64,000 bases of DNA from Planctomyces sp. SH-PL62 (GTDB lineage: Bacteria > Planctomycetota > Planctomycetia > Isosphaerales > Isosphaeraceae): positions 5,952,001 to 6,016,000 of the forward strand of contig NZ_CP011273.1 of assembly GCF_001610895.1 (NCBI RefSeq). The letters run 5' to 3'. A program made the position numbers and the translations under genes. Under the pieces are notes generated by a model, which was not told the origin of the DNA, made no database searches, and saw only the letters and a list, made by a program, of their open reading frames with translations. Positions 1 to 64,000 of the stretch are shown in pieces (positions within the stretch are counted from its first letter, which is position 1; the number at the start of each line of letters is the position of its first letter).

Positions 1-1
1 C

Positions 2-342
2 GTCGAGGCGATGACCCGCGCGGCGGCCTCGCGGTACGCCCGCGACCGCATCCGGTTCAACCTGATCGCGCCCGGCCTGATCGAGACGCCGATGGCCGCG
101 AGGGCCTGCGGCGACCCGGCCATCCTCGGCTACCTCGCGGCCAAGCAGCCGATGGCCGGCGGCCCCGGCTCGGCCGAGGACTGCGCCGAGGCCGCGCTGT
201 TCCTCTGCGAGCCCGCCTCGCGGTTCACGACCGGCGTCGTCCTGAGCGTCGACGGCGGCTGGAGCGTCTCCGAAGGCCGCCTCCCGGACGCCCCCCCTCC
301 CCTTCTCCCTCTCCCTCCCCCCCGAACACCGAGCCGACATGA
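2..342 (+). CDS. C-terminal part of a short-chain dehydrogenase/reductase (SDR), 5' truncated by the window
   Basis: The frame starting at base 2 encodes the end of a classical SDR oxidoreductase: an RFNLIAPGLIETPM segment (substrate loop after the catalytic YxxxK, which lies outside the window) and the C-terminal VDGGWSV signature. SDRs of this size reduce or oxidise sugars, polyols or acyl carriers with NAD(P)H; the substrate is not readable. After VDGGWSVSEG the frame enters a C-rich tract (about 290-320) and then runs on without a stop to 1522. One extra base in that tract would put the TGA at 340-342 in frame, giving an ATGA overlap with the next gene. I therefore place the end at 342 and suspect a frameshift or sequencing indel. 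The following SIS-domain gene suggests a carbohydrate-related operon. Confidence 0.7.
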   Translation, partial: RGDDPRGGLAVRPRPHPVQPDRARPDRDADGREGLRRPGHPRLPRGQAADGRRPRLGRGLRRGRAVPLRARLAVHDRRRPERRRRLERLRRPPPGRPPSPSPSPSPPNTEPT

Positions 343-1115
343 GCGACGACGTCCTCTCCCAGTACCTCCGCGCCGCCCGCGCGGGGCTCGACGCGATCGA
401 GTCCACGCAGCTCCCGGCGGTGCGCCAGGCCGCGAAGCTCTTCGCCGATGCGATCCTGGCCGACCGCCTGGTCCACGTCTTCGGCACCGGGCACTCGCGG
501 ATGGCCGTCGAGGAGATGTTCCCGCGCTACGGGTCGTTCCCCGGTTTCCACCCGATCGTCGAACTTTCGATGAGCTTCCACAACCCGGTCGTCGGCGCGA
601 ACGGCCAGCGGCAGGCGATGTTCCTGGAGAACGTCCAGGGCTTCGGCCCGGTCCTGTGGCGGAACTTCGCGACCAGCCCCGCCGACGTACTGCTGGCGAT
701 CTCCAGCAGCGGCTGCAACGCGGTGACGATCGACGTGGCGGCCGAGGCCAAACGGCTGGGCATGGCCGTCGTCGCCCTGACCTCGCGGGCCAACGCCGAC
801 GTCTCCACGTCCCGGCACGAATCCGGCCGGAAGCTGCACGAGATCGCCGACCTGGTGGTCGACCAGCAGGCCCCGCCGGGAGACTCGGCGGTCTGGATCG
901 ACGGCCTTCCGACCCCGGTCTCCCCCGTCTCGACCGTCACCGGCTGCACCCTGGTCAACCTGATCAAGGCCGAGGTCGCCCGGCTGCTCACCGAGGCCGG
1001 CAAGCCCCCCAAGGTCCTCACTTCCGCCTGCCACCTCGGCCCCGAGGCCGCCCGCCGCCTGTTCGAGGAAACCTACGACGACTACCGCCGCCGGATCGGC
1101 GTCCTCTACCGCTGA
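339..1115 (+). CDS. SIS-domain sugar isomerase-like protein (UPF0309-like)
   Basis: 258-aa protein of the SIS (sugar isomerase) fold, which binds phosphosugars. Visible landmarks are HVFGTGHSRMAVEEMFPRYG in the N-terminal third and an SSSGCN phosphosugar-binding loop near residues 125-135, followed by RLGMAVVALTS. Length and layout fit the stand-alone UPF0309-type SIS proteins often found with sugar-catabolism genes. The ATG overlaps the inferred stop of the upstream SDR, so the two are probably translationally coupled. The stop lies 3 bases from the convergent surface-protein gene. The phosphosugar substrate cannot be told from sequence. Confidence 0.85.
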   Translation: MSDDVLSQYLRAARAGLDAIESTQLPAVRQAAKLFADAILADRLVHVFGTGHSRMAVEEMFPRYGSFPGFHPIVELSMSFHNPVVGANGQRQAMFLENVQGFGPVLWRNFATSPADVLLAISSSGCNAVTIDVAAEAKRLGMAVVALTSRANADVSTSRHESGRKLHEIADLVVDQQAPPGDSAVWIDGLPTPVSPVSTVTGCTLVNLIKAEVARLLTEAGKPPKVLTSACHLGPEAARRLFEETYDDYRRRIGVLYR

Positions 1116-1118
1116 CCC

Positions 1119-4100
1119 TCACGCCGAGCCGGGCCGCTTGCCGAGCCGGCCGGAGGCGAAGAGCGTCGGATCGACGGCCCGAGGGCGTGGGCGGATCGGC
1201 GCCGCGGTCGGGATCGACCGTGGGCCCCGCGTCGCGCGAGCCGCGAACGCCGACGCCACGCCTCGCGGCCGGGACGGCGTCGCAGGGGAGTCCGCGACGA
1301 CGGCGGTCGAGGTCGTCGGCGCGAGAGAATCCGCGCGGCCCGGCTGGGGACTCGTCGGCCCCGCGACCGCGACCGGGAGCGAGACGGGGGCGGGAGCGGG
1401 GGCCGCCCCACCTCTCGTCGTCGGCTCCGGCGAGACGACCACCCGGTAGACGCCCGAGGAGACCATCTGGGTCTTCGGGTCTCCCAGGTAGACGAACTGG
1501 AGGTAATGATCGCCGGCCGTGAGCCGCAACGAGGCCGCGGTCGTGGCGTAATAGCCGTAGGGGCCCAGCGGGAGCAGGGCGATCGGCTGGCCGCCGTCCA
1601 GCACCATGACGCCCCCCGTCGGTATCTCCCTCCCTTCCAGCGCCCGAACGTTGACGATGAGTTCCAGGGCGTTGGGCAGGCGGACGTCCAGCGGCACGGC
1701 GGCGGTGAAGCCCGCCGCGCCCCGGCCGACGGCCACGGGCGCCTCGATCGACGCCGCGGCGAACTCGGGGCTGGACGCCTCGTAGGTCACGCGGGCCGTT
1801 CGATATCCCGCCGGGGTCGTGCCGGGGATGTCGAACCGGGCCGTGCCGTCGACCAGCGGGCGCGTCTGCGTGAACGTCCCCAACGTCAGGGTGACGTTCC
1901 CCTCCGGCGGTCGCTCGCCATGCGAGAAAAGGGGGGTCGCGCGGACCGCGATCGTGAAGCCGTCGCCGATGATCGGACGCGAGGGGAAGGATTCCAGGAA
2001 GAGGCGGACCGGCCGGAGGGCGACCTCGAGGACCTCGGGCGAGGAAAAGACGGTCGTCCCTTCGCCGTCGACGAGCCGGGCGCGGAACCATCGGCCTGAG
2101 TCGTCGGCCAGGGCCGTCAGCCGGTACCAGGCACCGGTCGCGCCCGGCGCGTCCCGCCAGCTCGCCCCCTGGTCGTCGCTGGTCTGCCACTGGATGGAGG
2201 CGAACGTCCCGCCGTCCGGGATCGCGAGGGCGACCTCGTCGCCGACGTCGACGAAGTGGGTCGCGTCCGCATCTATCGAGCCGACCGGCCCGGTCGTCCC
2301 GGACGGGGCCTCGGCCGTTGCGGGGGAGGACAGGGCTCCGAGGGCGAGGGGGAGGGCGAGTCCGGGGGCGGCCGTCGTCCCCTTCGCCTTGACCGTGATC
2401 CGGTAGACCCCGGACGACGCCGCGGCGGTCCTGGCATCGCCCAGAAAGACGAGCTGGAAATAATGATTCCCCGCCGCCAGGCCCGCCGTCGAGAACGTGG
2501 CCGTCAACCGCCCGCCCGCCCGGACGACGGGGATGAAGGCGATCGGCCGCCCGCCGTCGAGGAAGACGACGCCCCCCGAAGGCTCCAGCGGGAGGTCCCG
2601 AGGCGAGAGGACCGCCGTGAGCGTCGTCGGGAGGCCGGCGACCGTCTCGGCCGGAATCTCGGCCGTCAGGAGGCTCCCCCGCCGCTCGACGACGACGATG
2701 AACTGGGTCGAGACCATCGGCTGGAAATAGGCGTCGCCGAAATATCGAGCATAGACGTCGTAGTCGCCGACCTTCAGCGTGTTCGGGATCGTGACGACGG
2801 CCCGCCCGTCCACCAGCGTCGCTTCGAGGATGAGACTCCCGACCCCGACCTCGATCCTCCCGCTTGGAGCGGGGAGGCCGGCCGAGTTGGTCCTCACCCG
2901 GATCGCCAGGGTCGTCGACTCGCCGACCCGGATCGGCGCGCCGGGGGCTTCCAGCTCCACGGTCACCTCGGCAGCCCGACTCTTCAGCGCGGCGGGGAAG
3001 CTCGCCTGGACCTGGCCCGTCTCCGGGTCCGTGAAGACCACCCGATAGTACTGGGGGCCGTCCGCCGGGGGGGTCGTCGCGGCGATCCAGCTCTGGGTGG
3101 TTCCGTCGACCGTGGCGACCACCTCGCCCCCGTCGAGATCGGCCCAGGTGAACCCGTTATCGGTGCTCACCTGCCAGGCGGCCGTGAGCCCCGGGGCGCC
3201 CGCCTCGGCGGTGAACGTCGCGAGGCGTCCGCCGACGGTCGTCAGGTCCCGAGGGGGGGCCGTCACCTCGAAGCCCGGCTCATAAGAAAAGATCCGCAGC
3301 CCTCCGGGGCCGGCCACGGGGTCGGTCGCGAGGCCGCCGTCCGAGCCGACGGCCAGCACGTCCGCCGCGAAGGCGAGCGTGAAATCGCCCGCCCCCCGCA
3401 AGAGGAACGTGGACAGCAGCCTCCAGGCCCCCGCCTCCTTCTCGAAGACGTGCGCGAGCGCGACGGGGATCGGGCCGACCTCGCGAGCCGGCCTGGCCAG
3501 TGCGACGGCGAGCGTGCCGTCGGCGTTGAGGGCCACCGGGCCGTCGCCCCCCACCACCCCGAATCCGGTCGGCAGCGGAAGCTCGCCGGCGCGGACCCAG
3601 TCGTCCCCGGATCGTTCGTAGATCAGCGCCGAGTACCGAGGGAAGCCGTTCGCGTCGAAGGCCCAGGCCCCCGAGACCAGCATCGTGCCGCCGTCGCCGC
3701 TGAGCGCCGCGCCGCGGCCGAGCATGTGGGAGAACTGGACGTTGGGGTCGACGTCCGTCAGGAGATGCCGCGACCACCCCTCCGGGCCACTCGTGAAGAG
3801 GAAGACCTGGCCGGCGAAGCTCCTCTCATAAGGAGCGCCGACCAGCAGCGTCCGGCCGGAGGCGTCGAACTCCATCGCCGGGCCGTTGGACGTGAACGAG
3901 GGGCCGGCCGGCGAGACGAACACGGCGTCGAGGTCCCAGGTCGACCCGTCGCGAGAGTAGATCCGGACCTCGTCCGGGCCGTACAGGTCGTACTGCTGGA
4001 CGTCGCGGACGTCGGCCAGCGCCAGGACGCTCCCGTCGGAGTTCGTCGCGATCGAGACGCCGAAGCCCCCTGGCGCGTCGGTCTCCGGCTCGATGGTCCG

Positions 4101-5186
4101 CACCTGCTCCCAGCCCGACCCGGAGCGGACGAAGACGTAGACGACGCCGTTCTCGATCACGTCGGTCGACGCGCGCGCGGCGCCGACGAAGAGGGTCTGG
4201 CCGTCGCCGCTCAGCGCCGTCGAGAGGCCGAACCAGGCCCCCTCGATCGGGACGTCGGCCTGGACCCGGGCGGTCTCGACCCAGGACTCGCCGGATCGGG
4301 CGTAGACGAAGACCGCCCCCGCCCAGGACGGGCCGTCCCCTTCGGTGTGCTGCAGGACCCCGACCACGAGGGTCCGGCCGTCGGCGCTCATCGCGAAGCT
4401 CGGGGAGTTCACCGGCAGCGCGGCCCGCTGGACGTAGGGGTCGACCACGAGGGGATAGACGGCCTCGGCGTCGTCGACCCGGATCGAGACGGTCGGGCCG
4501 CCGGCCGAGGCGTCGACGGTCATCGTCGCGGGGATCGCGCGGCCTTCGGCGTCGTAGGCGATCAGGCCGCCGTACGAGGCGATCCTCGCCCCGTCGGCGC
4601 GGGCCAGGGCGATGGACGTCCCGCCGGGCTCGGCCCGGGCGGTCAGGCCCTCCACGGCCAGGCGGATCGTGAGCGGGCCGTCCGCCGGGGAGCCTTCGGG
4701 ACGGACGTCGAGCGTGAAACCTTGCTGGAGCCCGAGCGGGCCGTTGACGAACCATTGCGTCACCGCGCCGTGGTCGTACTCGACGCGGTTGGCCAAGGCC
4801 GTCGCCACCCCGGAGCCCAGCGCCCGGACGTCTTCGCCGTACCCGAGCCCCTGGACGGTCAGCGACCAGGATTCGGCCCCGGACGCGATCCGGAAGCCGC
4901 TCGCGGCCACGGTCGCGGCGTAGGCGTTGGCGGGGTTCTGGATCGCGAAGCCGACGTCCCCCGCCCCCCGGGCCGCGTACGAGGCGTCGCCCCGACCCAG
5001 CGATTCCGACACGGCGTACCGGGCCGCGAGCGGCAGGTCGGCCGCGAAGCCCGAGGCCGGCGCCACGCGTCCCTCCAGCCGGTCGAGCGCCGGCCGGAGC
5101 CGATTCGCTCGCTTCCCCCTCCCGCGGGCGGCACGATCCGGACTCGTCGGGACGCGGCCCGTACGCTTCGGCTGGGGGGCGGGCAT
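1119..5186 (-). CDS. Large extracellular protein with N-terminal LExR-type motif, beta-propeller-like repeats and Ig-like repeats
   Basis: 1355-aa protein. The ATG at 5186 is chosen because GGAAGAG lies 10 nt upstream and the preceding frame is antisense to other genes. The N-terminus is very basic and carries LDRLEGRVAP near residue 35, a motif seen at the start of many planctomycete surface proteins. Residues of roughly 245-560 hold repeats of the type FAMSADGRTLVVG and LSGDGQTLFVGAARAS, typical of FG-GAP/integrin-like propeller blades. The remainder alternates Ig-like segments with two clear Big_3_5-type copies (GGVVFLDGGRPIAFIP and GGVMVLDGGQPIALLP, each ending in LVFLGD or FVYLGD). Role is probably adhesion or cell surface structure; no enzyme is visible. 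It is convergent with the SIS gene and divergent from tag. Confidence 0.85.
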   Translation of the reverse strand: MPAPQPKRTGRVPTSPDRAARGRGKRANRLRPALDRLEGRVAPASGFAADLPLAARYAVSESLGRGDASYAARGAGDVGFAIQNPANAYAATVAASGFRIASGAESWSLTVQGLGYGEDVRALGSGVATALANRVEYDHGAVTQWFVNGPLGLQQGFTLDVRPEGSPADGPLTIRLAVEGLTARAEPGGTSIALARADGARIASYGGLIAYDAEGRAIPATMTVDASAGGPTVSIRVDDAEAVYPLVVDPYVQRAALPVNSPSFAMSADGRTLVVGVLQHTEGDGPSWAGAVFVYARSGESWVETARVQADVPIEGAWFGLSTALSGDGQTLFVGAARASTDVIENGVVYVFVRSGSGWEQVRTIEPETDAPGGFGVSIATNSDGSVLALADVRDVQQYDLYGPDEVRIYSRDGSTWDLDAVFVSPAGPSFTSNGPAMEFDASGRTLLVGAPYERSFAGQVFLFTSGPEGWSRHLLTDVDPNVQFSHMLGRGAALSGDGGTMLVSGAWAFDANGFPRYSALIYERSGDDWVRAGELPLPTGFGVVGGDGPVALNADGTLAVALARPAREVGPIPVALAHVFEKEAGAWRLLSTFLLRGAGDFTLAFAADVLAVGSDGGLATDPVAGPGGLRIFSYEPGFEVTAPPRDLTTVGGRLATFTAEAGAPGLTAAWQVSTDNGFTWADLDGGEVVATVDGTTQSWIAATTPPADGPQYYRVVFTDPETGQVQASFPAALKSRAAEVTVELEAPGAPIRVGESTTLAIRVRTNSAGLPAPSGRIEVGVGSLILEATLVDGRAVVTIPNTLKVGDYDVYARYFGDAYFQPMVSTQFIVVVERRGSLLTAEIPAETVAGLPTTLTAVLSPRDLPLEPSGGVVFLDGGRPIAFIPVVRAGGRLTATFSTAGLAAGNHYFQLVFLGDARTAAASSGVYRITVKAKGTTAAPGLALPLALGALSSPATAEAPSGTTGPVGSIDADATHFVDVGDEVALAIPDGGTFASIQWQTSDDQGASWRDAPGATGAWYRLTALADDSGRWFRARLVDGEGTTVFSSPEVLEVALRPVRLFLESFPSRPIIGDGFTIAVRATPLFSHGERPPEGNVTLTLGTFTQTRPLVDGTARFDIPGTTPAGYRTARVTYEASSPEFAAASIEAPVAVGRGAAGFTAAVPLDVRLPNALELIVNVRALEGREIPTGGVMVLDGGQPIALLPLGPYGYYATTAASLRLTAGDHYLQFVYLGDPKTQMVSSGVYRVVVSPEPTTRGGAAPAPAPVSLPVAVAGPTSPQPGRADSLAPTTSTAVVADSPATPSRPRGVASAFAARATRGPRSIPTAAPIRPRPRAVDPTLFASGRLGKRPGSA

Positions 5187-5408
5187 GGCCAGGCTCTCTT
5201 CCTTTGAGACGGCTTCCAGGAAGCGCTCGCGGCCGACGTGGCGGTTCGACCCCAGCGACGACGAGTAGGCGATTTTATCACGTCTTCGACCGTCGCCTCC
5301 AGCATGATCCACGGCGGCATCATGGCGCCCCGCGGGCCCCGGGGATACGATGCCGAACCGGGCGATGCGATCCGTCGTCCGAATGAGCATCGAGGGTGGG
5401 AGGGGCCG

Positions 5409-5972
5409 ATGGAACGCTGCGGGTGGGCGAGGAACGATCTGGCGATCAGCTATCACGACGAGGAGTGGGGCGTCCCGGTCCGCGACGATCGCCGCTGGTT
5501 CGAGTTCCTGATCCTGGAGGGCGCGCAGGCCGGCCTGAGCTGGGATACGATCCTTCGCAAGCGTGAGAACTACCGCCGCGCCTTCGCCGACTTCGACCCC
5601 GAAGCCGTCTCCCGGTTCGACGCCGATCGGCTCGCGCGAATCCTGGCCGATCCGGGGGTCGTGCGGAACCGCCTCAAGATCGCCTCCGCCGTGCGCAACG
5701 CCGGGGCCTTCCTCAAGGTCCAGGACGAATTCGGGACATTCGACGCCTACATCTGGCGATTCGTCGACGGCCGCCCGATCCGCAACGCCTGGCGCTCGCT
5801 CCAGGAAGTTCCGCCCCGCACCCCCGTCTCCGACGCGATCAGCAAGGACCTCAAGAAGCGCGGCTTCAACTTCGTCGGCTCCACCATCTGCTACGCCATG
5901 ATGCAGGCCACCGGCCTGGTCGACGACCACCTCGTCGACTGCTTCCGGCACGGGAACCTCGGCGATCACTAG
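5409..5972 (+). CDS. tag: DNA-3-methyladenine glycosylase I
   Basis: 187-aa enzyme of base-excision repair that removes 3-methyladenine from alkylated DNA. The start MERCGWA is preceded by GGGAGGGG; the upstream in-frame extension to 5238 is not conserved in the family. Zinc-binding residues of the Tag family are in place: Cys4 and His16 at the N-terminus (RCGWAR, YHDEEWG) and His174/Cys178 at the C-terminus (DDHLVDCFRH). The WDTILRKRENYRRAF and KRGFNFVGSTICYAMMQA segments are family hallmarks. Length matches E. coli Tag. It stands alone, divergent from the surface-protein gene with a 222-bp shared upstream region. Confidence 0.95.
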   Translation: MERCGWARNDLAISYHDEEWGVPVRDDRRWFEFLILEGAQAGLSWDTILRKRENYRRAFADFDPEAVSRFDADRLARILADPGVVRNRLKIASAVRNAGAFLKVQDEFGTFDAYIWRFVDGRPIRNAWRSLQEVPPRTPVSDAISKDLKKRGFNFVGSTICYAMMQATGLVDDHLVDCFRHGNLGDH

Positions 5973-6167
5973 CCCGCCGCCGCGTCGTCGCCAGGGCTCT
6001 CGGACGACGCCTTCCCGCCTGATCTGATTTCCATTGAAATCGTTTGCGAATTTCCTTGCGAACGCCGGTCCTTTTAAGCACTCTCCAGATTCTTCCTGAT
6101 CAGGCGAATCGGCGTCGCGCGGCGAACGTCGAACCCGCCTGACGGCGAGGGACCTGAGGACTCGGCC

Positions 6168-8042
6168 ATGAGCGCGATCTTTGGAGAGATGCTGACGTTT
6201 CCGCAGGCGAACGGCCCCGAGGTCCAGCTTCGGGTCTTCGGCGACGAGCATTACGCCCGTTACGAGGACGTCGAGGGCTACACGGTGGTCTACGACGAGG
6301 CGCTGGGACGCTTCTGCTACGCCGACCTGGCGGGCAATCGCCTGGTGTCGACCGGGGTGACGATCGACGGGCCTCCCCCTCCGGGGGTCGTCCGACACCT
6401 CCAGGAGTCGTTGACGGTCCGACAGGCCCGGATCGAGGAGCGGGAGATGCTCCACCACCCGCCCGAGGCCGCCGCCATGGAGAGCGTGGTCCGCACCTTC
6501 GGGCCGAACCAGGGGCTGCTCAACGGACGCCAGCTTTCGATCGGGACCGTGCGCGGGCTGACGATCCTCGTCAATTTCCAGGACGTCTCCAGCACGACGA
6601 CCGCGAGCGACGTGGAGGAGATGCTCAACGGCGACGACTACACCGAGAACGGCAACATCTCCTCGGTTCGGCAGTATTTCCTCCGCGTCTCCAACGGCAT
6701 GCTGGACTACACCAACACCGTCGTCGGCCCGTTCACCCTGAGCCGGAATCGGCGCGATTACGTCAACACGCTGCTGGTCGAGGAGGCTCTCCGGCTGGCC
6801 GTCGCCAGCGGCCTCGACCTCCGCCAATTCGATTCCCGGGGCGAGGGGATCATCGATGCGATCAACATCCTGTACGCGGGTCAGAGCCTCTACGAGAACA
6901 TGCTCTGGCCGCACAACTCGCTCATCGACCTGCAGTTCGGCCCGATACGGACGAATCTGTACCTGCTGACCGGGCTCGGACGGAACCCCTCGGAGCTGAC
7001 CATCGGGACCTTCTGCCACGAGAACGGCCACCTCCTCTGCCGGTTCCCGGACATGTACGACTACGGCAGCCGCGACGGCGATTCGCAGAACAGCTCGGGG
7101 ATCGGCTACTACTGCCTGATGGGGGCCGGCAACCACCTCGACGACGGCCGCAGCCCGGCGCCGGTCTGCGCCTACCTGCGGGACCTGGCCGGCTGGGTCG
7201 ATACGGTCGTCGACCTGAACGCCCCCGGCGCGCAGGTGGCCGAGGCCGGCCGGTACGACGTCGTCTTCAAGTATCGGACGAGCAAGCGCAACGAGTACTT
7301 CCTCGTCGAGAACCGGACCCGCGTGGGGCTGGACCGGGCCTGCCCCTCCAGCGGCCTGGCGATCTATCACTGCGACATCCTCGGCTCCAACGAGCGCCAG
7401 GAAGGGACGGCCGATCGGCATTACCAGTGCGCCTTGCTCCAGGCCGACGGCCGCCGCGACCTGGAGGCCAACCCGAGAGTGGGGGGGAATCAGGGGGACG
7501 GCGGCGACCTCTTCGGGCCGATGGGAGGCGTGGTCGTCTCCAGCATGTCGAACCCGCACTCCCGCGAGTGGGACGGCCGCGAGTCCGGCCTGATCCTCTC
7601 GGACATCGAGTTCGACGACGACGATCGGATTCGCTTCCGCGTCGGCGGCCGCGCCGCGTCGCAGAGCGTCCGCGGCGAACAGGCGACGGAAGTGCGAATC
7701 CCCGACAACAACACCGGCGGCGTCTCCAGCATCATCTCGATCACCGCCTCGGGGATCGTCCGTCGCATCAAGGTCGACTTGGAGATCCGCCACCCCTTCA
7801 TCGGCGACCTGGTCGTCGAGCTTCTCGCGCCTTCGGGAACCCGCTCCATCCTCCACTCGCGACGAGGCGGGGCGCAGGACGACCTGATCGCCTCGTTCGA
7901 CTCCGAGCGCCCCGGCGAGTTGGCCTCGCTGGTCGGCCAGCCGCTGCGGGGGAACTGGGTGCTCCGCGTCTCCGACCGCGCCCGTCGCGACGTCGGCCGG
8001 CTGGTGAAATGGAGCCTGGAGGCCGAGACCGCCTCGGCCTGA
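6168..8042 (+). CDS. M6-family-like zinc metalloprotease with C-terminal P domain
   Basis: 624-aa protein. A zinc-protease motif HENGH (HExxH, His284-Glu285-His288) is followed by CRFPDMYDYG and then YCLMGAG, the Met-turn-like segment of immune-inhibitor-A/M6 peptidases. Residues of about 500-620 form a proprotein-convertase P domain (IPDNNTGGVSSIISI; DLEIRHPFIGDLVVELLAPS; GNWVLRVSD), a beta-jelly roll that follows many secreted proteases. No cleavable signal peptide is visible: the protein begins MSAIFGEMLTFPQANG. That is odd for a P-domain protease and may mean export by another route or an unnoticed upstream start. Only a weak ribosome site (TGAGGA) precedes the ATG. Substrate unknown. Confidence 0.85.
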   Translation: MSAIFGEMLTFPQANGPEVQLRVFGDEHYARYEDVEGYTVVYDEALGRFCYADLAGNRLVSTGVTIDGPPPPGVVRHLQESLTVRQARIEEREMLHHPPEAAAMESVVRTFGPNQGLLNGRQLSIGTVRGLTILVNFQDVSSTTTASDVEEMLNGDDYTENGNISSVRQYFLRVSNGMLDYTNTVVGPFTLSRNRRDYVNTLLVEEALRLAVASGLDLRQFDSRGEGIIDAINILYAGQSLYENMLWPHNSLIDLQFGPIRTNLYLLTGLGRNPSELTIGTFCHENGHLLCRFPDMYDYGSRDGDSQNSSGIGYYCLMGAGNHLDDGRSPAPVCAYLRDLAGWVDTVVDLNAPGAQVAEAGRYDVVFKYRTSKRNEYFLVENRTRVGLDRACPSSGLAIYHCDILGSNERQEGTADRHYQCALLQADGRRDLEANPRVGGNQGDGGDLFGPMGGVVVSSMSNPHSREWDGRESGLILSDIEFDDDDRIRFRVGGRAASQSVRGEQATEVRIPDNNTGGVSSIISITASGIVRRIKVDLEIRHPFIGDLVVELLAPSGTRSILHSRRGGAQDDLIASFDSERPGELASLVGQPLRGNWVLRVSDRARRDVGRLVKWSLEAETASA

Positions 8043-8173
8043 GGCCCGCCGCGACGCGGGCGAGGATCGGACGCGCGAACGATCGAGACGATTGCCACGC
8101 CCGCGCCGCCCCTCGACAATGGACCCTTCCTCGCCCGCGAGGCCCCAACGAGAACGCCCCTGGAGCTTTTGCC

Positions 8174-9589
8174 ATGCGCCGACCGACCGTCGCGTCGATG
8201 TTCGTCGTGCTCGCGATCCCCGCCGCGCTCGCCCTCGCCCCGACGCCGGCCCGCGCCGACGAGCCGATCAAGCTCCTGGCCGAGAACCCGCGGTACTTCG
8301 AATTCCGGGGTCGGCCGACGCTCTTGATCACCTCGGGCGAGCACTACGGCGCGGTCCTGAACCTGGACTTCGACTATCGCGCGTATCTCGACGAGCTGCA
8401 TCGCCACGGCCTGAACAACACCCGGACCTTCGCGGGGACGTACCGGGAGACCCCCGGCTCGTTCAACATCCGCGACAACACCCTGGCGCCCAAACCGGGC
8501 CGGTTCGCCTCTCCCTGGCTCCAGGTCCAGCAGCCGGGCGAGCCCGAGAAGTTCGACCTCGACCGCTACGACGACGCCTACTTCGCAAGGCTCAAGGACT
8601 TCCTGACGCTGGCCGCCGAGCGCGGCGTGGTCGTCGAGTACAACCTCTTCTGCGTGCTCTACGACGACGGCCTCTGGGCGATCAACCCGATGAACGCCGC
8701 GAACAACGTCAACGGAGTCGGCGGCTGCCCGCGAGGCGAGGTCCTCACGCTCCGGCACGACGACCTCACCGCGCGTCAGCTCGCGTTCGTGAAGAAGGCC
8801 GTGACCGAGCTGAACGACTTCGACAACCTCTATTACGAGATCTGCAACGAGCCCTACTTCGGCGCGAGCCTCGAATGGCAGGCGAAGATCGCCGCGACGA
8901 TCGTCGAGACCGAGCGGACGCTGCCGAAGAAGCACCTGATCTCGCAGAACTTCGCCAACGACAAGGGGAAGATCGAGCGTCCCGACCCCAACGTGTCGTT
9001 CTACAACTTCCATTACGCCGTCCCGGAGGCGGTGACGGCGAACGCCCACCTGAACCGGCCGATCGGCGACAACGAGACCGGATTCAAGGGGAACGACGAC
9101 CGCGTCTACCGGACGCAGGCCTGGGAGTTCCTCCTGGCCGGCGGGGCGCTTTACAACAACCTGGACTACTCGTTCACCCCGGCCCACCCGGACGGCTCGG
9201 CCGAGGTCAAGGAGCCGACCCCGGGCGGCGGCGGCCTCGCGCTCCGCAAGCAACTGGCCATCCTGGCCGAGTTCCTCCGGACCCTCGAAGTCTGGACGAT
9301 GAAGCCCGCGCCCGAGATCCTCCGCCCCCAGGAGAGCAAGCTGGCCGAAGGCGCCCGCGCCAGCACCCTGGCCCGCCCCGGCGTGTATGCGATCTACATC
9401 GACCGAGGCCCGAAAGCCGCGCTCGCCCTCCGACTCCCCCCGGCGTCCTACCACTTCGAGTGGATCGACCCGAGGTCGGGCGACGAACTCGCGCACGGCG
9501 ATTTGATCCTCGCCGATGCGGAGGCCGTCGCCAGCCTCGAATCGCCCGATTTCGCCGAGGACCTCGTCCTCAAGATCCAGGCGAGGTGA
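8174..9589 (+). CDS. Secreted glycoside hydrolase-like protein, (beta/alpha)8 clan GH-A type
   Basis: 471-aa protein beginning with a clear signal peptide (hydrophobic SMFVVLAIPAALALA, cleavage near ARADEP). The mature part starts like many planctomycete glycosidases (NPRYFEFRGRPTLLITSGEHYG). It has a YYEICNEP acid/base motif (Glu226) and a GDNETGF segment where Glu301 fits the nucleophile, the spacing expected for a retaining clan GH-A TIM barrel. Probable activity is hydrolysis of a plant or algal polysaccharide in the periplasm or outside the cell; the GH family number cannot be assigned by eye. The C-terminal ~100 residues look like a small beta domain. It lies between the metalloprotease and a DUF6508 gene on the same strand. 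Confidence 0.8.
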   Translation: MRRPTVASMFVVLAIPAALALAPTPARADEPIKLLAENPRYFEFRGRPTLLITSGEHYGAVLNLDFDYRAYLDELHRHGLNNTRTFAGTYRETPGSFNIRDNTLAPKPGRFASPWLQVQQPGEPEKFDLDRYDDAYFARLKDFLTLAAERGVVVEYNLFCVLYDDGLWAINPMNAANNVNGVGGCPRGEVLTLRHDDLTARQLAFVKKAVTELNDFDNLYYEICNEPYFGASLEWQAKIAATIVETERTLPKKHLISQNFANDKGKIERPDPNVSFYNFHYAVPEAVTANAHLNRPIGDNETGFKGNDDRVYRTQAWEFLLAGGALYNNLDYSFTPAHPDGSAEVKEPTPGGGGLALRKQLAILAEFLRTLEVWTMKPAPEILRPQESKLAEGARASTLARPGVYAIYIDRGPKAALALRLPPASYHFEWIDPRSGDELAHGDLILADAEAVASLESPDFAEDLVLKIQAR

Positions 9590-9640
9590 GCCCGGTCGCG
9601 CCGTCCCTCCAGCCCCCCTCGTCTCGCGAGGCCTGCGTTC

Positions 9641-10075
9641 ATGTCGCCCATCACCGACGAGCAGATCGACGCCATCCTGCCGTACCTCGACCACTTCGAG
9701 GCGGCCGGCCCGAGCTATGGGATAAGATACGAGCCGTCGAGCGACCCGAACGTCATCACCCTGCCCCGCTTCCGTTTCGACGAGACGGCCGGGGCGTTCT
9801 TCCGGGCCCTCTACGACCACGGATGGATCGCGACCGATTTCGACTGGGGCGGCTGGATCGACGCGGCGCAGCAGCTCACGGAGACGCCGGGCGCGATCGA
9901 GGCCGCCGACGCCGAGACGATCCGCAAGCTGCTCACAACCCACGTCCGCTACGACCGCTTCTGCGACGACCACCTGGCGGTCGTCTTCGCCGAGGGCCAC
10001 ATGGTCAGGCTCCTGCGACGCCTGCGCGCGATCCGAGAAACCCGGCTCAGTCCCCAGCCGGCTCGAACACCTTGA
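9641..10075 (+). CDS. DUF6508 family protein
   Basis: 144-aa soluble protein, acidic, with the layout I associate with DUF6508: an N-terminal helix (DEQIDAILPYLDHF), a central ATDFDWGGW-type segment and a C-terminal YDRFCDDHLAVVFAEGHM motif followed by a basic LLRRLRAIR helix. Function of the family is unknown. The last 29 bases overlap, tail to tail, the end of the opposite-strand GH43-like gene. Confidence 0.75.
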   Translation: MSPITDEQIDAILPYLDHFEAAGPSYGIRYEPSSDPNVITLPRFRFDETAGAFFRALYDHGWIATDFDWGGWIDAAQQLTETPGAIEAADAETIRKLLTTHVRYDRFCDDHLAVVFAEGHMVRLLRRLRAIRETRLSPQPARTP

Positions 10076-10955
10076 CGTTCGGGTGCATCGTGTAGAGGCG
10101 GTCTCCCTGGGGCGTCGGGACGAGCACGGCGCTCGAGCAGTTGTCGCCGATGATCGGATTCCTGGGATACTTCTCCCACTGGATCAGATCCCTGGAGCGG
10201 GCGACGTTCGTGGTCCAGTCGCGGCCGCCGGCCTCGGCGAGGGCGTGATAGAAAAGATAGTAGAAGCCGTCGCGGCGGACGACCTGGTTGACGGCCACCG
10301 CACCGCGGTCGAAGGGCTCGGGGCCCCGGGCCAGGACGGGTTCGTCCTTGACGTTCGTCCAGACCTTGAAGTCGCGGCTGGTCGCCAGCCAGATCGCGTC
10401 GTCCCGGCGCTCGTAGAGGAGATGCCAGACGCCGTCCTCATACCAGGCGGTCGGCGTGCCGAACGAGCCGGGCCCGATCGGCGAGCCGTCCACCTTGCGG
10501 ACGTCGAGCGACCCGTGGTCGGTCCAGTGGACGCCGTCGGGCGAGCTCAGTCGGTGGATGATGTCGCCCCTCCCCTCGGCGAACATCTGGTACGTCCCGT
10601 CGGCCCGGACGACGCAGACGTCCTCGACCCACGATTTCGCGAACACCGGATTTCCGGGGTCTCGCCTCCAGGCCTTGCCGTCGCGCGAGGTCGCCCTCCC
10701 CAGCGCCATCCCCCCGGACCGCTCCGAATCGAAGCCGGTGTACCAGAGGGTGTACCCGTCGCCTTCCGGCAGGATGAACCCGCGCTCGCGAATATTTCGA
10801 TCCCAGGTCCCCTCCCCCGTCCCCTGGAACACCGGGTTCCCCGCGACCGGACGCCACGACGTGAACCGCCAGGGCTCCTCGCCGGCGACCCGCCCCGCCC
10901 CGCCGAGGACCAGGCATCCCATCCCCAAAACCCAACGCACCAGCGACTTCCGCAT
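10047..10955 (-). CDS. Secreted five-bladed beta-propeller glycosidase-like protein (GH43/GH117-like)
   Basis: 302-aa protein with an N-terminal signal sequence (KSLVRWVLGMGCLVLGGAG, cleavage near RVAGEE). Blade-like repeats with WYTGF, GRATSRDGKAWRRDPGNP, YQMFAEG, LSSPDGVHWTDHG, HLLYERRDDAIWLATSRDFKVW and YYLFYHA are typical of the GH43/GH68 propeller superfamily that acts on arabinan, xylan or similar glycans. GAGAGG sits 9 nt before the ATG at 10955; the in-frame ATG at 10964 abuts that site and is a poor start. Activity is inferred from fold only. Confidence 0.75.
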   Translation of the reverse strand: MRKSLVRWVLGMGCLVLGGAGRVAGEEPWRFTSWRPVAGNPVFQGTGEGTWDRNIRERGFILPEGDGYTLWYTGFDSERSGGMALGRATSRDGKAWRRDPGNPVFAKSWVEDVCVVRADGTYQMFAEGRGDIIHRLSSPDGVHWTDHGSLDVRKVDGSPIGPGSFGTPTAWYEDGVWHLLYERRDDAIWLATSRDFKVWTNVKDEPVLARGPEPFDRGAVAVNQVVRRDGFYYLFYHALAEAGGRDWTTNVARSRDLIQWEKYPRNPIIGDNCSSAVLVPTPQGDRLYTMHPNVKVFEPAGD

Positions 10956-10993
10956 TCCGATCATCCTCTCGCCCTGAATCGCCCAGGTTCGCC

Positions 10994-11022
10994 TTGCAAC
11001 GACGGCCCGCCGTCGCTACTCT
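10994..11022 (+). promoter_or_regulatory. Candidate sigma-70-type promoter of tRNA-Ala
   Basis: TTGCAA (10994-10999) and TACTCT (11017-11022) are separated by 17 bases and end 21 bases before the tRNA. This is a plausible housekeeping promoter for a stand-alone tRNA gene. Confidence 0.5.
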
Positions 11023-11043
11023 ATTCCTAACCCGAAGCAGATC

Positions 11044-11116
11044 GGGGCGGTAGCTCAATTGGGAGAGCGCAGCGTTCGCAATGCTGAGGTTGAGGGTTCG
11101 ATCCCCTTCCGCTCCA
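11044..11116 (+). tRNA. tRNA-Ala (anticodon CGC)
   Basis: A complete 73-nt cloverleaf can be folded: 7-bp acceptor stem (GGGGCGG with CCGCTCC, one G-U), a D arm with GCTC/GAGC around AATTGGGA, an anticodon stem CAGCG/TGCTG around the loop TTCGCAA (anticodon CGC, reading GCG), variable loop AGGTT, a T arm with TTCGATC loop, and discriminator A73. CCA is not encoded. Its 3' half is the integration target of the island that follows, and the island regenerates the 3' end, so the tRNA should remain functional. Confidence 0.93.
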
Positions 11117-11118
11117 CT
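11075..11118 (+). repeat. attL: 44-bp tRNA-Ala 3'-end repeat
   Basis: Identical over 44 bases to 24726-24769. It runs from the anticodon loop of the tRNA to two bases past the discriminator. The recombination core should lie within it. The following ~75 bases contain an inverted pair CCTAAC/GTTAGG and a CCGCCG/CGGCGG stem, possibly integrase arm sites or the tRNA terminator. Confidence 0.9.
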
Positions 11119-11195
11119 AGTCCTAACTCTCGCCGAATCCTTGCGTTAGGATACCCGCCGTCGCTCGGCGGTGCGGCCGAATGACTCCAAGAAAG

Positions 11196-11210
11196 CCGGT
11201 AGTCTACCGG
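11196..11210. promoter_or_regulatory. 15-bp palindrome CCGGTAGTCTACCGG upstream of the integrase
   Basis: Seven-base arms CCGGTAG/CTACCGG around a central T, 17 bases before the integrase ATG. The same 15-mer occurs at 53800-53814, a 14/15 copy precedes the mini-protein gene at 55627-55641, and a 13/15 copy is at 24576-24590. It looks like an operator or a recombinase-binding site. Confidence 0.6.
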
Positions 11211-11227
11211 ATTTGGAGATTTGGCCC

Positions 11228-12433
11228 ATGTCCACGCCCACCCGCCGGACGCCCACCTACCGGCATCACAAGCCCTCCGGCCAGGCGGTCGTCACTTTCG
11301 ACGGCCGAGACTTCTACCTCGGCCGGCACGGCTCCCCCGAAAGTCGGGGGGAGTACGATCGCCTTTTGGCCGAATGGCTCTCCAACGGCCGTCGGCTCGC
11401 GACTCCGACGGCCGAGGCGGATCTCTCCGTCAACGAACTGCTCCTGGCTTACCTCCGGCATGCCGACGGATACTACGTCAAGAACGGCAGGCCCACCGTC
11501 GAGCCGGGGAACATCCGGTTGGCCGTCCGGCCGCTTCGGCAGCTCTACGGCCACACCCCGGCCCGGGAGTTCGGCCCCGTGGCCTTGAAGGCGGTCCGGG
11601 GGGCTATGGCGGAGGCCGACATTTGCCGGTCCGAGATCAACCGCCGCATCGGCCGCATCATTCGCGTCTTCAAGTGGGCCGTCTCGGAGGAGATGGTCCC
11701 CCCGTCGGTCCATCAAGCCCTGCAGACCGTCCCGGGCCTCCGGCGCGGCCGGGCCGACGTTCGGGAGTCGGAGCCGGTTCGGCCGGTCCCCGATGCCTTC
11801 GTCGACGCCATCAAGCCCTACGTCTCGCGACAGGTCTGGGCGCTGGTCGAGTTGCAGCGTCTCACCGGCATGCGACCCGGCGAGGTTTGCGTCATGCGAA
11901 CGGCCGACATCGACACTTCGGGCAAGGTCTGGACCTACACTCCCGAGCGGCACAAGACCGAGCACCACGGCCGGGAGCGGCGGATCTATCTCGGCCCGGC
12001 GGCCCAAGCAATCCTCCGACCGTGGCTCCGGACCGAGCTGACGGCCTACCTCTTCTCTCCGGCGGAGGCGACGGCCGAGCGGCGGGCCGCGATGCGGGAG
12101 CGGCGCACAACTCGCGTCCAGCCCTCGCAACGGAACCGGGCAAAGGCTAGGCCGGAGAAAGAGCCGGGCGAGGTCTACACCACGGAGAGCTACCGCCGGG
12201 CGATCGCCTACGGGGTCAAGCGGGCCAACGCGGATCGGGCGAAACGGGGGGAGCCGGAGATCCCGTCATGGCACCCGCACCAACTCCGCCACTCGGCCGC
12301 GACCCGGCTCCGGAAGGAGTTCAGCCTGGACGTGGCGAGGGCCGTCCTCGGCCATAGCTCCCCGGTGGTGACGGAACTGTATGCGGAGTTGGATGGGGCC
12401 AAGGCGGCGGAGGCTATGGAACGAGTTGGATAA
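11228..12433 (+). CDS. Tyrosine recombinase (integrase) of the tRNA-Ala island
   Basis: 401-aa site-specific recombinase that should catalyse insertion and excision at the 44-bp att repeat. The ATG at 11228 follows a GGAG-like site. The N-terminal ~55 residues (TPTYRHHKPSGQAVVTFDGR) form a small DNA-binding region that is also found in the mini-protein at 55276-55611. The catalytic domain has all signature residues: Arg216 (TGMRPGEVCVM), the HxLRH box (His351-Arg354), His376 (GHSS) and the nucleophile Tyr385 (ELYAE). Nothing suggests inactivation. It is oriented away from the tRNA and is followed by a stem-loop. Confidence 0.93.
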   Translation: MSTPTRRTPTYRHHKPSGQAVVTFDGRDFYLGRHGSPESRGEYDRLLAEWLSNGRRLATPTAEADLSVNELLLAYLRHADGYYVKNGRPTVEPGNIRLAVRPLRQLYGHTPAREFGPVALKAVRGAMAEADICRSEINRRIGRIIRVFKWAVSEEMVPPSVHQALQTVPGLRRGRADVRESEPVRPVPDAFVDAIKPYVSRQVWALVELQRLTGMRPGEVCVMRTADIDTSGKVWTYTPERHKTEHHGRERRIYLGPAAQAILRPWLRTELTAYLFSPAEATAERRAAMRERRTTRVQPSQRNRAKARPEKEPGEVYTTESYRRAIAYGVKRANADRAKRGEPEIPSWHPHQLRHSAATRLRKEFSLDVARAVLGHSSPVVTELYAELDGAKAAEAMERVG

Positions 12434-12448
12434 CCGGGGACATCCGAG

Positions 12449-12472
12449 CGGCCGGCCGAGCATGGCCGGCCG
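12449..12472. terminator. Stem-loop downstream of the integrase
   Basis: A 9-bp perfect stem CGGCCGGCC/GGCCGGCCG with a 6-base loop begins 16 bases after the integrase stop. No T tract follows, so it may be a weak terminator or an mRNA-stabilising hairpin. Confidence 0.45.
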
Positions 12473-12491
12473 TTGCACAGGGGTCGCATGA

Positions 12492-13172
12492 ATGTCCGAT
12501 TATATCTGGTATCGCCCACTCGACCGATTCGGGATGCTGGCGATCGATCTGCATGAATGTCGATGGTTCCACGTCCGATCCTTCGACCCGGATGTCGGCG
12601 CCACCGGCCTATCCTACTACATGACACGAGACGGCCGATGGATCGGCTGCGAGGAGGAAGAAGACCTGATCGATGAGTCGACGCGTGGGCCGGTTTTCGG
12701 CATCACCAGATCCTACTTCGAAACACGTCCCGAAGAGGTCGCGCACGCCTTGCTAGAAGACGTGACCAATAGGGGGCGCCTCTGTCCCGAACTCGAACCG
12801 TACCGCGAGTTCGGGGATTTCGGGACATACCACGAATGGGAACGTCGTCTGTGGCAACTGGAGGACGACCCCGAGGAGCGCGGGAGGTACGCTAGGCCGA
12901 GGTGGGACCAGGAGTCGAGGCGTCTGTACCTTGGAACAGCGATCTGTCTCGAATACGCCAGGCGTGCCGACAACCAATTCATACTCTTGGAAGCCTTTGA
13001 GTCAGCCCGCTGGCCAGAGTCCATCCCGTCACCATTCCGCAGCGTGTTCCAGCTGAATCAGACGATCAAGGATATCGGACGCAAGCTGCCCAAGCCTGCG
13101 CCGCTGCGGTTCATCTGCGGACCTAATCGAGCCATTTGGCGACTGGAAACCCGGTTCCCATCTCCTAGATAA
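12492..13172 (+). CDS. Hypothetical island protein
   Basis: 226-aa soluble protein of unknown function. It begins MSDYIWYRPLDRFGMLAIDL and is rich in Trp, Arg, Glu and Asp. No signal peptide, membrane segment or known motif is visible. No strong ribosome site precedes the ATG. Base composition is less GC-rich than the flanking chromosome, consistent with acquired DNA. It lies between the integrase and a DNA-binding protein; I do not recognise the family. Confidence 0.6.
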   Translation: MSDYIWYRPLDRFGMLAIDLHECRWFHVRSFDPDVGATGLSYYMTRDGRWIGCEEEEDLIDESTRGPVFGITRSYFETRPEEVAHALLEDVTNRGRLCPELEPYREFGDFGTYHEWERRLWQLEDDPEERGRYARPRWDQESRRLYLGTAICLEYARRADNQFILLEAFESARWPESIPSPFRSVFQLNQTIKDIGRKLPKPAPLRFICGPNRAIWRLETRFPSPR

Positions 13173-13269
13173 CCCGCATCTCCCGCCCAACTCCCGGTTC
13201 AACTCCCCGCGATTCGCGATGTGATGGATCTAGCGGCGAACGATTGTGTATCGCTGCCGGAGGCATCAC

Positions 13270-13593
13270 ATGATTGATTCCCAGTGCGAAAGCGTCGTCA
13301 CGCTCGCCCAAGCGGCGGAGGAACTCCCCCGTCGGCGTCGGGGGCGGAAAACCCACGTCAGCACGATCTACCGTTGGGCAACGGCCGGTTGTCGGGGCGT
13401 CGTGTTGGAGTCCATTCAGATCGGTGCGACTCGGTGCACGAGTCGGGAGGCGTTGCAACGATTCTTCGAGCGCCTCTCGGCTCCCGTCCAGGCCGGAGCC
13501 GGGAGCGCTCCGAGCCCTTTGGGCCGGACTCTCGCCCAACGTCAGCGAGCCTCGGCGGAGGCCGACCGCAAGCTGAGCGAACTGGGGGCTTGA
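13270..13593 (+). CDS. DUF1580-like small DNA-binding protein
   Basis: 107 aa. It starts at ATG 13270 with GGAGG upstream; the longer frame from 13246 is disfavoured. The layout VTLAQAAEELPRRRRG, then VSTIYRWATAGCRGVVLES, then TSREALQRFFERL resembles DUF1580, a planctomycete family with an HTH_17/excisionase-like fold. In position (near int) and size it could be the island's excisionase or transcription regulator; that role is inferred. The C-terminal tail is Ala/Arg-rich. Confidence 0.7.
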   Translation: MIDSQCESVVTLAQAAEELPRRRRGRKTHVSTIYRWATAGCRGVVLESIQIGATRCTSREALQRFFERLSAPVQAGAGSAPSPLGRTLAQRQRASAEADRKLSELGA

Positions 13594-13598
13594 AACGG

Positions 13599-13634
13599 GA
13601 GAGGCCGTCGGGGAGGTGATCCCGACGGCCTCTC
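13599..13634. terminator. Strong stem-loop between the DUF1580 gene and the next gene
   Basis: Fourteen perfect base pairs (13599-13612 with 13621-13634) with an 8-base loop start 6 bases after the stop codon. There is no T tract, so it may act as a terminator or attenuator separating the regulator from the replication gene block. Confidence 0.55.
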
Positions 13635-13670
13635 ATGACTCACGTCTCGCTAACGAAGGAGTTCAGCCAG

Positions 13671-14405
13671 ATGAATCCTAGCAAGAGACCTACGCGCGGG
13701 GAATCCCGCGATGCGGATCATGGACAGAACGGCCTCCCGCTTGACCGCTACGGGGCCGACGACGAAACCTCGCCGGACGTCGGGGCCGATGGCCAGGCGG
13801 CCTCCGTCGGCCTCCCAGACACAGCGGAGACGCTACGGCCCGGTTCGGCCGATCCGTTCAACCTGGCCTCGCTCCGGCTCTCTCAGGATTACGCGTCGGC
13901 CGTCAGCGTCAAACGGCTCATTACGACGATTCCGGTCCGGAAGCCATCCCGGGAGTGGTTCGTCCGGACCCACCCCGATTCGTCGTATCGGCTTTCGACG
14001 TCGGTCCTCGATCTGAAAGAGGACCGGGAGGTCTACCTCGTCGCGCAGGGCCTCTGGCCGGAGCTGGCCTCGGAGGCGACGTTCTCCCCCCGGTTGCTGG
14101 TGACGGCCGTCAACCGGCAAGGCGTGCTGTTCCTCTGGCCGATCCGTCTGCCAGGGCCCGACGGCAAGATCGACGATTGGAGCCGATCCGCCCTGGACGC
14201 GGCCGAGGAGGCCAAGTCTCGATGGGTCCGAATCACGGCCAACATGAGCGCAGGCGCTTATGACATCGCCGTCGCCACGGGCCCGGCGACGGAGCCGAGT
14301 TGGCCCGACCCGACGTTCCAGGAGATCATCAAGATCGCGTTCCGGGACAAGATGGTCTCCGACTGGTCCCACCCCGTCCTCCAACGCCTGCGCGGGGAGG
14401 TCTGA
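13671..14405 (+). CDS. Hypothetical protein preceding the DNA polymerase
   Basis: 244 aa. ATG 13671 has AAGGAG 9 nt upstream, which decides the start over the upstream codon at 13635. The first ~70 residues are polar and probably disordered. The remainder (LSQDYASAVSVKRLITTIPVRKPSREWFVRTHP, then LYLV-type strands and LWPIRLPGPDG) looks like a compact alpha/beta domain of unknown function. The stop is 3 bases from the polymerase start, so the two genes are co-transcribed and probably work together in island replication. No family recognised. Confidence 0.65.
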   Translation: MNPSKRPTRGESRDADHGQNGLPLDRYGADDETSPDVGADGQAASVGLPDTAETLRPGSADPFNLASLRLSQDYASAVSVKRLITTIPVRKPSREWFVRTHPDSSYRLSTSVLDLKEDREVYLVAQGLWPELASEATFSPRLLVTAVNRQGVLFLWPIRLPGPDGKIDDWSRSALDAAEEAKSRWVRITANMSAGAYDIAVATGPATEPSWPDPTFQEIIKIAFRDKMVSDWSHPVLQRLRGEV

Positions 14406-14408
14406 TCG

Positions 14409-16271
14409 ATGCCTCCCGGACATGGCTTGGACGCCTACCGGGAGGTCTGGCTCGCCGATTTCGAGTTCTCGGCCCCACCAGGCGAACGGCCCACCCCCGT
14501 TTGTCTGGTGGCTCGGGAGTTCCGGTCGGGCCGGACCATCCGGCTATGGCAAGACGACCTCCGGGGCCGTCGGCTCCCGCCCTATCCGATCGGTCCCGAT
14601 GCGCTGTTCGTCGCCTACTTCGCATCCGCCGAGCTGGGTTGCCATCTGGCGTTGGGTTGGCCGCTCCCGGCCCGCGTCCTGGATCTCTACGCGGAGTTCC
14701 GGAACGTCGCCAACGGCCTCTGTCCGCCCAACGGGTTCGGCCTGCTGGGGGCGCTGATGCGGTACGGCTTGGACGCGATGGACGCGACCGAGAAGGGAGC
14801 CATGCGGGAGCTGGCGATCCGGGGCGGCCCCTGGACGGCGGAGGAACGGGAGGCGTTGCTGGCCTATTGCGAATCCGACGTCCTGGCGTTGTCGAAATTG
14901 CTCCCTCGGATGCTGCCGGAACTCGATCTCCCCCGGGCCGTGGCCTGCCGGGGCCGATACATGGGGGCCGTGGCCACGATGGAATGGGCCGGAGTTCCGA
15001 TCGACACGGAAACCCTCTCCCGGCTCCGCGAGGGTTGGGACTCCGTCCAGGAGCGGCTCATTCGGTCGGTCGACTCCCGCTTCGGCGTGTTCGACGGCCG
15101 GACGTTCAAGGCCGAGCGCTGGGCCGGTTGGCTGGCCCGATCGGGCGTGTCGTGGCCGAGGCTCGAATCCGGGGAGCTGGCGCTGGACGACGACACGTTC
15201 CGGGAGATGGCCCGGAGCCACCCCGACGTGGCCCTCATGCGGGAACTCCGCATCTCCCTCTCCCAACTGCGCCTCCGCGAGTTGGCGGTCGGGTCCGACG
15301 GCAGGAACCGCACCCTGCTGAGCCCCTACCGGGCCAAGACGGGCCGGAACGCTCCCTCCAACTCCCGTTTCATCTTCGGACCGTCCACATGGCTCCGGGG
15401 GCTCATCAAGCCAGGGCCGGGCCGGGCCGTGGCCTACCTCGATTGGTCGCAACAGGAGTTCGGGATCGCGGCCTCCCTCTCCGGGGATGAGGCGATGGCG
15501 GACGCCTACCGATCCGGAGACCCCTACCTCGCGTTCGGCAAGCAAGCCGGGCGGATTCCGAAGGTCGGGACCAAGCAAACCCACGGGGCCGATCGGGAAC
15601 TCTTCAAGGCTTGCGTGCTGGGCGTCCAGTACGGCATGGGCCCGGAGGCGTTGGCCCGGAGGATCGGCAAACCGACGGCCTACGGGCGGGAGCTGTTGCG
15701 GCTCCATCGCGAAACCTACCCGGCCTATTGGCGATGGTCGGGGGGGGCCGAGACCCACGCGATGCTGCTCGGCCGGCTCCATACCGTGTTCGGCTGGACC
15801 CTTCACGTCGGGCCCGACGCCAACCCGCGTTCGCTCCGGAACTACCCATGCCAGGCGAACGGGGCCGAGATGCTGCGGTTGGCTTGCTGCCTGGCGACGG
15901 ATCGGAGTCTCCCGATCATCGCTCCGGTCCATGACGCGATTCTGGCGGAGGGGCCGGCCGGATCGATCGAGGAAATCGCGGCCGAGACTCAAGAGGCGAT
16001 GGCGGAGGCGTCGGCCGTCGTCCTGGACGGGTTCCGCCTCCGATCCGACGTCAAGATCGTCCGATCGCCGGAACGCTACATGGACGATCGGGGCCGGGAG
16101 TTTTGGGGCCGCGTCATGGCGTTGCTTCCCGAGAGCCGGGAGGCCGACCGCCGGCCCCCCGTCCGAGCATGCCAGGCTTGGCTCCCGTTGGTCCGGGACC
16201 CGAGCGGGATCGCCGGGGGGGGCCGTGTTGGATTGCAAGCGGACCCGTGCGGAATCGCCACCCCCGCCTAA
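14409..16271 (+). CDS. Family A DNA polymerase with N-terminal 3'-5' exonuclease-like domain
   Basis: 620-aa replicative enzyme of the Pol I superfamily. N-terminal exonuclease signatures are Asp17/Glu19 (LADFEF) and YCESD (Tyr153, Asp157), the DEDDy pattern. Polymerase motifs are A (YLDWSQQEFG, Asp345), B/O-helix (RELFKACVLGVQYG with Arg396, Lys400, Tyr408) and C (VHDAIL, His508-Asp509). All catalytic positions are present, so activity is likely. It is about two thirds the length of chromosomal PolA and lacks the 5'-3' nuclease. Such polymerases are common in phages and plasmid-like islands. The start follows the upstream stop by 3 bases. It is presumably used for island replication after excision. 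Confidence 0.9.
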   Translation: MPPGHGLDAYREVWLADFEFSAPPGERPTPVCLVAREFRSGRTIRLWQDDLRGRRLPPYPIGPDALFVAYFASAELGCHLALGWPLPARVLDLYAEFRNVANGLCPPNGFGLLGALMRYGLDAMDATEKGAMRELAIRGGPWTAEEREALLAYCESDVLALSKLLPRMLPELDLPRAVACRGRYMGAVATMEWAGVPIDTETLSRLREGWDSVQERLIRSVDSRFGVFDGRTFKAERWAGWLARSGVSWPRLESGELALDDDTFREMARSHPDVALMRELRISLSQLRLRELAVGSDGRNRTLLSPYRAKTGRNAPSNSRFIFGPSTWLRGLIKPGPGRAVAYLDWSQQEFGIAASLSGDEAMADAYRSGDPYLAFGKQAGRIPKVGTKQTHGADRELFKACVLGVQYGMGPEALARRIGKPTAYGRELLRLHRETYPAYWRWSGGAETHAMLLGRLHTVFGWTLHVGPDANPRSLRNYPCQANGAEMLRLACCLATDRSLPIIAPVHDAILAEGPAGSIEEIAAETQEAMAEASAVVLDGFRLRSDVKIVRSPERYMDDRGREFWGRVMALLPESREADRRPPVRACQAWLPLVRDPSGIAGGGRVGLQADPCGIATPA

Positions 16272-16574
16272 CTCTTACTCTTCTATCTTCCTTTTCTGAA
16301 TGTAGGGAGGGTCGGTCGGCAGCGTGATCGTTTTGGCCGGGGCTGTCGAGCTTCCGCTGCCTGATCGGGGTTCTGGCAGGGGGACTGGTAGTTGCCCTGT
16401 CCTCCCTCCGCATCAGGCTGCCCCTGCGGGGACCCAAGCCGTGGCGCGATAAACTGACGGCCTGTCCCTTTTCCGCCCTCTGATGCGTTGCACCGACCTG
16501 CATGCTTGCTCCGCCCCGCCTCGTCGCCTATCCTGGCGCGCCTGATTTCAGACGAGACGGAAGAGGGCGAATCA
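16272..16574. other. Intergenic stretch without a gene
   Basis: About 300 bases between the polymerase and the membrane-GAF gene. I see no credible ORF, RNA or repeat. A TTG at 16488 would extend the downstream gene but has no ribosome site. The promoter for the next two genes is probably here. Confidence 0.5.
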
Positions 16575-17438
16575 GTGTCGGCCAAGAAACGACATCACCC
16601 GAAACACTGGCTTCGTTGGCATGTCAACGGGCTGCTGAAGTGGCTCAGCACAAATCGCCTAGCAAACTGGGTCAGGGTGGTCGCTGCGTGGACGATCTGG
16701 TCCACATTAATAGCAATTCCTTACTTCAAGTTCAGCGAAGGCCGCGATTTCAGAGGCTATCCCTTTCTTGAGTGGATCTCCGGGAGGCAAGCGGTCTTCA
16801 TTCTCGGCCTGCTCATCCTCCAGACCCTCTGTCAACTGGCCATCTGGGTTCTGGGATTCTTCGAGGAACAGAACCTAAAGAAAATTCATAAAGCGCTCGA
16901 CTCGATCGCGGAGAATCATTTCCCTGGGGTGGATCTCAACTCGCACAGCGCTAGGGCGACCCTGTTCAAGAAACGATGGTTCCCGGGCCTAGGCTGCTGG
17001 TTGGGCGTCGTCGACCGTTCGGGGCAAAACCACCGTCGAATGCGATCCATCTTCTCGGTGGACGACCACGACGAAAGAGGAAACACGGGCGTCGCCGGGA
17101 CGTGCTACTGGAAGGCGCGGACGATCGTCTGCGTCGCCGAACCTATCGAGCTTACCGGCGAAAGCGGAGAGGTCGCTACATCGGAAAATACCGAGGCACG
17201 CGACGAGGTTTGCAACGTTTACAAGAGGAGGACGTTCTTGACGGACGAAGAGTATTCCAGGCTATCGATGAGGTCCTGCGTTTTCCTGGCCACCTGCATT
17301 AAAATCGACGGTGAGAAATGGGGCGTCCTCGTCCTCGACACGACGGATCTGAAGGCTGCCCCCGGAGAGAAGCAGAAAAAGCAGCGAACTGGACGCCTTG
17401 AGCACGCCACGGAACTCCTGAGCACCTTCCTGAAGTAA
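16575..17438 (+). CDS. Membrane protein with two N-terminal TM helices and a GAF-like sensor domain
   Basis: 287 aa from a GTG start with GGAAGAGG about 8 nt upstream. Predicted membrane helices cover residues of about 32-52 (VRVVAAWTIWSTLIAIPYF) and 72-95. The cytoplasmic part has GAF features: GVAGTCYWKARTIVCVAEP, then a LSMRSCVFLATCIKIDGEKWGVLVLDTTD strand pair. GAF domains bind small ligands or sense redox state; the ligand is unknown. No output domain is attached. The downstream gene is 12 bases away and probably encodes the partner. Base composition is less GC-rich than neighbours. Possibly a defence or prophage-sensing pair, but that is speculative. Confidence 0.65.
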   Translation: MSAKKRHHPKHWLRWHVNGLLKWLSTNRLANWVRVVAAWTIWSTLIAIPYFKFSEGRDFRGYPFLEWISGRQAVFILGLLILQTLCQLAIWVLGFFEEQNLKKIHKALDSIAENHFPGVDLNSHSARATLFKKRWFPGLGCWLGVVDRSGQNHRRMRSIFSVDDHDERGNTGVAGTCYWKARTIVCVAEPIELTGESGEVATSENTEARDEVCNVYKRRTFLTDEEYSRLSMRSCVFLATCIKIDGEKWGVLVLDTTDLKAAPGEKQKKQRTGRLEHATELLSTFLK

Positions 17439-17450
17439 GGGAGATCCGAA

Positions 17451-17912
17451 ATGCCTCGCCATGTCTGGGTCAACTCCGATCGACTGGAACGCGGCCGAGC
17501 CGTCCGCGATGTCGACGGTATGGAGTTGATCGTCGAGGTTTCGCCTTACAGCATGCCTAAGGCGGCGGTAGGAAGGTACGAGAAGGCCAAAGGCTCGTTC
17601 CTGATCGAATTCAGGTACATCGACAACGAGCCCGCTTCGCGAAACCCGAGGTCGATCAACGGGGTGGTGATCCGCGAAGGCAAGTACAGTCGCAAGATCC
17701 TCAGCATCTCCATTCCCATCGACGAACCACATCTGAGCAAGATCGGCTTCATTTCCCTCCAAACGAAGATCGCCCAGGCTTTCCGCGAGCGGGTGAAGGA
17801 CGTCGTCGATCCCGATTCTCCGAAGGGTCCCGACGTCCTTAATCAGGAGGTCGCCGAAGAGATCCTCGACGAAGCGACGCTCAAAGAACTCACCGCCGAA
17901 CTGGTAGGCTGA
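17451..17912 (+). CDS. Hypothetical partner of the membrane-GAF protein
   Basis: 153-aa soluble protein, ATG with GGGAG 8 nt upstream, 12 bases after the membrane-GAF gene. It begins MPRHVWVNSDRLERGRAV, has a beta-rich centre (GSFLIEFRYIDNEP, ILSISIPIDEPHLSKIGFIS) and an acidic helical C-terminus (EVAEEILDEATLKEL). No known family recognised. Close spacing and shared lower GC suggest it forms a functional unit with its neighbour. Confidence 0.6.
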   Translation: MPRHVWVNSDRLERGRAVRDVDGMELIVEVSPYSMPKAAVGRYEKAKGSFLIEFRYIDNEPASRNPRSINGVVIREGKYSRKILSISIPIDEPHLSKIGFISLQTKIAQAFRERVKDVVDPDSPKGPDVLNQEVAEEILDEATLKELTAELVG

Positions 17913-18037
17913 ACCATCACGCCCTAGGCCGCCCACTGGATGCCGACCCCGCCGGTCAGCCAGCGGACCTGATCGCGGAGCCAGTTCCTCGGAGTCCAGG
18001 ACTCTCGTCGAGGCCGCGCCGAGCGGCTCCGACCCCC

Positions 18038-18343
18038 TCACCTGAACGTCAGCAGTCCCACCCGAAGCGGCCCCCGATGCGAGGCGTCCATAAGATCGAC
18101 CTGGGCGTGTAGGACGCGATTGACGAGCGGGTGATACACCAGCGCCGGTCCGACCTTGGCGGGCCACTTGTAGCCGACCAGACTGGCCGCCTCCGTCGCG
18201 TTGCCGGTGGTCTTCCACAGGTACGCGTCGATGAACGCCCGTTGCTTCTCGGTGAGGCTCGGGACGCGAGGGAGCTTCTGCTTCCGTCGGGCCCGTTCGA
18301 TCTTCGACACGAGCTTGAGGAACTGCCGGTCGGCTCGGCTCAT
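18038..18343 (-). CDS. Terminase small-subunit-like protein (short)
   Basis: 101 aa; ATG at 18343 with GGGAG 8-10 nt upstream. The core SLTEKQRAFIDAYLWKTTGNATEAASLVGYKW is the helix-turn-helix typical of Terminase_2-type small terminases, which bind phage packaging sites. At 101 residues it has the DNA-binding region but little of the oligomerisation domain. It is on the opposite strand from the second terminase-like gene (20276). A role in diverting phage packaging would fit a satellite, but is not shown. Confidence 0.65.
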   Translation of the reverse strand: MSRADRQFLKLVSKIERARRKQKLPRVPSLTEKQRAFIDAYLWKTTGNATEAASLVGYKWPAKVGPALVYHPLVNRVLHAQVDLMDASHRGPLRVGLLTFR

Positions 18344-18511
18344 CGCTGCGTTCTCCCAGGTGACGCGGCGGGGACGGGTCAGGAATCCTAGATGCAGTCC
18401 CCGATTCTTTCGCTGCTAGCAGGAACCGGCTCCTAGTTCCCCGCGACTCGGGAATTCCGGTACTGGCGTCGTCACTGAAATACCCACCTGACGTCCCGTC
18501 TAAGGATGGCC

Positions 18512-19357
18512 CTACCTTACCGCCGCTTGGTTGACCTGCCGCGATCCGGCTTCGGCAATGTTGACCTGGGCAACCACAGGCAGCCTCAGCCGCTGGATTC
18601 GGGCGAGGGCGACCAAGCTCGCCTGGTAGCGCCGCACGGCCTGGTCGAAGTTCTTCTCGATGAGCCGCAAGGTCCCCGCCGACATCGGGTGTTTGTTCCC
18701 CCAAGCCAGGGCTAGATAACGCTCCCAGGTCTGGACGTGCAGCCAGTCGCACACCACGCGCGAGGCCATCAGCCGCACGACCGGCGACGATCCCGGCGGG
18801 GCCAGCTCGCGGCGCATCAGCTCGACCCGAGCCTCGGCCGGCTCTTTCGGGGCCGGGAGTACGTCCAGCACCAGAGAAGCCGTCTCCGTCTCGATGTCGC
18901 CGCCCGACCTCGCCGCCGCGTCTAATGCCGCCGGCAGCCTCTCGGCCGCCAGAGCATCCCCCTTGTTCGCCAGATGGAGTAGCTGGCCGAGGTTGGTCCG
19001 GGTCACTTGAATCGTCGTCGTCTCGCCCACGTCGGCCCCCCTCTTCTTTCGCCAGGGCCCACGCCTCCGGCGGTGGTATCCGAGCGACCCCAGGGCCTCC
19101 GCGACCGCCGCGTCGACCTCAGCGCCGTATGCGGCGATCCCGTCCCGCAAGGCCACGAGCGGGGCCAGCAGACGGGCCTGCTTGCGTCTCTCTATCGCGG
19201 CGTCGGCCTCCCGCGTCTCGCGACAGTCCCTCGCCACTTCCAGGCACGCGGGGACGAAGAGATCCGGCATGCGGCCCCAGCAGCGGGAGGTGGACCGCCC
19301 GTCCCGGCGTGCCGACTCATAGGCGTAGTACCGGCCCTCGATCCGCTTCAGGTGCAT
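18512..19357 (-). CDS. Hypothetical island protein of mobile-element type
   Basis: 281 aa from ATG 19357, preceded by GGAAGGG; the longer frame to 19507 has no ribosome site. It begins MHLKRIEGRYYAYESARRDG, a pattern I have seen in uncharacterised phage- and plasmid-linked proteins (short beta-hairpin reading a ligand or nucleic acid). The middle is helical and charged. The C-terminus carries a long helical stretch (WERYLALAWGNKHPMSAGTLRLIE) and ends QVNIAEAGSRQVNQ. Function unknown. It is probably transcribed with the small terminase-like gene downstream on the same strand. Confidence 0.6.
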   Translation of the reverse strand: MHLKRIEGRYYAYESARRDGRSTSRCWGRMPDLFVPACLEVARDCRETREADAAIERRKQARLLAPLVALRDGIAAYGAEVDAAVAEALGSLGYHRRRRGPWRKKRGADVGETTTIQVTRTNLGQLLHLANKGDALAAERLPAALDAAARSGGDIETETASLVLDVLPAPKEPAEARVELMRRELAPPGSSPVVRLMASRVVCDWLHVQTWERYLALAWGNKHPMSAGTLRLIEKNFDQAVRRYQASLVALARIQRLRLPVVAQVNIAEAGSRQVNQAAVR

Positions 19358-19562
19358 GACTGCCCTTCCGCTTCGTAACCCACGTCGTCCCGGCCGCCCC
19401 ACTCGACGGCCTCCAGGCGCGTCCATAGGAGCCGCCTGCTTCCCGCTGTGCCTTCTGGGAATTCGCGGATTCGCCCCGTACCCACGCATGCCACCTCGCT
19501 TGAGCATATTCTACTTCGGTTGTAAACTCGGAAAGTGCGGTCCCTTTTCTGAGGAGCGATCT

Positions 19563-20240
19563 ATGGAGCCTTCCCCGGCGTCGGAGGATGGGGCTTGGGA
19601 TCTGGAGCGGCTCCGGCTCCCGCCTGAGCTGACAGGCGAGGCTCCGGCCCGGAGGCGGCCTCCCCGCCATCGGCCGGGAGATCCATTCATCAAGGGGCCG
19701 ATCCCCTACCCTTGGCTGGCGTCGGCCTGTCGGCTCCCGGGCTCGGGTTTCCACGTCGCGATGGCCTTCCGGTTCCTCTGCTGTCGCTACCGACCGCCGA
19801 ACCGATGGGGCTTGGACGCCATCGCGAGAGGTTTGCAGATATCGTCCGACTCGGCCCGACGCGGCCTCCATGCGGCCGAATCGGCCGGGCTGCTGGACGT
19901 GGAAAGGGAGCCGGGTTGCAAGCTCGCCGTCTCGGTCTCGGACGCCCCGGGGTCCGGAACGGCCCGTCGGCCGTTGTACGGCCCGATCCCCTGGCGTTGG
20001 TGGCTCCCCGCGTCTCGGCTCCCCCGGCGTGCGCCCCACGTCGGCGCGGTCTGTTGGTTGCTGGCCGGATGGGAACGGTCGGCCGAGTTCGAACTGGCCC
20101 TGGATGGTTGGCCGGATCTCGGCCTCTCCCGATTCTCGGCCTCCCCGGGCCTGGACCTCTTGGAGCGGGCCGGACTGGTCTCGGCGGTCCGATCGCCGGG
20201 CCGGTCTCCGGTCGTCACGATCCTGGACGTCGAAGCCTAG
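19563..20240 (+). CDS. Tandem winged-helix-like protein (internal duplication)
   Basis: 225 aa; ATG with GAGGAG 8 nt upstream. Two related halves are visible: GPIPYPWLASACRLPGSGFH (from ~residue 40) and GPIPWRWWLPASRLPRRAPH (from ~residue 140). Each is followed by a helical block and a winged-helix-like end (SDSARRGLHAAESAGLLDVE and ASPGLDLLERAGLVSAV). The halves look like paired DNA-binding wHTH domains, so a replication initiator or repressor is plausible. It is divergent from the 18512-19357 gene and 35 bases upstream of the second terminase-like gene. Confidence 0.6.
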   Translation: MEPSPASEDGAWDLERLRLPPELTGEAPARRRPPRHRPGDPFIKGPIPYPWLASACRLPGSGFHVAMAFRFLCCRYRPPNRWGLDAIARGLQISSDSARRGLHAAESAGLLDVEREPGCKLAVSVSDAPGSGTARRPLYGPIPWRWWLPASRLPRRAPHVGAVCWLLAGWERSAEFELALDGWPDLGLSRFSASPGLDLLERAGLVSAVRSPGRSPVVTILDVEA

Positions 20241-20275
20241 ATCATGAGGCAAGATCAAGACTTGGAGACTCCCCG

Positions 20276-20824
20276 ATGGACCTGACCTATCGTCGACGCC
20301 TGTTCGTCGAAGCGTTCGTCGGCCCTGCGCTGGGCAACTCGACCGAGGCCGCGAGACGCGCCGGATATCGGCAGCCCCACATGGCTGGGCCGAGATTGAT
20401 GGCGAATGATGTAATCCGGGCCGCGATCTCGGGCCGGACGGCCTCCGCAGCGCTGGACGCGGACGAGATCCTCGCCCGACTCGCCGAGATCGCCACCAGC
20501 GACATGCGGCATTTCCTCCGCTTCGACGACGAGGGTCGGGTCTCGCTCGACCTGGTGAGGGCGAAGCGGGAAGACCGGCTCCGTCTGATCAAGCGGTTCA
20601 AGCTCACGACCCGCACGACGACGACCCGGGAGGGTGAGACCGTGGAAACGCGCGTGGAATTGGAACTGCTCGACAAGCTCGACGCGCTGGACAAACTGGC
20701 CCGCTATCACGGCCTGTACCGCGAACGCCGGGAATCGTCGTTGTTCGACCTGGAGGCGCTGCTGGCCGACGACATCCCCGAAATCGACCCGACCACCCCC
20801 GGACCTCGCATCCCGGCGGTATGA
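20276..20824 (+). CDS. Terminase small-subunit-like protein
   Basis: 182 aa from ATG 20276 with GGAG 9 nt upstream. The N-terminal YRRRLFVEAFVGPALGNSTEAARRAGY plus a following HMAGPRLMANDVIRAAI block is the Terminase_2 DNA-binding region. Then DADEILARLAEIATSDMRHFLRF and LDKLDALDKLARYHGLY, the C-terminal pattern of small terminases. In tailed phages this protein recognises the packaging site and recruits the large terminase, but no large terminase is present in the island. Confidence 0.75.
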   Translation: MDLTYRRRLFVEAFVGPALGNSTEAARRAGYRQPHMAGPRLMANDVIRAAISGRTASAALDADEILARLAEIATSDMRHFLRFDDEGRVSLDLVRAKREDRLRLIKRFKLTTRTTTTREGETVETRVELELLDKLDALDKLARYHGLYRERRESSLFDLEALLADDIPEIDPTTPGPRIPAV

Positions 20825-20862
20825 CGCCCTGATCTTGCAGGGCGATTACAGGAGATCGGCCC

Positions 20863-21234
20863 ATGCCTTCATCCGACACGCAATTCCAGGCCGGACGGAG
20901 CGGCAACCCCGCCGGCCGCCCCAAGGGCTCCAGGAGCGCCCGAGACGCGTTCCGGCGGGTCCTCGCCCAACCTGACCCGACGGCACCGGAGCGGACCACC
21001 CTGGACGCGTGGGCGGCCGAGATCGTGAACGGCGCGACCACGGTCGGGGACCGGCTCGCCGTACTCAAGTGGCTCGAAGGCGCGTCGCCTCCGGCCGGAG
21101 CCGGAGAACCGCAGACCACGCTGGCCGACGTCGCGAGAAGGATGGCCGAGAAATTCCCCCGGATCAACATCCCGGGCGTCGCCCGAGCGGCCTCGGCATC
21201 CGAGCGGGAAGCCATCTCGGGCGACGAGACGTGA
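20863..21234 (+). CDS. DUF5681-domain protein
   Basis: 123 aa, ATG with GGAG upstream. The N-terminus QFQAGRSGNPAGRPKGS is the diagnostic DUF5681 motif, usually found on proteins encoded next to terminase genes. The rest is helical (DAWAAEIVNGATTVGDRLAVLKWL) with an acidic tail. It is 38 bases downstream of the terminase-like gene, consistent with one operon. Confidence 0.75.
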   Translation: MPSSDTQFQAGRSGNPAGRPKGSRSARDAFRRVLAQPDPTAPERTTLDAWAAEIVNGATTVGDRLAVLKWLEGASPPAGAGEPQTTLADVARRMAEKFPRINIPGVARAASASEREAISGDET

Positions 21235-21429
21235 GCGGCGAATGAGTTCAACTCAGCCGCTTCCTTCGACACCCCGGGGGCTGCAAGATGTTCGGCCGCG
21301 GTGCTCCGCCGACCGCCCCGACCTCCCCGCCGCGGAAAAATCCGGATTACCGAATCCGATTCCCACCGGCGCCGGCGGCTCCCGTCCGATTGCCACGGCC
21401 GTCGAGCCGATGATATGTTCCGTTCCCGG

Positions 21430-21459
21430 TCAGGTAACAATCGGCTCCATCAGGTAACA
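21430..21459. promoter_or_regulatory. Two direct repeats TCAGGTAACA spaced 20 bp, upstream of the R-M gene
   Basis: Identical 10-mers at 21430-21439 and 21450-21459 lie on one DNA face (20-bp period) just before the ATG at 21471, which lacks a clear ribosome site. This is a candidate control site limiting expression of the restriction-modification enzyme. Confidence 0.45.
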
Positions 21460-21470
21460 GTGGTTGCTCC

Positions 21471-24400
21471 ATGACGGTCGTCGAACTCCTCGCCCAGATC
21501 GCCCGGCGCGACAACACTCGATCCGAGGCGACTCTACAGGCGGATATCCGACAACTCGTCCTGACGGCTCCGCTGTCGCTTAGGGCGGAGGATGTCGTCA
21601 CCGCGGACCTGGAAACGCCGGTCGGCCTCCGCCGACGGATCGATATCGAGGTCGGGAGCTGTCTGATCGAGGTCAAGCGGGACCTCTCGGCGGGCAACGT
21701 CCTGCCCGATGCGATCTCACAGATAGCCGGCTACCTGGCGGCCCGACAGATCGAGACCGGCTGTCGATACGTCGGCATCCTCACCGACGGCGCCGACTGG
21801 CGGTGCGTCTGCCTGCCGGGCGAGGCGGAAGCGGGTCCGCCGCGCGAGGTTTCGGCCTACAAGCTGTCGGCCACGAAACCGGACCCCGAGCCGTTCCTGA
21901 TCTGGCTGGAAGGCGTGCTGGCCACGGCGCGGGACATCCCAGCGACCCCACGGGAGATCCGTCGGCGGCTGGGGGCGGGGAGTTCGGCCCACGACCTGGA
22001 CCGCGATACGCTGCTCGCGCTCTTCACTCGGCATCGCGACCACCCCGCCGTGCTCATGAAGCGACAGCTTTGGGCCCGGTTGCTCACAACCGCCCTCGGG
22101 ACGCAATTCGAGGACAGCGACGACCTCTTCGTCGAACACACCTACCTGGTGAACACGGCCGAGATCATCGCCCATGCTCTAGTGGGCTTCGACCTCGAAT
22201 CCATCGCGCCGGCGTCGCTGCTGAGCGGCGGCAAATTCGAACAGAGCGGCATCACCGGCGTCGTCGAAGCGGACTTCTTCGATTGGGTGGCCCACGTCCC
22301 GGGGGGCGAGCCGTTCGTGCGCTCCCTGGCCCGTCGCGTGGGCCGGTTCCGCTGGCAGGATGTGAGCGGCGACGTCCTCAAAGTGCTCTACGAGTCCGTC
22401 ATCACGGCCCCGACGCGGAAGCGGCTCGGCGAATACTACACGCCCGACTGGCTCGCCGAGCGCGTCGTCTCGGCCACGATCGAGCGGCCCTTGGAGACAC
22501 GGGCTCTCGATCCCTCGTGCGGCTCCGGCACCTTCCTTTTCCACGCCGCCCGGCGATACCTCGCCAGCGCCGAGGCGGCGGGCCTCCCCCTTCCGACGGC
22601 CCTGTCCGGCCTCACGCGCCACGTTCTGGGCATGGACCTGCACCCCGTGGCCGTGACTCTGGCCCGCGTGACGTACCTGCTGGCCATCGGCCGCGATCGC
22701 CTCACGCATCCGGAGCGCGGCCCGATCCAGGTGCCCGTGTACCTGGGCGACGCCGTGCAGTGGAAACGCGAGGCGCAGGACCTGTTCTCCGGCGGCAATC
22801 TGGTCATCGAGACCGACGACCGCAAACAACTCTTCGAATCGGAACTCCGCTTCCCGGAAGAGGTCCTCGAAGACCCGGGGCGATTCAATCAGATCGTCGA
22901 GTCGATGACGAAGCTGGCGGGTGGTCGCAAGCCGGGCAGCTCCGTTCCGAAGCTCTCGGCGCTCTACCAGAGATACGCCGTGTCTCTCACCGCCCAAAAG
23001 ACGCTGGACGAGACGTTCCAGACCCTGTGCGACCTCCACGATGAGGGTCGCGACCACATCTGGAGCTACTACGTTCGCAACCTGGCCCGGCCTTGGTGGC
23101 TGGCCCTGCCTCAGAACCGCGTCGACGCGCTGATCGGAAACCCGCCCTGGCTGGCCTTCCGGTTCATGACCGAGGCGATGCAGAAGGCGTTCCGCGAATA
23201 CAGCGACGAACGGGGCCTCTGGCACGGGGCTAAGGTGGCCACGCATCAGGATCTTTCCGGACTGTTCCTGGTGCGGGCGGTCGAGCGCTATTTGAAGATC
23301 GGCGGGCGGTTCGGCTTCGTCATGCCGAACGCGGCCGTCGACCGGGGACAGTTCCAGGGGCTGCGCACGGGAAGGTACAAGCTCCCGAACGCACAGGCTC
23401 CCGTATCCATCGCGTTCGATCCGGCCTGGGATCTGCGCCGCATCCGACCGCACTTCTTCCCCCGTGGCTCCGCCGTGCTGTTCGGGACGCGGGCCGACCA
23501 GCCGAGACCGCTACCGACGGACGTGACGATCTGGTCCGGCCGAGTCTCCGAGCAGAACGCCAACTGGGATGCGGTCGCGAGCAGTCTCATGCAAGCCTCG
23601 GGGAAATCTCGTCCGTCGGGCGACGACCCCACCTCGCCGTGGGCGGAACGCTTCCGGAATGGAGCGACGATCTTTCCACGATTCCTCTTCTTCGTCACGC
23701 GCCAGGCCGCGGGGCCGCTGGGGATGCCTGCAGGCAAGGTCGCCGTTCGCTCGCTCCAACGCAACAACGACAAGAAACCCTGGAAAGACCTGCCGGCCCT
23801 GGAAGGCGTCGTCGAAACGGAGTTCATCCGGCCCGTCCTGCTAGGCGAAAGCGTCATCCCCTACCGCATCGCGGAGGCATTCGAAGCGGTGCTTCCCTGG
23901 GATCGAGAGGGGCTCATGGACGGCCTATCCGATCGGCTCGACGCTTATGAAGGATTGGCCAATTGGTGGCGTCGTGCGGAAGCGATCTGGGAGAAGCACC
24001 GATCCAGCGACCGATTGACGCTATGTGGCCAGCTTGACTACCGACACAAATTCCAGCATCAATTCCCCCTCCAACCGGAACGCATCGTGTACGCCGGTTC
24101 GGGAATGCACCTCGTGGCCTCACGGCTCAGCGATCGTCGGGCCGTGATCGAACATGGGCTCTACTGGGCGACCGCCGCCTCGACGGCCGAGGCTCAATAC
24201 CTCTGCGCCATCCTGAATTCCGCAAGCCTCACGGAACTCGTGCGGCCGTTCATGAGCTACGGGAAGGACGAGCGGCACTTCGACAAACATATCTGGCAGG
24301 TGCCGGTTCCCCTGTACGATCCGACCGTCGACCTCCATGCCCGCCTTTCCGCCCGGGGGGCAGAACTGGAAGCGGCCGTGGGGGCGCTCGAAATCGATCC

Positions 24401-24503
24401 CGGTCGGCACTTCGCAGCCGTCAGGCGAGACGTCCGCGCGTTCATTGCCGAGAGCGAGGCGGGCCGAGACGTGGAAGCGCTGGTGGAAGAGTTGCTGAGC
24501 TGA
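21471..24503 (+). CDS. Single-chain restriction-modification enzyme (type IIG-like): nuclease plus N6-adenine methyltransferase
   Basis: 1010 aa. N-terminal PD-(D/E)XK-type nuclease signature: Asp58, Glu67 and Lys69 in RRIDIEVGSCLIEVKRDL. A helical linker precedes a gamma-class amino-methyltransferase with motif I DPSCGSGTF (347-355) and motif IV NPPW (557-560). An upstream LGEYYTPDWLAERVV segment is typical of Eco57I/N6_Mtase proteins. The C-terminal third (GSGMHLVASRLSDRRAVIEHGLY; YLCAILNSASLTELV) resembles the target-recognition region. One polypeptide would both methylate and cut, with no separate specificity subunit. It is the last gene before attR, a usual place for defence cargo. Confidence 0.88.
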   Translation: MTVVELLAQIARRDNTRSEATLQADIRQLVLTAPLSLRAEDVVTADLETPVGLRRRIDIEVGSCLIEVKRDLSAGNVLPDAISQIAGYLAARQIETGCRYVGILTDGADWRCVCLPGEAEAGPPREVSAYKLSATKPDPEPFLIWLEGVLATARDIPATPREIRRRLGAGSSAHDLDRDTLLALFTRHRDHPAVLMKRQLWARLLTTALGTQFEDSDDLFVEHTYLVNTAEIIAHALVGFDLESIAPASLLSGGKFEQSGITGVVEADFFDWVAHVPGGEPFVRSLARRVGRFRWQDVSGDVLKVLYESVITAPTRKRLGEYYTPDWLAERVVSATIERPLETRALDPSCGSGTFLFHAARRYLASAEAAGLPLPTALSGLTRHVLGMDLHPVAVTLARVTYLLAIGRDRLTHPERGPIQVPVYLGDAVQWKREAQDLFSGGNLVIETDDRKQLFESELRFPEEVLEDPGRFNQIVESMTKLAGGRKPGSSVPKLSALYQRYAVSLTAQKTLDETFQTLCDLHDEGRDHIWSYYVRNLARPWWLALPQNRVDALIGNPPWLAFRFMTEAMQKAFREYSDERGLWHGAKVATHQDLSGLFLVRAVERYLKIGGRFGFVMPNAAVDRGQFQGLRTGRYKLPNAQAPVSIAFDPAWDLRRIRPHFFPRGSAVLFGTRADQPRPLPTDVTIWSGRVSEQNANWDAVASSLMQASGKSRPSGDDPTSPWAERFRNGATIFPRFLFFVTRQAAGPLGMPAGKVAVRSLQRNNDKKPWKDLPALEGVVETEFIRPVLLGESVIPYRIAEAFEAVLPWDREGLMDGLSDRLDAYEGLANWWRRAEAIWEKHRSSDRLTLCGQLDYRHKFQHQFPLQPERIVYAGSGMHLVASRLSDRRAVIEHGLYWATAASTAEAQYLCAILNSASLTELVRPFMSYGKDERHFDKHIWQVPVPLYDPTVDLHARLSARGAELEAAVGALEIDPGRHFAAVRRDVRAFIAESEAGRDVEALVEELLS

Positions 24504-24560
24504 GCGACGGCGGCGGCGGCGGCGGCCCCGAGCCGTCCGTCATGGGGCGGCCCTTGTCCA

Positions 24561-24590
24561 CTACCGTTTACACTACCGGGTGTCTACCGG
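24561..24590. promoter_or_regulatory. Island right-end control region with ACTACCG repeats
   Basis: Between the R-M stop and attR, three ACTACCG/CTACCG copies flank a TTTACAC element (repeated as GTTTACAC near 24693). 24576-24590 matches the 15-bp palindrome upstream of int at 13 of 15 positions. It probably contains integrase or excisionase arm-binding sites. Confidence 0.4.
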
Positions 24591-24725
24591 ATGGCCGATT
24601 GTCACTACCGCGATCCCCTGCCTTTTCCCGCAAGCGTCTGAGAGCCTTTGCAACAGGCTCGAAAGCGGGTAAACTGGCTACAGTGACAGGGTTTACACGG
24701 CTTTCTGACTGTCACCGACGGCCGC

Positions 24726-24769
24726 TTCGCAATGCTGAGGTTGAGGGTTCGATCCCCTTCCGCTCCACT
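24726..24769 (+). repeat. attR: 44-bp tRNA-Ala 3'-end repeat
   Basis: Perfect copy of 11075-11118, covering the tRNA from its anticodon loop to just past A73. The 5' half of a tRNA is absent here, so this is the distal attachment site and not a second gene. Confidence 0.9.
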
Positions 24770-25091
24770 TCACTCACCCCGCAAGGATCCACGGCGAGCA
24801 ATCAGGCACTTCCCGACGTCTGACAGAGTCATCTGGCGGCGTTTGGAACTGCTCATGCCCCGCAATCGCCGAGATCCGGCCCCGTTCTGATGGGCCGCAC
24901 GTTAGTCGACCAGCTCCAGGTCGGTAAGAAGCCGGTGAAGCTCTCGCCCGACCTCGACGGTCCGAGTGCCTCGCCCTCAAGATCCCGCTCGCCTGTCATC
25001 AAAGGAACGGGCTTAGGCCACGGCGCGCTCGGCCGATCCAGGTCGGCCTCCCGGCGCGAAGCGGTGCCGGGGGCTTCAGACATCGGGTGAA
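24770..25091. other. Intergenic stretch without a gene
   Basis: About 320 bases between attR and the PEP-CTERM gene. Short ORFs occur on both strands but none has a credible start or composition. I see no other structure before the hairpin at 25092. Confidence 0.5.
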
Positions 25092-25117
25092 GGGGGGATC
25101 GACGCGTCGATCCCCCC
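25092..25117 (-). terminator. Perfect 26-bp palindrome after the PEP-CTERM gene
   Basis: Two 13-base arms (GGGGGGATCGACG and its complement) with no loop bases, 7 bases beyond the stop codon. As RNA it forms a very stable hairpin; it lacks a T tract but is a likely transcript end. Confidence 0.65.
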
Positions 25118-25124
25118 GGCGAGC

Positions 25125-26300
25125 TTAGCGACCGCGGCGCGAGCAGCCGACCAGGCCGGCGAGGCCGAGGCCGAGCAGCACCAGGGTCGAGGGCTCGGGG
25201 ACGGCCGAGATCCGCAGGACCTGGCCCTCGCCCGCCGAGGCGCCCTGGGTGGTCACGTAGATCGCGCCATCCGGGCCGAAGGCGATCGCCGTCGGGAAGC
25301 CGAGACCGTCGCCGACGATCACGGTCCGCTCGCCGGTCAGCAGGTCGATCCGGCTGAGGATCCCCGACCCGGGGCCGGTCGACGAGGCCAGGCCGTTGGT
25401 CGTGAGTTGCAGCGCGTACAAGGCGCCGTCGGGGCCGAAGGCCAGGTCCATGAGATTCGTGAAGCCGTCGAAGGCGACGATCGGCTGCCCCGTCATCGGG
25501 TCGATGCGGTAGATGTTCGCGGCCCCGGGGGGGAACGGAAAGCCCGTCAACTCGCCGAAGTAGATCGACTGGTCGGGGCCCACGGCGATGCCGGTGGGCA
25601 CGGACTGGTAGACCGGCGGGCCGAACGGCAGCGGGTTCGGGCGCGGCGGCAGGACCGCCAGCGTCGTGACGACCCCCTGATCGGTCACGCTGAGGACGGC
25701 GTTCGCGCCGGCGTCCGTGACCAAGAACCCGCCCCCGGGGGCGGCCGCCAGCCCGAACGGGTTGGAATCGACGGCCCCCCCGTCAGGATTCTGCGAGGCT
25801 TCGTAGTCGGCGAGGTTCGCGAGGCCCGCGACGGGCGCGCCGTCCAGGGGCAGCCGGACCAGTCGGCCGAATTCGTCGCCGACGGCCCCGAGTTGGGCGC
25901 GCGAGGCCGGATCGGCGCCCAGGCCGATCACGCCGTAAAGCTCGCCCGAGCTGCTGAAGGCGATGTCCTGCAGGCCGGACGCGTTGCCGCCGCCGGCGGC
26001 CGCGAGCGAGGGCAGGCCGGTCACGACGCGTTCCTGCACCCCGTTGCGCAACCGGCTGAGCGCGCCGGTCGCGCCGTAGGAGACCGTCTGGCCGTCGCCG
26101 GACACGATGCTGGGGCCGTCGCCCCCGCGGCCCGCCTCCGCGACGTAGAGGCTGCCGTCCGGGCCCCAGGCGAGGCCCCGGGGGTTATCCAGGCCGACCA
26201 TCACCACGGCAGTCGTGTATCCCGCCCCGGCGCCCGTCGGCGAGAGGCAGAGCGCCAGGCCGACGATCCCAACCAAGAAGCCGAATCTTCCGCGCATCAT
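25125..26300 (-). CDS. ScyD/ScyE-like propeller protein with PEP-CTERM sorting signal
   Basis: 391-aa exported protein. Signal peptide at the N-terminus (FLVGIVGLALCLSPTGAGA). The body has NHL/ScyD-type blades: NPRGLAWGPDGSLYVAEAG, LQDIAFSSSGELYGVIGLG, SNPFGLAAAPGGGFLVTDAG, PTGIAVGPDQSIYFGEL, LMDLAFGPDGALYALQ and PTAIAFGPDGAIYVTTQG. The C-terminus VPEPSTLVLLGLGLAGLVG plus CSRRGR is a PEP-CTERM signal recognised by an exosortase, which would process the protein at the envelope. AGAGG lies about 10 nt before the first of two adjacent ATGs. Role is probably extracellular binding; no catalytic motif. Confidence 0.88.
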   Translation of the reverse strand: MMRGRFGFLVGIVGLALCLSPTGAGAGYTTAVVMVGLDNPRGLAWGPDGSLYVAEAGRGGDGPSIVSGDGQTVSYGATGALSRLRNGVQERVVTGLPSLAAAGGGNASGLQDIAFSSSGELYGVIGLGADPASRAQLGAVGDEFGRLVRLPLDGAPVAGLANLADYEASQNPDGGAVDSNPFGLAAAPGGGFLVTDAGANAVLSVTDQGVVTTLAVLPPRPNPLPFGPPVYQSVPTGIAVGPDQSIYFGELTGFPFPPGAANIYRIDPMTGQPIVAFDGFTNLMDLAFGPDGALYALQLTTNGLASSTGPGSGILSRIDLLTGERTVIVGDGLGFPTAIAFGPDGAIYVTTQGASAGEGQVLRISAVPEPSTLVLLGLGLAGLVGCSRRGR

Positions 26301-26806
26301 GCAAGCAACCTCTTAACGCTGAATTCCGGAATTTCCATTTCCGCTCCGGATCGAGCCAGGCGGGCCGTCCTGCCTCGCTCACGCTCGATCCGCCTCGAAG
26401 CCCCCCGCCCCGCCCGATCGACGTCCTCCTGCGGGTCGCGTCGGAGATCGCCCCATCGCATCCGCGGCGACGGACGATCCCGGCGAGTCCTCGGGGGGCC
26501 CCTGAGGAGGAGCGACTCTACCGAAAGATCGTCGAGGATGCATCATCCCGGGGAGGCACGCGACGAATCTTGTCGGGAACTGAAGCGCATCCGGAGGGCG
26601 AGCCGCGCCATCAGGACAGCCTCGGGCTTGGTCCGCAGGGGGCTCCGATTCGTAAGCCGTGCCGAAGCCATCCCGCCCAACGCCCGCGGAACACGGTTTG
26701 CAATGTGATCGGCCGACGCGAGGATCGTGATTTTCGACCCGTGCTCCTCACCGCGGCCGTGGACGCCGGGGCCTCGGGGGCCGTTCCACCTCCACCGCGA
26801 CGACCC
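26301..26806. other. Intergenic stretch without a gene
   Basis: About 500 bases between the divergent PEP-CTERM gene and the small membrane protein. I see no convincing ORF; the in-frame extension from 26570 begins with TTG and has non-protein-like composition. Confidence 0.45.
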
Positions 26807-27112
26807 ATGAAACCGGCCATGATGCAACCTTCCGGCGCGTTCATCCTCCGGGCGATCCGCATCGCCTACGGCGCCTCGATCGGGCTCGCGCTGGTCGGCG
26901 CCTTCGGCGGCTGGTATTACTGGCCGGGGGCCCTGGCCTGGATCTCGATCTTCCTGGCCGTCGTCGCGCTGCTGGGAGGGCTCGCGCTCACGCAACTTCT
27001 GTCGCGGCTCCGGCTGATCCTCTGGCTGCTGCCGATCGCGGAGCGGCTGAGGGCGATCCTGCGAGAGCGAGGGCAGGGCCTCCGATCCGACGCCGATCGA
27101 AGACGTCGTTGA
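26807..27112 (+). CDS. Small membrane protein
   Basis: 101 aa. Two predicted transmembrane helices (AIRIAYGASIGLALVGAFGG and WISIFLAVVALLGGLALTQL) and a basic C-terminal tail. No ribosome site is obvious before MKPAMMQP and alternative ATGs follow within 15 bases, so the exact start is uncertain. Family not recognised. Confidence 0.5.
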   Translation: MKPAMMQPSGAFILRAIRIAYGASIGLALVGAFGGWYYWPGALAWISIFLAVVALLGGLALTQLLSRLRLILWLLPIAERLRAILRERGQGLRSDADRRRR

Positions 27113-27165
27113 TTCGCCTTCGCCAAGGGGCTCGGCCCCCCTCGGTTCGCTCGATCGGAACGCGG

Positions 27166-27330
27166 GAATGAAGACGGCGGCCTTGGCCGTGCCGACGGTC
27201 GATTTGAACAGGATGGACCCGTTGCCGCTGCGCGGGTTCGCCGTGTTGATCCCGACCGTGGCCCCGGCCCGCAGGCCGTCGTAATACCAGCCGGTCGGCT
27301 CGACCGGCGCGTACGCATTGTTGACCCCGT
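27166..27330 (-). pseudogene. Fragment of an exported PEP-CTERM-type protein
   Basis: On the minus strand one frame reads VEPTGWYYDGLRAGATVG, then NPRSGNGSILFKSTVGTAKA. This resembles the mature N-terminus of PEP-CTERM-sorted proteins (W...D followed by NPRSGNGS). There is no start or signal peptide upstream, and homology fades after about 50 residues into unrelated sequence. I read it as a gene remnant. Confidence 0.4.
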
Positions 27331-27536
27331 GACGGCGTCGCCTGGCCGGTACGTCCGCGCGCGTCGCGATCCGGCATGATCCGTCGCGTCGGGTCGACGC
27401 AAGGCCCGGGGCGGGCGCGGCCGGTTCGGCGGATTCCTCTCCGGTCCGTTCGCGGATAACATCGACGGGCGGGGTCGAGGCGGTCGCCGGGCGTCGGCGG
27501 ATCGCGCGGCCTCGTCTCGAAAGGGGGGCCGGGCCG

Positions 27537-30500
27537 ATGACGATCGAAGGATTCCAGGGTCGGGCGCACGGCCCGCGACTATGGCGTCGGTGGGTCGCGT
27601 CGGCGCTGGCGGCGTTCGCGCTGGCGGCGGGTTCGGCGTCCGGGGCCGGGGTCGAGCCCTGGGCCGACCCGGGGCTGCCGGTGCGGGACGGCCTGCGGGC
27701 CTGGCTCGACGCCGGCAGGCGGCCCGACGGGGTCGCGAGCGCCTCCGATGCCCCCCTGGCGGCCTGGCCCGACGCTTCTGGCGAGGGTCGCTCCTTCGAA
27801 CAGCCCGAGGCGAAATCTCGTCCCCGACTCGTCGAGGCCGACGGCCGCGCGTTCGTCCGGTTCGACGGCGTCGACGACTTCCTGGAGGCGAAGGGCCTGG
27901 ATGCCGGGGCGAGCGAGGCCACCGCCTTCCTCGTCGTCGCGCCCACGACGAATTTGGGGATGTTTCGAGGGCTCCTGGCCGGTGCGGAGCGGGGCCGCAA
28001 CGACTACACCTCGGGCCTGACGATCGACCTCGGCCCCTTCGCCTCGACGCGACTCGACGCGATCAATGTGGAGGGCCGCGGCTTCCAGGGCTTCTTCAAC
28101 GTCGTCGACGCCCCGCGCGACTTTCGCGAGTTCGTCACGATCATGGTCCGCATCGGGACCGGACCTCCGGGCGCGGAGATCGCCACGACGATCGACGGCC
28201 GCCCCCAGCAGCCCCGGCCGCGCCGGATCGAGCCGATGCGGCTCGACCGCCTCACGCTCGGCGCGCGGCTCTACAGCAATGAAGCCAGGCCCCCGTACGT
28301 CCAGGGCTTCCTGCACGGCGACCTCGCCGAGGTCCTCCTCTACGACCGCGCGCTCCCCGACGCCGAGGCCGACGCCGTCCGCGACTATCTCGACGCCAAG
28401 CATCGCGGCCTGACCGACGTCCTCCGCAAGCTTCCCGAGCCCGACGGCCGCCGCCGGCTGGAGCTGGTCGAGAATCCCCCGCCGTTCCAGATGCTCGTCC
28501 CCGGCTTCGAGGTCTTCGAACTCCCCCTTGATCTCAAGAACGTGAACAACGTGCGGCGACGGCCCGACGGCAAGCTGCTCGCCGTCGGCTACGACGGAAT
28601 GATCCACCTCCTGTCCGACACCGACGGCGACGGACTGGAAGACCGCGCGGAAGTCTTCTGGGACGGTCGGGGCTCGATCGTCTCGCCCCTCGACGCCGCC
28701 CTCACGCCCCCCGGATACCCGCTGGGCGCGGGGCTGTTCATCCCCTGCAAAGGGAAGTGCGTCCTGATCGTCGACGGCGACGGCGACGACCGCGCCGACC
28801 GGGAGATCGTCGTCGCCGAGGGCTGGCCCGAGCTGGTCCACAGCGTCGACGCGATGGGCGTCGCCCTCGCCCCCGACGGCTCGATCCTCCTCGGGACGGG
28901 ATGTCAGGACTTCGTCAACGCCTACCAGCTCGACCCCTCCGGCGAGGCCCGGTACGACGTGCGGAGCGAGCGCGGGGCGATCCTCAAGGTCTCCCCCGAC
29001 TTTAAGAGCCGCGAGATCGTGGCGACGGGCGTCCGCTTCTCGGTGGGCCTGGAGTTCAACGCCGAGGGGGACCTGTTCGCGACCGACCAGGAGGGGGCGA
29101 CGTGGCTCCCCAACGGCAACCCGTTCGACGAGCTGCTGCACATCCGCGCGGGCCGGCATTACGGCTTCCCCGCGCGGCACGCCAGACACCTGCCCGACGT
29201 GATCGACGAGCCCTCGACGTTCGACTACGCGCCCCAGCACCAGTCGACCTGCGGCCTCACGTTCAACGGCATGGGCGACGAACCGAGGTTCGGCCCGAGC
29301 TGGTGGGGGGGCGACGCCCTCGTCACCGGCTACTCGCGCGGGAAGCTCTATCGCACGCACCTCGTCAAGGTGCGGGGCGAGTACGTCGCCCGGACCGACC
29401 AGATCGCCACGGCCGGCATGCTGCTGATCGACGCGTGCGTCGGGGCCGACGGCTCGCTCGTCGTCGCCGCCCACAGCGGCATGCCCGACTGGGGGAGCGG
29501 CCCCGAGGGGAAGGGGAAGCTCTACAAGATCCGCCACGCCGCCCCCGACCTGCCGCAGCCGACGCTCGCCTGGTCGAGCGGCCCGCACGAGGTCCGCATC
29601 GCTTTCGACCGGCCGATCGACCCGAAAACGCTTCATGACGTCTCGAAACGAGTCCAGATCGAGTTCGGCCGCGCCGTCGCGCCGGCCGACCGCTTCGAGG
29701 CCCTCCGCCCCGGCTACGCCGTCGTCGCCATGCAGCTCGCCGCGCCGCGAGACCTGCTGGCGGTGCGGAGCGTGGGGCTCTCGGCCGACCGCCGGACGCT
29801 CCTCCTGACGACCGACGCCCAGTCGTCCCCCCTCCCCCACGCGATCACCCTCCCCGGCCTGGGACGGACCGATCCGGTCGCCGGGACGGGCGCCCTCCCC
29901 CAGCGGCCGGAGACCGACCTGGCGTTCGCGCTGGCGGGCGTCGACGCCCGCTGGGAGGCCGACGCGGACGGACGCGCGACGACCCTCTGGCTCCCCCACC
30001 TCGACCTGGCCGCCGCGCGCGGGCTGACCCTCGCCAGCGCCGAGCACGACCACTTCTGGGCCGACCTCGAAGCCCCCGGCGTCCTGACGCTCCGCGCGCA
30101 GGTCCGGCTCAAGGACCTGCTGAGGCCCGCCGTCCAGCCCGGCTCGACCGTCGACTCCGGCCTGCCCGCCGAGCAGCCGACATTGACCGTCAAGGGCCGC
30201 TCCGGCACGCGGGCCGAAGCCCCCGGCGCCCGCGTCGAGACCCGGGACGCCGGCGACGGCCTCGTCGAGATCGCCCTGACCTTCGACGCCGTCTCCGACG
30301 ATCCGATCCCGATCGTCGTGACCTGCCCGACCGGCCCCGGCGCGACGCTGGAAGTCGCCTACCACACCAACGAGGATTCGCGGCCTCGCCTGCTCTCGCC
30401 GGGCCGGATCCTGGTCCCCTGGGCCGGCGCGTCCGAGGACGGCACGCCGGAGCCCTCGCGCGAGGCGACGTTCCCGCCCGAGTTCGCCGGCGGCGACCGT

Positions 30501-31697
30501 CGCAAGGGCCGCGAAGTCTTCCTCGGCGCGGTCGGCCAGTGCTCCAAGTGCCATACGGTGCGGGGCGAGGGAGGGCGCATCGGCCCCGACCTGTCGAACC
30601 TCGTCGAGCGCGACTTCGCGTCCGTCCTCCGCGACGTCTCGCAGCCCAGCGTCGCGATCAATCCCGACTACGTGACCTATCAGGTCGCCCTCGCCGACGG
30701 CCGCGCCCTGACCGGCTCGCTCCGCTCCGAGGGGGACCGCCTCCACGTGGGACTGACCACGGGCGAGGAGGTCGTCTTGTCGCGGAACGACGTGGAGGAG
30801 CTGAAGCCGACCGGGATCTCGACGATGCCCGAGGGCCTCTCCGCCGCGATCGGCGCCGAGGACCTCAAACACCTGATGGCGTTCCTCCTGCTTCCTCCCC
30901 CCGGCCCGGCCCCCATCCACCGCGACGACGCCCTCCCGCCCCGCAGCCGCGCCGAGTGGGACGCCGCGACGAAGGGCCGCAAGGCCCCGGCCGACGCAGC
31001 CGCGAAGCCGCTGAGGATCACGCTCGCCGCCGGGCCGAAGGACCACGGGGTCGACGAGCACGACTATCCCCTCTGGCTCGAACGCTGGGCCCCCCTCCTG
31101 CGGTCGGCCCCGAACGTCACGGTCCGCGAGGTCAAGGACGGGACCGGCCTCGATCTCGCCGACGAGTCCGACGTGATCGTCTGGTACTCCGCGAACGGGA
31201 CGTGGTCCGACGAGCAGGCCCCGAAGCTCCGGGCCTACCTCGACCGGGGCGGCGGACTGGTGGTGATCCACTGGGGCGTCAACGGCCGCAAGGGCCCGGA
31301 CTCGCTCGCCGAACTGATCGGCCTGGTCTCGACCGACGCGATCAAATACCGCCACGGCCCTCTCGATCTGACCTTCGCCGACGCGGCGAAGTCGCCGATC
31401 CTCGCGGGCCTCCCCGCCGGCCTCCACCTCGTCGACGAGAGCTACTGGAACCTCCACGGCGACCCCAGCCGCATCGAGATCCTCGCCACGGCCCCGGAGG
31501 AAGGCGCCCCGCGCCCCCTGATGTGGACCCGCCGCCAGGGCCGAGGCCGCGTCTTCGTCTCCATCCCCGGCCACTACACCTGGACCTTCGACGACCCCCT
31601 GTTCCGCCTCATCCTCCTCCGCGCCATCTCCTGGACCGCCGACCAGCCCGTCGACCGCCTGATCGACCTGGCGACCGAAGGGGCGCGCATGGAGTAA
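27537..31697 (+). CDS. Giant secreted fusion: LamG-like, dehydrogenase-type propeller, cytochrome c and ThuA domains
   Basis: 1386 aa with a signal peptide (WVASALAAFALAAGSASG). Order: LamG/concanavalin-like domain (~55-295); a membrane-bound-dehydrogenase-type propeller (~320-680; FELPLDLKNVNNVRRRPDGK, PDGSILLGTGCQDFVN, EGDLFATDQEGATWLPNGNP); spacer; planctomycete haem-binding c-type domain (~985-1120) with CSKCH (Cys1002-His1006) and LSRNDVEELKPTGISTMPEG; ThuA domain (~1160-1375; YLDRGGGLVVIHWG, GQGRVFVSIPGHYTWTFDDP). This family is thought to oxidise sugars in the periplasm, passing electrons to the attached haem; the substrate is unknown. It is a single-gene unit followed by a promoter for the SnoaL-HTH gene. 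Confidence 0.85.
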   Translation: MTIEGFQGRAHGPRLWRRWVASALAAFALAAGSASGAGVEPWADPGLPVRDGLRAWLDAGRRPDGVASASDAPLAAWPDASGEGRSFEQPEAKSRPRLVEADGRAFVRFDGVDDFLEAKGLDAGASEATAFLVVAPTTNLGMFRGLLAGAERGRNDYTSGLTIDLGPFASTRLDAINVEGRGFQGFFNVVDAPRDFREFVTIMVRIGTGPPGAEIATTIDGRPQQPRPRRIEPMRLDRLTLGARLYSNEARPPYVQGFLHGDLAEVLLYDRALPDAEADAVRDYLDAKHRGLTDVLRKLPEPDGRRRLELVENPPPFQMLVPGFEVFELPLDLKNVNNVRRRPDGKLLAVGYDGMIHLLSDTDGDGLEDRAEVFWDGRGSIVSPLDAALTPPGYPLGAGLFIPCKGKCVLIVDGDGDDRADREIVVAEGWPELVHSVDAMGVALAPDGSILLGTGCQDFVNAYQLDPSGEARYDVRSERGAILKVSPDFKSREIVATGVRFSVGLEFNAEGDLFATDQEGATWLPNGNPFDELLHIRAGRHYGFPARHARHLPDVIDEPSTFDYAPQHQSTCGLTFNGMGDEPRFGPSWWGGDALVTGYSRGKLYRTHLVKVRGEYVARTDQIATAGMLLIDACVGADGSLVVAAHSGMPDWGSGPEGKGKLYKIRHAAPDLPQPTLAWSSGPHEVRIAFDRPIDPKTLHDVSKRVQIEFGRAVAPADRFEALRPGYAVVAMQLAAPRDLLAVRSVGLSADRRTLLLTTDAQSSPLPHAITLPGLGRTDPVAGTGALPQRPETDLAFALAGVDARWEADADGRATTLWLPHLDLAAARGLTLASAEHDHFWADLEAPGVLTLRAQVRLKDLLRPAVQPGSTVDSGLPAEQPTLTVKGRSGTRAEAPGARVETRDAGDGLVEIALTFDAVSDDPIPIVVTCPTGPGATLEVAYHTNEDSRPRLLSPGRILVPWAGASEDGTPEPSREATFPPEFAGGDRRKGREVFLGAVGQCSKCHTVRGEGGRIGPDLSNLVERDFASVLRDVSQPSVAINPDYVTYQVALADGRALTGSLRSEGDRLHVGLTTGEEVVLSRNDVEELKPTGISTMPEGLSAAIGAEDLKHLMAFLLLPPPGPAPIHRDDALPPRSRAEWDAATKGRKAPADAAAKPLRITLAAGPKDHGVDEHDYPLWLERWAPLLRSAPNVTVREVKDGTGLDLADESDVIVWYSANGTWSDEQAPKLRAYLDRGGGLVVIHWGVNGRKGPDSLAELIGLVSTDAIKYRHGPLDLTFADAAKSPILAGLPAGLHLVDESYWNLHGDPSRIEILATAPEEGAPRPLMWTRRQGRGRVFVSIPGHYTWTFDDPLFRLILLRAISWTADQPVDRLIDLATEGARME

Positions 31698-31773
31698 CCG
31701 CCGCTCGTCGACCCGTGTCGGCCGCGACGCCTCGGCGTGGGAAAAAGTTCGGAAGCGGACAGGCGAATCGTGC

Positions 31774-31779
31774 TAAAAT
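31774..31779 (+). promoter_or_regulatory. Extended -10 element upstream of the SnoaL-HTH gene
   Basis: TGCTAAAAT is an extended -10 (TGn plus TAAAAT) in a locally AT-rich patch 83 bases before the ATG at 31862. No good -35 at 17 bp is seen, as expected for this promoter class. Confidence 0.4.
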
Positions 31780-31861
31780 CATTTTCATACGCATTCTCTG
31801 TCGTCATCCTGAATGCCGCCGGCGTCAGGCGATCGAACCCACACCCCATTGAGAGGCGGAC

Positions 31862-32560
31862 ATGAGCGACCGGAATCGGACCCTGTCGCGGCGATGGTTC
31901 GAGGAGGTTTGGAACGAGCGCCGGACGGAGGCCATCGAGGAATTGATGAGCGTCGACGTCCTGGGCCACTCGGAGTCCGGCGAGATCTCCGGCCTGGACG
32001 CCTTCCAGCGGTTCCGCGAGCAATTCCTGACGGCCTTCCCCGACCTCAAGTTCGTGGTCGAGGACTTGATCGGCGTCGGCGACGACGTGGTCGTACGCTG
32101 GAGCGCCTCGGGGACCCACGCCGGCGACGCCCTGGGCATCGAGCCCTGCCACCGCCACGTCTCCGTTCGCGGGATGACCTGGCACCGCTTCAAGGACGGC
32201 CTGCTGGTCGAGGCCTGGGACAACTGGAACCAGGGCGCCCTGCTGCAACACCTCAGCGAACTCCCGGACGTGGACCGCGATCGGCGGATCAAGCGCCGGA
32301 TCGAACTGGCCGAGCGGATCCGGGAGGTCCGCGAAGAGGTCTTCGGCCCGACGGGCGGCCCGGAGGTGGCCCGCCTCCTGGGGCTCCCCGCGCGCACCTG
32401 GTACAGCTACGAGACCGGCGTCACGATCCCCGCGGAAGTCCTGCTCGACTTCATCAAGGAATCCGGCGTCTCCCCGAACTGGCTCCGCTCGGGCGAGGGC
32501 CCCCGGTATCCTCGCGACGCGAAGGCTCCGGGTGCGAAGCCTGAGGAATCGACCCCGTGA
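31862..32560 (+). CDS. SnoaL-like domain fused to a C-terminal helix-turn-helix
   Basis: 232 aa, ATG with GAGAGG upstream. Residues 1-130 form a SnoaL/ester-cyclase-like alpha+beta barrel (LSRRWFEEVWNERRTEAIEE; HRFKDGLLVEAWDNWNQGALL), a fold that binds small hydrophobic molecules. Residues of about 160-215 are an XRE-like HTH (GGPEVARLLGLPARTWYSYE then SPNWLRSGEGPRY). The combination suggests a ligand-responsive transcription factor. It is the last gene before the structured region and the reverse-transcriptase operon on the same strand, so control of that operon is possible but unproven. Confidence 0.75.
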   Translation: MSDRNRTLSRRWFEEVWNERRTEAIEELMSVDVLGHSESGEISGLDAFQRFREQFLTAFPDLKFVVEDLIGVGDDVVVRWSASGTHAGDALGIEPCHRHVSVRGMTWHRFKDGLLVEAWDNWNQGALLQHLSELPDVDRDRRIKRRIELAERIREVREEVFGPTGGPEVARLLGLPARTWYSYETGVTIPAEVLLDFIKESGVSPNWLRSGEGPRYPRDAKAPGAKPEESTP

Positions 32561-32698
32561 ACCCCGCCGGGAGGAGGGCCCCGCCCGGCCCGGGCCCCCT
32601 GCTTGATCCCCGTCGAGAAGCGGACGATGCCCCGAATCGACGCGCCGGATCGAGACATGTCGCGAAAAATGACCAGAGGCTTGCAGCCACGCGACCTG

Positions 32699-33017
32699 CG
32701 AGCTAGAAGAAGATGACGCTCGAAGACGATGAGCGGCCTTGGGAGGTCTTGTTCTAGCTCGGCGCCCTGCGCCAGGGCGGCGTTGCGCCGCCCGAGTCGT
32801 CCGTCGGCCATCCGTCACAGCGAAGGCTGTTTCAGACTCGCTGCTCGGGGTAACTACTACTCCGGCCGCGGCGGGCCTGGGGCAACCCCGCCGGACGGGG
32901 TTCCGCCGCGGCCGGAGTAGTAGTTACCCCGGCGAGTCAGAGAGCCTTCGGTGTCCCAGGTCATGTAGTAGACGACTCTCCCAGGCAGGGGCGGGCGGCC
33001 TCCGGGTCGCCCGCCCC
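32699..33017 (+). ncRNA. Candidate structured RNA (possible retron msr-msd) upstream of the RT operon
   Basis: This part of the 504-base gap contains at least five stems: CGAGCTAGAA (32699-32708) with its complement at 32752-32761; two mutually exclusive hairpins sharing GGGCG (32763-32779, and GGGCGGCG/CGCCGCCC at 32775-32793); the large 29-bp stem at 32846-32931 with outer arms CGAAGGCT/AGCCTTCG (32821-32828/32943-32950); and GGGGCGGGCG/CGCCCGCCCC (32988-33017). Retrons need a short RNA with a long msd hairpin and closing a1/a2 arms; the 130-nt nested structure fits that outline. No branching guanosine could be assigned, and location upstream of the first gene, not directly before the RT, is atypical. 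Could instead be a regulatory leader or a palindromic repeat. Confidence 0.35.
32846..32931. repeat. 29-bp perfect inverted repeat
   Basis: Arms 32846-32874 and 32903-32931 are exact complements around a 28-base loop that itself contains GGGG/CCCC pairing. Six- and eight-base outer arms (GACTCG/CGAGTC and CGAAGGCT/AGCCTTCG) extend the pairing to 32821-32950. The purpose is open; see the candidate ncRNA. Confidence 0.92.
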
Positions 33018-33064
33018 TTCGTCCCAAATCGGCCCCAGAAGCCCACGTGCGGAGGCCCCCCTTC

Positions 33065-36000
33065 GTGGCCACGTCGATCCGCCTCGAGGACGTCCGACTC
33101 GCGTGGGAGGCGAGAGACCCGGAAACGGTCTCCCTCGTCGTCGATCTCGCGGGGCAGGACGACCCGGAGCCCGAGCCGCCCCTCCGCGCCGGGGCTCCCA
33201 CCTTCGCCTCCTACCTGGCCGAGATCCGCTCGCGCGACTTCCGACGCAGGCCGCTGGAGGAGCAGGCGAGCGAGCGTCAGGCGAAGCTCCGCGCGCTGGA
33301 GGCCCCGGACGCCGAGGTCCCCCCGCCCGATCGCCTGAAGCTGCACGCCGTTCTGGAGGAACTCTGGGTCGACGGCGGCCCCGCGGCCCGATCGTGGCTG
33401 CTGCGGATCATCGCCGAGATCCCGGCGCGCTACGGCCCGTGGAAGGCGCTCAAGCGGATCTTCAAGGAGGCGGAAGCCCGCGGCGACGTCGAGGTCTTCG
33501 CCGCGCTCGCGGCCCGGTTCGACGAGCTCCAGGCGGAGGGGGGGGCCGAGGTCGGCCGGGCCACCCTGGCCTACCTCCGGCGTCGCGGCTGGAGGGCCCT
33601 CCGCCGCGCGGCCGAACGTCTCCCCTCGTCGTACGCCGACCTCGCCTGCGAGGTGCTGGCCCGCTACAGCGAAGGGACGCCCTGGCCGCGGACCTGGATC
33701 GCCAACCACATTTTCTTCCACGAAGCCGGGGGCTACGGCCGGGAGAATTTCGGCCGCTCGCCGGCCCTGTACTCGGGCGACTTCCTGAAGCATCGCGCCT
33801 ATGCCGACCTGTGGAAGCGCACCCCGAGGCCCCTGTTCGGGCTCCTGGAGAAGGCCCGCAGCGACCGGGCCCGGATGTTCGCGGCCGAAGCGCTGAAGGC
33901 CGACTTCCGCGCCTCGCTGCGCGAGGTGGAGCCGGCGTGGGTCGCCCGACTGGTGGACGTGCGGAGCCGGCCGGTCGACGTGCTCCTCGTCTGGGTCCTG
34001 TCGAACGTGCCCCGGTTCGAGCAGTCGGCGTTCCGCTCGCTCGGGCTCCACGAGGCCGTCCTGCGGCTGTTCGACTCGCCTTCCGACGAGGCCCGCGCGT
34101 ATGCGGCCGGCTACGCCCGGGCGCACGCCCGCGACCTGTCGGTCGACGAGTTGATCCGCCTGATCGACAACGACCACCAGGCCGTCCGCAAGCTCGCCGT
34201 CGACCTCCTCGGCGACCGCGACCCCCGCGCCGAGGTCGGCCTGGAAGCCTGGGGGCGTCTCCTGAAATCCGAACACGGCCTCAAGCTCGCGGCCGACGCC
34301 GTCTCCAGGCACTTCGGCGCGAAGGAGCTGACCCCCGACTGGTTCCGGGCCCACCTCTTCACCGAGAGCGCAGCGGCCTTCGACCTGCTCAAGGGGCTGC
34401 TCGCGAGGATCCACCCGACCGAGAAGCTCGGCCCCGGATTCTTCCGAGATCTGATCGACGCGCTGAAGGGCTCGGACGACGACGCCTCGGAGATGGTGGC
34501 CCCCTTCGCCCTGGGAGAGCTGGCGAAATTCGAACTCGACGCGCAGCCCGTCGACTTCCTGCGCCGCATCCTGCTCGACGAGATGACCCAGGAACAGGCC
34601 GCCCGGTGGGTCGACCAGGGGAAGCTCCGGGCCCCGACCTTCGGCGTCGAGTTCCTCAAGGCGCTGGCCTACGAGCCGGACTTCGCGGCCCATCCCTGGA
34701 TCGCCGAGTTCCGCCGCGCGGGGCCCGACTGGGCGAGGGCGCTCGCGTTCGACCCCGGGCTCTCCGATCGCGTGCGGGCCTGGCTCGCCGACGTCCGCAA
34801 GGTCCCGCCGGCCGACCTCGGATTCGACTGGCTCCTGTCGCTCGTCGCCCGTTCCGAGCCGAGCTACCACGACTTCGCCGTGGGCGTGCTGACGAAGGCG
34901 TTCACGCCGGCCGACTTCGCCCCCCGCGAGCCGTCCGCCTCGGCGTCCGAGCCCGAGCCCCAGGCCGCCGCGACGGTCGACCTGCAAGGGGCGTCGTTCC
35001 TGTTCACGGGCAAGATGGCGACCCTCAAGCGCAAGGACGCCGAGGACCAGGTGCGGTCGTCGGGCGGGTCGGTGTCCGGGAGCGTCTCGGCCAGGCTCCA
35101 TTACCTCGTGATCGGCGACGAGGGCTCGCCGCTGTACGGCCACGGCAAGAAGGGGGACAAGCAGACGAAGGCCGAGTCGCTGAACGCCTCGGGCGCGAAC
35201 ATCAAGATCATCTCCGAGACGGCCTTCCTCAAGATGCTGGCCGGCGGGGTGCGGGAGATTTCGGCCGACGCCGTGCTCGCCGGCTGCGAGCGGCTCTGGG
35301 AGATGGCCTCGGCGGCGGGGCCGGCCGACGCCCCGAGGGCCCGGTTCGCGATCGAGTACCTGCTCGCGCATCACCCCGACGTCGCCCTTGAGAAGACCGA
35401 AAGGCCCGTCGATCCGGGCGCGGAGATTCCCGCCGAGTTCCTCACGTTCGCGAGGGTCGAGCCGCTGTTCCACGAGAGCCGCAAGCCCCTGCGCGACCTC
35501 GCGCTGGAGCTGTCGCGGTGGGAGTTCGCCCGCTGGGCCCCCCCGCCCGAGGCCCTGTTGAGGCTGGCCGAGAGCCCCCACGCGGACGTCCGCCGATTCG
35601 TCGAGGGGGCGTTGCTGGCCGACGACTCCCCCGAGAATCGGCGCCGCCGGATCGACCCGGAGGGCCTGAGCCCCGCCGCCGCGTACGCCTTCTGCGAGTC
35701 GGCCGACGCCTCGACGCGCGACCTCGGGATGCGGCTCCTCGACCGCTCCCCGCGGCTGAGGCGTCCCGAGGAGCTGTTCCGCCTGACCGACAGCCCCGAC
35801 CGCCGGATGCGGGCGTTCGTGATCCGGACCCTGTGGTCGCTGTATCGCGATCGAGGGATCACGGCCGACTGGAAGCCCGCCGCCCCGCCGGCGCCGACGG
35901 TCGGCGCCGGGACGAGGAAGGCCGCGGCGATCGCGGCGCAGGATCGCGGCCCCGGCGTCCCGGCCCGCCCCGACGGCCTTCCGACCGGCCCCCGGGGGAT

Positions 36001-36304
36001 GTGGGAGCTGCTCCGGAGATCGCTGTTCGAGATCCCCCCGCCGAGGCCCGAGAAGCGCGAGGGGGGCGGGGCCCCGGAGAAGGCCTCGCCCCTGCCCGCG
36101 CGGCAAGCCAAGCTCGCGCTGATCGAGGTGATGCGCGACCTGGCCGTCGAGGACGTCGCATTCGCCCGGGGCGCGACGCCGCTCCTGGAGGAGTTCCTCC
36201 CCTCGCGCGGGCCGAGCGAACGGGCCGCCTGCCTGGTGGCCGTGACCCGCATCCGACACGCCTGGCCCGAACTCCGCCGAGGGGTCGAGGGGGCGCCCTC
36301 GTGA
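33065..36304 (+). CDS. HEAT-repeat protein with an internal BRCT domain (first gene of the RT operon)
   Basis: 1079 aa from a GTG with GGAGG 9 nt upstream; the GTG at 33047 is in frame but precedes that site. Most of the chain is alpha-helical HEAT/ARM-like repeats (e.g. YAAGYARAHARDLSVDELIR; NDHQAVRKLAVDLLGDRDP). Residues of about 637-722 form a BRCT domain (LQGASFLFTGKMATLKRKDA, SSGGSVSGSVSARLHYLVIG, NASGANIKIISETAFLKML) of the kind found in NAD-dependent DNA ligase, which binds DNA ends or phosphorylated partners. Its stop overlaps the next start (GTGA), so translation is coupled. Role in the RT system is inferred: a scaffold that brings DNA or protein ends to the complex. Confidence 0.85.
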   Translation: MATSIRLEDVRLAWEARDPETVSLVVDLAGQDDPEPEPPLRAGAPTFASYLAEIRSRDFRRRPLEEQASERQAKLRALEAPDAEVPPPDRLKLHAVLEELWVDGGPAARSWLLRIIAEIPARYGPWKALKRIFKEAEARGDVEVFAALAARFDELQAEGGAEVGRATLAYLRRRGWRALRRAAERLPSSYADLACEVLARYSEGTPWPRTWIANHIFFHEAGGYGRENFGRSPALYSGDFLKHRAYADLWKRTPRPLFGLLEKARSDRARMFAAEALKADFRASLREVEPAWVARLVDVRSRPVDVLLVWVLSNVPRFEQSAFRSLGLHEAVLRLFDSPSDEARAYAAGYARAHARDLSVDELIRLIDNDHQAVRKLAVDLLGDRDPRAEVGLEAWGRLLKSEHGLKLAADAVSRHFGAKELTPDWFRAHLFTESAAAFDLLKGLLARIHPTEKLGPGFFRDLIDALKGSDDDASEMVAPFALGELAKFELDAQPVDFLRRILLDEMTQEQAARWVDQGKLRAPTFGVEFLKALAYEPDFAAHPWIAEFRRAGPDWARALAFDPGLSDRVRAWLADVRKVPPADLGFDWLLSLVARSEPSYHDFAVGVLTKAFTPADFAPREPSASASEPEPQAAATVDLQGASFLFTGKMATLKRKDAEDQVRSSGGSVSGSVSARLHYLVIGDEGSPLYGHGKKGDKQTKAESLNASGANIKIISETAFLKMLAGGVREISADAVLAGCERLWEMASAAGPADAPRARFAIEYLLAHHPDVALEKTERPVDPGAEIPAEFLTFARVEPLFHESRKPLRDLALELSRWEFARWAPPPEALLRLAESPHADVRRFVEGALLADDSPENRRRRIDPEGLSPAAAYAFCESADASTRDLGMRLLDRSPRLRRPEELFRLTDSPDRRMRAFVIRTLWSLYRDRGITADWKPAAPPAPTVGAGTRKAAAIAAQDRGPGVPARPDGLPTGPRGMWELLRRSLFEIPPPRPEKREGGGAPEKASPLPARQAKLALIEVMRDLAVEDVAFARGATPLLEEFLPSRGPSERAACLVAVTRIRHAWPELRRGVEGAPS

Positions 36305-39300
36305 GCACGACGATCGACTACTCCATCCCGTTCCGCGGCGACCTGAAGGCGCTCGTCGGCGTCGGCTCGTCGGCCGCCTTCGTGACCTCCCACCCCGAGG
36401 GCCGACCGACCGGTCTGCACCGGGTCCACCTGGGGGACGACCGCCCCCGATCCGAGAGCGAAGACCTCCCCGGCGGGCTCGCGATCGTCGCCGACGGCGA
36501 GACGCTCTGGATCGCCGGGAGCGACGGCCGGATCCATCACGCCCCGCCCGGCGGCCGTCCCCAACCCATCGGACCGAAGTTCGACGAACCGCCGAGGTCC
36601 CTGGCCCTGCTCTCCGACGACCGCCTCGGAGTGCTGTCGGGCCGCGAGGTGAAGATCCTGTCGCGGAAGGACGGCAAGCTCGCGCAGACGCTCGAACTCC
36701 CCGAGCCCGGCTCGGTCCTGGCGAGCGATCCGTCGGGCCGCTGGCTGGCGGTCGGTACGACCGGCGGACTCGTCGCGATCTTCGAGGCCGAGACGACCCC
36801 CGAGTTCGTCGCGGGAGACGCCGCGCGGCTGCACGAAGGGGAGGTGACGGCGATCCTCTTCGAGCGCGACGACCTGCGGTTCTTCTCGGCCGGGGCCGAC
36901 CTGAAACTCCTCTCGACCCACGCGCGAGGGAAGCTGGAGCCCGAGGACAAGGGACGGGCCAACAACCACGCCGACCGCGTCACGGCCATGATCTGGGGCC
37001 CCGGGGACCGCCTGCTCACCGGCGGCCTCGACGCCGTGGTGAAGTCGTGGCCCCGCGTGGGGGGGGTCAAGCCGGCGACCCAGAAGGAGGGGGTCGCCCG
37101 CGTCGTCGGGCTCGCCCTGGTCCAGCGGCACGACCGCGACCACCTGGTCGTCGCGGGCGAGGACCAGACCATCTGCACGTTCGCGATCGACGCGGCCGGT
37201 AAGCCCGCGGCGCTGCTGCTCCGGGGCTGCGACGCGATGGCCGCGACGAAGGCCGACCTCGCGGGCGACGACCCCCGCGCCCGCGAAGCCGCGATCCGCC
37301 GACTGGCCGAATTCGACGATGCGGCGTCGCTCGACCTTCTGGCCGATCAGGCCGGGGTCGACCCCGACCACGGGCTTCGACTCCTCGCCGCTCGGTCGCT
37401 CGGCCAGTCCGACAATCCCAGGGCGGCGGCGCGGCTGGAGGGCCTGTTCGCCCACGCCGAGGCGGCCGTCCGCTCGGCCGCGTTCGAGGGCCTGCGGCGG
37501 ATCCGGGGTCGGGCCGACCTCCACGTTTTGGACCTCGCCCTCAAGGCCGAGAAGCCCGAGATCGGCAAGCTCGCCGTCGAGGCGCTCGAGGCGCTGGCGC
37601 CAGGGGACGATCGGGCGACGGACCGCCTGTCCAGGGCCCTCGCGGCCAAGACGCCCGAGGTCCGGCTGGCGGCGCTCGTCGCGCTGGAATCGGCCTACCC
37701 GGCCGGATCGCCCGAGGCGAACCTGGCCGCCATGGGGACGACCCACCCCGACGTCAGGAGGGCCGCGCTCCTGCGGCTTTCCGCCCGGGGGCTGCTGGGC
37801 GACCCCGCCGCGCAAGCGGCCCTCCGACGCCGGGCCGAAGACCCCGACGCCGAGGTCCGTCGGGTCGCCTTCCTGCTCTCGCTCCAGACCCGCCCCGCCC
37901 TGCTCCAGGCCCTCCGGTCCCGCGACCCCGAGCTGCAACGCCAGCTCGCCGACCTGGAAGGAAGCGATGAGGGGCCGACGCCCGAGCCCGCGAAGAAGGC
38001 GCGGAAGGGCCGGGGCGAGGCGTCCACGAAGGCCGAAACGCTGACGGACGACGACCTCGCGCCGCTGCTCCAGGCCGCCGCCGCCCGCGCCGTCGACACC
38101 AGCCTCCGGGGTGCCCGAGGGCTGGCCGTCCTGGGGGACGCCCGGGCGTTCGGCCTCCTCCTGCAACTGAGCCGCGAGGAGGACGAGAAGGCCCGCGTCG
38201 AGGCCTGCCGCGCCCTGGCCGCGCTGGACGATCCCCGAGGTGCCGAGCGGCTGAGGTCGCTGCTCCACGACCCCGGCCTGAACGTCCGCGACGCGGCCTT
38301 CACCGCCCTGGCCCGCCTGCACGAGTCCGAGCCCCTGAAGGCGGCCGAGGCGGGCCTGAACGCCCCCTCGGAGAACGTCCGCCAGAGGGGGCTGCAACTG
38401 CTCGTCGCCGAGGCGCGCAAGGCCCCGCCCGGCAAGCTGGAAGAGCGTCCCGCGGCCATGCTGGCCGACGCCCTGAACGACTCGATCGCGACCGTCCGCT
38501 CCGAGGCGTTCAAGGCCGCGTTGAACCTGAACGTCGGCGGGGGAGGCGCGGCCACCCTGCGGTTCGTCATGAAGAGCCGGCACGCCGACGTCCGCCGCGA
38601 GGCGATGACCGAGACGATGGCGAACGTGGCCGGGCCGGGGGGCTGGGACGTCCTGTTCGAGTTCCTGGACGACCCCGACCCCGGCCTCCGCGCCGAGGCG
38701 TACGCGTTCGCGGCGAAGAAGACGAAGGGGCTGGAGACGCTCGACGCGGCCCTCGGCTCGCGCTATCCCGACCTGCGGAAGTCGGCCGTCGACGGCCTGA
38801 TCAAGAAGCGCACGGCCGCCGCGCAGAAGCTCCTCGCCCGCGCCCTGGACGACGCGGACGGCGACGTACGGCTCGCCGCGCTGGAGGCGCTCGTCGGGGC
38901 CGACGCCCGGCCGGTGCTGAGGACGGCGGTCGAGAGCCCGCACGCCGACGTCCGGCTCCGCGCGGCCCTCGCGCTGGCGCGGCACGGCGACCCGGCCGCG
39001 CTCGCCCCGCTGCTCGCCCTGGCCACCGCTCCCGAGCCCGCGGAGGAGGAGCGGAAAAAGGACTGGGCGAGCCTCGCGGAGTCGGCCCTGATCGGCCTCG
39101 GTCGGCTGGGAGACGCCGCCGCGCTCCCGGACCTCATCCCCCTGATCGACGGCCCGATCGCACCGATCCGACGGGCCGCGGCGAGGGCCCTGGCCTGGCT
39201 CGCGCCGCCGGACCGGCCCGCCCCGCTCCACGACGCGCTGAGGCACCACGACCCGGTCGTCCGCGACCTCGCGGCGCTCGGCCTGGCGATCCTCGGCGAC

Positions 39301-42300
39301 GCCTCGGCCGGGCCGCTCGTCTTCTCCGACGCCGCGAAGTCGCTCGAACCCTGGGAGAAGCTCGCGGCGGCCCTGGCGCTCTCGGGCGCGGCGGCCGGCG
39401 ACGGGCATCTCGTCGCCGCGCTCGACGACCCGGACGAGACGGCGCGGGCGAGGGCGTTCCTGCTTCTCCTGATGAGGGAATGGAAGGAGCCCCGCGAGGA
39501 TTCGACGCTCATGCTGGCGGCCCTGGCGGCCCGGGAGGCCCGGACGCGGCTCGCGGCGGCCGAGGCGCTGGAGGCGACGGCCGGCCCGTCGGGGCTCGCC
39601 GCGTTCCTGGCGAAGACGTTCAACGACCGCGGCGAGAAGCCCGCCTGGACGATCGCCGAGGGGGTCGTGGACGACCTGGCCGAGCTGCTCGTCCACGCCG
39701 CCCCCGGCCTCCGCGCCCGCTCCTCGGAGCTGCTCCGGGAGCTTGAGAACGAGGAGCAAGCCGGGTGGGACCAGGCCTGGGCGATCCACTCGGAGCGCTA
39801 CTCCGCCGAGATCGCCGCGCTGCGCCGGGCCGCGGAGTCGCGACGGCCCCCCCGCCCCGCCTCCGCGCCCGAACGTCTCCGCGAGCTGGCCTTCGGCGCC
39901 TACGTCGGGCTGGTCCGGGAGCGAGGAAGTTCTCGCAAGAAGGGCGCCGAGCCGGCCGTCGCACGGGTGAGGCGGACGGCGCTCGGGCGGCTCGTGAACC
40001 TGGCGAAGGCCGACCCCGCGGTCGCCTCGGCGGCCCTCCCGGTGCTCGTGCAGGTCCTGGGAGACCCGAACGCGGCGATCCGCCTCCCGGCCTTCGAGAG
40101 CCTGCCGGAGCTGGGCCTGGACCCGACGGCCCTCGCGGCCGAGGCGCTGGGGACCGGCCACCTCGACCTGGGCGTGAAGGCCCTGGAGATCCTCGCCTCG
40201 GGAGGGTCGGCGGCGGAGGGGCGTCGCGTGCTCGACGAGGCGATGCTCACGCGCCGGGACGACCTGGCGATCGAGGCGGCCCGGCTGCTGATGGCGAACG
40301 AAGGGGTCGCGGCCGTCGCGGGCCGGGCGCTGGAGGGCTCCCACGAGCCGCTCCGACGGGCCGCCGTCGCCTGGCTGGCCGACGAGTCCGACAAGAACGA
40401 GAAGGCCCGCGAAGCTCTCCGGCGGGCGCTCGGCTCGCGCCACCCGTCGGTCCGCGAGGCCGCGGCGATGGCGTTGTCCACCCGGAAGGATGCGACGGCC
40501 TTCGACGCCCTGGTCGAAGGGCTCAGGGCCGCGACCGAGCCCGCCGCCGCGCGTCGCTTCATCGCCGCCCTGACGGTCCTGGGCGACCCCCGCGCCGCCT
40601 CGGTCTTCCTCGACCGCGTGGAGGACGACCCCTCGGGGACCGCCCCGACCGAGGAACTCATCCGAGCCGTCGGCGACCTCGGCCGACCGGAAATCGTCGA
40701 CCGGCTCTTCGCCCTCTGGGACCGGGAGCCGAAGCGAGGCGCGGCGATCCGGCAGGCCCTCCTTTCGATCAGCGGCCATGACCAGGCGATCGAGGACCCC
40801 GAGGAGGATGCGCCCGATCGGCGGTGGGAGGAGACGCAGCGCCCGCGTCGCGACGACGTGCTGGCCCGCCTCCTCGCCCGACTCGCCGCGCCGGGCGAGA
40901 AGGGCGCCGCCGCGTTCCTCCCCGCGGCCCGATGGTCGCGTTCGAGCGCGGTCGATCCGGTCCTGTCCGGCCTGGTCGCGCATCCGGACGAGGCGACCCG
41001 GCGCGGGGCGATCGAGGCGATCGGCTGGAGGCTCCGCAAGCGCACCGGCGACCCGACCGCGCTCGTCAAGGCGCTGGCCTCGCGGGACCCGGTCTCGCAG
41101 CTGCTGGCGGCCGAGGGCCTGGCCCGGATCGGCCGACCGGACGGGCTCTCCGCGCTCCTGGCGAGCGTGGAGCTGGTCTCCGACCTGGGCCTCCGCCGTC
41201 GGGCCGTCCTGGCGCTCGGCGAGCTCGGGGACGAGCGGGCCGCGGAGCTGCTCATCAAGCTCGCCTCCGACGACGCCCACGCCCTCAACGAGGTCGCCGC
41301 CGAGGCGATCGGCCACCTCGGTCGATCGAAGCACGCCGAGGTCGTCTGGCGGTTGCTGGAGCGACTCGCGCGGGGGTACGGCGGGGTGGCCTTCCAGGCG
41401 AACAGGGGCCTCCGCTGGCTCGACACGGCCGCGGGGTGGGCGCTGCTGCGCGGCCGCGCGGCCGATCCGGCGGCCCCGAACCGCTGGGCGGCCATCGAAC
41501 AACTGGCCTACAACGACGACCCGGCCACCCGCGAGCTGCTCCTCCGGCTCGTCCGCGAGGATCTCACGCATGGGGAATCGGCGTACGACGCGGCCCGCCG
41601 GCTCGCCGGCCCCGACGCCCTGGAGCCCGACGAGGCCCTGATCCAGAACCCGGAACTCTCCTTTCTCGACGTGTTCAAGAAGGCCCTGGAGCGCGTCTGC
41701 GAGCGGTCCTCGCCCGCGACGATCTTCGCCATCCTCCCCCGCTGCGAGGATCAAGACGCCCGCAAGGACCTGAGCCGGGCGGTCCTGTCGAGGAAGGAAC
41801 TTCCGGTCGCCGAGGCGCGGAAGGCGATCGACGACCGAGACCCGATCGTCTCGGGCCTCGCGGCGCACGTCCTGGGGAGGGCCGGCGAGTCGGCCCGCGA
41901 CGCGGCGTCGGCGATCGATTCGGCCCTCGCCCGCTGGTGGAAAGCCTGGCTCGAACGCCGGAAGGCCGCCTGGCGCGGGATCGACCCCGACGACGACGAC
42001 TCGCCCGACCGGCCGATCGTCGATTGCCTGGGCCTGGTCGCCTGGGCGGCCGGACGATTGGGGGTCGGGATCGAGACCCTGACTTCGATGGCGAAGGCCC
42101 CCGGCGCCGACCTCGACGCGGCCGACCTGCGGCGATCGGCGATCGAGGCCCTGGCGGCGTCGCCCGCGAGGAAGGGGGCGGTCGACGCCCTGGAGGGGGC
42201 CGCCGAGACCTCGACCCCCGAGCTTCGGGCCCTGGCGGCCCAGGCCGTGGCCGAGGACGCGCCCGAGAAGATCGCGTCCCTGGCCGAGAAGCTCCTGGCC

Positions 42301-42675
42301 GACGGCTCGGCCTTCGGACGAATCGCCCGCGACGCGGGCCCTCGCCTCTCCGAACTCCTCCGCCGGGCCGCCCGGCAGGGGCGCTATCAGGGGGTGGCCC
42401 TGCCGCACCTGATCGCCGGCCGGGACCTGGAGGGCCTCACCGCCGTGGCCGGGGACCGCTCCCTGGACGAAGGGGCGAAGCTGGGCGCCGTCGAGGCCCT
42501 CGCCGCCCTCGCGACCGAGCCCGCCGAGGCGGTCCTCCGCGAGATCGGCCTCGACGACCGCTTGGACGAGGACCTCCGCAAGGCCGCCTGGAGAGGGCTC
42601 CGACGATCGAAGCGGGCCAGGACGCCGAAGACGCCGAAAACCCCCAAGCCTTCGAGGGCCGAGGTGCGCGGATGA
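36301..42675 (+). CDS. 2124-aa propeller plus giant HEAT/ARM-repeat protein (second gene of the RT operon)
   Basis: GTG start overlapping the previous stop by 4 bases. Residues 1 to about 300 read as a WD40-like beta-propeller (ADGETLWIAGSDGRIHHAPP, LASDPSGRWLAVGTTGGLVA, TAMIWGPGDRLLTGGLDAVV). From about 310 to the C-terminus the protein is an almost unbroken array of HEAT repeats (LLAARSLGQSDNPRAAARLE; ARVEACRALAALDDPRGAER; LRRRAVLALGELGDERAAEL), ending in a short KTPKTPKP tail. Such solenoids are protein- or nucleic-acid-binding scaffolds. An ARM/HEAT partner next to WH-SWIM and RT genes is what I recall for retron type XIII. The start of the SWIM gene overlaps its stop (ATGA). Confidence 0.85.
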   Translation: MSTTIDYSIPFRGDLKALVGVGSSAAFVTSHPEGRPTGLHRVHLGDDRPRSESEDLPGGLAIVADGETLWIAGSDGRIHHAPPGGRPQPIGPKFDEPPRSLALLSDDRLGVLSGREVKILSRKDGKLAQTLELPEPGSVLASDPSGRWLAVGTTGGLVAIFEAETTPEFVAGDAARLHEGEVTAILFERDDLRFFSAGADLKLLSTHARGKLEPEDKGRANNHADRVTAMIWGPGDRLLTGGLDAVVKSWPRVGGVKPATQKEGVARVVGLALVQRHDRDHLVVAGEDQTICTFAIDAAGKPAALLLRGCDAMAATKADLAGDDPRAREAAIRRLAEFDDAASLDLLADQAGVDPDHGLRLLAARSLGQSDNPRAAARLEGLFAHAEAAVRSAAFEGLRRIRGRADLHVLDLALKAEKPEIGKLAVEALEALAPGDDRATDRLSRALAAKTPEVRLAALVALESAYPAGSPEANLAAMGTTHPDVRRAALLRLSARGLLGDPAAQAALRRRAEDPDAEVRRVAFLLSLQTRPALLQALRSRDPELQRQLADLEGSDEGPTPEPAKKARKGRGEASTKAETLTDDDLAPLLQAAAARAVDTSLRGARGLAVLGDARAFGLLLQLSREEDEKARVEACRALAALDDPRGAERLRSLLHDPGLNVRDAAFTALARLHESEPLKAAEAGLNAPSENVRQRGLQLLVAEARKAPPGKLEERPAAMLADALNDSIATVRSEAFKAALNLNVGGGGAATLRFVMKSRHADVRREAMTETMANVAGPGGWDVLFEFLDDPDPGLRAEAYAFAAKKTKGLETLDAALGSRYPDLRKSAVDGLIKKRTAAAQKLLARALDDADGDVRLAALEALVGADARPVLRTAVESPHADVRLRAALALARHGDPAALAPLLALATAPEPAEEERKKDWASLAESALIGLGRLGDAAALPDLIPLIDGPIAPIRRAAARALAWLAPPDRPAPLHDALRHHDPVVRDLAALGLAILGDASAGPLVFSDAAKSLEPWEKLAAALALSGAAAGDGHLVAALDDPDETARARAFLLLLMREWKEPREDSTLMLAALAAREARTRLAAAEALEATAGPSGLAAFLAKTFNDRGEKPAWTIAEGVVDDLAELLVHAAPGLRARSSELLRELENEEQAGWDQAWAIHSERYSAEIAALRRAAESRRPPRPASAPERLRELAFGAYVGLVRERGSSRKKGAEPAVARVRRTALGRLVNLAKADPAVASAALPVLVQVLGDPNAAIRLPAFESLPELGLDPTALAAEALGTGHLDLGVKALEILASGGSAAEGRRVLDEAMLTRRDDLAIEAARLLMANEGVAAVAGRALEGSHEPLRRAAVAWLADESDKNEKAREALRRALGSRHPSVREAAAMALSTRKDATAFDALVEGLRAATEPAAARRFIAALTVLGDPRAASVFLDRVEDDPSGTAPTEELIRAVGDLGRPEIVDRLFALWDREPKRGAAIRQALLSISGHDQAIEDPEEDAPDRRWEETQRPRRDDVLARLLARLAAPGEKGAAAFLPAARWSRSSAVDPVLSGLVAHPDEATRRGAIEAIGWRLRKRTGDPTALVKALASRDPVSQLLAAEGLARIGRPDGLSALLASVELVSDLGLRRRAVLALGELGDERAAELLIKLASDDAHALNEVAAEAIGHLGRSKHAEVVWRLLERLARGYGGVAFQANRGLRWLDTAAGWALLRGRAADPAAPNRWAAIEQLAYNDDPATRELLLRLVREDLTHGESAYDAARRLAGPDALEPDEALIQNPELSFLDVFKKALERVCERSSPATIFAILPRCEDQDARKDLSRAVLSRKELPVAEARKAIDDRDPIVSGLAAHVLGRAGESARDAASAIDSALARWWKAWLERRKAAWRGIDPDDDDSPDRPIVDCLGLVAWAAGRLGVGIETLTSMAKAPGADLDAADLRRSAIEALAASPARKGAVDALEGAAETSTPELRALAAQAVAEDAPEKIASLAEKLLADGSAFGRIARDAGPRLSELLRRAARQGRYQGVALPHLIAGRDLEGLTAVAGDRSLDEGAKLGAVEALAALATEPAEAVLREIGLDDRLDEDLRKAAWRGLRRSKRARTPKTPKTPKPSRAEVRG

Positions 42676-44549
42676 GCGACGACTCCCCCCCGCCGGACGT
42701 CCCCTCCGACGAGCCCGCCGCCGTCGAGCGGACCGAACTCCACCTGGCCTACGCCGGGGCGAGCCGCATGTCGACCTCCGAGGGCTCGGCGCGGCTGGCC
42801 CTCGCCGCCAACATCCTCCGAAGTCCGGCGCGGTTCGACGGCGTGATCCACGACCCGATCCGCTTCCGGGAGGCGATGTCGGCGCTCCACGCGGTCGTCG
42901 CCAGCGACATGCGCTATCAGCCCAAGGACCGCACGGCCTACCTCGCGTATGTACGGATGAGGCGCGAGTCGTCGGGGCTCGACGCCTGGCAGGCGCAGCG
43001 GGAATATTTCTCGTGGCTCTTGCGGAACGACCCGCTGGCGTTCGTGATCCTGGACCCGGTGGTGACGGTCCATCCCGATCAGGTCTTCTTCGAGGTCTTC
43101 AGCAAGGACGAGGGCGCGTACGCGAAGCTCGGGGTCGACCGGGAATGCTTCACGACGGAGGCCGAGCCGACCTACGGCACGACGAACATCGACTTCAGCG
43201 AGTCGCTGTACCGGGGCCTCCAGCAGATGCGCTCCTACCGGGAGACGCGCCTGACCATCGGCTCCGAAGGGGTGGGGCTCGCGACGCAGGCGGCCGGGCA
43301 GGTGCTGGAGAAGACGATCCGGGTCCCGGATTCCTGGCTTCGCGGGTTCCTGCAGGTCCAGTCGGCCGCCGCGCTGCCGCGAGACTCGTTCTCGCTGGCG
43401 CCGATCGACCTGTACAACGCGCTTCGGCACCTGCGGCTGCACGCCGACGAGAAGGGCCGACGCCGCGGGCTGAGGGTCGAGCTGATGCCGGGTCGGGCGC
43501 CCCGGCTGGTGCTCGAGCCCTGGAACGTGGTCATCCCGACGACGGCCGGGCCGTACAAGGGGAAGTCGGCGAAGGTCGCCCGCGTCTGGGGCCGTCGCCG
43601 CCTGATGCTGCTCCAGCGGTTCCTGCCGTTCGTGGAGGAGGTCGACGTCCACCTCCTCGGCAGCGGCCTGCCGAGCTTCTGGGTCCTGCGCGGGCGGGGG
43701 ATGACGCTCACGCTCGGGCTGACCGGATTCACCGCGGCGAACTGGTCGCAGGCCTTGAATTTCGACCTGCTGCTGCCCCGCAAGACGGAGCCTGGCGGCA
43801 AGTCGCTCGACGCCGTGCTGGCGCACCTGGCCGGGCGGTGGTCGGCCGGGATCGGCGAGCTGGCGAAGTCGACGAAGCTCCCCTGGCCGGCGCTCACCGA
43901 GGCGTTGCAGCTCGGCTGCCAGCAGGGCCGCATCATGTACGACGTCGCGGCCGACGTCTACCGCCTGCGTCCCTTGACCGAGGCCCCGCTGGACCTCGGC
44001 CGCCTGGAGTTCCGCGACGCCCGCGAGCGCGTGGCGCACGACCTTCTGGTGCGCCGGGGGGCGGTCGAGGTCGTCGCCGAAAATCGGCTCCCCGGCGCGG
44101 GGCTGGAGTTGACCGGCCGGGTGACGGTCCGGGAGGACGACCGGGAGTACCGCCCGAAGATGCTCCTGGCCGACGAGGGGCAGGTCACGCGCGCGGAATG
44201 CACCTGCGGGTTCTTCCGCAAGCAAGGGCTGAAGGCGGGCCCCTGCGTCCACCTCGTCGCCCTACGGCTCGCGTACGCCGCCCGCGAGGCCGACCGCGCC
44301 GCGGGCCGGACGCCGGCCGAGGCGATCACCGCCGAGACCCGCGCCTTCAGCCGTCGCGACGCGAAGGGCGAGGACGTCTACGAGGTCACGCTCGATCGCC
44401 GTCGGCTGAAGGTCCGCTGGGGCCGCGACGACGGCCCTCCCCGGCTCCAGACCCTCGCGTTCGACTCGGTCGAGGAGGCGAGGGCCGCCTACCTCGGCCG
44501 CGTCTCCGACCTCGCCGCCCGCGGCTTCCTCGACGCCTCCGCAGGATGA
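42672..44549 (+). CDS. Winged-helix/SWIM zinc-finger protein (third gene of the RT operon)
   Basis: 625 aa; ATG overlaps the preceding stop by 4 bases. The N-terminal half is uncharacterised. A winged-helix-like segment lies at about 378-435 (GRWSAGIGELAKSTKLPWPA then GRIMYDVAADVYRLRPL), followed by a SWIM zinc finger: Cys510-x-Cys512, twelve residues, Cys525-x-His527 in AECTCGFFRKQG and GPCVHLV. SWIM fingers bind DNA or protein in bacterial, viral and eukaryotic contexts. WH plus SWIM is the composition of the WHSWIM accessory of retron type XIII as I remember it. The C-terminal ~80 residues are a small beta domain. The stop overlaps the RT start. Confidence 0.85.
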   Translation: MSDDSPPPDVPSDEPAAVERTELHLAYAGASRMSTSEGSARLALAANILRSPARFDGVIHDPIRFREAMSALHAVVASDMRYQPKDRTAYLAYVRMRRESSGLDAWQAQREYFSWLLRNDPLAFVILDPVVTVHPDQVFFEVFSKDEGAYAKLGVDRECFTTEAEPTYGTTNIDFSESLYRGLQQMRSYRETRLTIGSEGVGLATQAAGQVLEKTIRVPDSWLRGFLQVQSAAALPRDSFSLAPIDLYNALRHLRLHADEKGRRRGLRVELMPGRAPRLVLEPWNVVIPTTAGPYKGKSAKVARVWGRRRLMLLQRFLPFVEEVDVHLLGSGLPSFWVLRGRGMTLTLGLTGFTAANWSQALNFDLLLPRKTEPGGKSLDAVLAHLAGRWSAGIGELAKSTKLPWPALTEALQLGCQQGRIMYDVAADVYRLRPLTEAPLDLGRLEFRDARERVAHDLLVRRGAVEVVAENRLPGAGLELTGRVTVREDDREYRPKMLLADEGQVTRAECTCGFFRKQGLKAGPCVHLVALRLAYAAREADRAAGRTPAEAITAETRAFSRRDAKGEDVYEVTLDRRRLKVRWGRDDGPPRLQTLAFDSVEEARAAYLGRVSDLAARGFLDASAG

Positions 44550-45886
44550 CCCCCGACATGGCCACGCAACGTCAGACCGACCCGTCCGACCTCTGGCGCG
44601 CGATCGTCCAGGCCGGGGGGGTCCAGCCCTACATCGACGCCCAGCTCGCCGAGCGCGGCTTCCTCGTCGCCCGCCGCGAGACCGACGGCCTGTCGGATCG
44701 CGAGCTGGCCGACTACAAGAAGTCGCTGAAAGCCGAGGCGAAGGAGCGCGACCGCCTGCGGCGCGAGACCTGGGCCGCCTATCGCGCCGAGCACATCGTC
44801 CACCTCGGCGACGGCGTCTTCTGGAGCGACGAGCCCGGCCCCGACAAATGGGACCTCCCCAACGCCGAGGTGCAGGCCGCCGAGAACGAGCTCCCCCCGC
44901 TCGACTCGCCCCGACAGCTCGCCGAGGCGCTCGGCCTGACGATCCCCCAGCTCCGCTGGCTCGCGTTCCACCGCGACGCCGCCAGGCGGATCCACTACCG
45001 GCGCTTCACCATCCCCAAGCGCGACGGCACCGAACGGGCCATCTGGGCGCCGATGCCCCGATTGAAGCAGGCGCAACACTGGATCCTCCGCAACATCGCC
45101 GAGAGGCTGCCGGTGCACGGCGCGGCCCACGGCTTCCTCCCCGGACGGTCGATCCTCTCGAACGCCGCCGCCCATCACGACCCGAAGGTCGTGGTGCGGA
45201 TCGACCTCAAGGACTTCTTCCCGACCGTCACCTGGCGTCGCGTGAAGGGGCTCTTCCGCAAGGCCGGATACCGCGAGCACGTCGCGACCTTGCTGGCCTT
45301 GATCTGCACGGAGTCGCCCCGCGAGGTCGTCGAGCAGGACGGCGAGACCTACTACGTGGCCCTCGGGCCGAGGTGCCTGCCGCAAGGGGCGCCGACGAGC
45401 CCGGCCGTCACGAACGCGCTCTGCCTCCGGCTCGACCGACGGCTCTCCGGCCTCGCTCGCCGTCAGGGCTGGCGCTACACCCGCTACGCCGACGACCTCA
45501 CGTTCAGCCGAGCTTCGGGGTCGGACGCGCCCCCGGCGGTCGGACGGCTGCGCGGCTCGGTGCGCCGGATCGTCGAGGCGGAAGGCTTCGCGGTCCACGA
45601 CAAGAAGACGGCCGTCGGGCGTCGAGGAGGGCGGCAGTCGATCACCGGCCTCGTCGTCAACGGCGACCGCCCCCCGCGCGTCGACCGGGAGTTCAAGCGG
45701 AACCTCCGCGCGGCGATCCACAACCTCGCCTCGGGCAAGGAGCCCAGGGACGCCGAGCCGCCCCAGGTCCTCGCCGGCCGTGCGGCGTACGTCGCCATGA
45801 CCGACCCGGCGCTCGGCAAGGCGCTCCTGGACGAACTCTCGCGAGCCGTCGACCAGGCCGCGGCCGGCTCGCCTCCGAGGTCGTGA
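44546..45886 (+). CDS. Retron-type reverse transcriptase
   Basis: 446-aa RNA-dependent DNA polymerase. The ATG overlaps the SWIM stop (ATGA). RT motifs are all present: IPKRDGTERAIWAPMPRLK, GFLPGRSI, VVVRIDLKDFFPTVTW (motif A Asp), LPQGAPTSPAVTNALCLRLD (motif B) and the catalytic YADD (314-317). Two retron hallmarks are visible: NAxxH (Asn206-His210) and an ITG variant of the VTG motif (366-368, ITGLVVN). The ~115 residues before the RT fold are helical and charged. It is not a group II intron RT: no maturase/X or HNH domain follows. It should make an msDNA from a cognate msr-msd RNA, candidate at 32.7-33.0 kb. Confidence 0.92.
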   Translation: MTPDMATQRQTDPSDLWRAIVQAGGVQPYIDAQLAERGFLVARRETDGLSDRELADYKKSLKAEAKERDRLRRETWAAYRAEHIVHLGDGVFWSDEPGPDKWDLPNAEVQAAENELPPLDSPRQLAEALGLTIPQLRWLAFHRDAARRIHYRRFTIPKRDGTERAIWAPMPRLKQAQHWILRNIAERLPVHGAAHGFLPGRSILSNAAAHHDPKVVVRIDLKDFFPTVTWRRVKGLFRKAGYREHVATLLALICTESPREVVEQDGETYYVALGPRCLPQGAPTSPAVTNALCLRLDRRLSGLARRQGWRYTRYADDLTFSRASGSDAPPAVGRLRGSVRRIVEAEGFAVHDKKTAVGRRGGRQSITGLVVNGDRPPRVDREFKRNLRAAIHNLASGKEPRDAEPPQVLAGRAAYVAMTDPALGKALLDELSRAVDQAAAGSPPRS

Positions 45887-45970
45887 GCGACCGCGCAGGC
45901 CCCGTCGATCCCGGCCAGCCTCGCGATCTTGTGAGCGATTCCGGCGTGGGGATCGACCACGCCGACAACC

Positions 45971-46600
45971 ATGTTTATGGTGGATGAAAGGCGAAACCGC
46001 CCCAGCCGTCGGCGACCGGCTGGTCGACTACGATGGTCTTGGGCGGAGTTCGGCGACGAGATGGGACGGATGCGGAAGGAGACGGTTGCGCACGTGGCTG
46101 GCGTGAGAGGGTTCTTTCGTGGCATCAGAGGGAGCGTCGTCGCCGCCGGCGTCTTGTTGGTCTGGGACGGAGCGTTTTTCGGAACGTTCCTCTTCTCGAT
46201 GCTCATCTGTCCGATTTGGTTTCTCGTCAGCCTCGTGAAGAATGCGATCCAACGCCCCGGCTGGGGTCTCGCTCTTGTCAGGATCGGAATACCCGCGTTG
46301 ACGTTGGGGCTTCTCAAGGCCAACGACGCCGTTCAACTCAGGGTGGCCGAGGTGAACGCTCAGCGAATCGTGGCGGCTTGCGAGGAGTATCACGACGACA
46401 ACGGCAGGTTCCCCAAGAATCTCGACGAACTCGTACCGCAATACCTGAATTCCGTTCCAGCCGCCAAGTATTGCATGGGCCCGCCGGGCAGCTTTGCTTA
46501 TTACAACTCTGGAACCCCCCTGCTCGTGTGGCAGGTGGTTCCGCCGTACTATCGGAAAATCTACAATTTTGATCGGCGGAGCTGGAGTTACCTCGATTAG
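45971..46600 (+). CDS. Membrane protein with pilin-like C-terminal domain
   Basis: 209 aa if it starts at 45971; ATGs at 46061 and 46070 are equally possible and no start has a good ribosome site. Hydrophobic segments cover SVVAAGVLLVWDGAFFGTFL with the following FSMLICPIWFLVSLV, and LVRIGIPALTLGLL. The C-terminal domain has NAQRIVAACEEYHDDNGRFP then LDELVPQYLNSVP, the pattern of type II secretion/pseudopilin-related proteins in planctomycetes. Role unknown. It follows the RT gene by 84 bases but its family has no link to retrons. A short GCCCGA/TCGGGC hairpin lies at 46640-46653. Confidence 0.6.
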   Translation: MFMVDERRNRPSRRRPAGRLRWSWAEFGDEMGRMRKETVAHVAGVRGFFRGIRGSVVAAGVLLVWDGAFFGTFLFSMLICPIWFLVSLVKNAIQRPGWGLALVRIGIPALTLGLLKANDAVQLRVAEVNAQRIVAACEEYHDDNGRFPKNLDELVPQYLNSVPAAKYCMGPPGSFAYYNSGTPLLVWQVVPPYYRKIYNFDRRSWSYLD

Positions 46601-46789
46601 GGCAAGCAGGGAGCCGGAGGGTCGGACCGCCCGGGATCAGCCCGAAATCGGGCGATGAGAATCATCTGCACTTTCCGGGAATTTGATAAATGGGCCAACC
46701 CTGGTCGTTCCTTGGTTGAAGGCTTGAGCCGACCTCTGATCGGTCGCCGCTCGAACGAGGCGAGCGTTGCGGGATGAGTCGGCGCGGAA

Positions 46790-47215
46790 TCACCGCAGCA
46801 GGAACGACCGCGCCCGGCCCCGGATCGCCTTCCAGTCGGGGTGCTCCCGGAAGCCCTGATTCGTCCAGAACCCTTCCTCGAAGGCTTCTCCCCCGAGACT
46901 TCGTCGTTCGAGGATCGCGTCGACCTCTTCGACGACCTTCATCACGGCGAGATCGCGGGCGTCCGGGTACTTCGCGAGGATGCAGCCTCGGAAGTGGTCC
47001 AGGTCCTCGGCCTGATCGTCGGGGACGGATACGCCCCCACCGATCCGGGCGATGGTATTCTCGGGTGCATCGGCGAACGCGGCGAGGATCGAATACAGCT
47101 CGCGAAACCACCAGAGGTCGCAATCCTCGATCCGGCCCATGTCCGACCGCAGCTCCCGGCTCGAAGGTATCAGGTGGACGAGGACCGGCTCGCCCGGGAC
47201 GATGGAGGTTACCAC
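46790..47215 (-). CDS. Hypothetical passenger protein of the insertion element
   Basis: About 141 aa from a GTG at 47215; an internal ATG (MGRIEDCDLWW) is an alternative start. Composition is protein-like and acidic (IEDCDLWWFRELYSILAAFA; DDQAEDLDHFRGCILAKYPD; WTNQGFREHPDWKAIRGRA). No known domain recognised. It lies inside the inverted repeats, divergent from the transposase and 33 bases away. Either it is a genuine passenger or a host gene whose 5' end was lost; the ends and target duplication favour the first. Confidence 0.55.
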   Translation of the reverse strand: MVTSIVPGEPVLVHLIPSSRELRSDMGRIEDCDLWWFRELYSILAAFADAPENTIARIGGGVSVPDDQAEDLDHFRGCILAKYPDARDLAVMKVVEEVDAILERRSLGGEAFEEGFWTNQGFREHPDWKAIRGRARSFLLR

Positions 47216-47248
47216 ACCAAACCATCGACCTGAGCGGAGCCGGCCCCG

Positions 47249-48580
47249 ATGACATCCTCGCATCCGACGCCCGCCCCCTGCCAGTGGTTCGTCCGTCTCT
47301 CCGGCCCGCTCGACCGACGGTCGGCGCCCCGGCTCGCCCTGCTGTTCGTCGGCGCGGTGCTGGCTCACGGCCGGCGGACCGTCACGACGTGGATTCGGGC
47401 CGCGGGGCTGAGCGGCCGCTTCCAGTCCTGCTACATCGCCGTCGCGGCGGCCGGGAGGGAGGCCAGCTCGATCGCCGGCCGCTTGCTGAACGAGGTCGTC
47501 GCGCCGCTCGCGACGGGGCGGGGTCGGCTGACGCTGGCGCTCGACGATACGCCGACGCGGCGCTACGGCCCGTATGTCCAGGCCGCCGGCGTGCATCACA
47601 ACCCGACGCCCGGCCCGGCCGGATCGCCGCACGTCTACGGCCACGTCTTCGTGGTGCTGGCGCTGCTGGTCGAGCATCGGTCCTGGGGCGTGATCGGCCT
47701 GCCGCTGCTGTCGCGGCTGTACGTCCGGCGGGTGGACCTGCCGGCGATCGCCCCCAAGCATCGGCCCGCGTTCCGCACCAAACTGGAGATGGCCGTCGAG
47801 CTATTGCGATGGGCGAGGCCGTGGCTCGGCCTGATGAAGAGGCCGATCTGGGTCGTGGCCGACGGCGCCTACGCGAAGAAGGAGCTGCTGAAGCCGGCGA
47901 AGGCCCTGGGGATGACGGTCGTCAGCCGGCTCCGCAAGGACGCGGCGCTGCGGACCATCCCCGGCCCCAGGCCGTCGGGCAGGCGGGGTCGCCCTCGCGT
48001 CTACGGCGAGCGAGTCGTCGACCTGGCCAAGCGGGCCGGTCAGAAGCGGGGCTGGTCGCGAGGCTCCTTCGACCTCTACGACGGCGCCGAGGTTAAGCGT
48101 TACAAGACGTTCCTGGCGACGTGGCGGCCGGCCGGCGGCGTGATCCTGGTCGTGCTGGTCGACGAGCCGCACGGCTGGCGGGCCTACTTCTGCACCGACC
48201 CCGAAGCCACGGTCGCCGACGTCCTGACGACGATCGCGGATCGCTTCAGCCTGGAGGTAGCCTTCCGCGAGATCAAGGAAGTCGTCGGGGCGGGGAAGCA
48301 GCAGGTGCGGTTCATCCACGCGAGCGTCGGGGCTTTCCACGTCTGCCTCTGGACCTACACCCTGACGGAGGCCTGGGCGTGGAGACGGTCGGAGGCCGAG
48401 TTGGTGGACCGCTCCGACTCGCCGTGGGACTCGCAGCTGCGCCGACCGAGCCATGCCGACAAGCGCCGGGCCTGGCGCCGCGAGATCCTGGCCGGGGAGA
48501 TTCTCGCGATCCTGCGGTCCGGCCCGACCGACGCGGAAATTCAAGCCGCCGCCGACAGGCTGCTGCGGCTCGCGGCCTGA
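47249..48580 (+). CDS. DDE transposase, IS701/DDE_5-like
   Basis: 443 aa. The catalytic triad can be placed: Asp in LALDDTPTRRYGPYV, Asp in IWVVADGAYAKKELL and Glu in FSLEVAFREIKEVVGAGKQQ, the YREK-like region of IS4/IS701-type enzymes. The layout PCQWFVRLSGPLDRRSAPRL at the N-terminus is shared by many planctomycete transposases. Full length, no frameshift, so probably active. Ends of the element are at 46666 and 48606. Confidence 0.88.
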   Translation: MTSSHPTPAPCQWFVRLSGPLDRRSAPRLALLFVGAVLAHGRRTVTTWIRAAGLSGRFQSCYIAVAAAGREASSIAGRLLNEVVAPLATGRGRLTLALDDTPTRRYGPYVQAAGVHHNPTPGPAGSPHVYGHVFVVLALLVEHRSWGVIGLPLLSRLYVRRVDLPAIAPKHRPAFRTKLEMAVELLRWARPWLGLMKRPIWVVADGAYAKKELLKPAKALGMTVVSRLRKDAALRTIPGPRPSGRRGRPRVYGERVVDLAKRAGQKRGWSRGSFDLYDGAEVKRYKTFLATWRPAGGVILVVLVDEPHGWRAYFCTDPEATVADVLTTIADRFSLEVAFREIKEVVGAGKQQVRFIHASVGAFHVCLWTYTLTEAWAWRRSEAELVDRSDSPWDSQLRRPSHADKRRAWRREILAGEILAILRSGPTDAEIQAAADRLLRLAA

Positions 48581-48760
48581 TGCTTATGCAATCTCAGAAA
48601 GTGCAGAATCATCCAAGGGCGTGTTATCATGGCATGAAAGAATCTTCCCGCACGACCGGAGCCGCCCCCCCTCCACGAGAGCAGGGGCCCTCCCGGAGTC
48701 GTTCGTCGCGACCGTCGCCGACGCATCCGAACTGTCGAGACACGATCTGCGAGACTCGTC

Positions 48761-51700
48761 ATGCCGAAGACCTGGAACCCATCGTTTCGCACGCTTTGGG
48801 TCCTGGCGATCGGGCTCGGGGTGGTCGCGGCCTCCGACGCCCATTCGGCTCACGCCCAGGGCGTCGACTTCGTCCGCGACGTGAGGCCGATCTTCCAGAA
48901 GCGGTGCGACTCCTGCCACGGCGCCGCGAAGCAGAAGGGGGGCCTCCGCCTGGACGTCAAGTCCGAGGCCTTCAAGGGGGGCGACGCCTACGGCCCCGCC
49001 GTCATCCCGGGCGATGCGGAGGAGAGCCCACTCCTTCAGCTCGTGGAGTCCGAGGATGAAGGCGACCGCATGCCGTCGTCGGGCGACCCGCTCCCCCCCG
49101 ACGAGATCGCGACGCTGAGGGCCTGGATCGAACAGGGGGCGGTCTGGCCCGACGGCGTCGACCTGGTGAAGCTGGAAGACCGTCTCGACCACTGGTCGTT
49201 CAAGCCGGTCCAGGCCCCGGCCGCCGTCGAGCGCGAGCCCGTCGCCGACGCCTCGGCCGGGAACGTGATCGACCGGATGATCCTCGCCCGGTTGCAGCAG
49301 GAAGGGCTTGAGCCGGCTCCCGAGGCCGACCGCGTCACCTGGCTCCGGCGCGTCTACTTCGACCTGATCGGGCTCCCGCCGACGCCCGAACAGGCCGCCG
49401 CCTTCCTCGGCGACGGCCGCCCCGACGCCTACGAGCGCGTCGTCGAGGACCTGCTCGCCTCGCCCCGTTACGGTGAGCGCTGGGCGCAGCACTGGCTGGA
49501 CGTCGTCCGCTACGCCGACACGCACGGCTTCGAGGTGAACACGGAACGCCCCAACGCCTGGCCGTATCGCGATTACGTGATCGCATCGTTCAACGCCGAC
49601 ACGCCGTACGACCGATTCGTCCGCGAGCAACTCGTCGGCGATGCGATGGGCGCGGACGCCGCGACCGGCTTCCTGGTAACGGCCTCGGTCCTCCTGCCGG
49701 GCCAGATCGGCGCGGACGACATCTCGAAGCGGCTGGCGCGGCAGGACGCGATCGACGAGATCGTGGTGAACATCGGCCAGACCTTCCTCGGCCTGAGCAT
49801 CGGTTGCGCCCGCTGCCACGACCACAAATTCGACCCGATCACCGCCCGCGACTATTACGCGATGCAGGCCTTCGTCGCCGGCGTGGAGTATGACGACCGC
49901 GAGATGCGGACTCCCGAATCCGTCGAACGGCGACGGCAGGTCGCGGGCCTCAAGTCGCAGGTCGCCGAACTCGACCGGACGCTCGGCCGGTTCGAGCCGC
50001 CGGCCCGGCCCGGACGGGTCCAGGCCAGGGAGCCGAGCCCGACGCTCAACGAGGAGACCTTCGCCACGGTCGAGGCCCGGTTCGTCCGCTTCACCATCCA
50101 CGACGCGAACCTCCACCCGACGCTCGGCCTGATCGAGCCCTGTATCGACGAGTTGGAAGTCTTCACAGACGAGCCGACCCCGCGCAACGCGGCCCTGGCC
50201 GCCAACGGGGGCAAGGTCGCGGCCTCGGGGAGCCGGACCTCGGACATCCATCGGCTTGAGCATCTGAACGACGGCCGATTCGGCAACTCCTGGAGCTGGA
50301 TGTCCGACGAGCCGGGCCGGGGGACGGTCACGGTCGAACTGGCCGAGCCGACCCCCATCAACCGGATCACCTGGAGCCGCGACCGCGAGGGGGTCCTCGG
50401 CGATCGGCTCGCCACCGCCTACACGATCGAAGCGGGCCCCTCGCTCGACGCCCTGAGCACCCTCGTCGACGCCGCCCCTTCGCGTCCCGCCGTGAAGCCG
50501 CAGGTCAACAACGACCGCTTCGCCCCGGTCGCGACCCGTCGGGTGCGGTTCACCGTCCTCGCCACGAATCAGCTCGAGCCCTGCATCGACGAACTCGAAG
50601 TCTTCGAAGTCTCCGGGCGTAACGCAGCGCTCGCCGGCGCGGGCGCGGGGGTCTCGGTCCGCTCGTCGGGAGACACCGTCGTCGCCGACCGCCATGAACT
50701 CCAATTCATCAATGATGGGCAATACGGCAACTCCCGTAGCTGGATGTCGAACGAAACCGGCAAGGGCTGGGTCGAGATCGACCTGGGGACCGAGCGGACG
50801 ATCGAGCGCGTGAGCTGGGGACGCGATCGCCGGGGTGAATACGGGGATCGGCTCGCGATCGACTATCGGATCGAGGTGCAGGCCCCGGACGGGTCGTGGC
50901 GAACCGTGGCCGACGCCTCGGACCGCCGCCGTTTCGTCCCCGAGGCGCGCGAGACCGCCCCCACCTATTCCACGGCCTGGCTCGACGCGGACGACGCCCG
51001 CAAGGTCCGCGCGATCGAGGCCGACCGGAAGGCGCTCGAGGCTCGCATCACCGCCGCCGACCGTGCGGATCTCGCCTTCGCGGGCACCTTCCGCAAGCCC
51101 GACTCGATCCACCTGTTGAATCGCGGCGACCCCGAACAGCCGAGAGAGGAAGTCGTCCCGGCCCTCCTCTCCGCGCTGGGGGGGGCCGCACTCGACGGCG
51201 AGACCGCCGAGCAGGAACGTCGCCGCGTGCTGGCCGAATGGATCGCGTCGCCCGAGAATCCGCTGACCGCGCGGGTCATGGTCAACCGCATCTGGCAGGG
51301 GCATTTCGGCGCGGGATTGGTCGAGACGGCGAGCGACTTCGGAAGGATGGGGGCCAAGCCGTCCCACCCGGAACTGCTCGACTGGCTGGCCGCCGAGTTC
51401 GTCCGCTCCGGCTGGTTGGTCAAGCGGATGCATCGCCTGATCGTCCTGTCCGCCACCTACCGCCAGTCGTCCCGGTTCCATCCCGAGGCCGCCGCCCGAG
51501 ACGCGGACGCGCGGCTGCTCTGGCGATTCCCGCCGCGACGGCTCGACGCCGAGACGATCCGCGACTCGATGCTGGCCGTCGCCGGCCGGCTCGATCCGAA
51601 GATGGGGGGGCCGGGGTTCGACCTGTTCGACAAGCGCGGCGGCCTGACCGGCTTCATCCCCGTCGAGTCGTTCCAGGGGGACGGCCTCCGCCGCATGATC

Positions 51701-52054
51701 TACGCCCACAAGGTCCGGCGGGAGCGCGACGCCGTCTTCGGCGCGTTCGACTGTCCGGACGCCGGCCAGAGCACCGCCCGCCGCCGCGAGTCGACCACCC
51801 CCATCCAGGCCCTCAACCTCTTCAACAGCCGCTTCACGCTCGACCAGGCCGAAGCCTTCGCCGCCCGCGTGGCGCGGGACCAGAACGGCGACGGCGGCGT
51901 GGACGGGCAGGTGCGACGGGCCTATCAACTGGCGCTGAGTCGCGACCCGGAGGAGGCGGAAGCCGCCGACGCCCGGGACGTCGTCGTCCGCTTCGGCGCG
52001 GCCGCGCTCTGTCGCGTGCTGCTGAACTGCAACGAATTCCTCTTCACGCCCTGA
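48761..52054 (+). CDS. Planctomycete cytochrome C/DUF1549/DUF1553 protein with two discoidin-like inserts
   Basis: 1097 aa, exported (signal peptide [20 protein letters not shown]). Order: planctomycete cytochrome c domain (PSCyt1) with CDSCH (Cys49-His53) and [18 protein letters not shown]1549 (~165-370; [29 protein letters not shown]); two tandem F5/8 type C-like carbohydrate-binding copies (~435-565 and ~585-720, each with PCIDELEVF, a LNDG/INDG and a SWSWMS or SRSWMS motif); DUF1553 (~820-1090; [33 protein letters not shown]). Such proteins are paired with DUF1501 partners and are implicated in polysaccharide use at the cell envelope; the biochemical role is unproven. The DUF1501 gene starts 10 bases downstream. 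Confidence 0.9.
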
Positions 52055-52064
52055 GGTGCCCCCG

Positions 52065-53534
52065 ATGACTCGCCAATCCGAGGGCCTCTCCACGATCGGC
52101 CGGGGCTGGTTGGATCGCCGCCGGTTCCTCTCCAGCGCGGCGACGGGCCTGGGCTCGATCGCGCTGGCGAGCCTCCTGGGCCGCGATGGTTTGCTCGCCG
52201 CGGAGCCCCCCGCGATCGACCCGGGCCGCCCCTTCGCCCCAAGGCCGCCGCACTTCCCGGCGAAGGCGAAGAACGTGCTGGTCATCTTCTGCGCCGGGGC
52301 CGTCAGCCAGCTTGAGACGTGGGACTACAAGCCCGAGCTGATCAAGTACGACGGCCAGCCCTTGCCGGGCGGCCCGGCCGTCACCTTCCAGGGGCCCGCC
52401 GGGAATCTCGCCCGCCCGCAGTACGAATTCCGGCCTCGGGGCCAGACCGGCAAGATGGTCTCGGACATGCTCCCGCACCTGGCGGAACTCACCGACGACA
52501 TCGCCTTCATCCATTCGCTCACCAGCAAGAGCAACACCCACGGCCCCGCCGAGAACTTCCTGTCGACCGGCTTCGTCCTCGACGGCTTCCCGAGCCTCGG
52601 CTCCTGGGCCAGCTACGCGCTCGGCAGCGAGAACCAGAACCTCCCCGCCTACGTCGCGATCCCTGACCCGCGCGGGGTGCCGCAGAACGGCTCGAACAAC
52701 TGGGGCCCCGGCTTCCTCCCCGCGGCCTTCCAGGGCACGCCGCTGAGTGCCAAGGACCCGGTCCGCCACCTGTCCCCGCCCGGCGTCGGGCCCGATTCCG
52801 ACCTCGCCGCGCGCGACCTCTTGCAGCGGATGAACCGCCGCCACCTGGAAGCCCATCCGGGCGACGGCAAGCTCGCCGCCCGCATCGCCAGCTACGAGCT
52901 GGCCGCGCGGATGCAGCTCAGCATCCCCCAGATCGGCGACCTCTCCACCGAGCCCGAGCACATCCTCCGCCTCTATGGGGCCGACGACACGACCAACCCC
53001 ATCAAGGCCGCGTTCGCCCGCAACTGCATCATGGCCCGACGACTGATCGAGAGCGGCGTCCGCTTCGTGCAGCTCTTCAACGGCGCCTACGCCAGCGGCG
53101 GCGAGCTGAACTGGGACGGCCACAGCAAGCTCAGGGAACAGTACGACCGGCACGCCGCCATCCTCGACCAGCCCGCCGCCGGCCTCATCCGCGACCTCAG
53201 ACAGCGCGGCCTGCTGGAAGAGACACTGGTGGTCTGGTGCACCGAATTCGGCCGCATGCCGATGTTCCAGAAGGGCGCGCAGGGCCGCGACCACAACCCC
53301 GACGGCTTCACCTGCTGGCTCACCGGCGCCGGCGTCAAACCGGGCATCAGCCACGGCGTCACCGACGACCTCGGCCAGCGCGCGATCCAGAACATCCACC
53401 CCCTCTACGACTTCAACGCCACGATCCTCCACCTCCTCGGCCTCGACCACGAATCCCTGACCTTCGAACACAACGGCGTCCGCCGCCGCCTCACCAACGT
53501 GGAAGGCGACGTCATCACCGAGATCCTGGCCTGA
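52065..53534 (+). CDS. DUF1501 protein with Tat signal
   Basis: 489 aa. ATG 52065 lies 8 nt after GAGG and 10 bases past the DUF1553 stop; GTG 52056 is the in-frame alternative. The N-terminus has a twin-arginine signal ([20 protein letters not shown]), so it is exported folded. The body is of the DUF1501/sulfatase-like alkaline phosphatase superfamily ([57 protein letters not shown]-type ending [19 protein letters not shown]). Always found with DUF1549/DUF1553 proteins in planctomycetes; likely the same complex. Confidence 0.9.
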
Positions 53535-53612
53535 CCGACTAATCGTGGGAATCAGGACGACAAGCGTGCGAGGCGAGATGGAGATCGCGACGCAAGTCGC
53601 GATGAGGCAGGA

Positions 53613-53657
53613 AATGGGCGATGAGGGATTCGAACCCCCGACCTCCTACGTGTAAGA
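53613..53657 (-). repeat. Left copy of a 45-bp tRNA-Val(TAC) 3'-end repeat (att site)
   Basis: On the minus strand this is the 3' part of a tRNA: anticodon loop CTTACAC (TAC), GTAGG stem strand, variable loop, T arm GGGGG/CCCTC with TTCGAAT, and acceptor strand ATCGCCC plus A73. The matching 5' half (GTAGG complement and acceptor GGGCGAT) is missing beyond 53657, so it is an attachment-site remnant, not a gene. It is identical to 55706-55750. A GNRA hairpin (ATCGCGAC, GCAA, GTCGCGAT, 53584-53603) precedes it. Confidence 0.88.
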
Positions 53658-53799
53658 CACCGCAGGCCGTCGACCTTCCACCCAGTCAGTGCGTCGGCAA
53701 CTCCCGATTTCACAAGGAATTGTACCTCGCCGAGCCCGCACGTCAACCCGGCCCAAACTCGCCCGGATTGGTCCAATTTCGCCGATTTTCGACGGTAAT

Positions 53800-53814
53800 C
53801 CGGTAGTCTACCGG
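53800..53814. promoter_or_regulatory. 15-bp palindrome CCGGTAGTCTACCGG
   Basis: Exact copy of the sequence before the tRNA-Ala island integrase, here 143 bases inside the left att copy of the mini-island and 206 bases before the DUF5677-like gene. A second ATT-flanked half is not seen. Confidence 0.55.
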
Positions 53815-54019
53815 GATCTGGAACCATCCCTTTGGCCTCGACGATCCAACCCCGGGACTCAAAGCCTGAGCCACATGACGCCCCCAGACCTAGCGAATGT
53901 CGATCTCACGTAGGCACACGGGGTATGCTCAATTGAGGACAGGCTGTATGGTTGTTTGAATCCAATCGGTCGATCGGCCGGTTCCTGGCAGACAAACATC
54001 ATCCAGAGTGGAGCGGGCT

Positions 54020-55174
54020 ATGATTCGACGATTCCGAAGGAAGCTGCGGGAACGTCTCGGCCTAAACCAATCCTTACCTTCCATAAATGAAGATTATTTC
54101 AAATTCGGCAGCTTGATCGGCGAAAGCGACATTGAAAACATTGATATGCCACTAAACTCATACATTAATATACCCGACAATCCATCTCCATTGCTAGCAG
54201 CGCTCGACTCTCGGGGCGACGAGATCGTCCAAGCCATGATTTCCAGCTCACGAAAGATGCTCTCGAACCGAGCAGCGATTCGACGCAGGTACAGCAAGCA
54301 CATCCAATCGATCTGGGGGAACTCGATAACCAGTCTAAAGATGCTCATCGCCGCATCACTTGAAACAGGCGAGCTGTTCAACAACCAGTACCAGCATCAA
54401 GCGAACGAAGACGGGGACTTACTTTTCATCGCGGTGATCCGGCTGCATGCTCGATGTTGCCTCCTCGCTCAGGAAGTGTCATGGCTTCTAGAGGGGGGGT
54501 TCCCGTCAGCAGCGATGTCTCGCTGGCGGACGCTTCACGAGGCTGCCGTGGTCTCGCTTTTCATTTCGGGCCGCGGACAAGACGTTGCGGAGCGTTACCT
54601 CCTGCACGACCATAAAGACGCTTACGACTATGCGAAGATCTTCCAGGAGCAAGCGGCTGCCCTCGGTCCGGACTACGAGCCATTATCGGCCGAAGAGATG
54701 GAGCGTCACGAAGACAGAAAACGTGATCTGTGCTCGCGATTCGGAGATTCGTACTGGAAGCAATGGGGCTGGGCGGCGAACGCCCTAAACATAAAGAATC
54801 CCCACTTCACAGCCATCGAGGCGGCGGTAGGACTGGAGTACCTTCGCCCGTTCTTTAAGATGGCCTGCCACAGCAACCACGCTGGGAGCCGGGGGATCTG
54901 GTTTGATATAGGCCTTCCTGCTCCAGACATGCCGATCATGCTGGCCGGTCCCTCCGACGCCGGGTTCTACGACCCCGGAGTAAGCACCGCCATCTCGATC
55001 ACGCATGCCTCAAGGGCGATGTTGGGACTTCGAGCGAGCGAAACCGCTGTTGTGTCGAGACTGGTCATCGAGAAGTTGACGGGGCTTTGCGAAGCCGCAT
55101 TCAGTGAAGCCGAAGCCTTGTATCAAGAGGAGTTCGAGAGACGTGGAGAGGAGAAGAAAGCTCCGCCTGCCTGA
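54020..55174 (+). CDS. DUF5677-like protein, sole cargo of the mini-island
   Basis: 384 aa from ATG 54020, with GGAGCGG 7 nt upstream; GTG at 54008 is a weaker alternative. Helical protein with an AVIRLHARCCLLAQEVSWLL segment, then SRWRTLHEAAVVSLFISGRG and VAERYLLHDHKDAYDYAKIF, the core I associate with DUF5677. No catalytic motif, signal peptide or TM helix. AT-richer codons than its neighbours mark recent acquisition. Being the only cargo of an att-bounded unit suggests a self-sufficient fitness trait, for example defence; that is inference. Confidence 0.7.
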   Translation: MIRRFRRKLRERLGLNQSLPSINEDYFKFGSLIGESDIENIDMPLNSYINIPDNPSPLLAALDSRGDEIVQAMISSSRKMLSNRAAIRRRYSKHIQSIWGNSITSLKMLIAASLETGELFNNQYQHQANEDGDLLFIAVIRLHARCCLLAQEVSWLLEGGFPSAAMSRWRTLHEAAVVSLFISGRGQDVAERYLLHDHKDAYDYAKIFQEQAAALGPDYEPLSAEEMERHEDRKRDLCSRFGDSYWKQWGWAANALNIKNPHFTAIEAAVGLEYLRPFFKMACHSNHAGSRGIWFDIGLPAPDMPIMLAGPSDAGFYDPGVSTAISITHASRAMLGLRASETAVVSRLVIEKLTGLCEAAFSEAEALYQEEFERRGEEKKAPPA

Positions 55175-55275
55175 TGGCCGTTCAGACAGCTAGCCGTCCG
55201 ACGAGCATGCTAACGGCCGGGCCCGTCATCGTCGACGAGCCCGGCCGTTCGACGCTCCGTCGCGTCGGCTCCCCG

Positions 55276-55611
55276 TCACAGCAGCGTGGCGAGGTCGATC
55301 TCCTCCAGCTCGCGGCGAGTCTCCGGCGGCAGGGCCCGCAGCATGTCGTTCACGGTCGTGCGGCCGAGGCCGAGGACGCCGCCGATCGCCCGGCAGGGGG
55401 CGCCGGCGGCGGCGAGGCGGACCATCAGCGTCAGCCGGGTCGCCGCCACCCGTTCGGCCGGCCACCGGCCCCTCTCGCGATCGTAGGCCGCGCGGCTCGC
55501 GTCGGTGCCGTGGATTCCGAGGTAAATGTCGCGGCCGTCGATCGTGACGACGGCCTGGCCGCTCGGTTTGTGGAGGCGATAGGACGGGGTGCGGGAGGAA
55601 TTGCGAGGCAT
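55276..55611 (-). CDS. Mini-protein: integrase-type N-terminal domain fused to a helix-turn-helix
   Basis: 111 aa, ATG with GGAG 8 nt upstream. Residues 1-50 (RTPSYRLHKPSGQAVVTIDG, RDIYLGIHG) align with the N-terminus of the integrase at 11228 (RTPTYRHHKPSGQAVVTFDG, RDFYLGRHG). The catalytic domain is replaced by an HTH (RLAAAGAPCRAIGGVLGLGR then TTVNDMLRALP). An intact frame, good ribosome site and the upstream palindrome argue it is expressed. It could bind the same sites as a cognate integrase and act as repressor or directionality factor. Alternatively a decayed integrase. Confidence 0.65.
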   Translation of the reverse strand: MPRNSSRTPSYRLHKPSGQAVVTIDGRDIYLGIHGTDASRAAYDRERGRWPAERVAATRLTLMVRLAAAGAPCRAIGGVLGLGRTTVNDMLRALPPETRRELEEIDLATLL

Positions 55612-55626
55612 GGCGATGCTCCAAAA

Positions 55627-55641
55627 CCGGTAGACTACCGA
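55627..55641. promoter_or_regulatory. Variant copy of the 15-bp palindrome upstream of the mini-protein
   Basis: CCGGTAGACTACCGA; read on the minus strand it matches CCGGTAGTCTACCGG at 14 of 15 positions and sits 15 bases before the mini-protein ATG, the same arrangement (palindrome, TTTGGAG, ATG) as at the tRNA-Ala integrase. Confidence 0.6.
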
Positions 55642-55705
55642 CTTCGGCCGCACCACCTCCGCCCGGAGGGTGAGCCCTAACTTAGGGCTACGGCTTGGGT
55701 TGAGG

Positions 55706-55750
55706 AATGGGCGATGAGGGATTCGAACCCCCGACCTCCTACGTGTAAGA
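55706..55750 (-). repeat. Right copy of the 45-bp tRNA-Val 3'-end repeat (att site)
   Basis: Identical to 53613-53657 and likewise lacks the tRNA 5' half. It is shared as the right end of the mini-island and the left end of the next element, whose recombinase gene starts 107 bases further on. Confidence 0.88.
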
Positions 55751-55856
55751 AAACCACCCTAGCCGATTCTCCTGTGTTTTCAGGGGTATTCGGGGTACAA
55801 TCGGGCCCGCGAGCGGGCGGTTTTGTACCCCAACCTTCGACCCAGGAGACTCGGCC

Positions 55857-57236
55857 ATGGCTCTAAAATGCTTGATGAGCTGGCAGCCTGACAAGGCTAG
55901 ATGGCGGAAGATGGTGAAAGGGAGGTGGTACTTCGTCACCCCCGAGACCCTGGGAGCCCCCCCGACGAAGGAGGCCTCCGCCGCCAAGGCCAACGCCTGG
56001 ATGCGGGCGAAGCTGGCGGAGTTGGCCGCGGCCGAGGAAGTCGCGCATCCGCACGCCCCTCGGCTGTCGGAGCTGGCCCGTCGGGTCGACTGGGCTCGTC
56101 GGAACGGGGAGGACGCGGCTGCGGCGAACATCGAGGCGGAGATCGGGTTGATCCGTTCGGGGGAGTCTCCGGCCGACGACGCTTGGATCCTCGAGGAGGC
56201 TTTCCGGGCGCAGTTCGGCCAGGTTCCTCCTTCGATCGATCAGCTCCGGATGCTGTACGCGACCGAGAGCGTCTGGCGGGATCGTCTCGCCCGGGTCGAC
56301 GCGGTCCCGCCCGATCGGACGATCGCGGCCCGGGTCGCGAGGTTCCTCGAGCTTGAGCGGGCCCGCCTCGACGCTGGGGACATCTCGGGTGCCTCGTTCG
56401 ACGGGGCTCGGCGATGCCTGGGGATGTTCAGAGACTGGTGCGGCCCCGAGCTGGACGTCTCGTCGATCGACGCTGATCGGTTCGAAGGGTGGTGGCTGCA
56501 TCTGGTCGGGACCCGGCTCTCGACTGAGTACAAGAAGAAGCTCCTCCGCCACGCGAGGACCTTCATCGAGTGGCTCGCGTCGAAACGGCTGGTTCCCCTG
56601 CCCCCCAACCTGTCGTCCCGTCGCTATCGGTTCGGCGGTTCGCCCGCGGCGGTCCCGACGCTTCCGCCGGAGACCGTCCGTAAGCTGATCGAGGGGGCCC
56701 CGGGCCAGCTCCGCCTTCACCTGCTGTTGATGGCGAATTGCGGGATGGGCCAGAAAGACATCTCGGACATCCGCCCGGAGGAGATTGACTGGAGGAGGGG
56801 GAGGATCACCCGGAAGCGGTCCAAGACTAGTGATCGAGAGACCGTCCCGACAGTCGAGTATCCCCTTTGGCCCGAGACTTGGGAGCTGTTGGAGGGGGCG
56901 GGACATCGGACGGGCGATCACGCCCTGAAGACGGAGTCCGGTCGGGCCTGGGTGCGGGAGTGGACGACCGAGGACGGAGTCCGCCACAAGTGCGACGCGG
57001 TGAAGTCGAATTACGCCCACCTGGCCCGCCGCCTGAAGATCCAGACCCCGATGAAGCTGATCCGCAAGACTTCGTCCTCCCTCCTGGACACTCACGAGAC
57101 CCACTCGAGGTACGCCCTGCTCTTCCTGGGCCATTCTCCGCGGTCGATCGCCGATCGGCATTACATCAAGCCGTCTCAAGACCGCTTTGATGCGGCCGTG
57201 CGCTGGCTCCGCGAAGCCTACGGATTCGGGTCGTAG
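55857..57236 (+). CDS. Tyrosine recombinase, divergent planctomycete type
   Basis: 459 aa, ATG with AGGAG 8 nt upstream. A SAM-like core-binding domain spans about 150-250. The C-terminal domain retains the final box LFLGHSPRSIADRHYIKPSQ with His and the Tyr nucleophile. The first Arg box reads ANCGMGQKDISDIRPEEIDW (Gln-Lys where RxGE is usual) and the HxxR box is replaced by KLIRKTSSSLLDTH. Similar departures occur in other planctomycete recombinases, so activity is plausible but uncertain. Located beside the tRNA-Val att copy, it is the expected integrase of the second element. A factor-independent terminator follows. Confidence 0.82.
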   Translation: MALKCLMSWQPDKARWRKMVKGRWYFVTPETLGAPPTKEASAAKANAWMRAKLAELAAAEEVAHPHAPRLSELARRVDWARRNGEDAAAANIEAEIGLIRSGESPADDAWILEEAFRAQFGQVPPSIDQLRMLYATESVWRDRLARVDAVPPDRTIAARVARFLELERARLDAGDISGASFDGARRCLGMFRDWCGPELDVSSIDADRFEGWWLHLVGTRLSTEYKKKLLRHARTFIEWLASKRLVPLPPNLSSRRYRFGGSPAAVPTLPPETVRKLIEGAPGQLRLHLLLMANCGMGQKDISDIRPEEIDWRRGRITRKRSKTSDRETVPTVEYPLWPETWELLEGAGHRTGDHALKTESGRAWVREWTTEDGVRHKCDAVKSNYAHLARRLKIQTPMKLIRKTSSSLLDTHETHSRYALLFLGHSPRSIADRHYIKPSQDRFDAAVRWLREAYGFGS

Positions 57237-57265
57237 GCGGGAGCCAGCGAAGATGTTCGATACGG

Positions 57266-57305
57266 AGGGCCCGGTCTCCCTACTAGGGAATTCGGGCCCT
57301 TTTTT
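57266..57305 (+). terminator. Rho-independent terminator of the recombinase gene
   Basis: 8-bp stem AGGGCCCG (57266-57273) / CGGGCCCT (57293-57300) followed by a run of T. The loop holds a further CCCT/AGGG pairing. It lies 30 bases past the stop. Confidence 0.85.
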
Positions 57306-57804
57306 GGGCACCGAGACACGTTCTGAGTCGGTGCGGGTAGGAAGCGTGCGGCGTAAGGTATATAAGGGTATTACCCTTGAATACTATATGTACAAGCACA
57401 AGAATCTATGGCTTTGAATTCCGGACACGGCGGTCCGGGCGGGAAGCGAGGCCCCGCCTTACAGCCCCTTGCCGGCCGGGCGAAGCCCCGGCCAACTCAA
57501 AGACCTGTACAAGCACTAGAAGCACACGCGAGCCCAAGACGCCAATACCGAGACAGACACGCACACGCACTACCACTACGAACGGTTGGAGGGGGGGCCC
57601 GGAGAGAGGGACAGGGATCTTAGTTAGGAGCCTTCGGCTCTATGAAAGATCAGGATCTCTGGCCTCGGCACCCGGGCCCGTCGGTCGCCGAAGCGGAATC
57701 GCGAATCGGAAGAACGGAAGCGGAATCGAAGTCCCTCGGACGGGGGTCCTCGGGCCTGGGGTTGGGTTCGGGGGGATCAGCTTTCTAGGTTGGGGGGACT
57801 TCCA
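57306..57804. other. Gene-free control region with palindrome and repeats
   Basis: About 500 bases without a credible gene. AT-rich start with a palindrome AAGGGTA-T-TACCCTT (57364-57378) next to TATATAAG/ACTATATG promoter-like sequence, and two copies of TGTACAAGCAC (57389-57399, 57506-57516). It is probably the promoter/operator of the RHH-like operon, or an origin region; the two repeats are too few to call iterons. Confidence 0.45.
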
Positions 57805-58041
57805 ATGCCCAGGGCGGTGCGCGGAGAGAGGTATCGGACCTTGCAGGTCCCCTTGGAGGAGACCGACTGGCGCCGGCTCCGGGCTGCGGCGAGCCTTCGT
57901 GGGATGGAACTCGGCCCCCTGGTGCAGATCATTCTGAAGAGGCTGGGGACGGGGCGACTGGATCTTCCCGGGGTCCCTGAGCCGATCTCCCTTCACCCGG
58001 GCGAGCCGGAGGCTCTCGGGTCGGAAGGGGGGGCTTCCTGA
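57805..58041 (+). CDS. Small ribbon-helix-helix-like protein
   Basis: 78 aa. ATG 57805 follows TGGGGGGA. YRTLQVPLEETDWRRLRAAA then MELGPLVQIILKRL has the strand-helix-helix outline of RHH/CopG-type DNA-binding or partition-linked proteins. Its stop overlaps the next start by one base (TGATG), so the two are co-translated. It may regulate the palindromic region upstream. Confidence 0.6.
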   Translation: MPRAVRGERYRTLQVPLEETDWRRLRAAASLRGMELGPLVQIILKRLGTGRLDLPGVPEPISLHPGEPEALGSEGGAS

Positions 58042-58478
58042 TGGCCCTCTCCTCCCCGGTCGACCTGGCGGAGATCGGCGGCGACCTTGAGCTGGCACGG
58101 ATGACGGCTCGGCACGTCCGGGCGGCTCTAGCTGCGGGGATTGACTGCTTCTACGCATATCCGGGCGGGCTTGTGGTCGAAACCCCTGGAAGTCCTCCCC
58201 TGAGGGCGGCGGCTCAGAGGACCTGGATACTCTGGATCGCCCAACTTCGGCGAAGCCTCGGCGCGGCGACGAAGAGGCGGAGCCTCGCGGCCGGTGCCAC
58301 GGACCTCGATAAGCAACTCGCCTGGCGCGGGGTGATGGTCCGAAATGGTCATCCAGTGGCCTGGACCGACTGGACTCCCGGCGAAGCCGCTCGGGTCCAC
58401 GACGCGGGGATCGTCCCGACCCTGAAGATGATCGAGGCTGCGGAGGACTTATCTGGTGTTTTCGGCGAAGTAAGGTGA
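58041..58478 (+). CDS. Hypothetical protein coupled to the RHH-like gene
   Basis: 145 aa, start codon overlapping the upstream stop. Features: LARMTARHVRAALAAGIDCF, YAYPGGLVVETPGS, a basic helical centre (WILWIAQLRRSLGAATKRR) and a C-terminal MIEAAEDLSGVFGEV. No known family. The RHH-hypothetical pairing resembles small regulatory or toxin-antitoxin-like units, but nothing shows toxicity. Confidence 0.5.
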   Translation: MALSSPVDLAEIGGDLELARMTARHVRAALAAGIDCFYAYPGGLVVETPGSPPLRAAAQRTWILWIAQLRRSLGAATKRRSLAAGATDLDKQLAWRGVMVRNGHPVAWTDWTPGEAARVHDAGIVPTLKMIEAAEDLSGVFGEVR

Positions 58479-58491
58479 AGAATGAATCGAG

Positions 58492-58572
58492 TCGCGGAGC
58501 GAGCGATGCAGAGTTTTCGGCCAGCTGGCGTTTGAAGCCACCCTTTGGATGAAGAGATTCGCGGAGCGAGCG
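58492..58572 (+). repeat. Imperfect direct repeat TCGCGGAGCGAGCG
   Basis: 14-mer at 58492-58505 and 58559-58572, each followed by a GAGTT...CGG...CCGGCT-like stretch. It precedes the IS5-type element; no function assigned. Confidence 0.5.
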
Positions 58573-58595
58573 GCGGAGAGTTCGGAGCCGGCTAG

Positions 58596-59449
58596 AGCCT
58601 GTTATTGACTTATCGCCCGTCGTTTGCTCACGTTAGGTCATGAGCACGACACGAAAGGGTTACCCCAGCGACGTGAGCGACGCCGAGTGGGAGTTCCTGC
58701 TGCCGTACCTGACGCTGATGCGGGAGGACGCCCCGCAACGAGAGCACCCGCTTCGCGAGCTGTTCGACGCCCTGCGTTACGTGGTCGAGACGGGCCGCCC
58801 CTGGCGGTTCCTGCCGCACGACCTCCCGCCCTGGGAGGCCGTCTACCAGCAGGCCCGGCGTTGGCTCCAGGCCGGCGTCTTCGAGCAGGCCGGCCACGAC
58901 CTCAGGGCCGTCGTGCGATTCCTCGCCGACCGCGGTCCGGAGCCCTCGGCCGCGATCCTCGACTCGCGGACGCTGCAATCGACGCCCGAGAGCGGCGGCC
59001 GGGCCGGCTTCGACGGGGCCGAGAAGAAGAAGGGCTCGAAAGTCCACGCGGCCGTCGACACGCTGGGGAACCTGCTGGCGTTGAAGGCGACGCCGGCCGA
59101 CGAGCAGGACCGGGCCCAGGTCGCCGACCTCGTCAAGGCGGTCCGCGAGGCCACCGACGAGACGGTGGAGGTCGCCTTCGTCGACCAGGGTTACACGGGG
59201 GCGGACGCCGCCAGGGCCGCCGAGTCGGAAGGCGTCCGCCTGGAGGTGGTCAAGCATACCGAGGCCGAACGCGGCTTCGTCCTGCTGCCGCGACGCTGGG
59301 TCGTGGAGCGAAGCTTCGGTTGGCTCGGTCGCTTCCGCCGCCTGGCCCGGGACTACGAACGCTTGAACGAAACGTTGACGGGTTGGCATTGGGTCGCCTT
59401 CGTCGGCCTCCTGCTGGCCAGGGTAGCTGGCAACAGTTCATAACAGGCT
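58596..59449. mobile_element. 854-bp IS5-family insertion sequence
   Basis: Inverted ends AGCCTGTTAT (58596-58605) and its complement (59440-59449), flanked by a CTAG duplication (58592-58595, 59450-59453), the usual target of the IS427/IS1031 subgroup. It encodes one complete transposase. Confidence 0.88.
58640..59443 (+). CDS. IS5-family transposase
   Basis: 267 aa, uninterrupted. N-terminal DUF4096-like part ([38 protein letters not shown]) and DDE_Tnp_1-like catalytic part: Asp in [17 protein letters not shown], Asp in [15 protein letters not shown], Glu in [20 protein letters not shown] (the Y/W-VERSF...R...DYE box). Intact and probably active. The ORF fills almost the whole element. 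Confidence 0.93.
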
Positions 59450-59689
59450 CTAGAGTTTCCAGCCACGCCGAGTTTCCTGCCGCCGAGTCGTTGGCCTTCG
59501 GCCGCGCATGGCCCGGGCGAGTCGCTCCTTCGGAACGGCCACTGTCTTGACTTCCACGACATGGCGATGGGCACGGGGACCCCCGGTAGGACCCGAGACC
59601 ACGTGAACCCAGCCTGAGCCGATCAGACGGTCGGGGGTTCACCGATTCTCCGCCCATCCACCTTGGCTTCGGCGATCGGCGGGGCCACG

Positions 59690-60376
59690 TCACCATCTTC
59701 TCGGGTAGTCCTCCACCCATTTCGGTAAGTCCGGGAACGCCTTGCGGACCTGGACGCCCGAGCTCAAGGAACTCCGCCTCCGCTTCTGGGGGATGGGGAC
59801 GGGGGGGGTCGGCAGGGTCCGGAGCACGCCGAGCACGTCCCGGACGTGGGCGAGGGTGTTGGACTTCGACAGGCCGCAGAGTTGGGCGAGGAGCTCGTAA
59901 GTCGGGTGGATCCTGATCCAGACCAAGGTCACCAAGAGTCGGTCGCGATCGTCGAGCTTCGACTTGGGGCCTGCGCCCGGCTTCCGCTTCCGGAGCCTGA
60001 GCGGCTTCACGGGCTCGGCCTGATCGATGAAGACGCCGAATCGATGCCGGAGCGACCATTCGATCCAGCTCGGGGGCTCTCCGTAGCGCCCCACGATCTC
60101 CCAATAGCGGGCGTCAAGGTGGGCTCGTTCCGGGTCGAGTTCGCCGAGATAGCGTCGTACGTCCAGGGGCATGAACCGACACAGCTTGGCCACATGCTCT
60201 TCGACTTGGCGCTTCTGCTCGGTCGTGGCGCGCTTCGTCCGAAGCGCGGCTAGAGGACGCAGCTTCTCCTGGGCCTCGACGAATTCCCGGAACAGCGCGT
60301 CGAAATCGGCGACGGCCAAACCAGAGAACGGCTCGAACTCCCCGGGTTTCTGACGAAGGGTGTTGTATAGCAACAT
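59690..60376 (-). pseudogene. Truncated transposase: N-terminal and HTH region only
   Basis: 228 aa from ATG 60376. After a helical N-terminus, KSKLDDRDRLLVTLVWIRIH then TYELLAQLCGLSKSNTLAHV is the HTH_Tnp_4 region that normally precedes a DDE_Tnp_4 catalytic domain. Here the frame stops soon after FPDLPKWVEDYPRRW, before any catalytic Asp. No continuation is seen in other frames downstream to the IS5 element. I read it as an inactive remnant; a retained DNA-binding role is possible. Confidence 0.55.
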
Positions 60377-60473
60377 CTTATGGCCTCAGCGTGGCCCTCC
60401 TTATTGCAGACCTTGGCGCAACAGGCGACGCCGGCGCAATTGCAGACTTTCGTCATGGGCCGTTTATGCGGAA

Positions 60474-60489
60474 CTTTACCGCGGTAAAG
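60474..60489. promoter_or_regulatory. 16-bp perfect palindrome CTTTACCGCGGTAAAG
   Basis: Lies 66 bases before the companion/ATPase operon and 97 bases from the start of the divergent truncated transposase. Symmetry and position fit a dimeric repressor site. Confidence 0.55.
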
Positions 60490-60555
60490 CGGCCAGCCCC
60501 GGGCGGGGCCCCTGTCGGGGCCCGTCGCGACGCGGGGCGGACCGGAGGTGGTGCG

Positions 60556-61347
60556 ATGTCCAGAATGACTCGAAACGGAGACGATTCAAGGGCCAACAGG
60601 CAGAAGCCCGAGGCGAAGGCGGACGCCGGGAACATGCAGGATGCCGCGGTCGCGAAGCTCCTCAAGTTGGCCGAGGGCATGGGGTTCCGGGTGGTCGGAG
60701 ACGCTCAGGTGCGGGTCACGCAGGGGAGCGGCGCGAACAAGAAGAGCTGGGCGCTGGGCGACATCGGTTTCGCGAAGTACATGACGGCCCTGTACTACGA
60801 CGAGGAGGGGGCGCAGCGCCTCCCGCCGAAAGGCTCGGTGGAGGCGGCGTTGAAAATCCTCGAGGGCCGAGCGTGGAAGGCGCGCTTCCAAACGGTCGTC
60901 CGGCTCAGCCCCCAGCTTACGGAGCTCAAGCCGGTGGTCGTGGCCCTGGCCCGAGCGATGGGCGAGCTGTCGGGGCCGCCGATCTCCTTCAAGGGTCCCC
61001 TGACAACCGTCGCCAAGAAGGAGTTCCCGGGCGTGCTGGTCCCTTTGACCGAGGACGCGATCGGCCGGGCGTTCGGCGGCCTCGTCGATGCGCTCCGGAC
61101 CGAGGGCGTCGAGCTCCGTCGCTGGAGACGCGAGGGGGGGACGCGTCGCGGGTGGACCCTCAAGGACCTCCGCGACGACGCCTCGGAGGTGTCCTGGGAC
61201 ACTTCGGGGGACACTTCCGAGGACGCTTCGAAGGACGCTCGCGGCGGCCCGCACGGGGGGACGAAACCGGGCGACGACCAGGCCGCTCGCCTCGCGAGGA
61301 TCACCGCGCGACTGCACCAGTCTCTCGAGAAGGGGGGCGAATCATGA
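60556..61347 (+). CDS. Hypothetical protein coupled to the DnaX-like ATPase
   Basis: 263 aa from ATG 60556 with GGAGGTG 6 nt upstream. N-terminal polar region, then helical segments with KLLKLAEGMGFRVVGDAQVR and GDIGFAKYMTALYYDEEGAQ; a repetitive acidic stretch (SWDTSGDTSEDASKDA) near the C-terminus is likely a flexible linker. No recognised domain. The stop overlaps the ATPase start (ATGA), so the products are made together, probably as subunits or as a DNA-binding partner in element replication. Confidence 0.6.
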   Translation: MSRMTRNGDDSRANRQKPEAKADAGNMQDAAVAKLLKLAEGMGFRVVGDAQVRVTQGSGANKKSWALGDIGFAKYMTALYYDEEGAQRLPPKGSVEAALKILEGRAWKARFQTVVRLSPQLTELKPVVVALARAMGELSGPPISFKGPLTTVAKKEFPGVLVPLTEDAIGRAFGGLVDALRTEGVELRRWRREGGTRRGWTLKDLRDDASEVSWDTSGDTSEDASKDARGGPHGGTKPGDDQAARLARITARLHQSLEKGGES

Positions 61348-62174
61348 GCACGACGAATCGAGTGGCGCTTCCCACGCCGCAGGAGATCCAGCGTTATACA
61401 CCACGACGTTGGGCCGACTGGATGGGCAACACTCGGGCGAAACTCTTCCTCCAGGCCCTGGTGCGGGCGGGGGGGCGTGGCACGAACCTGCTGCTATATG
61501 GCCCACCGGGCTCGGGCAAGACGACCGGGATGCTCATGGCGCTCCGGGCGCTCCGGTGCCAGCGGCTGGATCCTTCGACGCTCGACCCCTGCGGCGCATG
61601 CGAGCCGTGCAAGATCCGATGGACGCGCCGTTGGGGTTACGGACTTTCGCCCCACATCGACGTCTTCGAGTGCCGAACCACGACCGTAGAGGAGTTCCGC
61701 CATGACCTCGGATGGGTCCAGGACAACGTGATCTTCCCCCCCGCCGAGCACACCAAGCTGGTTTTTCTCGATGAGGCCCAAGAGCTTCAGACGGGGGGCC
61801 GGAAAGACGTGCTCCTGCCGCTCCTGGTCGGGGAGGTCCCTCCGGGCGTCGTGCCTCCGGTCTGGCTCGCGGCCGCGACGGACGACGTCCACCGCCTGGG
61901 GCCCGCCTTCCTCCGGAGGTTCACCCTGGCGAGCACCGAGCCGCCCGCGCAGGAGGAATTCGAGGATTGGGTGGTGGACCGCGCCGCCGAGTTCGGGATC
62001 TGCATTGAGGGCCCCGGGGTCGTGACCCTGCTGATCGACCGCTGCCTCGCGGCGCAGATGACCTCGTCGGCGCTCGACGTCCTCGCGCAGGTCGTCCTGC
62101 TCGACCCCGACCGGAGGGAGCTCACCCGCGGCGTGGTCGAGTCGGCCGTCATCGGGGGCTCCGCCCCGCCCTGA
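61344..62174 (+). CDS. DnaX-like mini AAA+ ATPase
   Basis: 276 aa. Walker A GPPGSGKT (53-60), Walker B LVFLDEAQ (Asp143-Glu144), and between them a zinc-module pattern Cys72, Cys83, Cys86, Cys89 (DPCGACEPCK), placed as in the gamma/tau clamp-loader subunit. A sensor-like FLRRFTLAST follows. It lacks the C-terminal collar domain of DnaX and is about half its length. Likely a loader for a replication clamp or helicase of the mobile element; partner unknown. Confidence 0.75.
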   Translation: MSTTNRVALPTPQEIQRYTPRRWADWMGNTRAKLFLQALVRAGGRGTNLLLYGPPGSGKTTGMLMALRALRCQRLDPSTLDPCGACEPCKIRWTRRWGYGLSPHIDVFECRTTTVEEFRHDLGWVQDNVIFPPAEHTKLVFLDEAQELQTGGRKDVLLPLLVGEVPPGVVPPVWLAAATDDVHRLGPAFLRRFTLASTEPPAQEEFEDWVVDRAAEFGICIEGPGVVTLLIDRCLAAQMTSSALDVLAQVVLLDPDRRELTRGVVESAVIGGSAPP

Positions 62175-62267
62175 AGGCCGGGCGGGGGGCTGCCCTCGGC
62201 CCCGGGGGGGAGGAGGGGCACCTCGGCGTCCATCTCCCCCGGAACTCCACCGATCGCGCAGGTCGAC

Positions 62268-63047
62268 GTGAGCGACATCGTCGGACCCGACGAGGAACCG
62301 ATCTATCGGGTGGGCCCGCTGCTCAGCGACGGCGAGACCAATCACAAGCAGGCCTTGGGCCTCTCGCTCTACCCGGAGTACCTGCCGGTGAACCTGTCTC
62401 TGGCGCCGGATCGGAGCTCGGGTTACCGGGTCTGCCGCTTCGCGACCGAGGGATGCGGGGGCGGCAAGTGCACGTACTCGGCGGGGAACGGCAACCAAGC
62501 CGCGACCCGCCTGCCGCGGATCGCGAAGACTCGCCTCTTCTTCCGGGATCGCGAGCTGTTCCGGTGGAAGCTCTTCTACGAGCTTGAAGCCTTCCGCGAG
62601 CGGGCACGGAGAGAGGGGCGTACGCTGGTGGTCCGCCTCAACACTTACAGCGACCTCGCGTGGGAGACCCTGGAGCCGGACCTCTTCACCGAGTTCCACG
62701 ACGCGCGATTCCTCGATTATACGAAGGAGTACGAACGCATGACGAGCGAACTGCCGCCGAACTACAGCCTGCTGTTCTCGCGCAGCGAGGAGAACGACGC
62801 GCAGGCCCGGGAGCTGCTCTCCCGGGGCCACAACGTCTCGGTCGTCTTCGAGGTCGCGCCCGGCGTGGACCTGCCGACGCGCTGGCCCGACCCGGAAGGG
62901 GGATTCGAGGTCATCGACGGGGACCACCACGACTACCGGTTCCTCGACCCCATGCCGAGGGTGGTGGGCCTCCGTCGCAAGGGCTGGCGGCTCGGAGGCG
63001 ACACGACCGGCTTCGTGGTGCACCCGGAGTCCGCGCACCTCGGGTAG
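62268..63047 (+). CDS. GP88-like phage/plasmid protein
   Basis: 259 aa from a GTG. The layout (VNLSLAPDRSSGYRVCRFAT with Cys56, EGCGGGKCTYSAG with Cys63 and Cys68, then RLPRIAKTRLFFRDRELFRW and VVRLNTYSDLAWETL) is that of the phage gene-product-88 family, whose function is not established. Cysteine spacing suggests a metal site. It sits downstream of the ATPase pair on the same strand with a 93-base gap and is followed by a strong hairpin. Confidence 0.65.
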   Translation: MSDIVGPDEEPIYRVGPLLSDGETNHKQALGLSLYPEYLPVNLSLAPDRSSGYRVCRFATEGCGGGKCTYSAGNGNQAATRLPRIAKTRLFFRDRELFRWKLFYELEAFRERARREGRTLVVRLNTYSDLAWETLEPDLFTEFHDARFLDYTKEYERMTSELPPNYSLLFSRSEENDAQARELLSRGHNVSVVFEVAPGVDLPTRWPDPEGGFEVIDGDHHDYRFLDPMPRVVGLRRKGWRLGGDTTGFVVHPESAHLG

Positions 63048-63052
63048 TCGTC

Positions 63053-63093
63053 GACCCGGAACCCGAGGACTCCACGTCCTCGGGTTCCGGGTC
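63053..63093. terminator. 18-bp perfect stem-loop after the GP88-like gene
   Basis: Arms 63053-63070 and 63076-63093 are fully complementary with the loop TCCAC; it begins 5 bases after the TAG. No T tract, but stability suggests the end of the operon transcript. Confidence 0.7.
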
Positions 63094-63218
63094 GGATGGT
63101 GACATGCTACTTAACTGGGGGATCATTACGCGGAGCAGTTCACGGGGGTAGTAACTTGCGCCTGGGCTGCGGGTCTGGTAGATCGGAGGTATGTCGCCCG
63201 CACCGCCGCTACCCCCGG

Positions 63219-63870
63219 ATGTCTGGGACGCTGCCGGCCGAGCGCCAGCGAAAGGGCGTGGCATTGAACCTGAAGTTCGCCAAGTTCCCGGCGGCGAAGC
63301 CGCTGGAGGACTTCGACTTCAAGGCGCAGCCGGGGCTGGACCGCCGACTGATCGAGGACTTGGCGACGGGGCGGTTCATCTACGAGGGCCGCAACATCGT
63401 CCTGCTCGGGCCGCCGGGGCGGGCAAGACGCACCTGGCGATCGGCCTGGGGATCATGACGGCCGAGCGCGGGCATCGCGTCACGTCCACGACGGCGGTCG
63501 ACCTCGCGGCGCGGCTGACCGAGGCGATGGACTCCAACCGCCTGCACCGGGCGACGCAGGTGATGACGCAGCCGAAGCTGCTGATCGTCGACGAGGTGGG
63601 GTACCTAGGCTTCGACACGCCGCAGGCGAGCCTGCTGTTCCAGGTGATCTGCCAGCGCGATACTAGAAGGAGCAGAGCGTGGTGCTGACGAGCAACAAGC
63701 CGTTCGGCGAGTGGGCGCAGGTGTTCGCCGTCCGCGGCGTTGGACCGGCTCCTGCACCGGGCGACGGTGATCAACATCCGCGGGGACAGTTACCGACTCA
63801 AAGACCGCCGCCGGGCCAAAAGCGCGACGAGGGGACGAATCGAGATCGGAGACGGACCCCGCGAAGTCAG
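63219..63870 (+). pseudogene. IstB (IS21-type helper ATPase) pseudogene with several frameshifts
   Basis: Homology to IstB is spread over frames. KPLEDFDFKAQPGLDRRLIE to the Walker A region (GPPG) lies in one frame; a lost base near 63418 moves GKTHLAIGLGIMTAERGHRV through LLIVDEVGYLGFD to another; near 63661 it shifts again to VLTSNKPFGEWAQVF; after ~63735 a third shift gives LDRLLHRATVINIRGDSYRL then KDRRR. The N-terminal ~70 residues of IstB and any istA gene are absent. Clearly inactive. Confidence 0.85.
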
Positions 63871-63888
63871 CGACGCATGGTCAGAGGA

Positions 63889-63941
63889 GTGGGGCAGTTT
63901 CAGACGATCGAAAGTGGGGCAATTTCAGTCGATCGTTGACA
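63889..63941. repeat. Tandem terminal repeats of an IS21-family element
   Basis: Two 22-bp copies (63889-63910, 63914-63935) beginning GTGGGGCA and ending CGATCG differ at two positions and are followed by TTGACA (63936-63941). Multiple end repeats with a terminal CA are typical of IS21. This marks the right end of the decayed element. The remaining 59 bases (to 64000) are too short to assign, though one frame reads FEFANDDHRTLKSHALG. Confidence 0.65.
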
Positions 63942-64000
63942 TTCGAGTTCGCCAACGACGACCACCGGACGCTGAAGTCGCACGCCTTGGGCAAGGACGG

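What the first reader, a model, noticed from the sequence alone, without database searches (positions are those of the whole stretch)
33065..45886. Four-gene operon built around a retron-type reverse transcriptase
HEAT-BRCT, propeller-HEAT, WH-SWIM and RT genes are linked by three 4-nt stop/start overlaps (36301-36304, 42672-42675, 44546-44549), so all four are translationally coupled. The RT has YADD plus the retron NAxxH and VTG-like (ITG) motifs. RT with an ARM/HEAT protein and a WH-SWIM protein matches, as I recall it, the composition called retron type XIII, for which little biochemistry is known to me. The fourth protein (HEAT-BRCT) is not part of the set I remember. The locus is 12.8 kb, very large for a retron, and probably an anti-phage or DNA-damage system.
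Basis: partly seen in the sequence, partly recalled or inferred. Interest (0 to 1): 0.92.

Follow-up and report, generated by a model that had tools for sequence, protein, structure and literature searches.

The report
Type XIII retron with hypervariable hairpin RNA
A planctomycete bacterium carries a large four-gene system built around a reverse transcriptase; the likely template RNA found here, far from the enzyme's gene, has a hairpin whose sequence changes freely between species while its two sides always match, which makes a little-studied kind of probable bacterial immune system testable.

Summary
In detail: four + strand genes at 33065-45886 with three 4-nt overlaps, and an RT with NAxxH, YADD and ITG.

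The candidate msr-msd RNA lies at 32735-32985, at the operon head, 11.8 kb from the RT gene: sigma-70-like promoter, a1/a2, TAGC guanosine at 32757, two msr hairpins, long msd hairpin. A model of its 5' part hits 10 of 45 order genomes, all among the 11 with this subtype (the 11th is cut by a contig end), and 0 of the other 34. In 9 of 9 loci of the order a 23-bp stem is perfectly Watson-Crick (207/207) while its sequence changes about as fast as fourfold sites. In two deeper relatives the RNA sits 2.5 kb upstream or behind the RT. A second RNA class marks other type XIII operons.

The WH-SWIM protein is predicted to contain a PCNA-like clamp fold (Z 16.4). Proposed, inferred mechanism: a sequence-blind clamp/WH reader of an msDNA duplex, in anti-phage defence.

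The parts
32681..32709 (+). sigma-70-like promoter TTGCAG-N17-TAGAAG ahead of the ncRNA
   Evidence: TTG and TA-AA columns kept in 9 of 9 loci in otherwise little conserved DNA; position
32735..32756 (+). a1, 5' strand of the a1/a2 helix
   Evidence: cognate a1/a2 duplex is rank 1 or 2 of 14 in 12 of 14 sequences
32757..32757 (+). predicted 2'-5' branch guanosine in TAGC
   Evidence: TAGC invariant in 11 of 11 aligned; TAGC, sometimes CAGC, given as the priming site (PMC6868368, passages)
32761..32773 (+). msr stem-loop 1
   Evidence: 2 of 5 pairs with changes on both sides, 100% paired
32775..32793 (+). msr stem-loop 2, 8 bp, 3-nt loop
   Evidence: 100% paired, 7 of 8 pairs invariant
32816..32968 (+). 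msd region, about 150 nt expected in msDNA (ends approximate, inferred)
   Evidence: long hairpin, fold z = -9.1; no second copy in the genome
32848..32870 (+). hypervariable msd stem, 5' arm (23 nt)
   Evidence: exact complement of the 3' arm in 9 of 9 loci; 23 of 23 pairs with double-sided changes, none with one-sided changes
32871..32906 (+). conserved tip of the msd hairpin
   Evidence: GCGGG-CTGG--CAACC-CGCCG--CG--GTTCCGC kept in 9 of 9
32907..32929 (+). hypervariable msd stem, 3' arm
   Evidence: as for the 5' arm
32969..32985 (+). a2, 3' strand of the a1/a2 helix
33065..36304 (+). HEAT-BRCT protein (HEAT-ARM_XIII, PDLC02921)
   Evidence: PADLOC 1118.6 bits; BRCT about 34982-35221, 23 bits against cut-off 21.3; model mostly helices, Foldseek matches HEAT proteins
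36301..42675 (+). beta-propeller-HEAT protein, 2124 aa (HEAT-ARM_XIII, PDLC02919)
   Evidence: PADLOC 2014.3 bits over 5-2109; HEAT_2 over cut-off, propeller models below their cut-offs
42672..44549 (+). SWIM_XIII protein: predicted PCNA-like clamp fold (about aa 54-355), winged-helix-like part (about 377-432), SWIM zinc finger (501-531)
   Evidence: PADLOC 658.9 bits; SWIM 20 bits against cut-off 19.6; AlphaFold2 model pLDDT 77.5, VIA-align Z 16.4 to PCNA
44546..45886 (+). retron reverse transcriptase, type XIII
   Evidence: PADLOC RT_XIII 539.8 bits; motifs; tree

Best explanation
It is a type XIII retron: one promoter makes an msr-msd RNA and, probably on the same transcript, the four proteins. 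SHOWN by sequence: gene set, RT type, the RNA's anatomy and its linkage to this RT clade. FROM KNOWN RETRONS: the RT binds the msr hairpins, primes on the 2'-OH of G32757 and copies the msd into a roughly 150-nt msDNA hairpin. INFERRED: the SWIM protein reads this msDNA; its winged helix sits on the conserved tip (as the WH protein of type IX retron-Kva2 does) and its PCNA-like domain holds the duplex without reading bases, which is why stem length and perfect pairing are kept while the sequence drifts. The two HEAT proteins are scaffold and effector side, held silent by the RT-msDNA-SWIM complex until a phage protein damages or modifies the msDNA. No catalytic toxin domain was recognised, so the killing step is open.
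For: PADLOC XIII matches for 4 of 4 proteins. RNA: fold z -9.1, no second copy in the genome, aligned in 9 then 11 loci, 97.6% of cells paired against 80.7% shuffled and at most 46.2% when slid, covariation 0.494 against 0.150; TAGC guanosine, a1/a2, 2 msr hairpins, as in the retron anatomy of PMC6868368 (passages). Specific to the subtype: R1 hits 10 of 45 order genomes, all among the 11 with the subtype, and 4 of 392 phylum genomes, 3 of them with the subtype, the fourth weak (27 bits) and without a long stem. The RNA goes with the RT in three places: operon head, about 2.5 kb further upstream (L046), behind the RT (L045). Stem free in sequence but not in pairing. Clamp fold. WH on the msDNA tip in type IX: PMC13405049, section 6.
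Against: No transcript, msDNA or phage data were available. No nuclease, TIR or other toxin domain was found in any of the four proteins. The clamp fold rests on one AlphaFold2 model (30-sequence alignment); none of the 19 Pfam families matched by any of 30 members up to E 10 is a PCNA family, and a profile search of solved structures gave none either. Neither R1 nor R2 reached E 0.01 in 17 of 34 fetched loci searched, among them L042, L043, L055, L067, G377's L058, and the third-class loci L044, L120, L124, which have a hairpin of their own. One locus (L128) shows no HEAT genes; one (L115) has a broken RT but keeps two RNA copies.
Confidence: 0.65

Rival explanations
1. The hairpin is not an msr-msd but a regulatory leader, attenuator or small mobile palindrome that happens to lie before the operon; the retron's real RNA is elsewhere.
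For: It lies 11.8 kb from the RT, at the operon head, where leaders lie; no msDNA was measured.
Against: No second copy in the genome; it lies behind the RT gene in L045 and about 2.5 kb before gene 1 in L046, so not a leader there; TAGC, a1/a2 and msr hairpins; found in 10 of 11 subtype genomes and 0 of 34 others of the order.
Confidence: 0.07
2. A retron by build, but its job is not phage defence: PCNA-like, BRCT, HEAT and SWIM parts serve DNA-damage repair or checkpoint signalling.
For: Domains often seen in repair proteins; no toxin domain recognised.
Against: Patchy presence: RT_XIII in 3 of 6 genomes of the genus, and a transposase gene nearby, more like a defence cassette. Most functional reports on retrons that I recall concern defence, not all.
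Confidence: 0.2
3. The stem is not drifting but actively diversified, by arm-to-arm copying or msDNA write-back, under an arms race in which phages learn a given stem.
For: Two RNA copies on one Tautonia sociabilis contig are 164/166 identical in the constant part but 11/22 in the stem arm, both stems paired; L107/L109 differ at 10 of 23 stem positions (identity 0.57) against 0.75 identity at fourfold sites.
Against: For the other four close pairs stem identity (0.61-0.78) is about that of fourfold sites (0.60-0.70), in three of the four slightly higher; DNA just upstream of the two Tautonia copies is dissimilar (37/109 ungapped), so the copies may be old and homogenised; P. soli's two copies differ by one stem pair and one other base over 191 nt.
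Confidence: 0.17

Closest known systems
Retron type XIII (PADLOC-DB models RT_XIII, SWIM_XIII, HEAT-ARM_XIII, WGR_XIII)
   Same: All four proteins match XIII models nearly end to end; the RT groups with 28 other RTs picked by RT_XIII score or SWIM linkage (97/81).
   Different: Two HEAT genes where one was found in L122 (PDLC02922); own RNA class (R1) and own RT subclade (100/100); RNA at the operon head, not between SWIM and RT or just before SWIM.
Retron type IX, retron-Kva2 (PMC13405049, section 6 read)
   Same: RT plus a winged-helix protein; in Kva2 the WH pocket cradles a conserved msDNA tip and touches the stem through backbone and minor groove.
   Different: Kva2's effector is a HEPN RNase; here HEAT giants, a SWIM finger and a clamp-like domain, and no HEPN match in Pfam.
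Retron-Eco1 (Ec86) and the general retron plan (PMC6868368, passages)
   Same: TAGC guanosine, a1/a2, msr hairpins, long msd hairpin; Ec86 RT is the best match among solved structures.
   Different: The review says msd stems generally hold mismatches or wobble pairs; here the variable stem is 207/207 Watson-Crick in 9 loci. The RNA is 11.8 kb from the RT.
PCNA and 9-1-1 sliding clamps
   Same: Predicted fold of SWIM protein aa 55-354: Z 16.4, rmsd 2.5, 212 residues aligned to a 245-residue PCNA.
   Different: 9% identity, fused to WH and SWIM parts, no clamp loader among the four genes; ring formation untested. Bacteria normally use three-domain beta clamps (general knowledge).

Membership tests
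Retron | Retron-type RT with NAxxH region X, YADD and V/ITG region Y | tested here: met
   A, H, YADD, T, G invariant in 29 of 29; the N is present in the window but is G in L049, L051, L055
Retron | Linked msr-msd RNA with a1/a2, priming guanosine, msr hairpins and long msd hairpin | tested here: met
   anatomy as in PMC6868368 (passages)
Retron | Branched msDNA made in vivo | not testable with these tools
   No expression data
Retron type XIII | RT of the XIII group | tested here: met
   RT_XIII 539.8 bits, next model 330.2. The tree has no named reference retrons; it only separates these RTs from 8 other RTs of planctomycetes
Retron type XIII | SWIM-type and HEAT/ARM partner proteins in the operon | tested here: met
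   PDLC02972, PDLC02919, PDLC02921; all four genes in 12 of 14 loci
DRT/UG or group II intron RT (would refute) | RT closer to those families than to retrons | tested here: not met
   Drt2 24 bits, group II RT 53 bits, retron St85 family 220 bits (its cut-off is 235); scores only, no reference tree
Sliding clamp (PCNA type) | Two-domain clamp fold | tested here: met
   On a predicted model only: Foldseek E 6.7e-07, VIA-align Z 16.4
Sliding clamp (PCNA type) | Sequence-profile match to PCNA families | tested here: inconclusive
   None in Pfam for 30 members up to E 10 or in solved-structure sequences up to E 1; at 9% identity this says little
Sliding clamp (PCNA type) | Closed ring on DNA | not testable with these tools
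   Needs complex prediction or structure

The most novel reading that the evidence does not exclude
Type XIII retrons use a PCNA-like clamp, fused to a winged helix and a SWIM finger, as a sequence-blind sensor of an intact, perfectly paired msDNA duplex of fixed length; because no base is read, the stem is free to diverge without limit, which may deny phages a fixed target. It would be a clamp-based readout of a reverse-transcribed DNA, of which I know no other case.
Probability: 0.3. Interest if true: 0.88.

Novelty: new variant of a known kind. Interest (0 to 1): 0.7.

Why it matters
My searches of the 5.39-million-paper library found one paper that names retron type XIII, as a PADLOC call in a Variovorax strain, so the type looks little studied. 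Giving it an RNA with a named priming base, a predicted msDNA and a predicted clamp-fold partner turns it from an annotation into something that can be expressed and tested. The pattern 'sequence free, pairing and length fixed' is a sharp prediction about how msDNA is read, and the detached RNA shows why a search next to the RT could miss it.

Tried and rejected
Repeat element: rejected, no second copy of the hairpin in the genome. Rfam family: the best match up to E 10 (MIR1432, 34 bits against a gathering score of 90) is a hairpin look-alike; none of the 15 listed reaches its gathering score. RNA next to the RT in this window: no inverted repeat over my score limit in the 700 nt after the RT, and the WH-SWIM and RT genes overlap. 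Antisense reading of the hairpin: not favoured, since promoter, TAGC and msr all fit the + strand. The 1-kb gap before the RT in L112-L115, first suspected to hold the RNA, holds an RsmH-like gene. Accelerated evolution of the stem: not claimed; rates are near fourfold sites. Mismatch types as a sign that pairing is selected in DNA rather than RNA: A-C 5, G-U 2, T-C 3 in group B stems, too few. Arms were chosen by best score, which undercounts mismatches (L154 was cut to 11 pairs). In one search the complement check printed False for both copies because my slice took one base too many; searches show both variable stems paired. Matches of the HEAT-BRCT model to HEAT proteins (CAND1, karyopherins; TM at most 0.25) say nothing on function. 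Weak R1 match in G306 judged chance. L147, an R1 match on a 4.5-kb contig without type XIII genes, has a poorer stem and a1/a2 rank 5; left unexplained. Rows dropped: the RT of L045 (whole) fell out of alignment A5 by a start-codon rule of my script; of 10 other RT loci meant for the tree, L001 and L039 gave no frame and were left out; L108, L110 and L128 were not in the stem or RT comparisons; of the strong RT hits, G065:C274, G065:C967 and G191:C498 were not fetched. The paper that I recall as founding the 13 types and the one I recall as a 2024 census are not held; whether their supplements or PADLOC's own covariance models already hold a type XIII RNA could not be checked.
Full report
OBSERVATION. 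The genome belongs to the genus of Paludisphaera soli: L062/L111 fall in the window's genus group and share 82, 74, 88 and 85% identity with the four proteins.

WHAT THE PROTEINS ARE. PADLOC models of retron type XIII cover all four: HEAT-ARM_XIII 1118.6 bits, HEAT-ARM_XIII 2014.3, SWIM_XIII 658.9, RT_XIII 539.8. The next RT model is about 210 bits lower. Against solved structures, a profile of 29 type XIII RTs matches Ec86 best (247 bits), group II RTs at 57 or less. In a tree of 37 RTs the 29 type XIII rows lie on one branch (97/81) and the four-gene subtype (9 rows) is a 100/100 branch within it. That tree holds 8 other planctomycete RTs, one of them very long-branched, and no named reference retrons, so the placement against other retron types rests on the profile scores.

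THE RNA. Upstream of gene 1 the window has a near-perfect palindrome, fold energy z -9.1 with 0 of 200 shuffles as good, with no second copy in the genome. The 700 nt before gene 1 hold the same kind of hairpin in 8 of the 10 relatives examined, all 8 from the same order; in the two deeper ones, L045 and L046, it was found elsewhere. Aligned, it shows in order: promoter-like boxes TTG and TA-AA, a stretch that pairs with the 3' end (a1/a2), TAGC, two small hairpins, a long hairpin with conserved base and tip, and a2. Cognate a1/a2 duplexes rank 1 or 2 of 14 in 12 of 14 sequences; L115 ranks 8 and L147 5. This is the retron plan described in PMC6868368 (passages): TAGC priming guanosine (CAGC in some; one Tautonia copy here has CAGC), 1-3 msr hairpins, long msd hairpin, complementary ends.

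THE STEM. Across 9 loci the 23-bp stem is an exact complement in every one (207 of 207 pairs). Arm identity is 0.57-0.78 for the 5 closest pairs, against 0.60-0.75 at fourfold sites of the SWIM gene; between the three Paludisphaera rows and the other genera it falls to 0.13-0.35; between the other two genera it is 0.39-0.57. All 23 pairs show double-sided changes and none a one-sided change. Whole-structure controls: 97.6% cells paired against 80.7% shuffled and 39.7-46.2% when slid; covariation score 0.494 against 0.150 shuffled and at most 0.142 slid. Two RNA copies on one Tautonia sociabilis contig are 164/166 identical outside and 11/22 within the arm. Two copies in P. soli's other type XIII locus differ over 191 nt by one spacer base and a single C-G to T-A pair changed on both arms. 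Retron msd stems are said to hold mismatches or wobbles generally, so perfect pairing is itself unusual.

SPECIFICITY. Model R1 (93 positions, a1 end to first msd part, 11 sequences) was searched in 45 genomes of the order: 11 matches in 10 genomes. Eleven of the 45 carry the subtype's SWIM gene (rows matching from model position 2 at over 620 bits); the one without R1 is G400, whose contig begins inside gene 1. The other 34 genomes gave nothing. Most of the matched loci were in the model's training; the test is that nothing else in these genomes matches. In 392 genomes of the phylum R1 hits the window's genome, G065 twice, G107, and G306 weakly. Held-out matches: L146, upstream of genes 1 and 2 of G405, with a fully paired 29-bp stem; the second Tautonia copy; and L147, with a poorer stem on a contig without type XIII genes. 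In G107 (L045) the RNA is behind the RT gene, in G065 (L046) about 2.5 kb before gene 1, so it goes with the RT and not with a fixed place.

OTHER TYPE XIII LOCI. A second RNA class lies between SWIM and RT or just before SWIM, with GAGAC, a GGCG-tipped msr hairpin, TTCCCC and GTTGTTC, and again a hairpin, mostly 21-27 bp, of free sequence: 459 of 469 counted pairs Watson-Crick in 19 hairpins (arms picked by best score). Model R2 hits 16 of 45 order genomes at 18 places; two of these, on small contigs of G410 and G397, have no type XIII gene found on the same contig. Of the 27 RT_XIII matches of 420 bits or more in the order, I count 21 with an R1 or R2 match within 15 kb on the contig, 3 on broken contigs with an RNA on another contig of the genome (G405, G407, G397), 2 of a third class (L120, L124, with CATTAGCC and a hairpin), and 1 (G377) without. 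Among 34 fetched loci R1 reaches E 0.01 only in L045 and L046 (both in its training), R2 in 15: the 13 of its training and, held out, L052 and L053; the other 17, deeper or third-class ones among them, gave neither.

THE SWIM PROTEIN. An AlphaFold2 model from 30 homologues (pLDDT 77.5, pTM 0.72) matches sliding clamps: Foldseek best E 6.7e-07; VIA-align Z 16.4, rmsd 2.5 A, 212 residues aligned to a 245-residue PCNA, 9% identity, model 55-354, all 50 listed entries PCNA or 9-1-1 clamps. No PCNA match by sequence was found. A winged-helix-like part, the SWIM finger (Pfam match in 20 of 30 members) and a weak WGR match in 9 of 30 members complete the protein. Only 2 of the listed papers held all of retron, sliding clamp and PCNA, both human or mouse studies by title and abstract start; of the 468 with two of the three words I saw the first 20.

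MECHANISM. Shown: parts and linkage. From known retrons: priming at the guanosine and msDNA hairpin. Inferred: clamp plus WH reads the msDNA; in retron-Kva2 the WH protein holds a conserved msDNA tip and touches the stem through backbone and minor groove (PMC13405049, section 6). A reader blind to bases but demanding an intact duplex explains free sequence, fixed length and perfect pairing. Avoiding MutS, which is thought to be drawn onto mismatched msDNA stems, is a second possible reason; template-switch correction of palindromes (general knowledge) a third. The effector step is unknown.

NOVELTY. The protein set is known to PADLOC. The RNA matches no Rfam family at gathering score, and my searches found retron type XIII named in one held paper only, as a PADLOC call (further searches). 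The papers most likely to hold a prior type XIII RNA are not held, and PADLOC's covariance models, mentioned in PMC9252829 (passages), could not be run; so a prior description is not excluded. I rate it a new variant because RNA class, RT subclade and the two-HEAT gene set go together; the kind itself is known.

Noticed in passing
L112, L113, L114, L115 between SWIM and RT genes (e.g. L115:15858-16757): An RsmH/MraW-like 16S rRNA methyltransferase gene sits inside the retron operon of the Tautonia-type loci (recognised by eye from the translation, no family search).
   Followed up: partly
L115:16790-17071 and 3095-3836 (Tautonia sociabilis): RT cut to about 95 aa while the other three genes and two tandem RNA copies remain; the genome has a second, third-class type XIII locus (L124).
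   Followed up: partly
L149:578 and 2621 (Paludisphaera soli): A second type XIII locus with two RNA copies, one before SWIM and one between SWIM and RT, differing by one compensated stem pair and one other base.
   Followed up: yes
RT matches under 380 bits starting near model position 97-110; L034, L035, L037, L038, L040 in the tree: Another retron-like RT kind is common in the phylum: 31 of 38 same-class genomes outside the window's family matched the RT_XIII model, 26 of them only at under 380 bits. Some of the phylum's others begin like MGLFDWLFGKKKDPYG; whether all are one family was not tested.
   Followed up: no
window 47249-48580: DDE transposase gene downstream of the retron (Pfam DDE_5).
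   Followed up: no
L147:2393-2713 (G065:C1266): RNA-model match on a 4.5-kb contig without type XIII genes, stem less perfect; orphan or split by assembly.
   Followed up: partly
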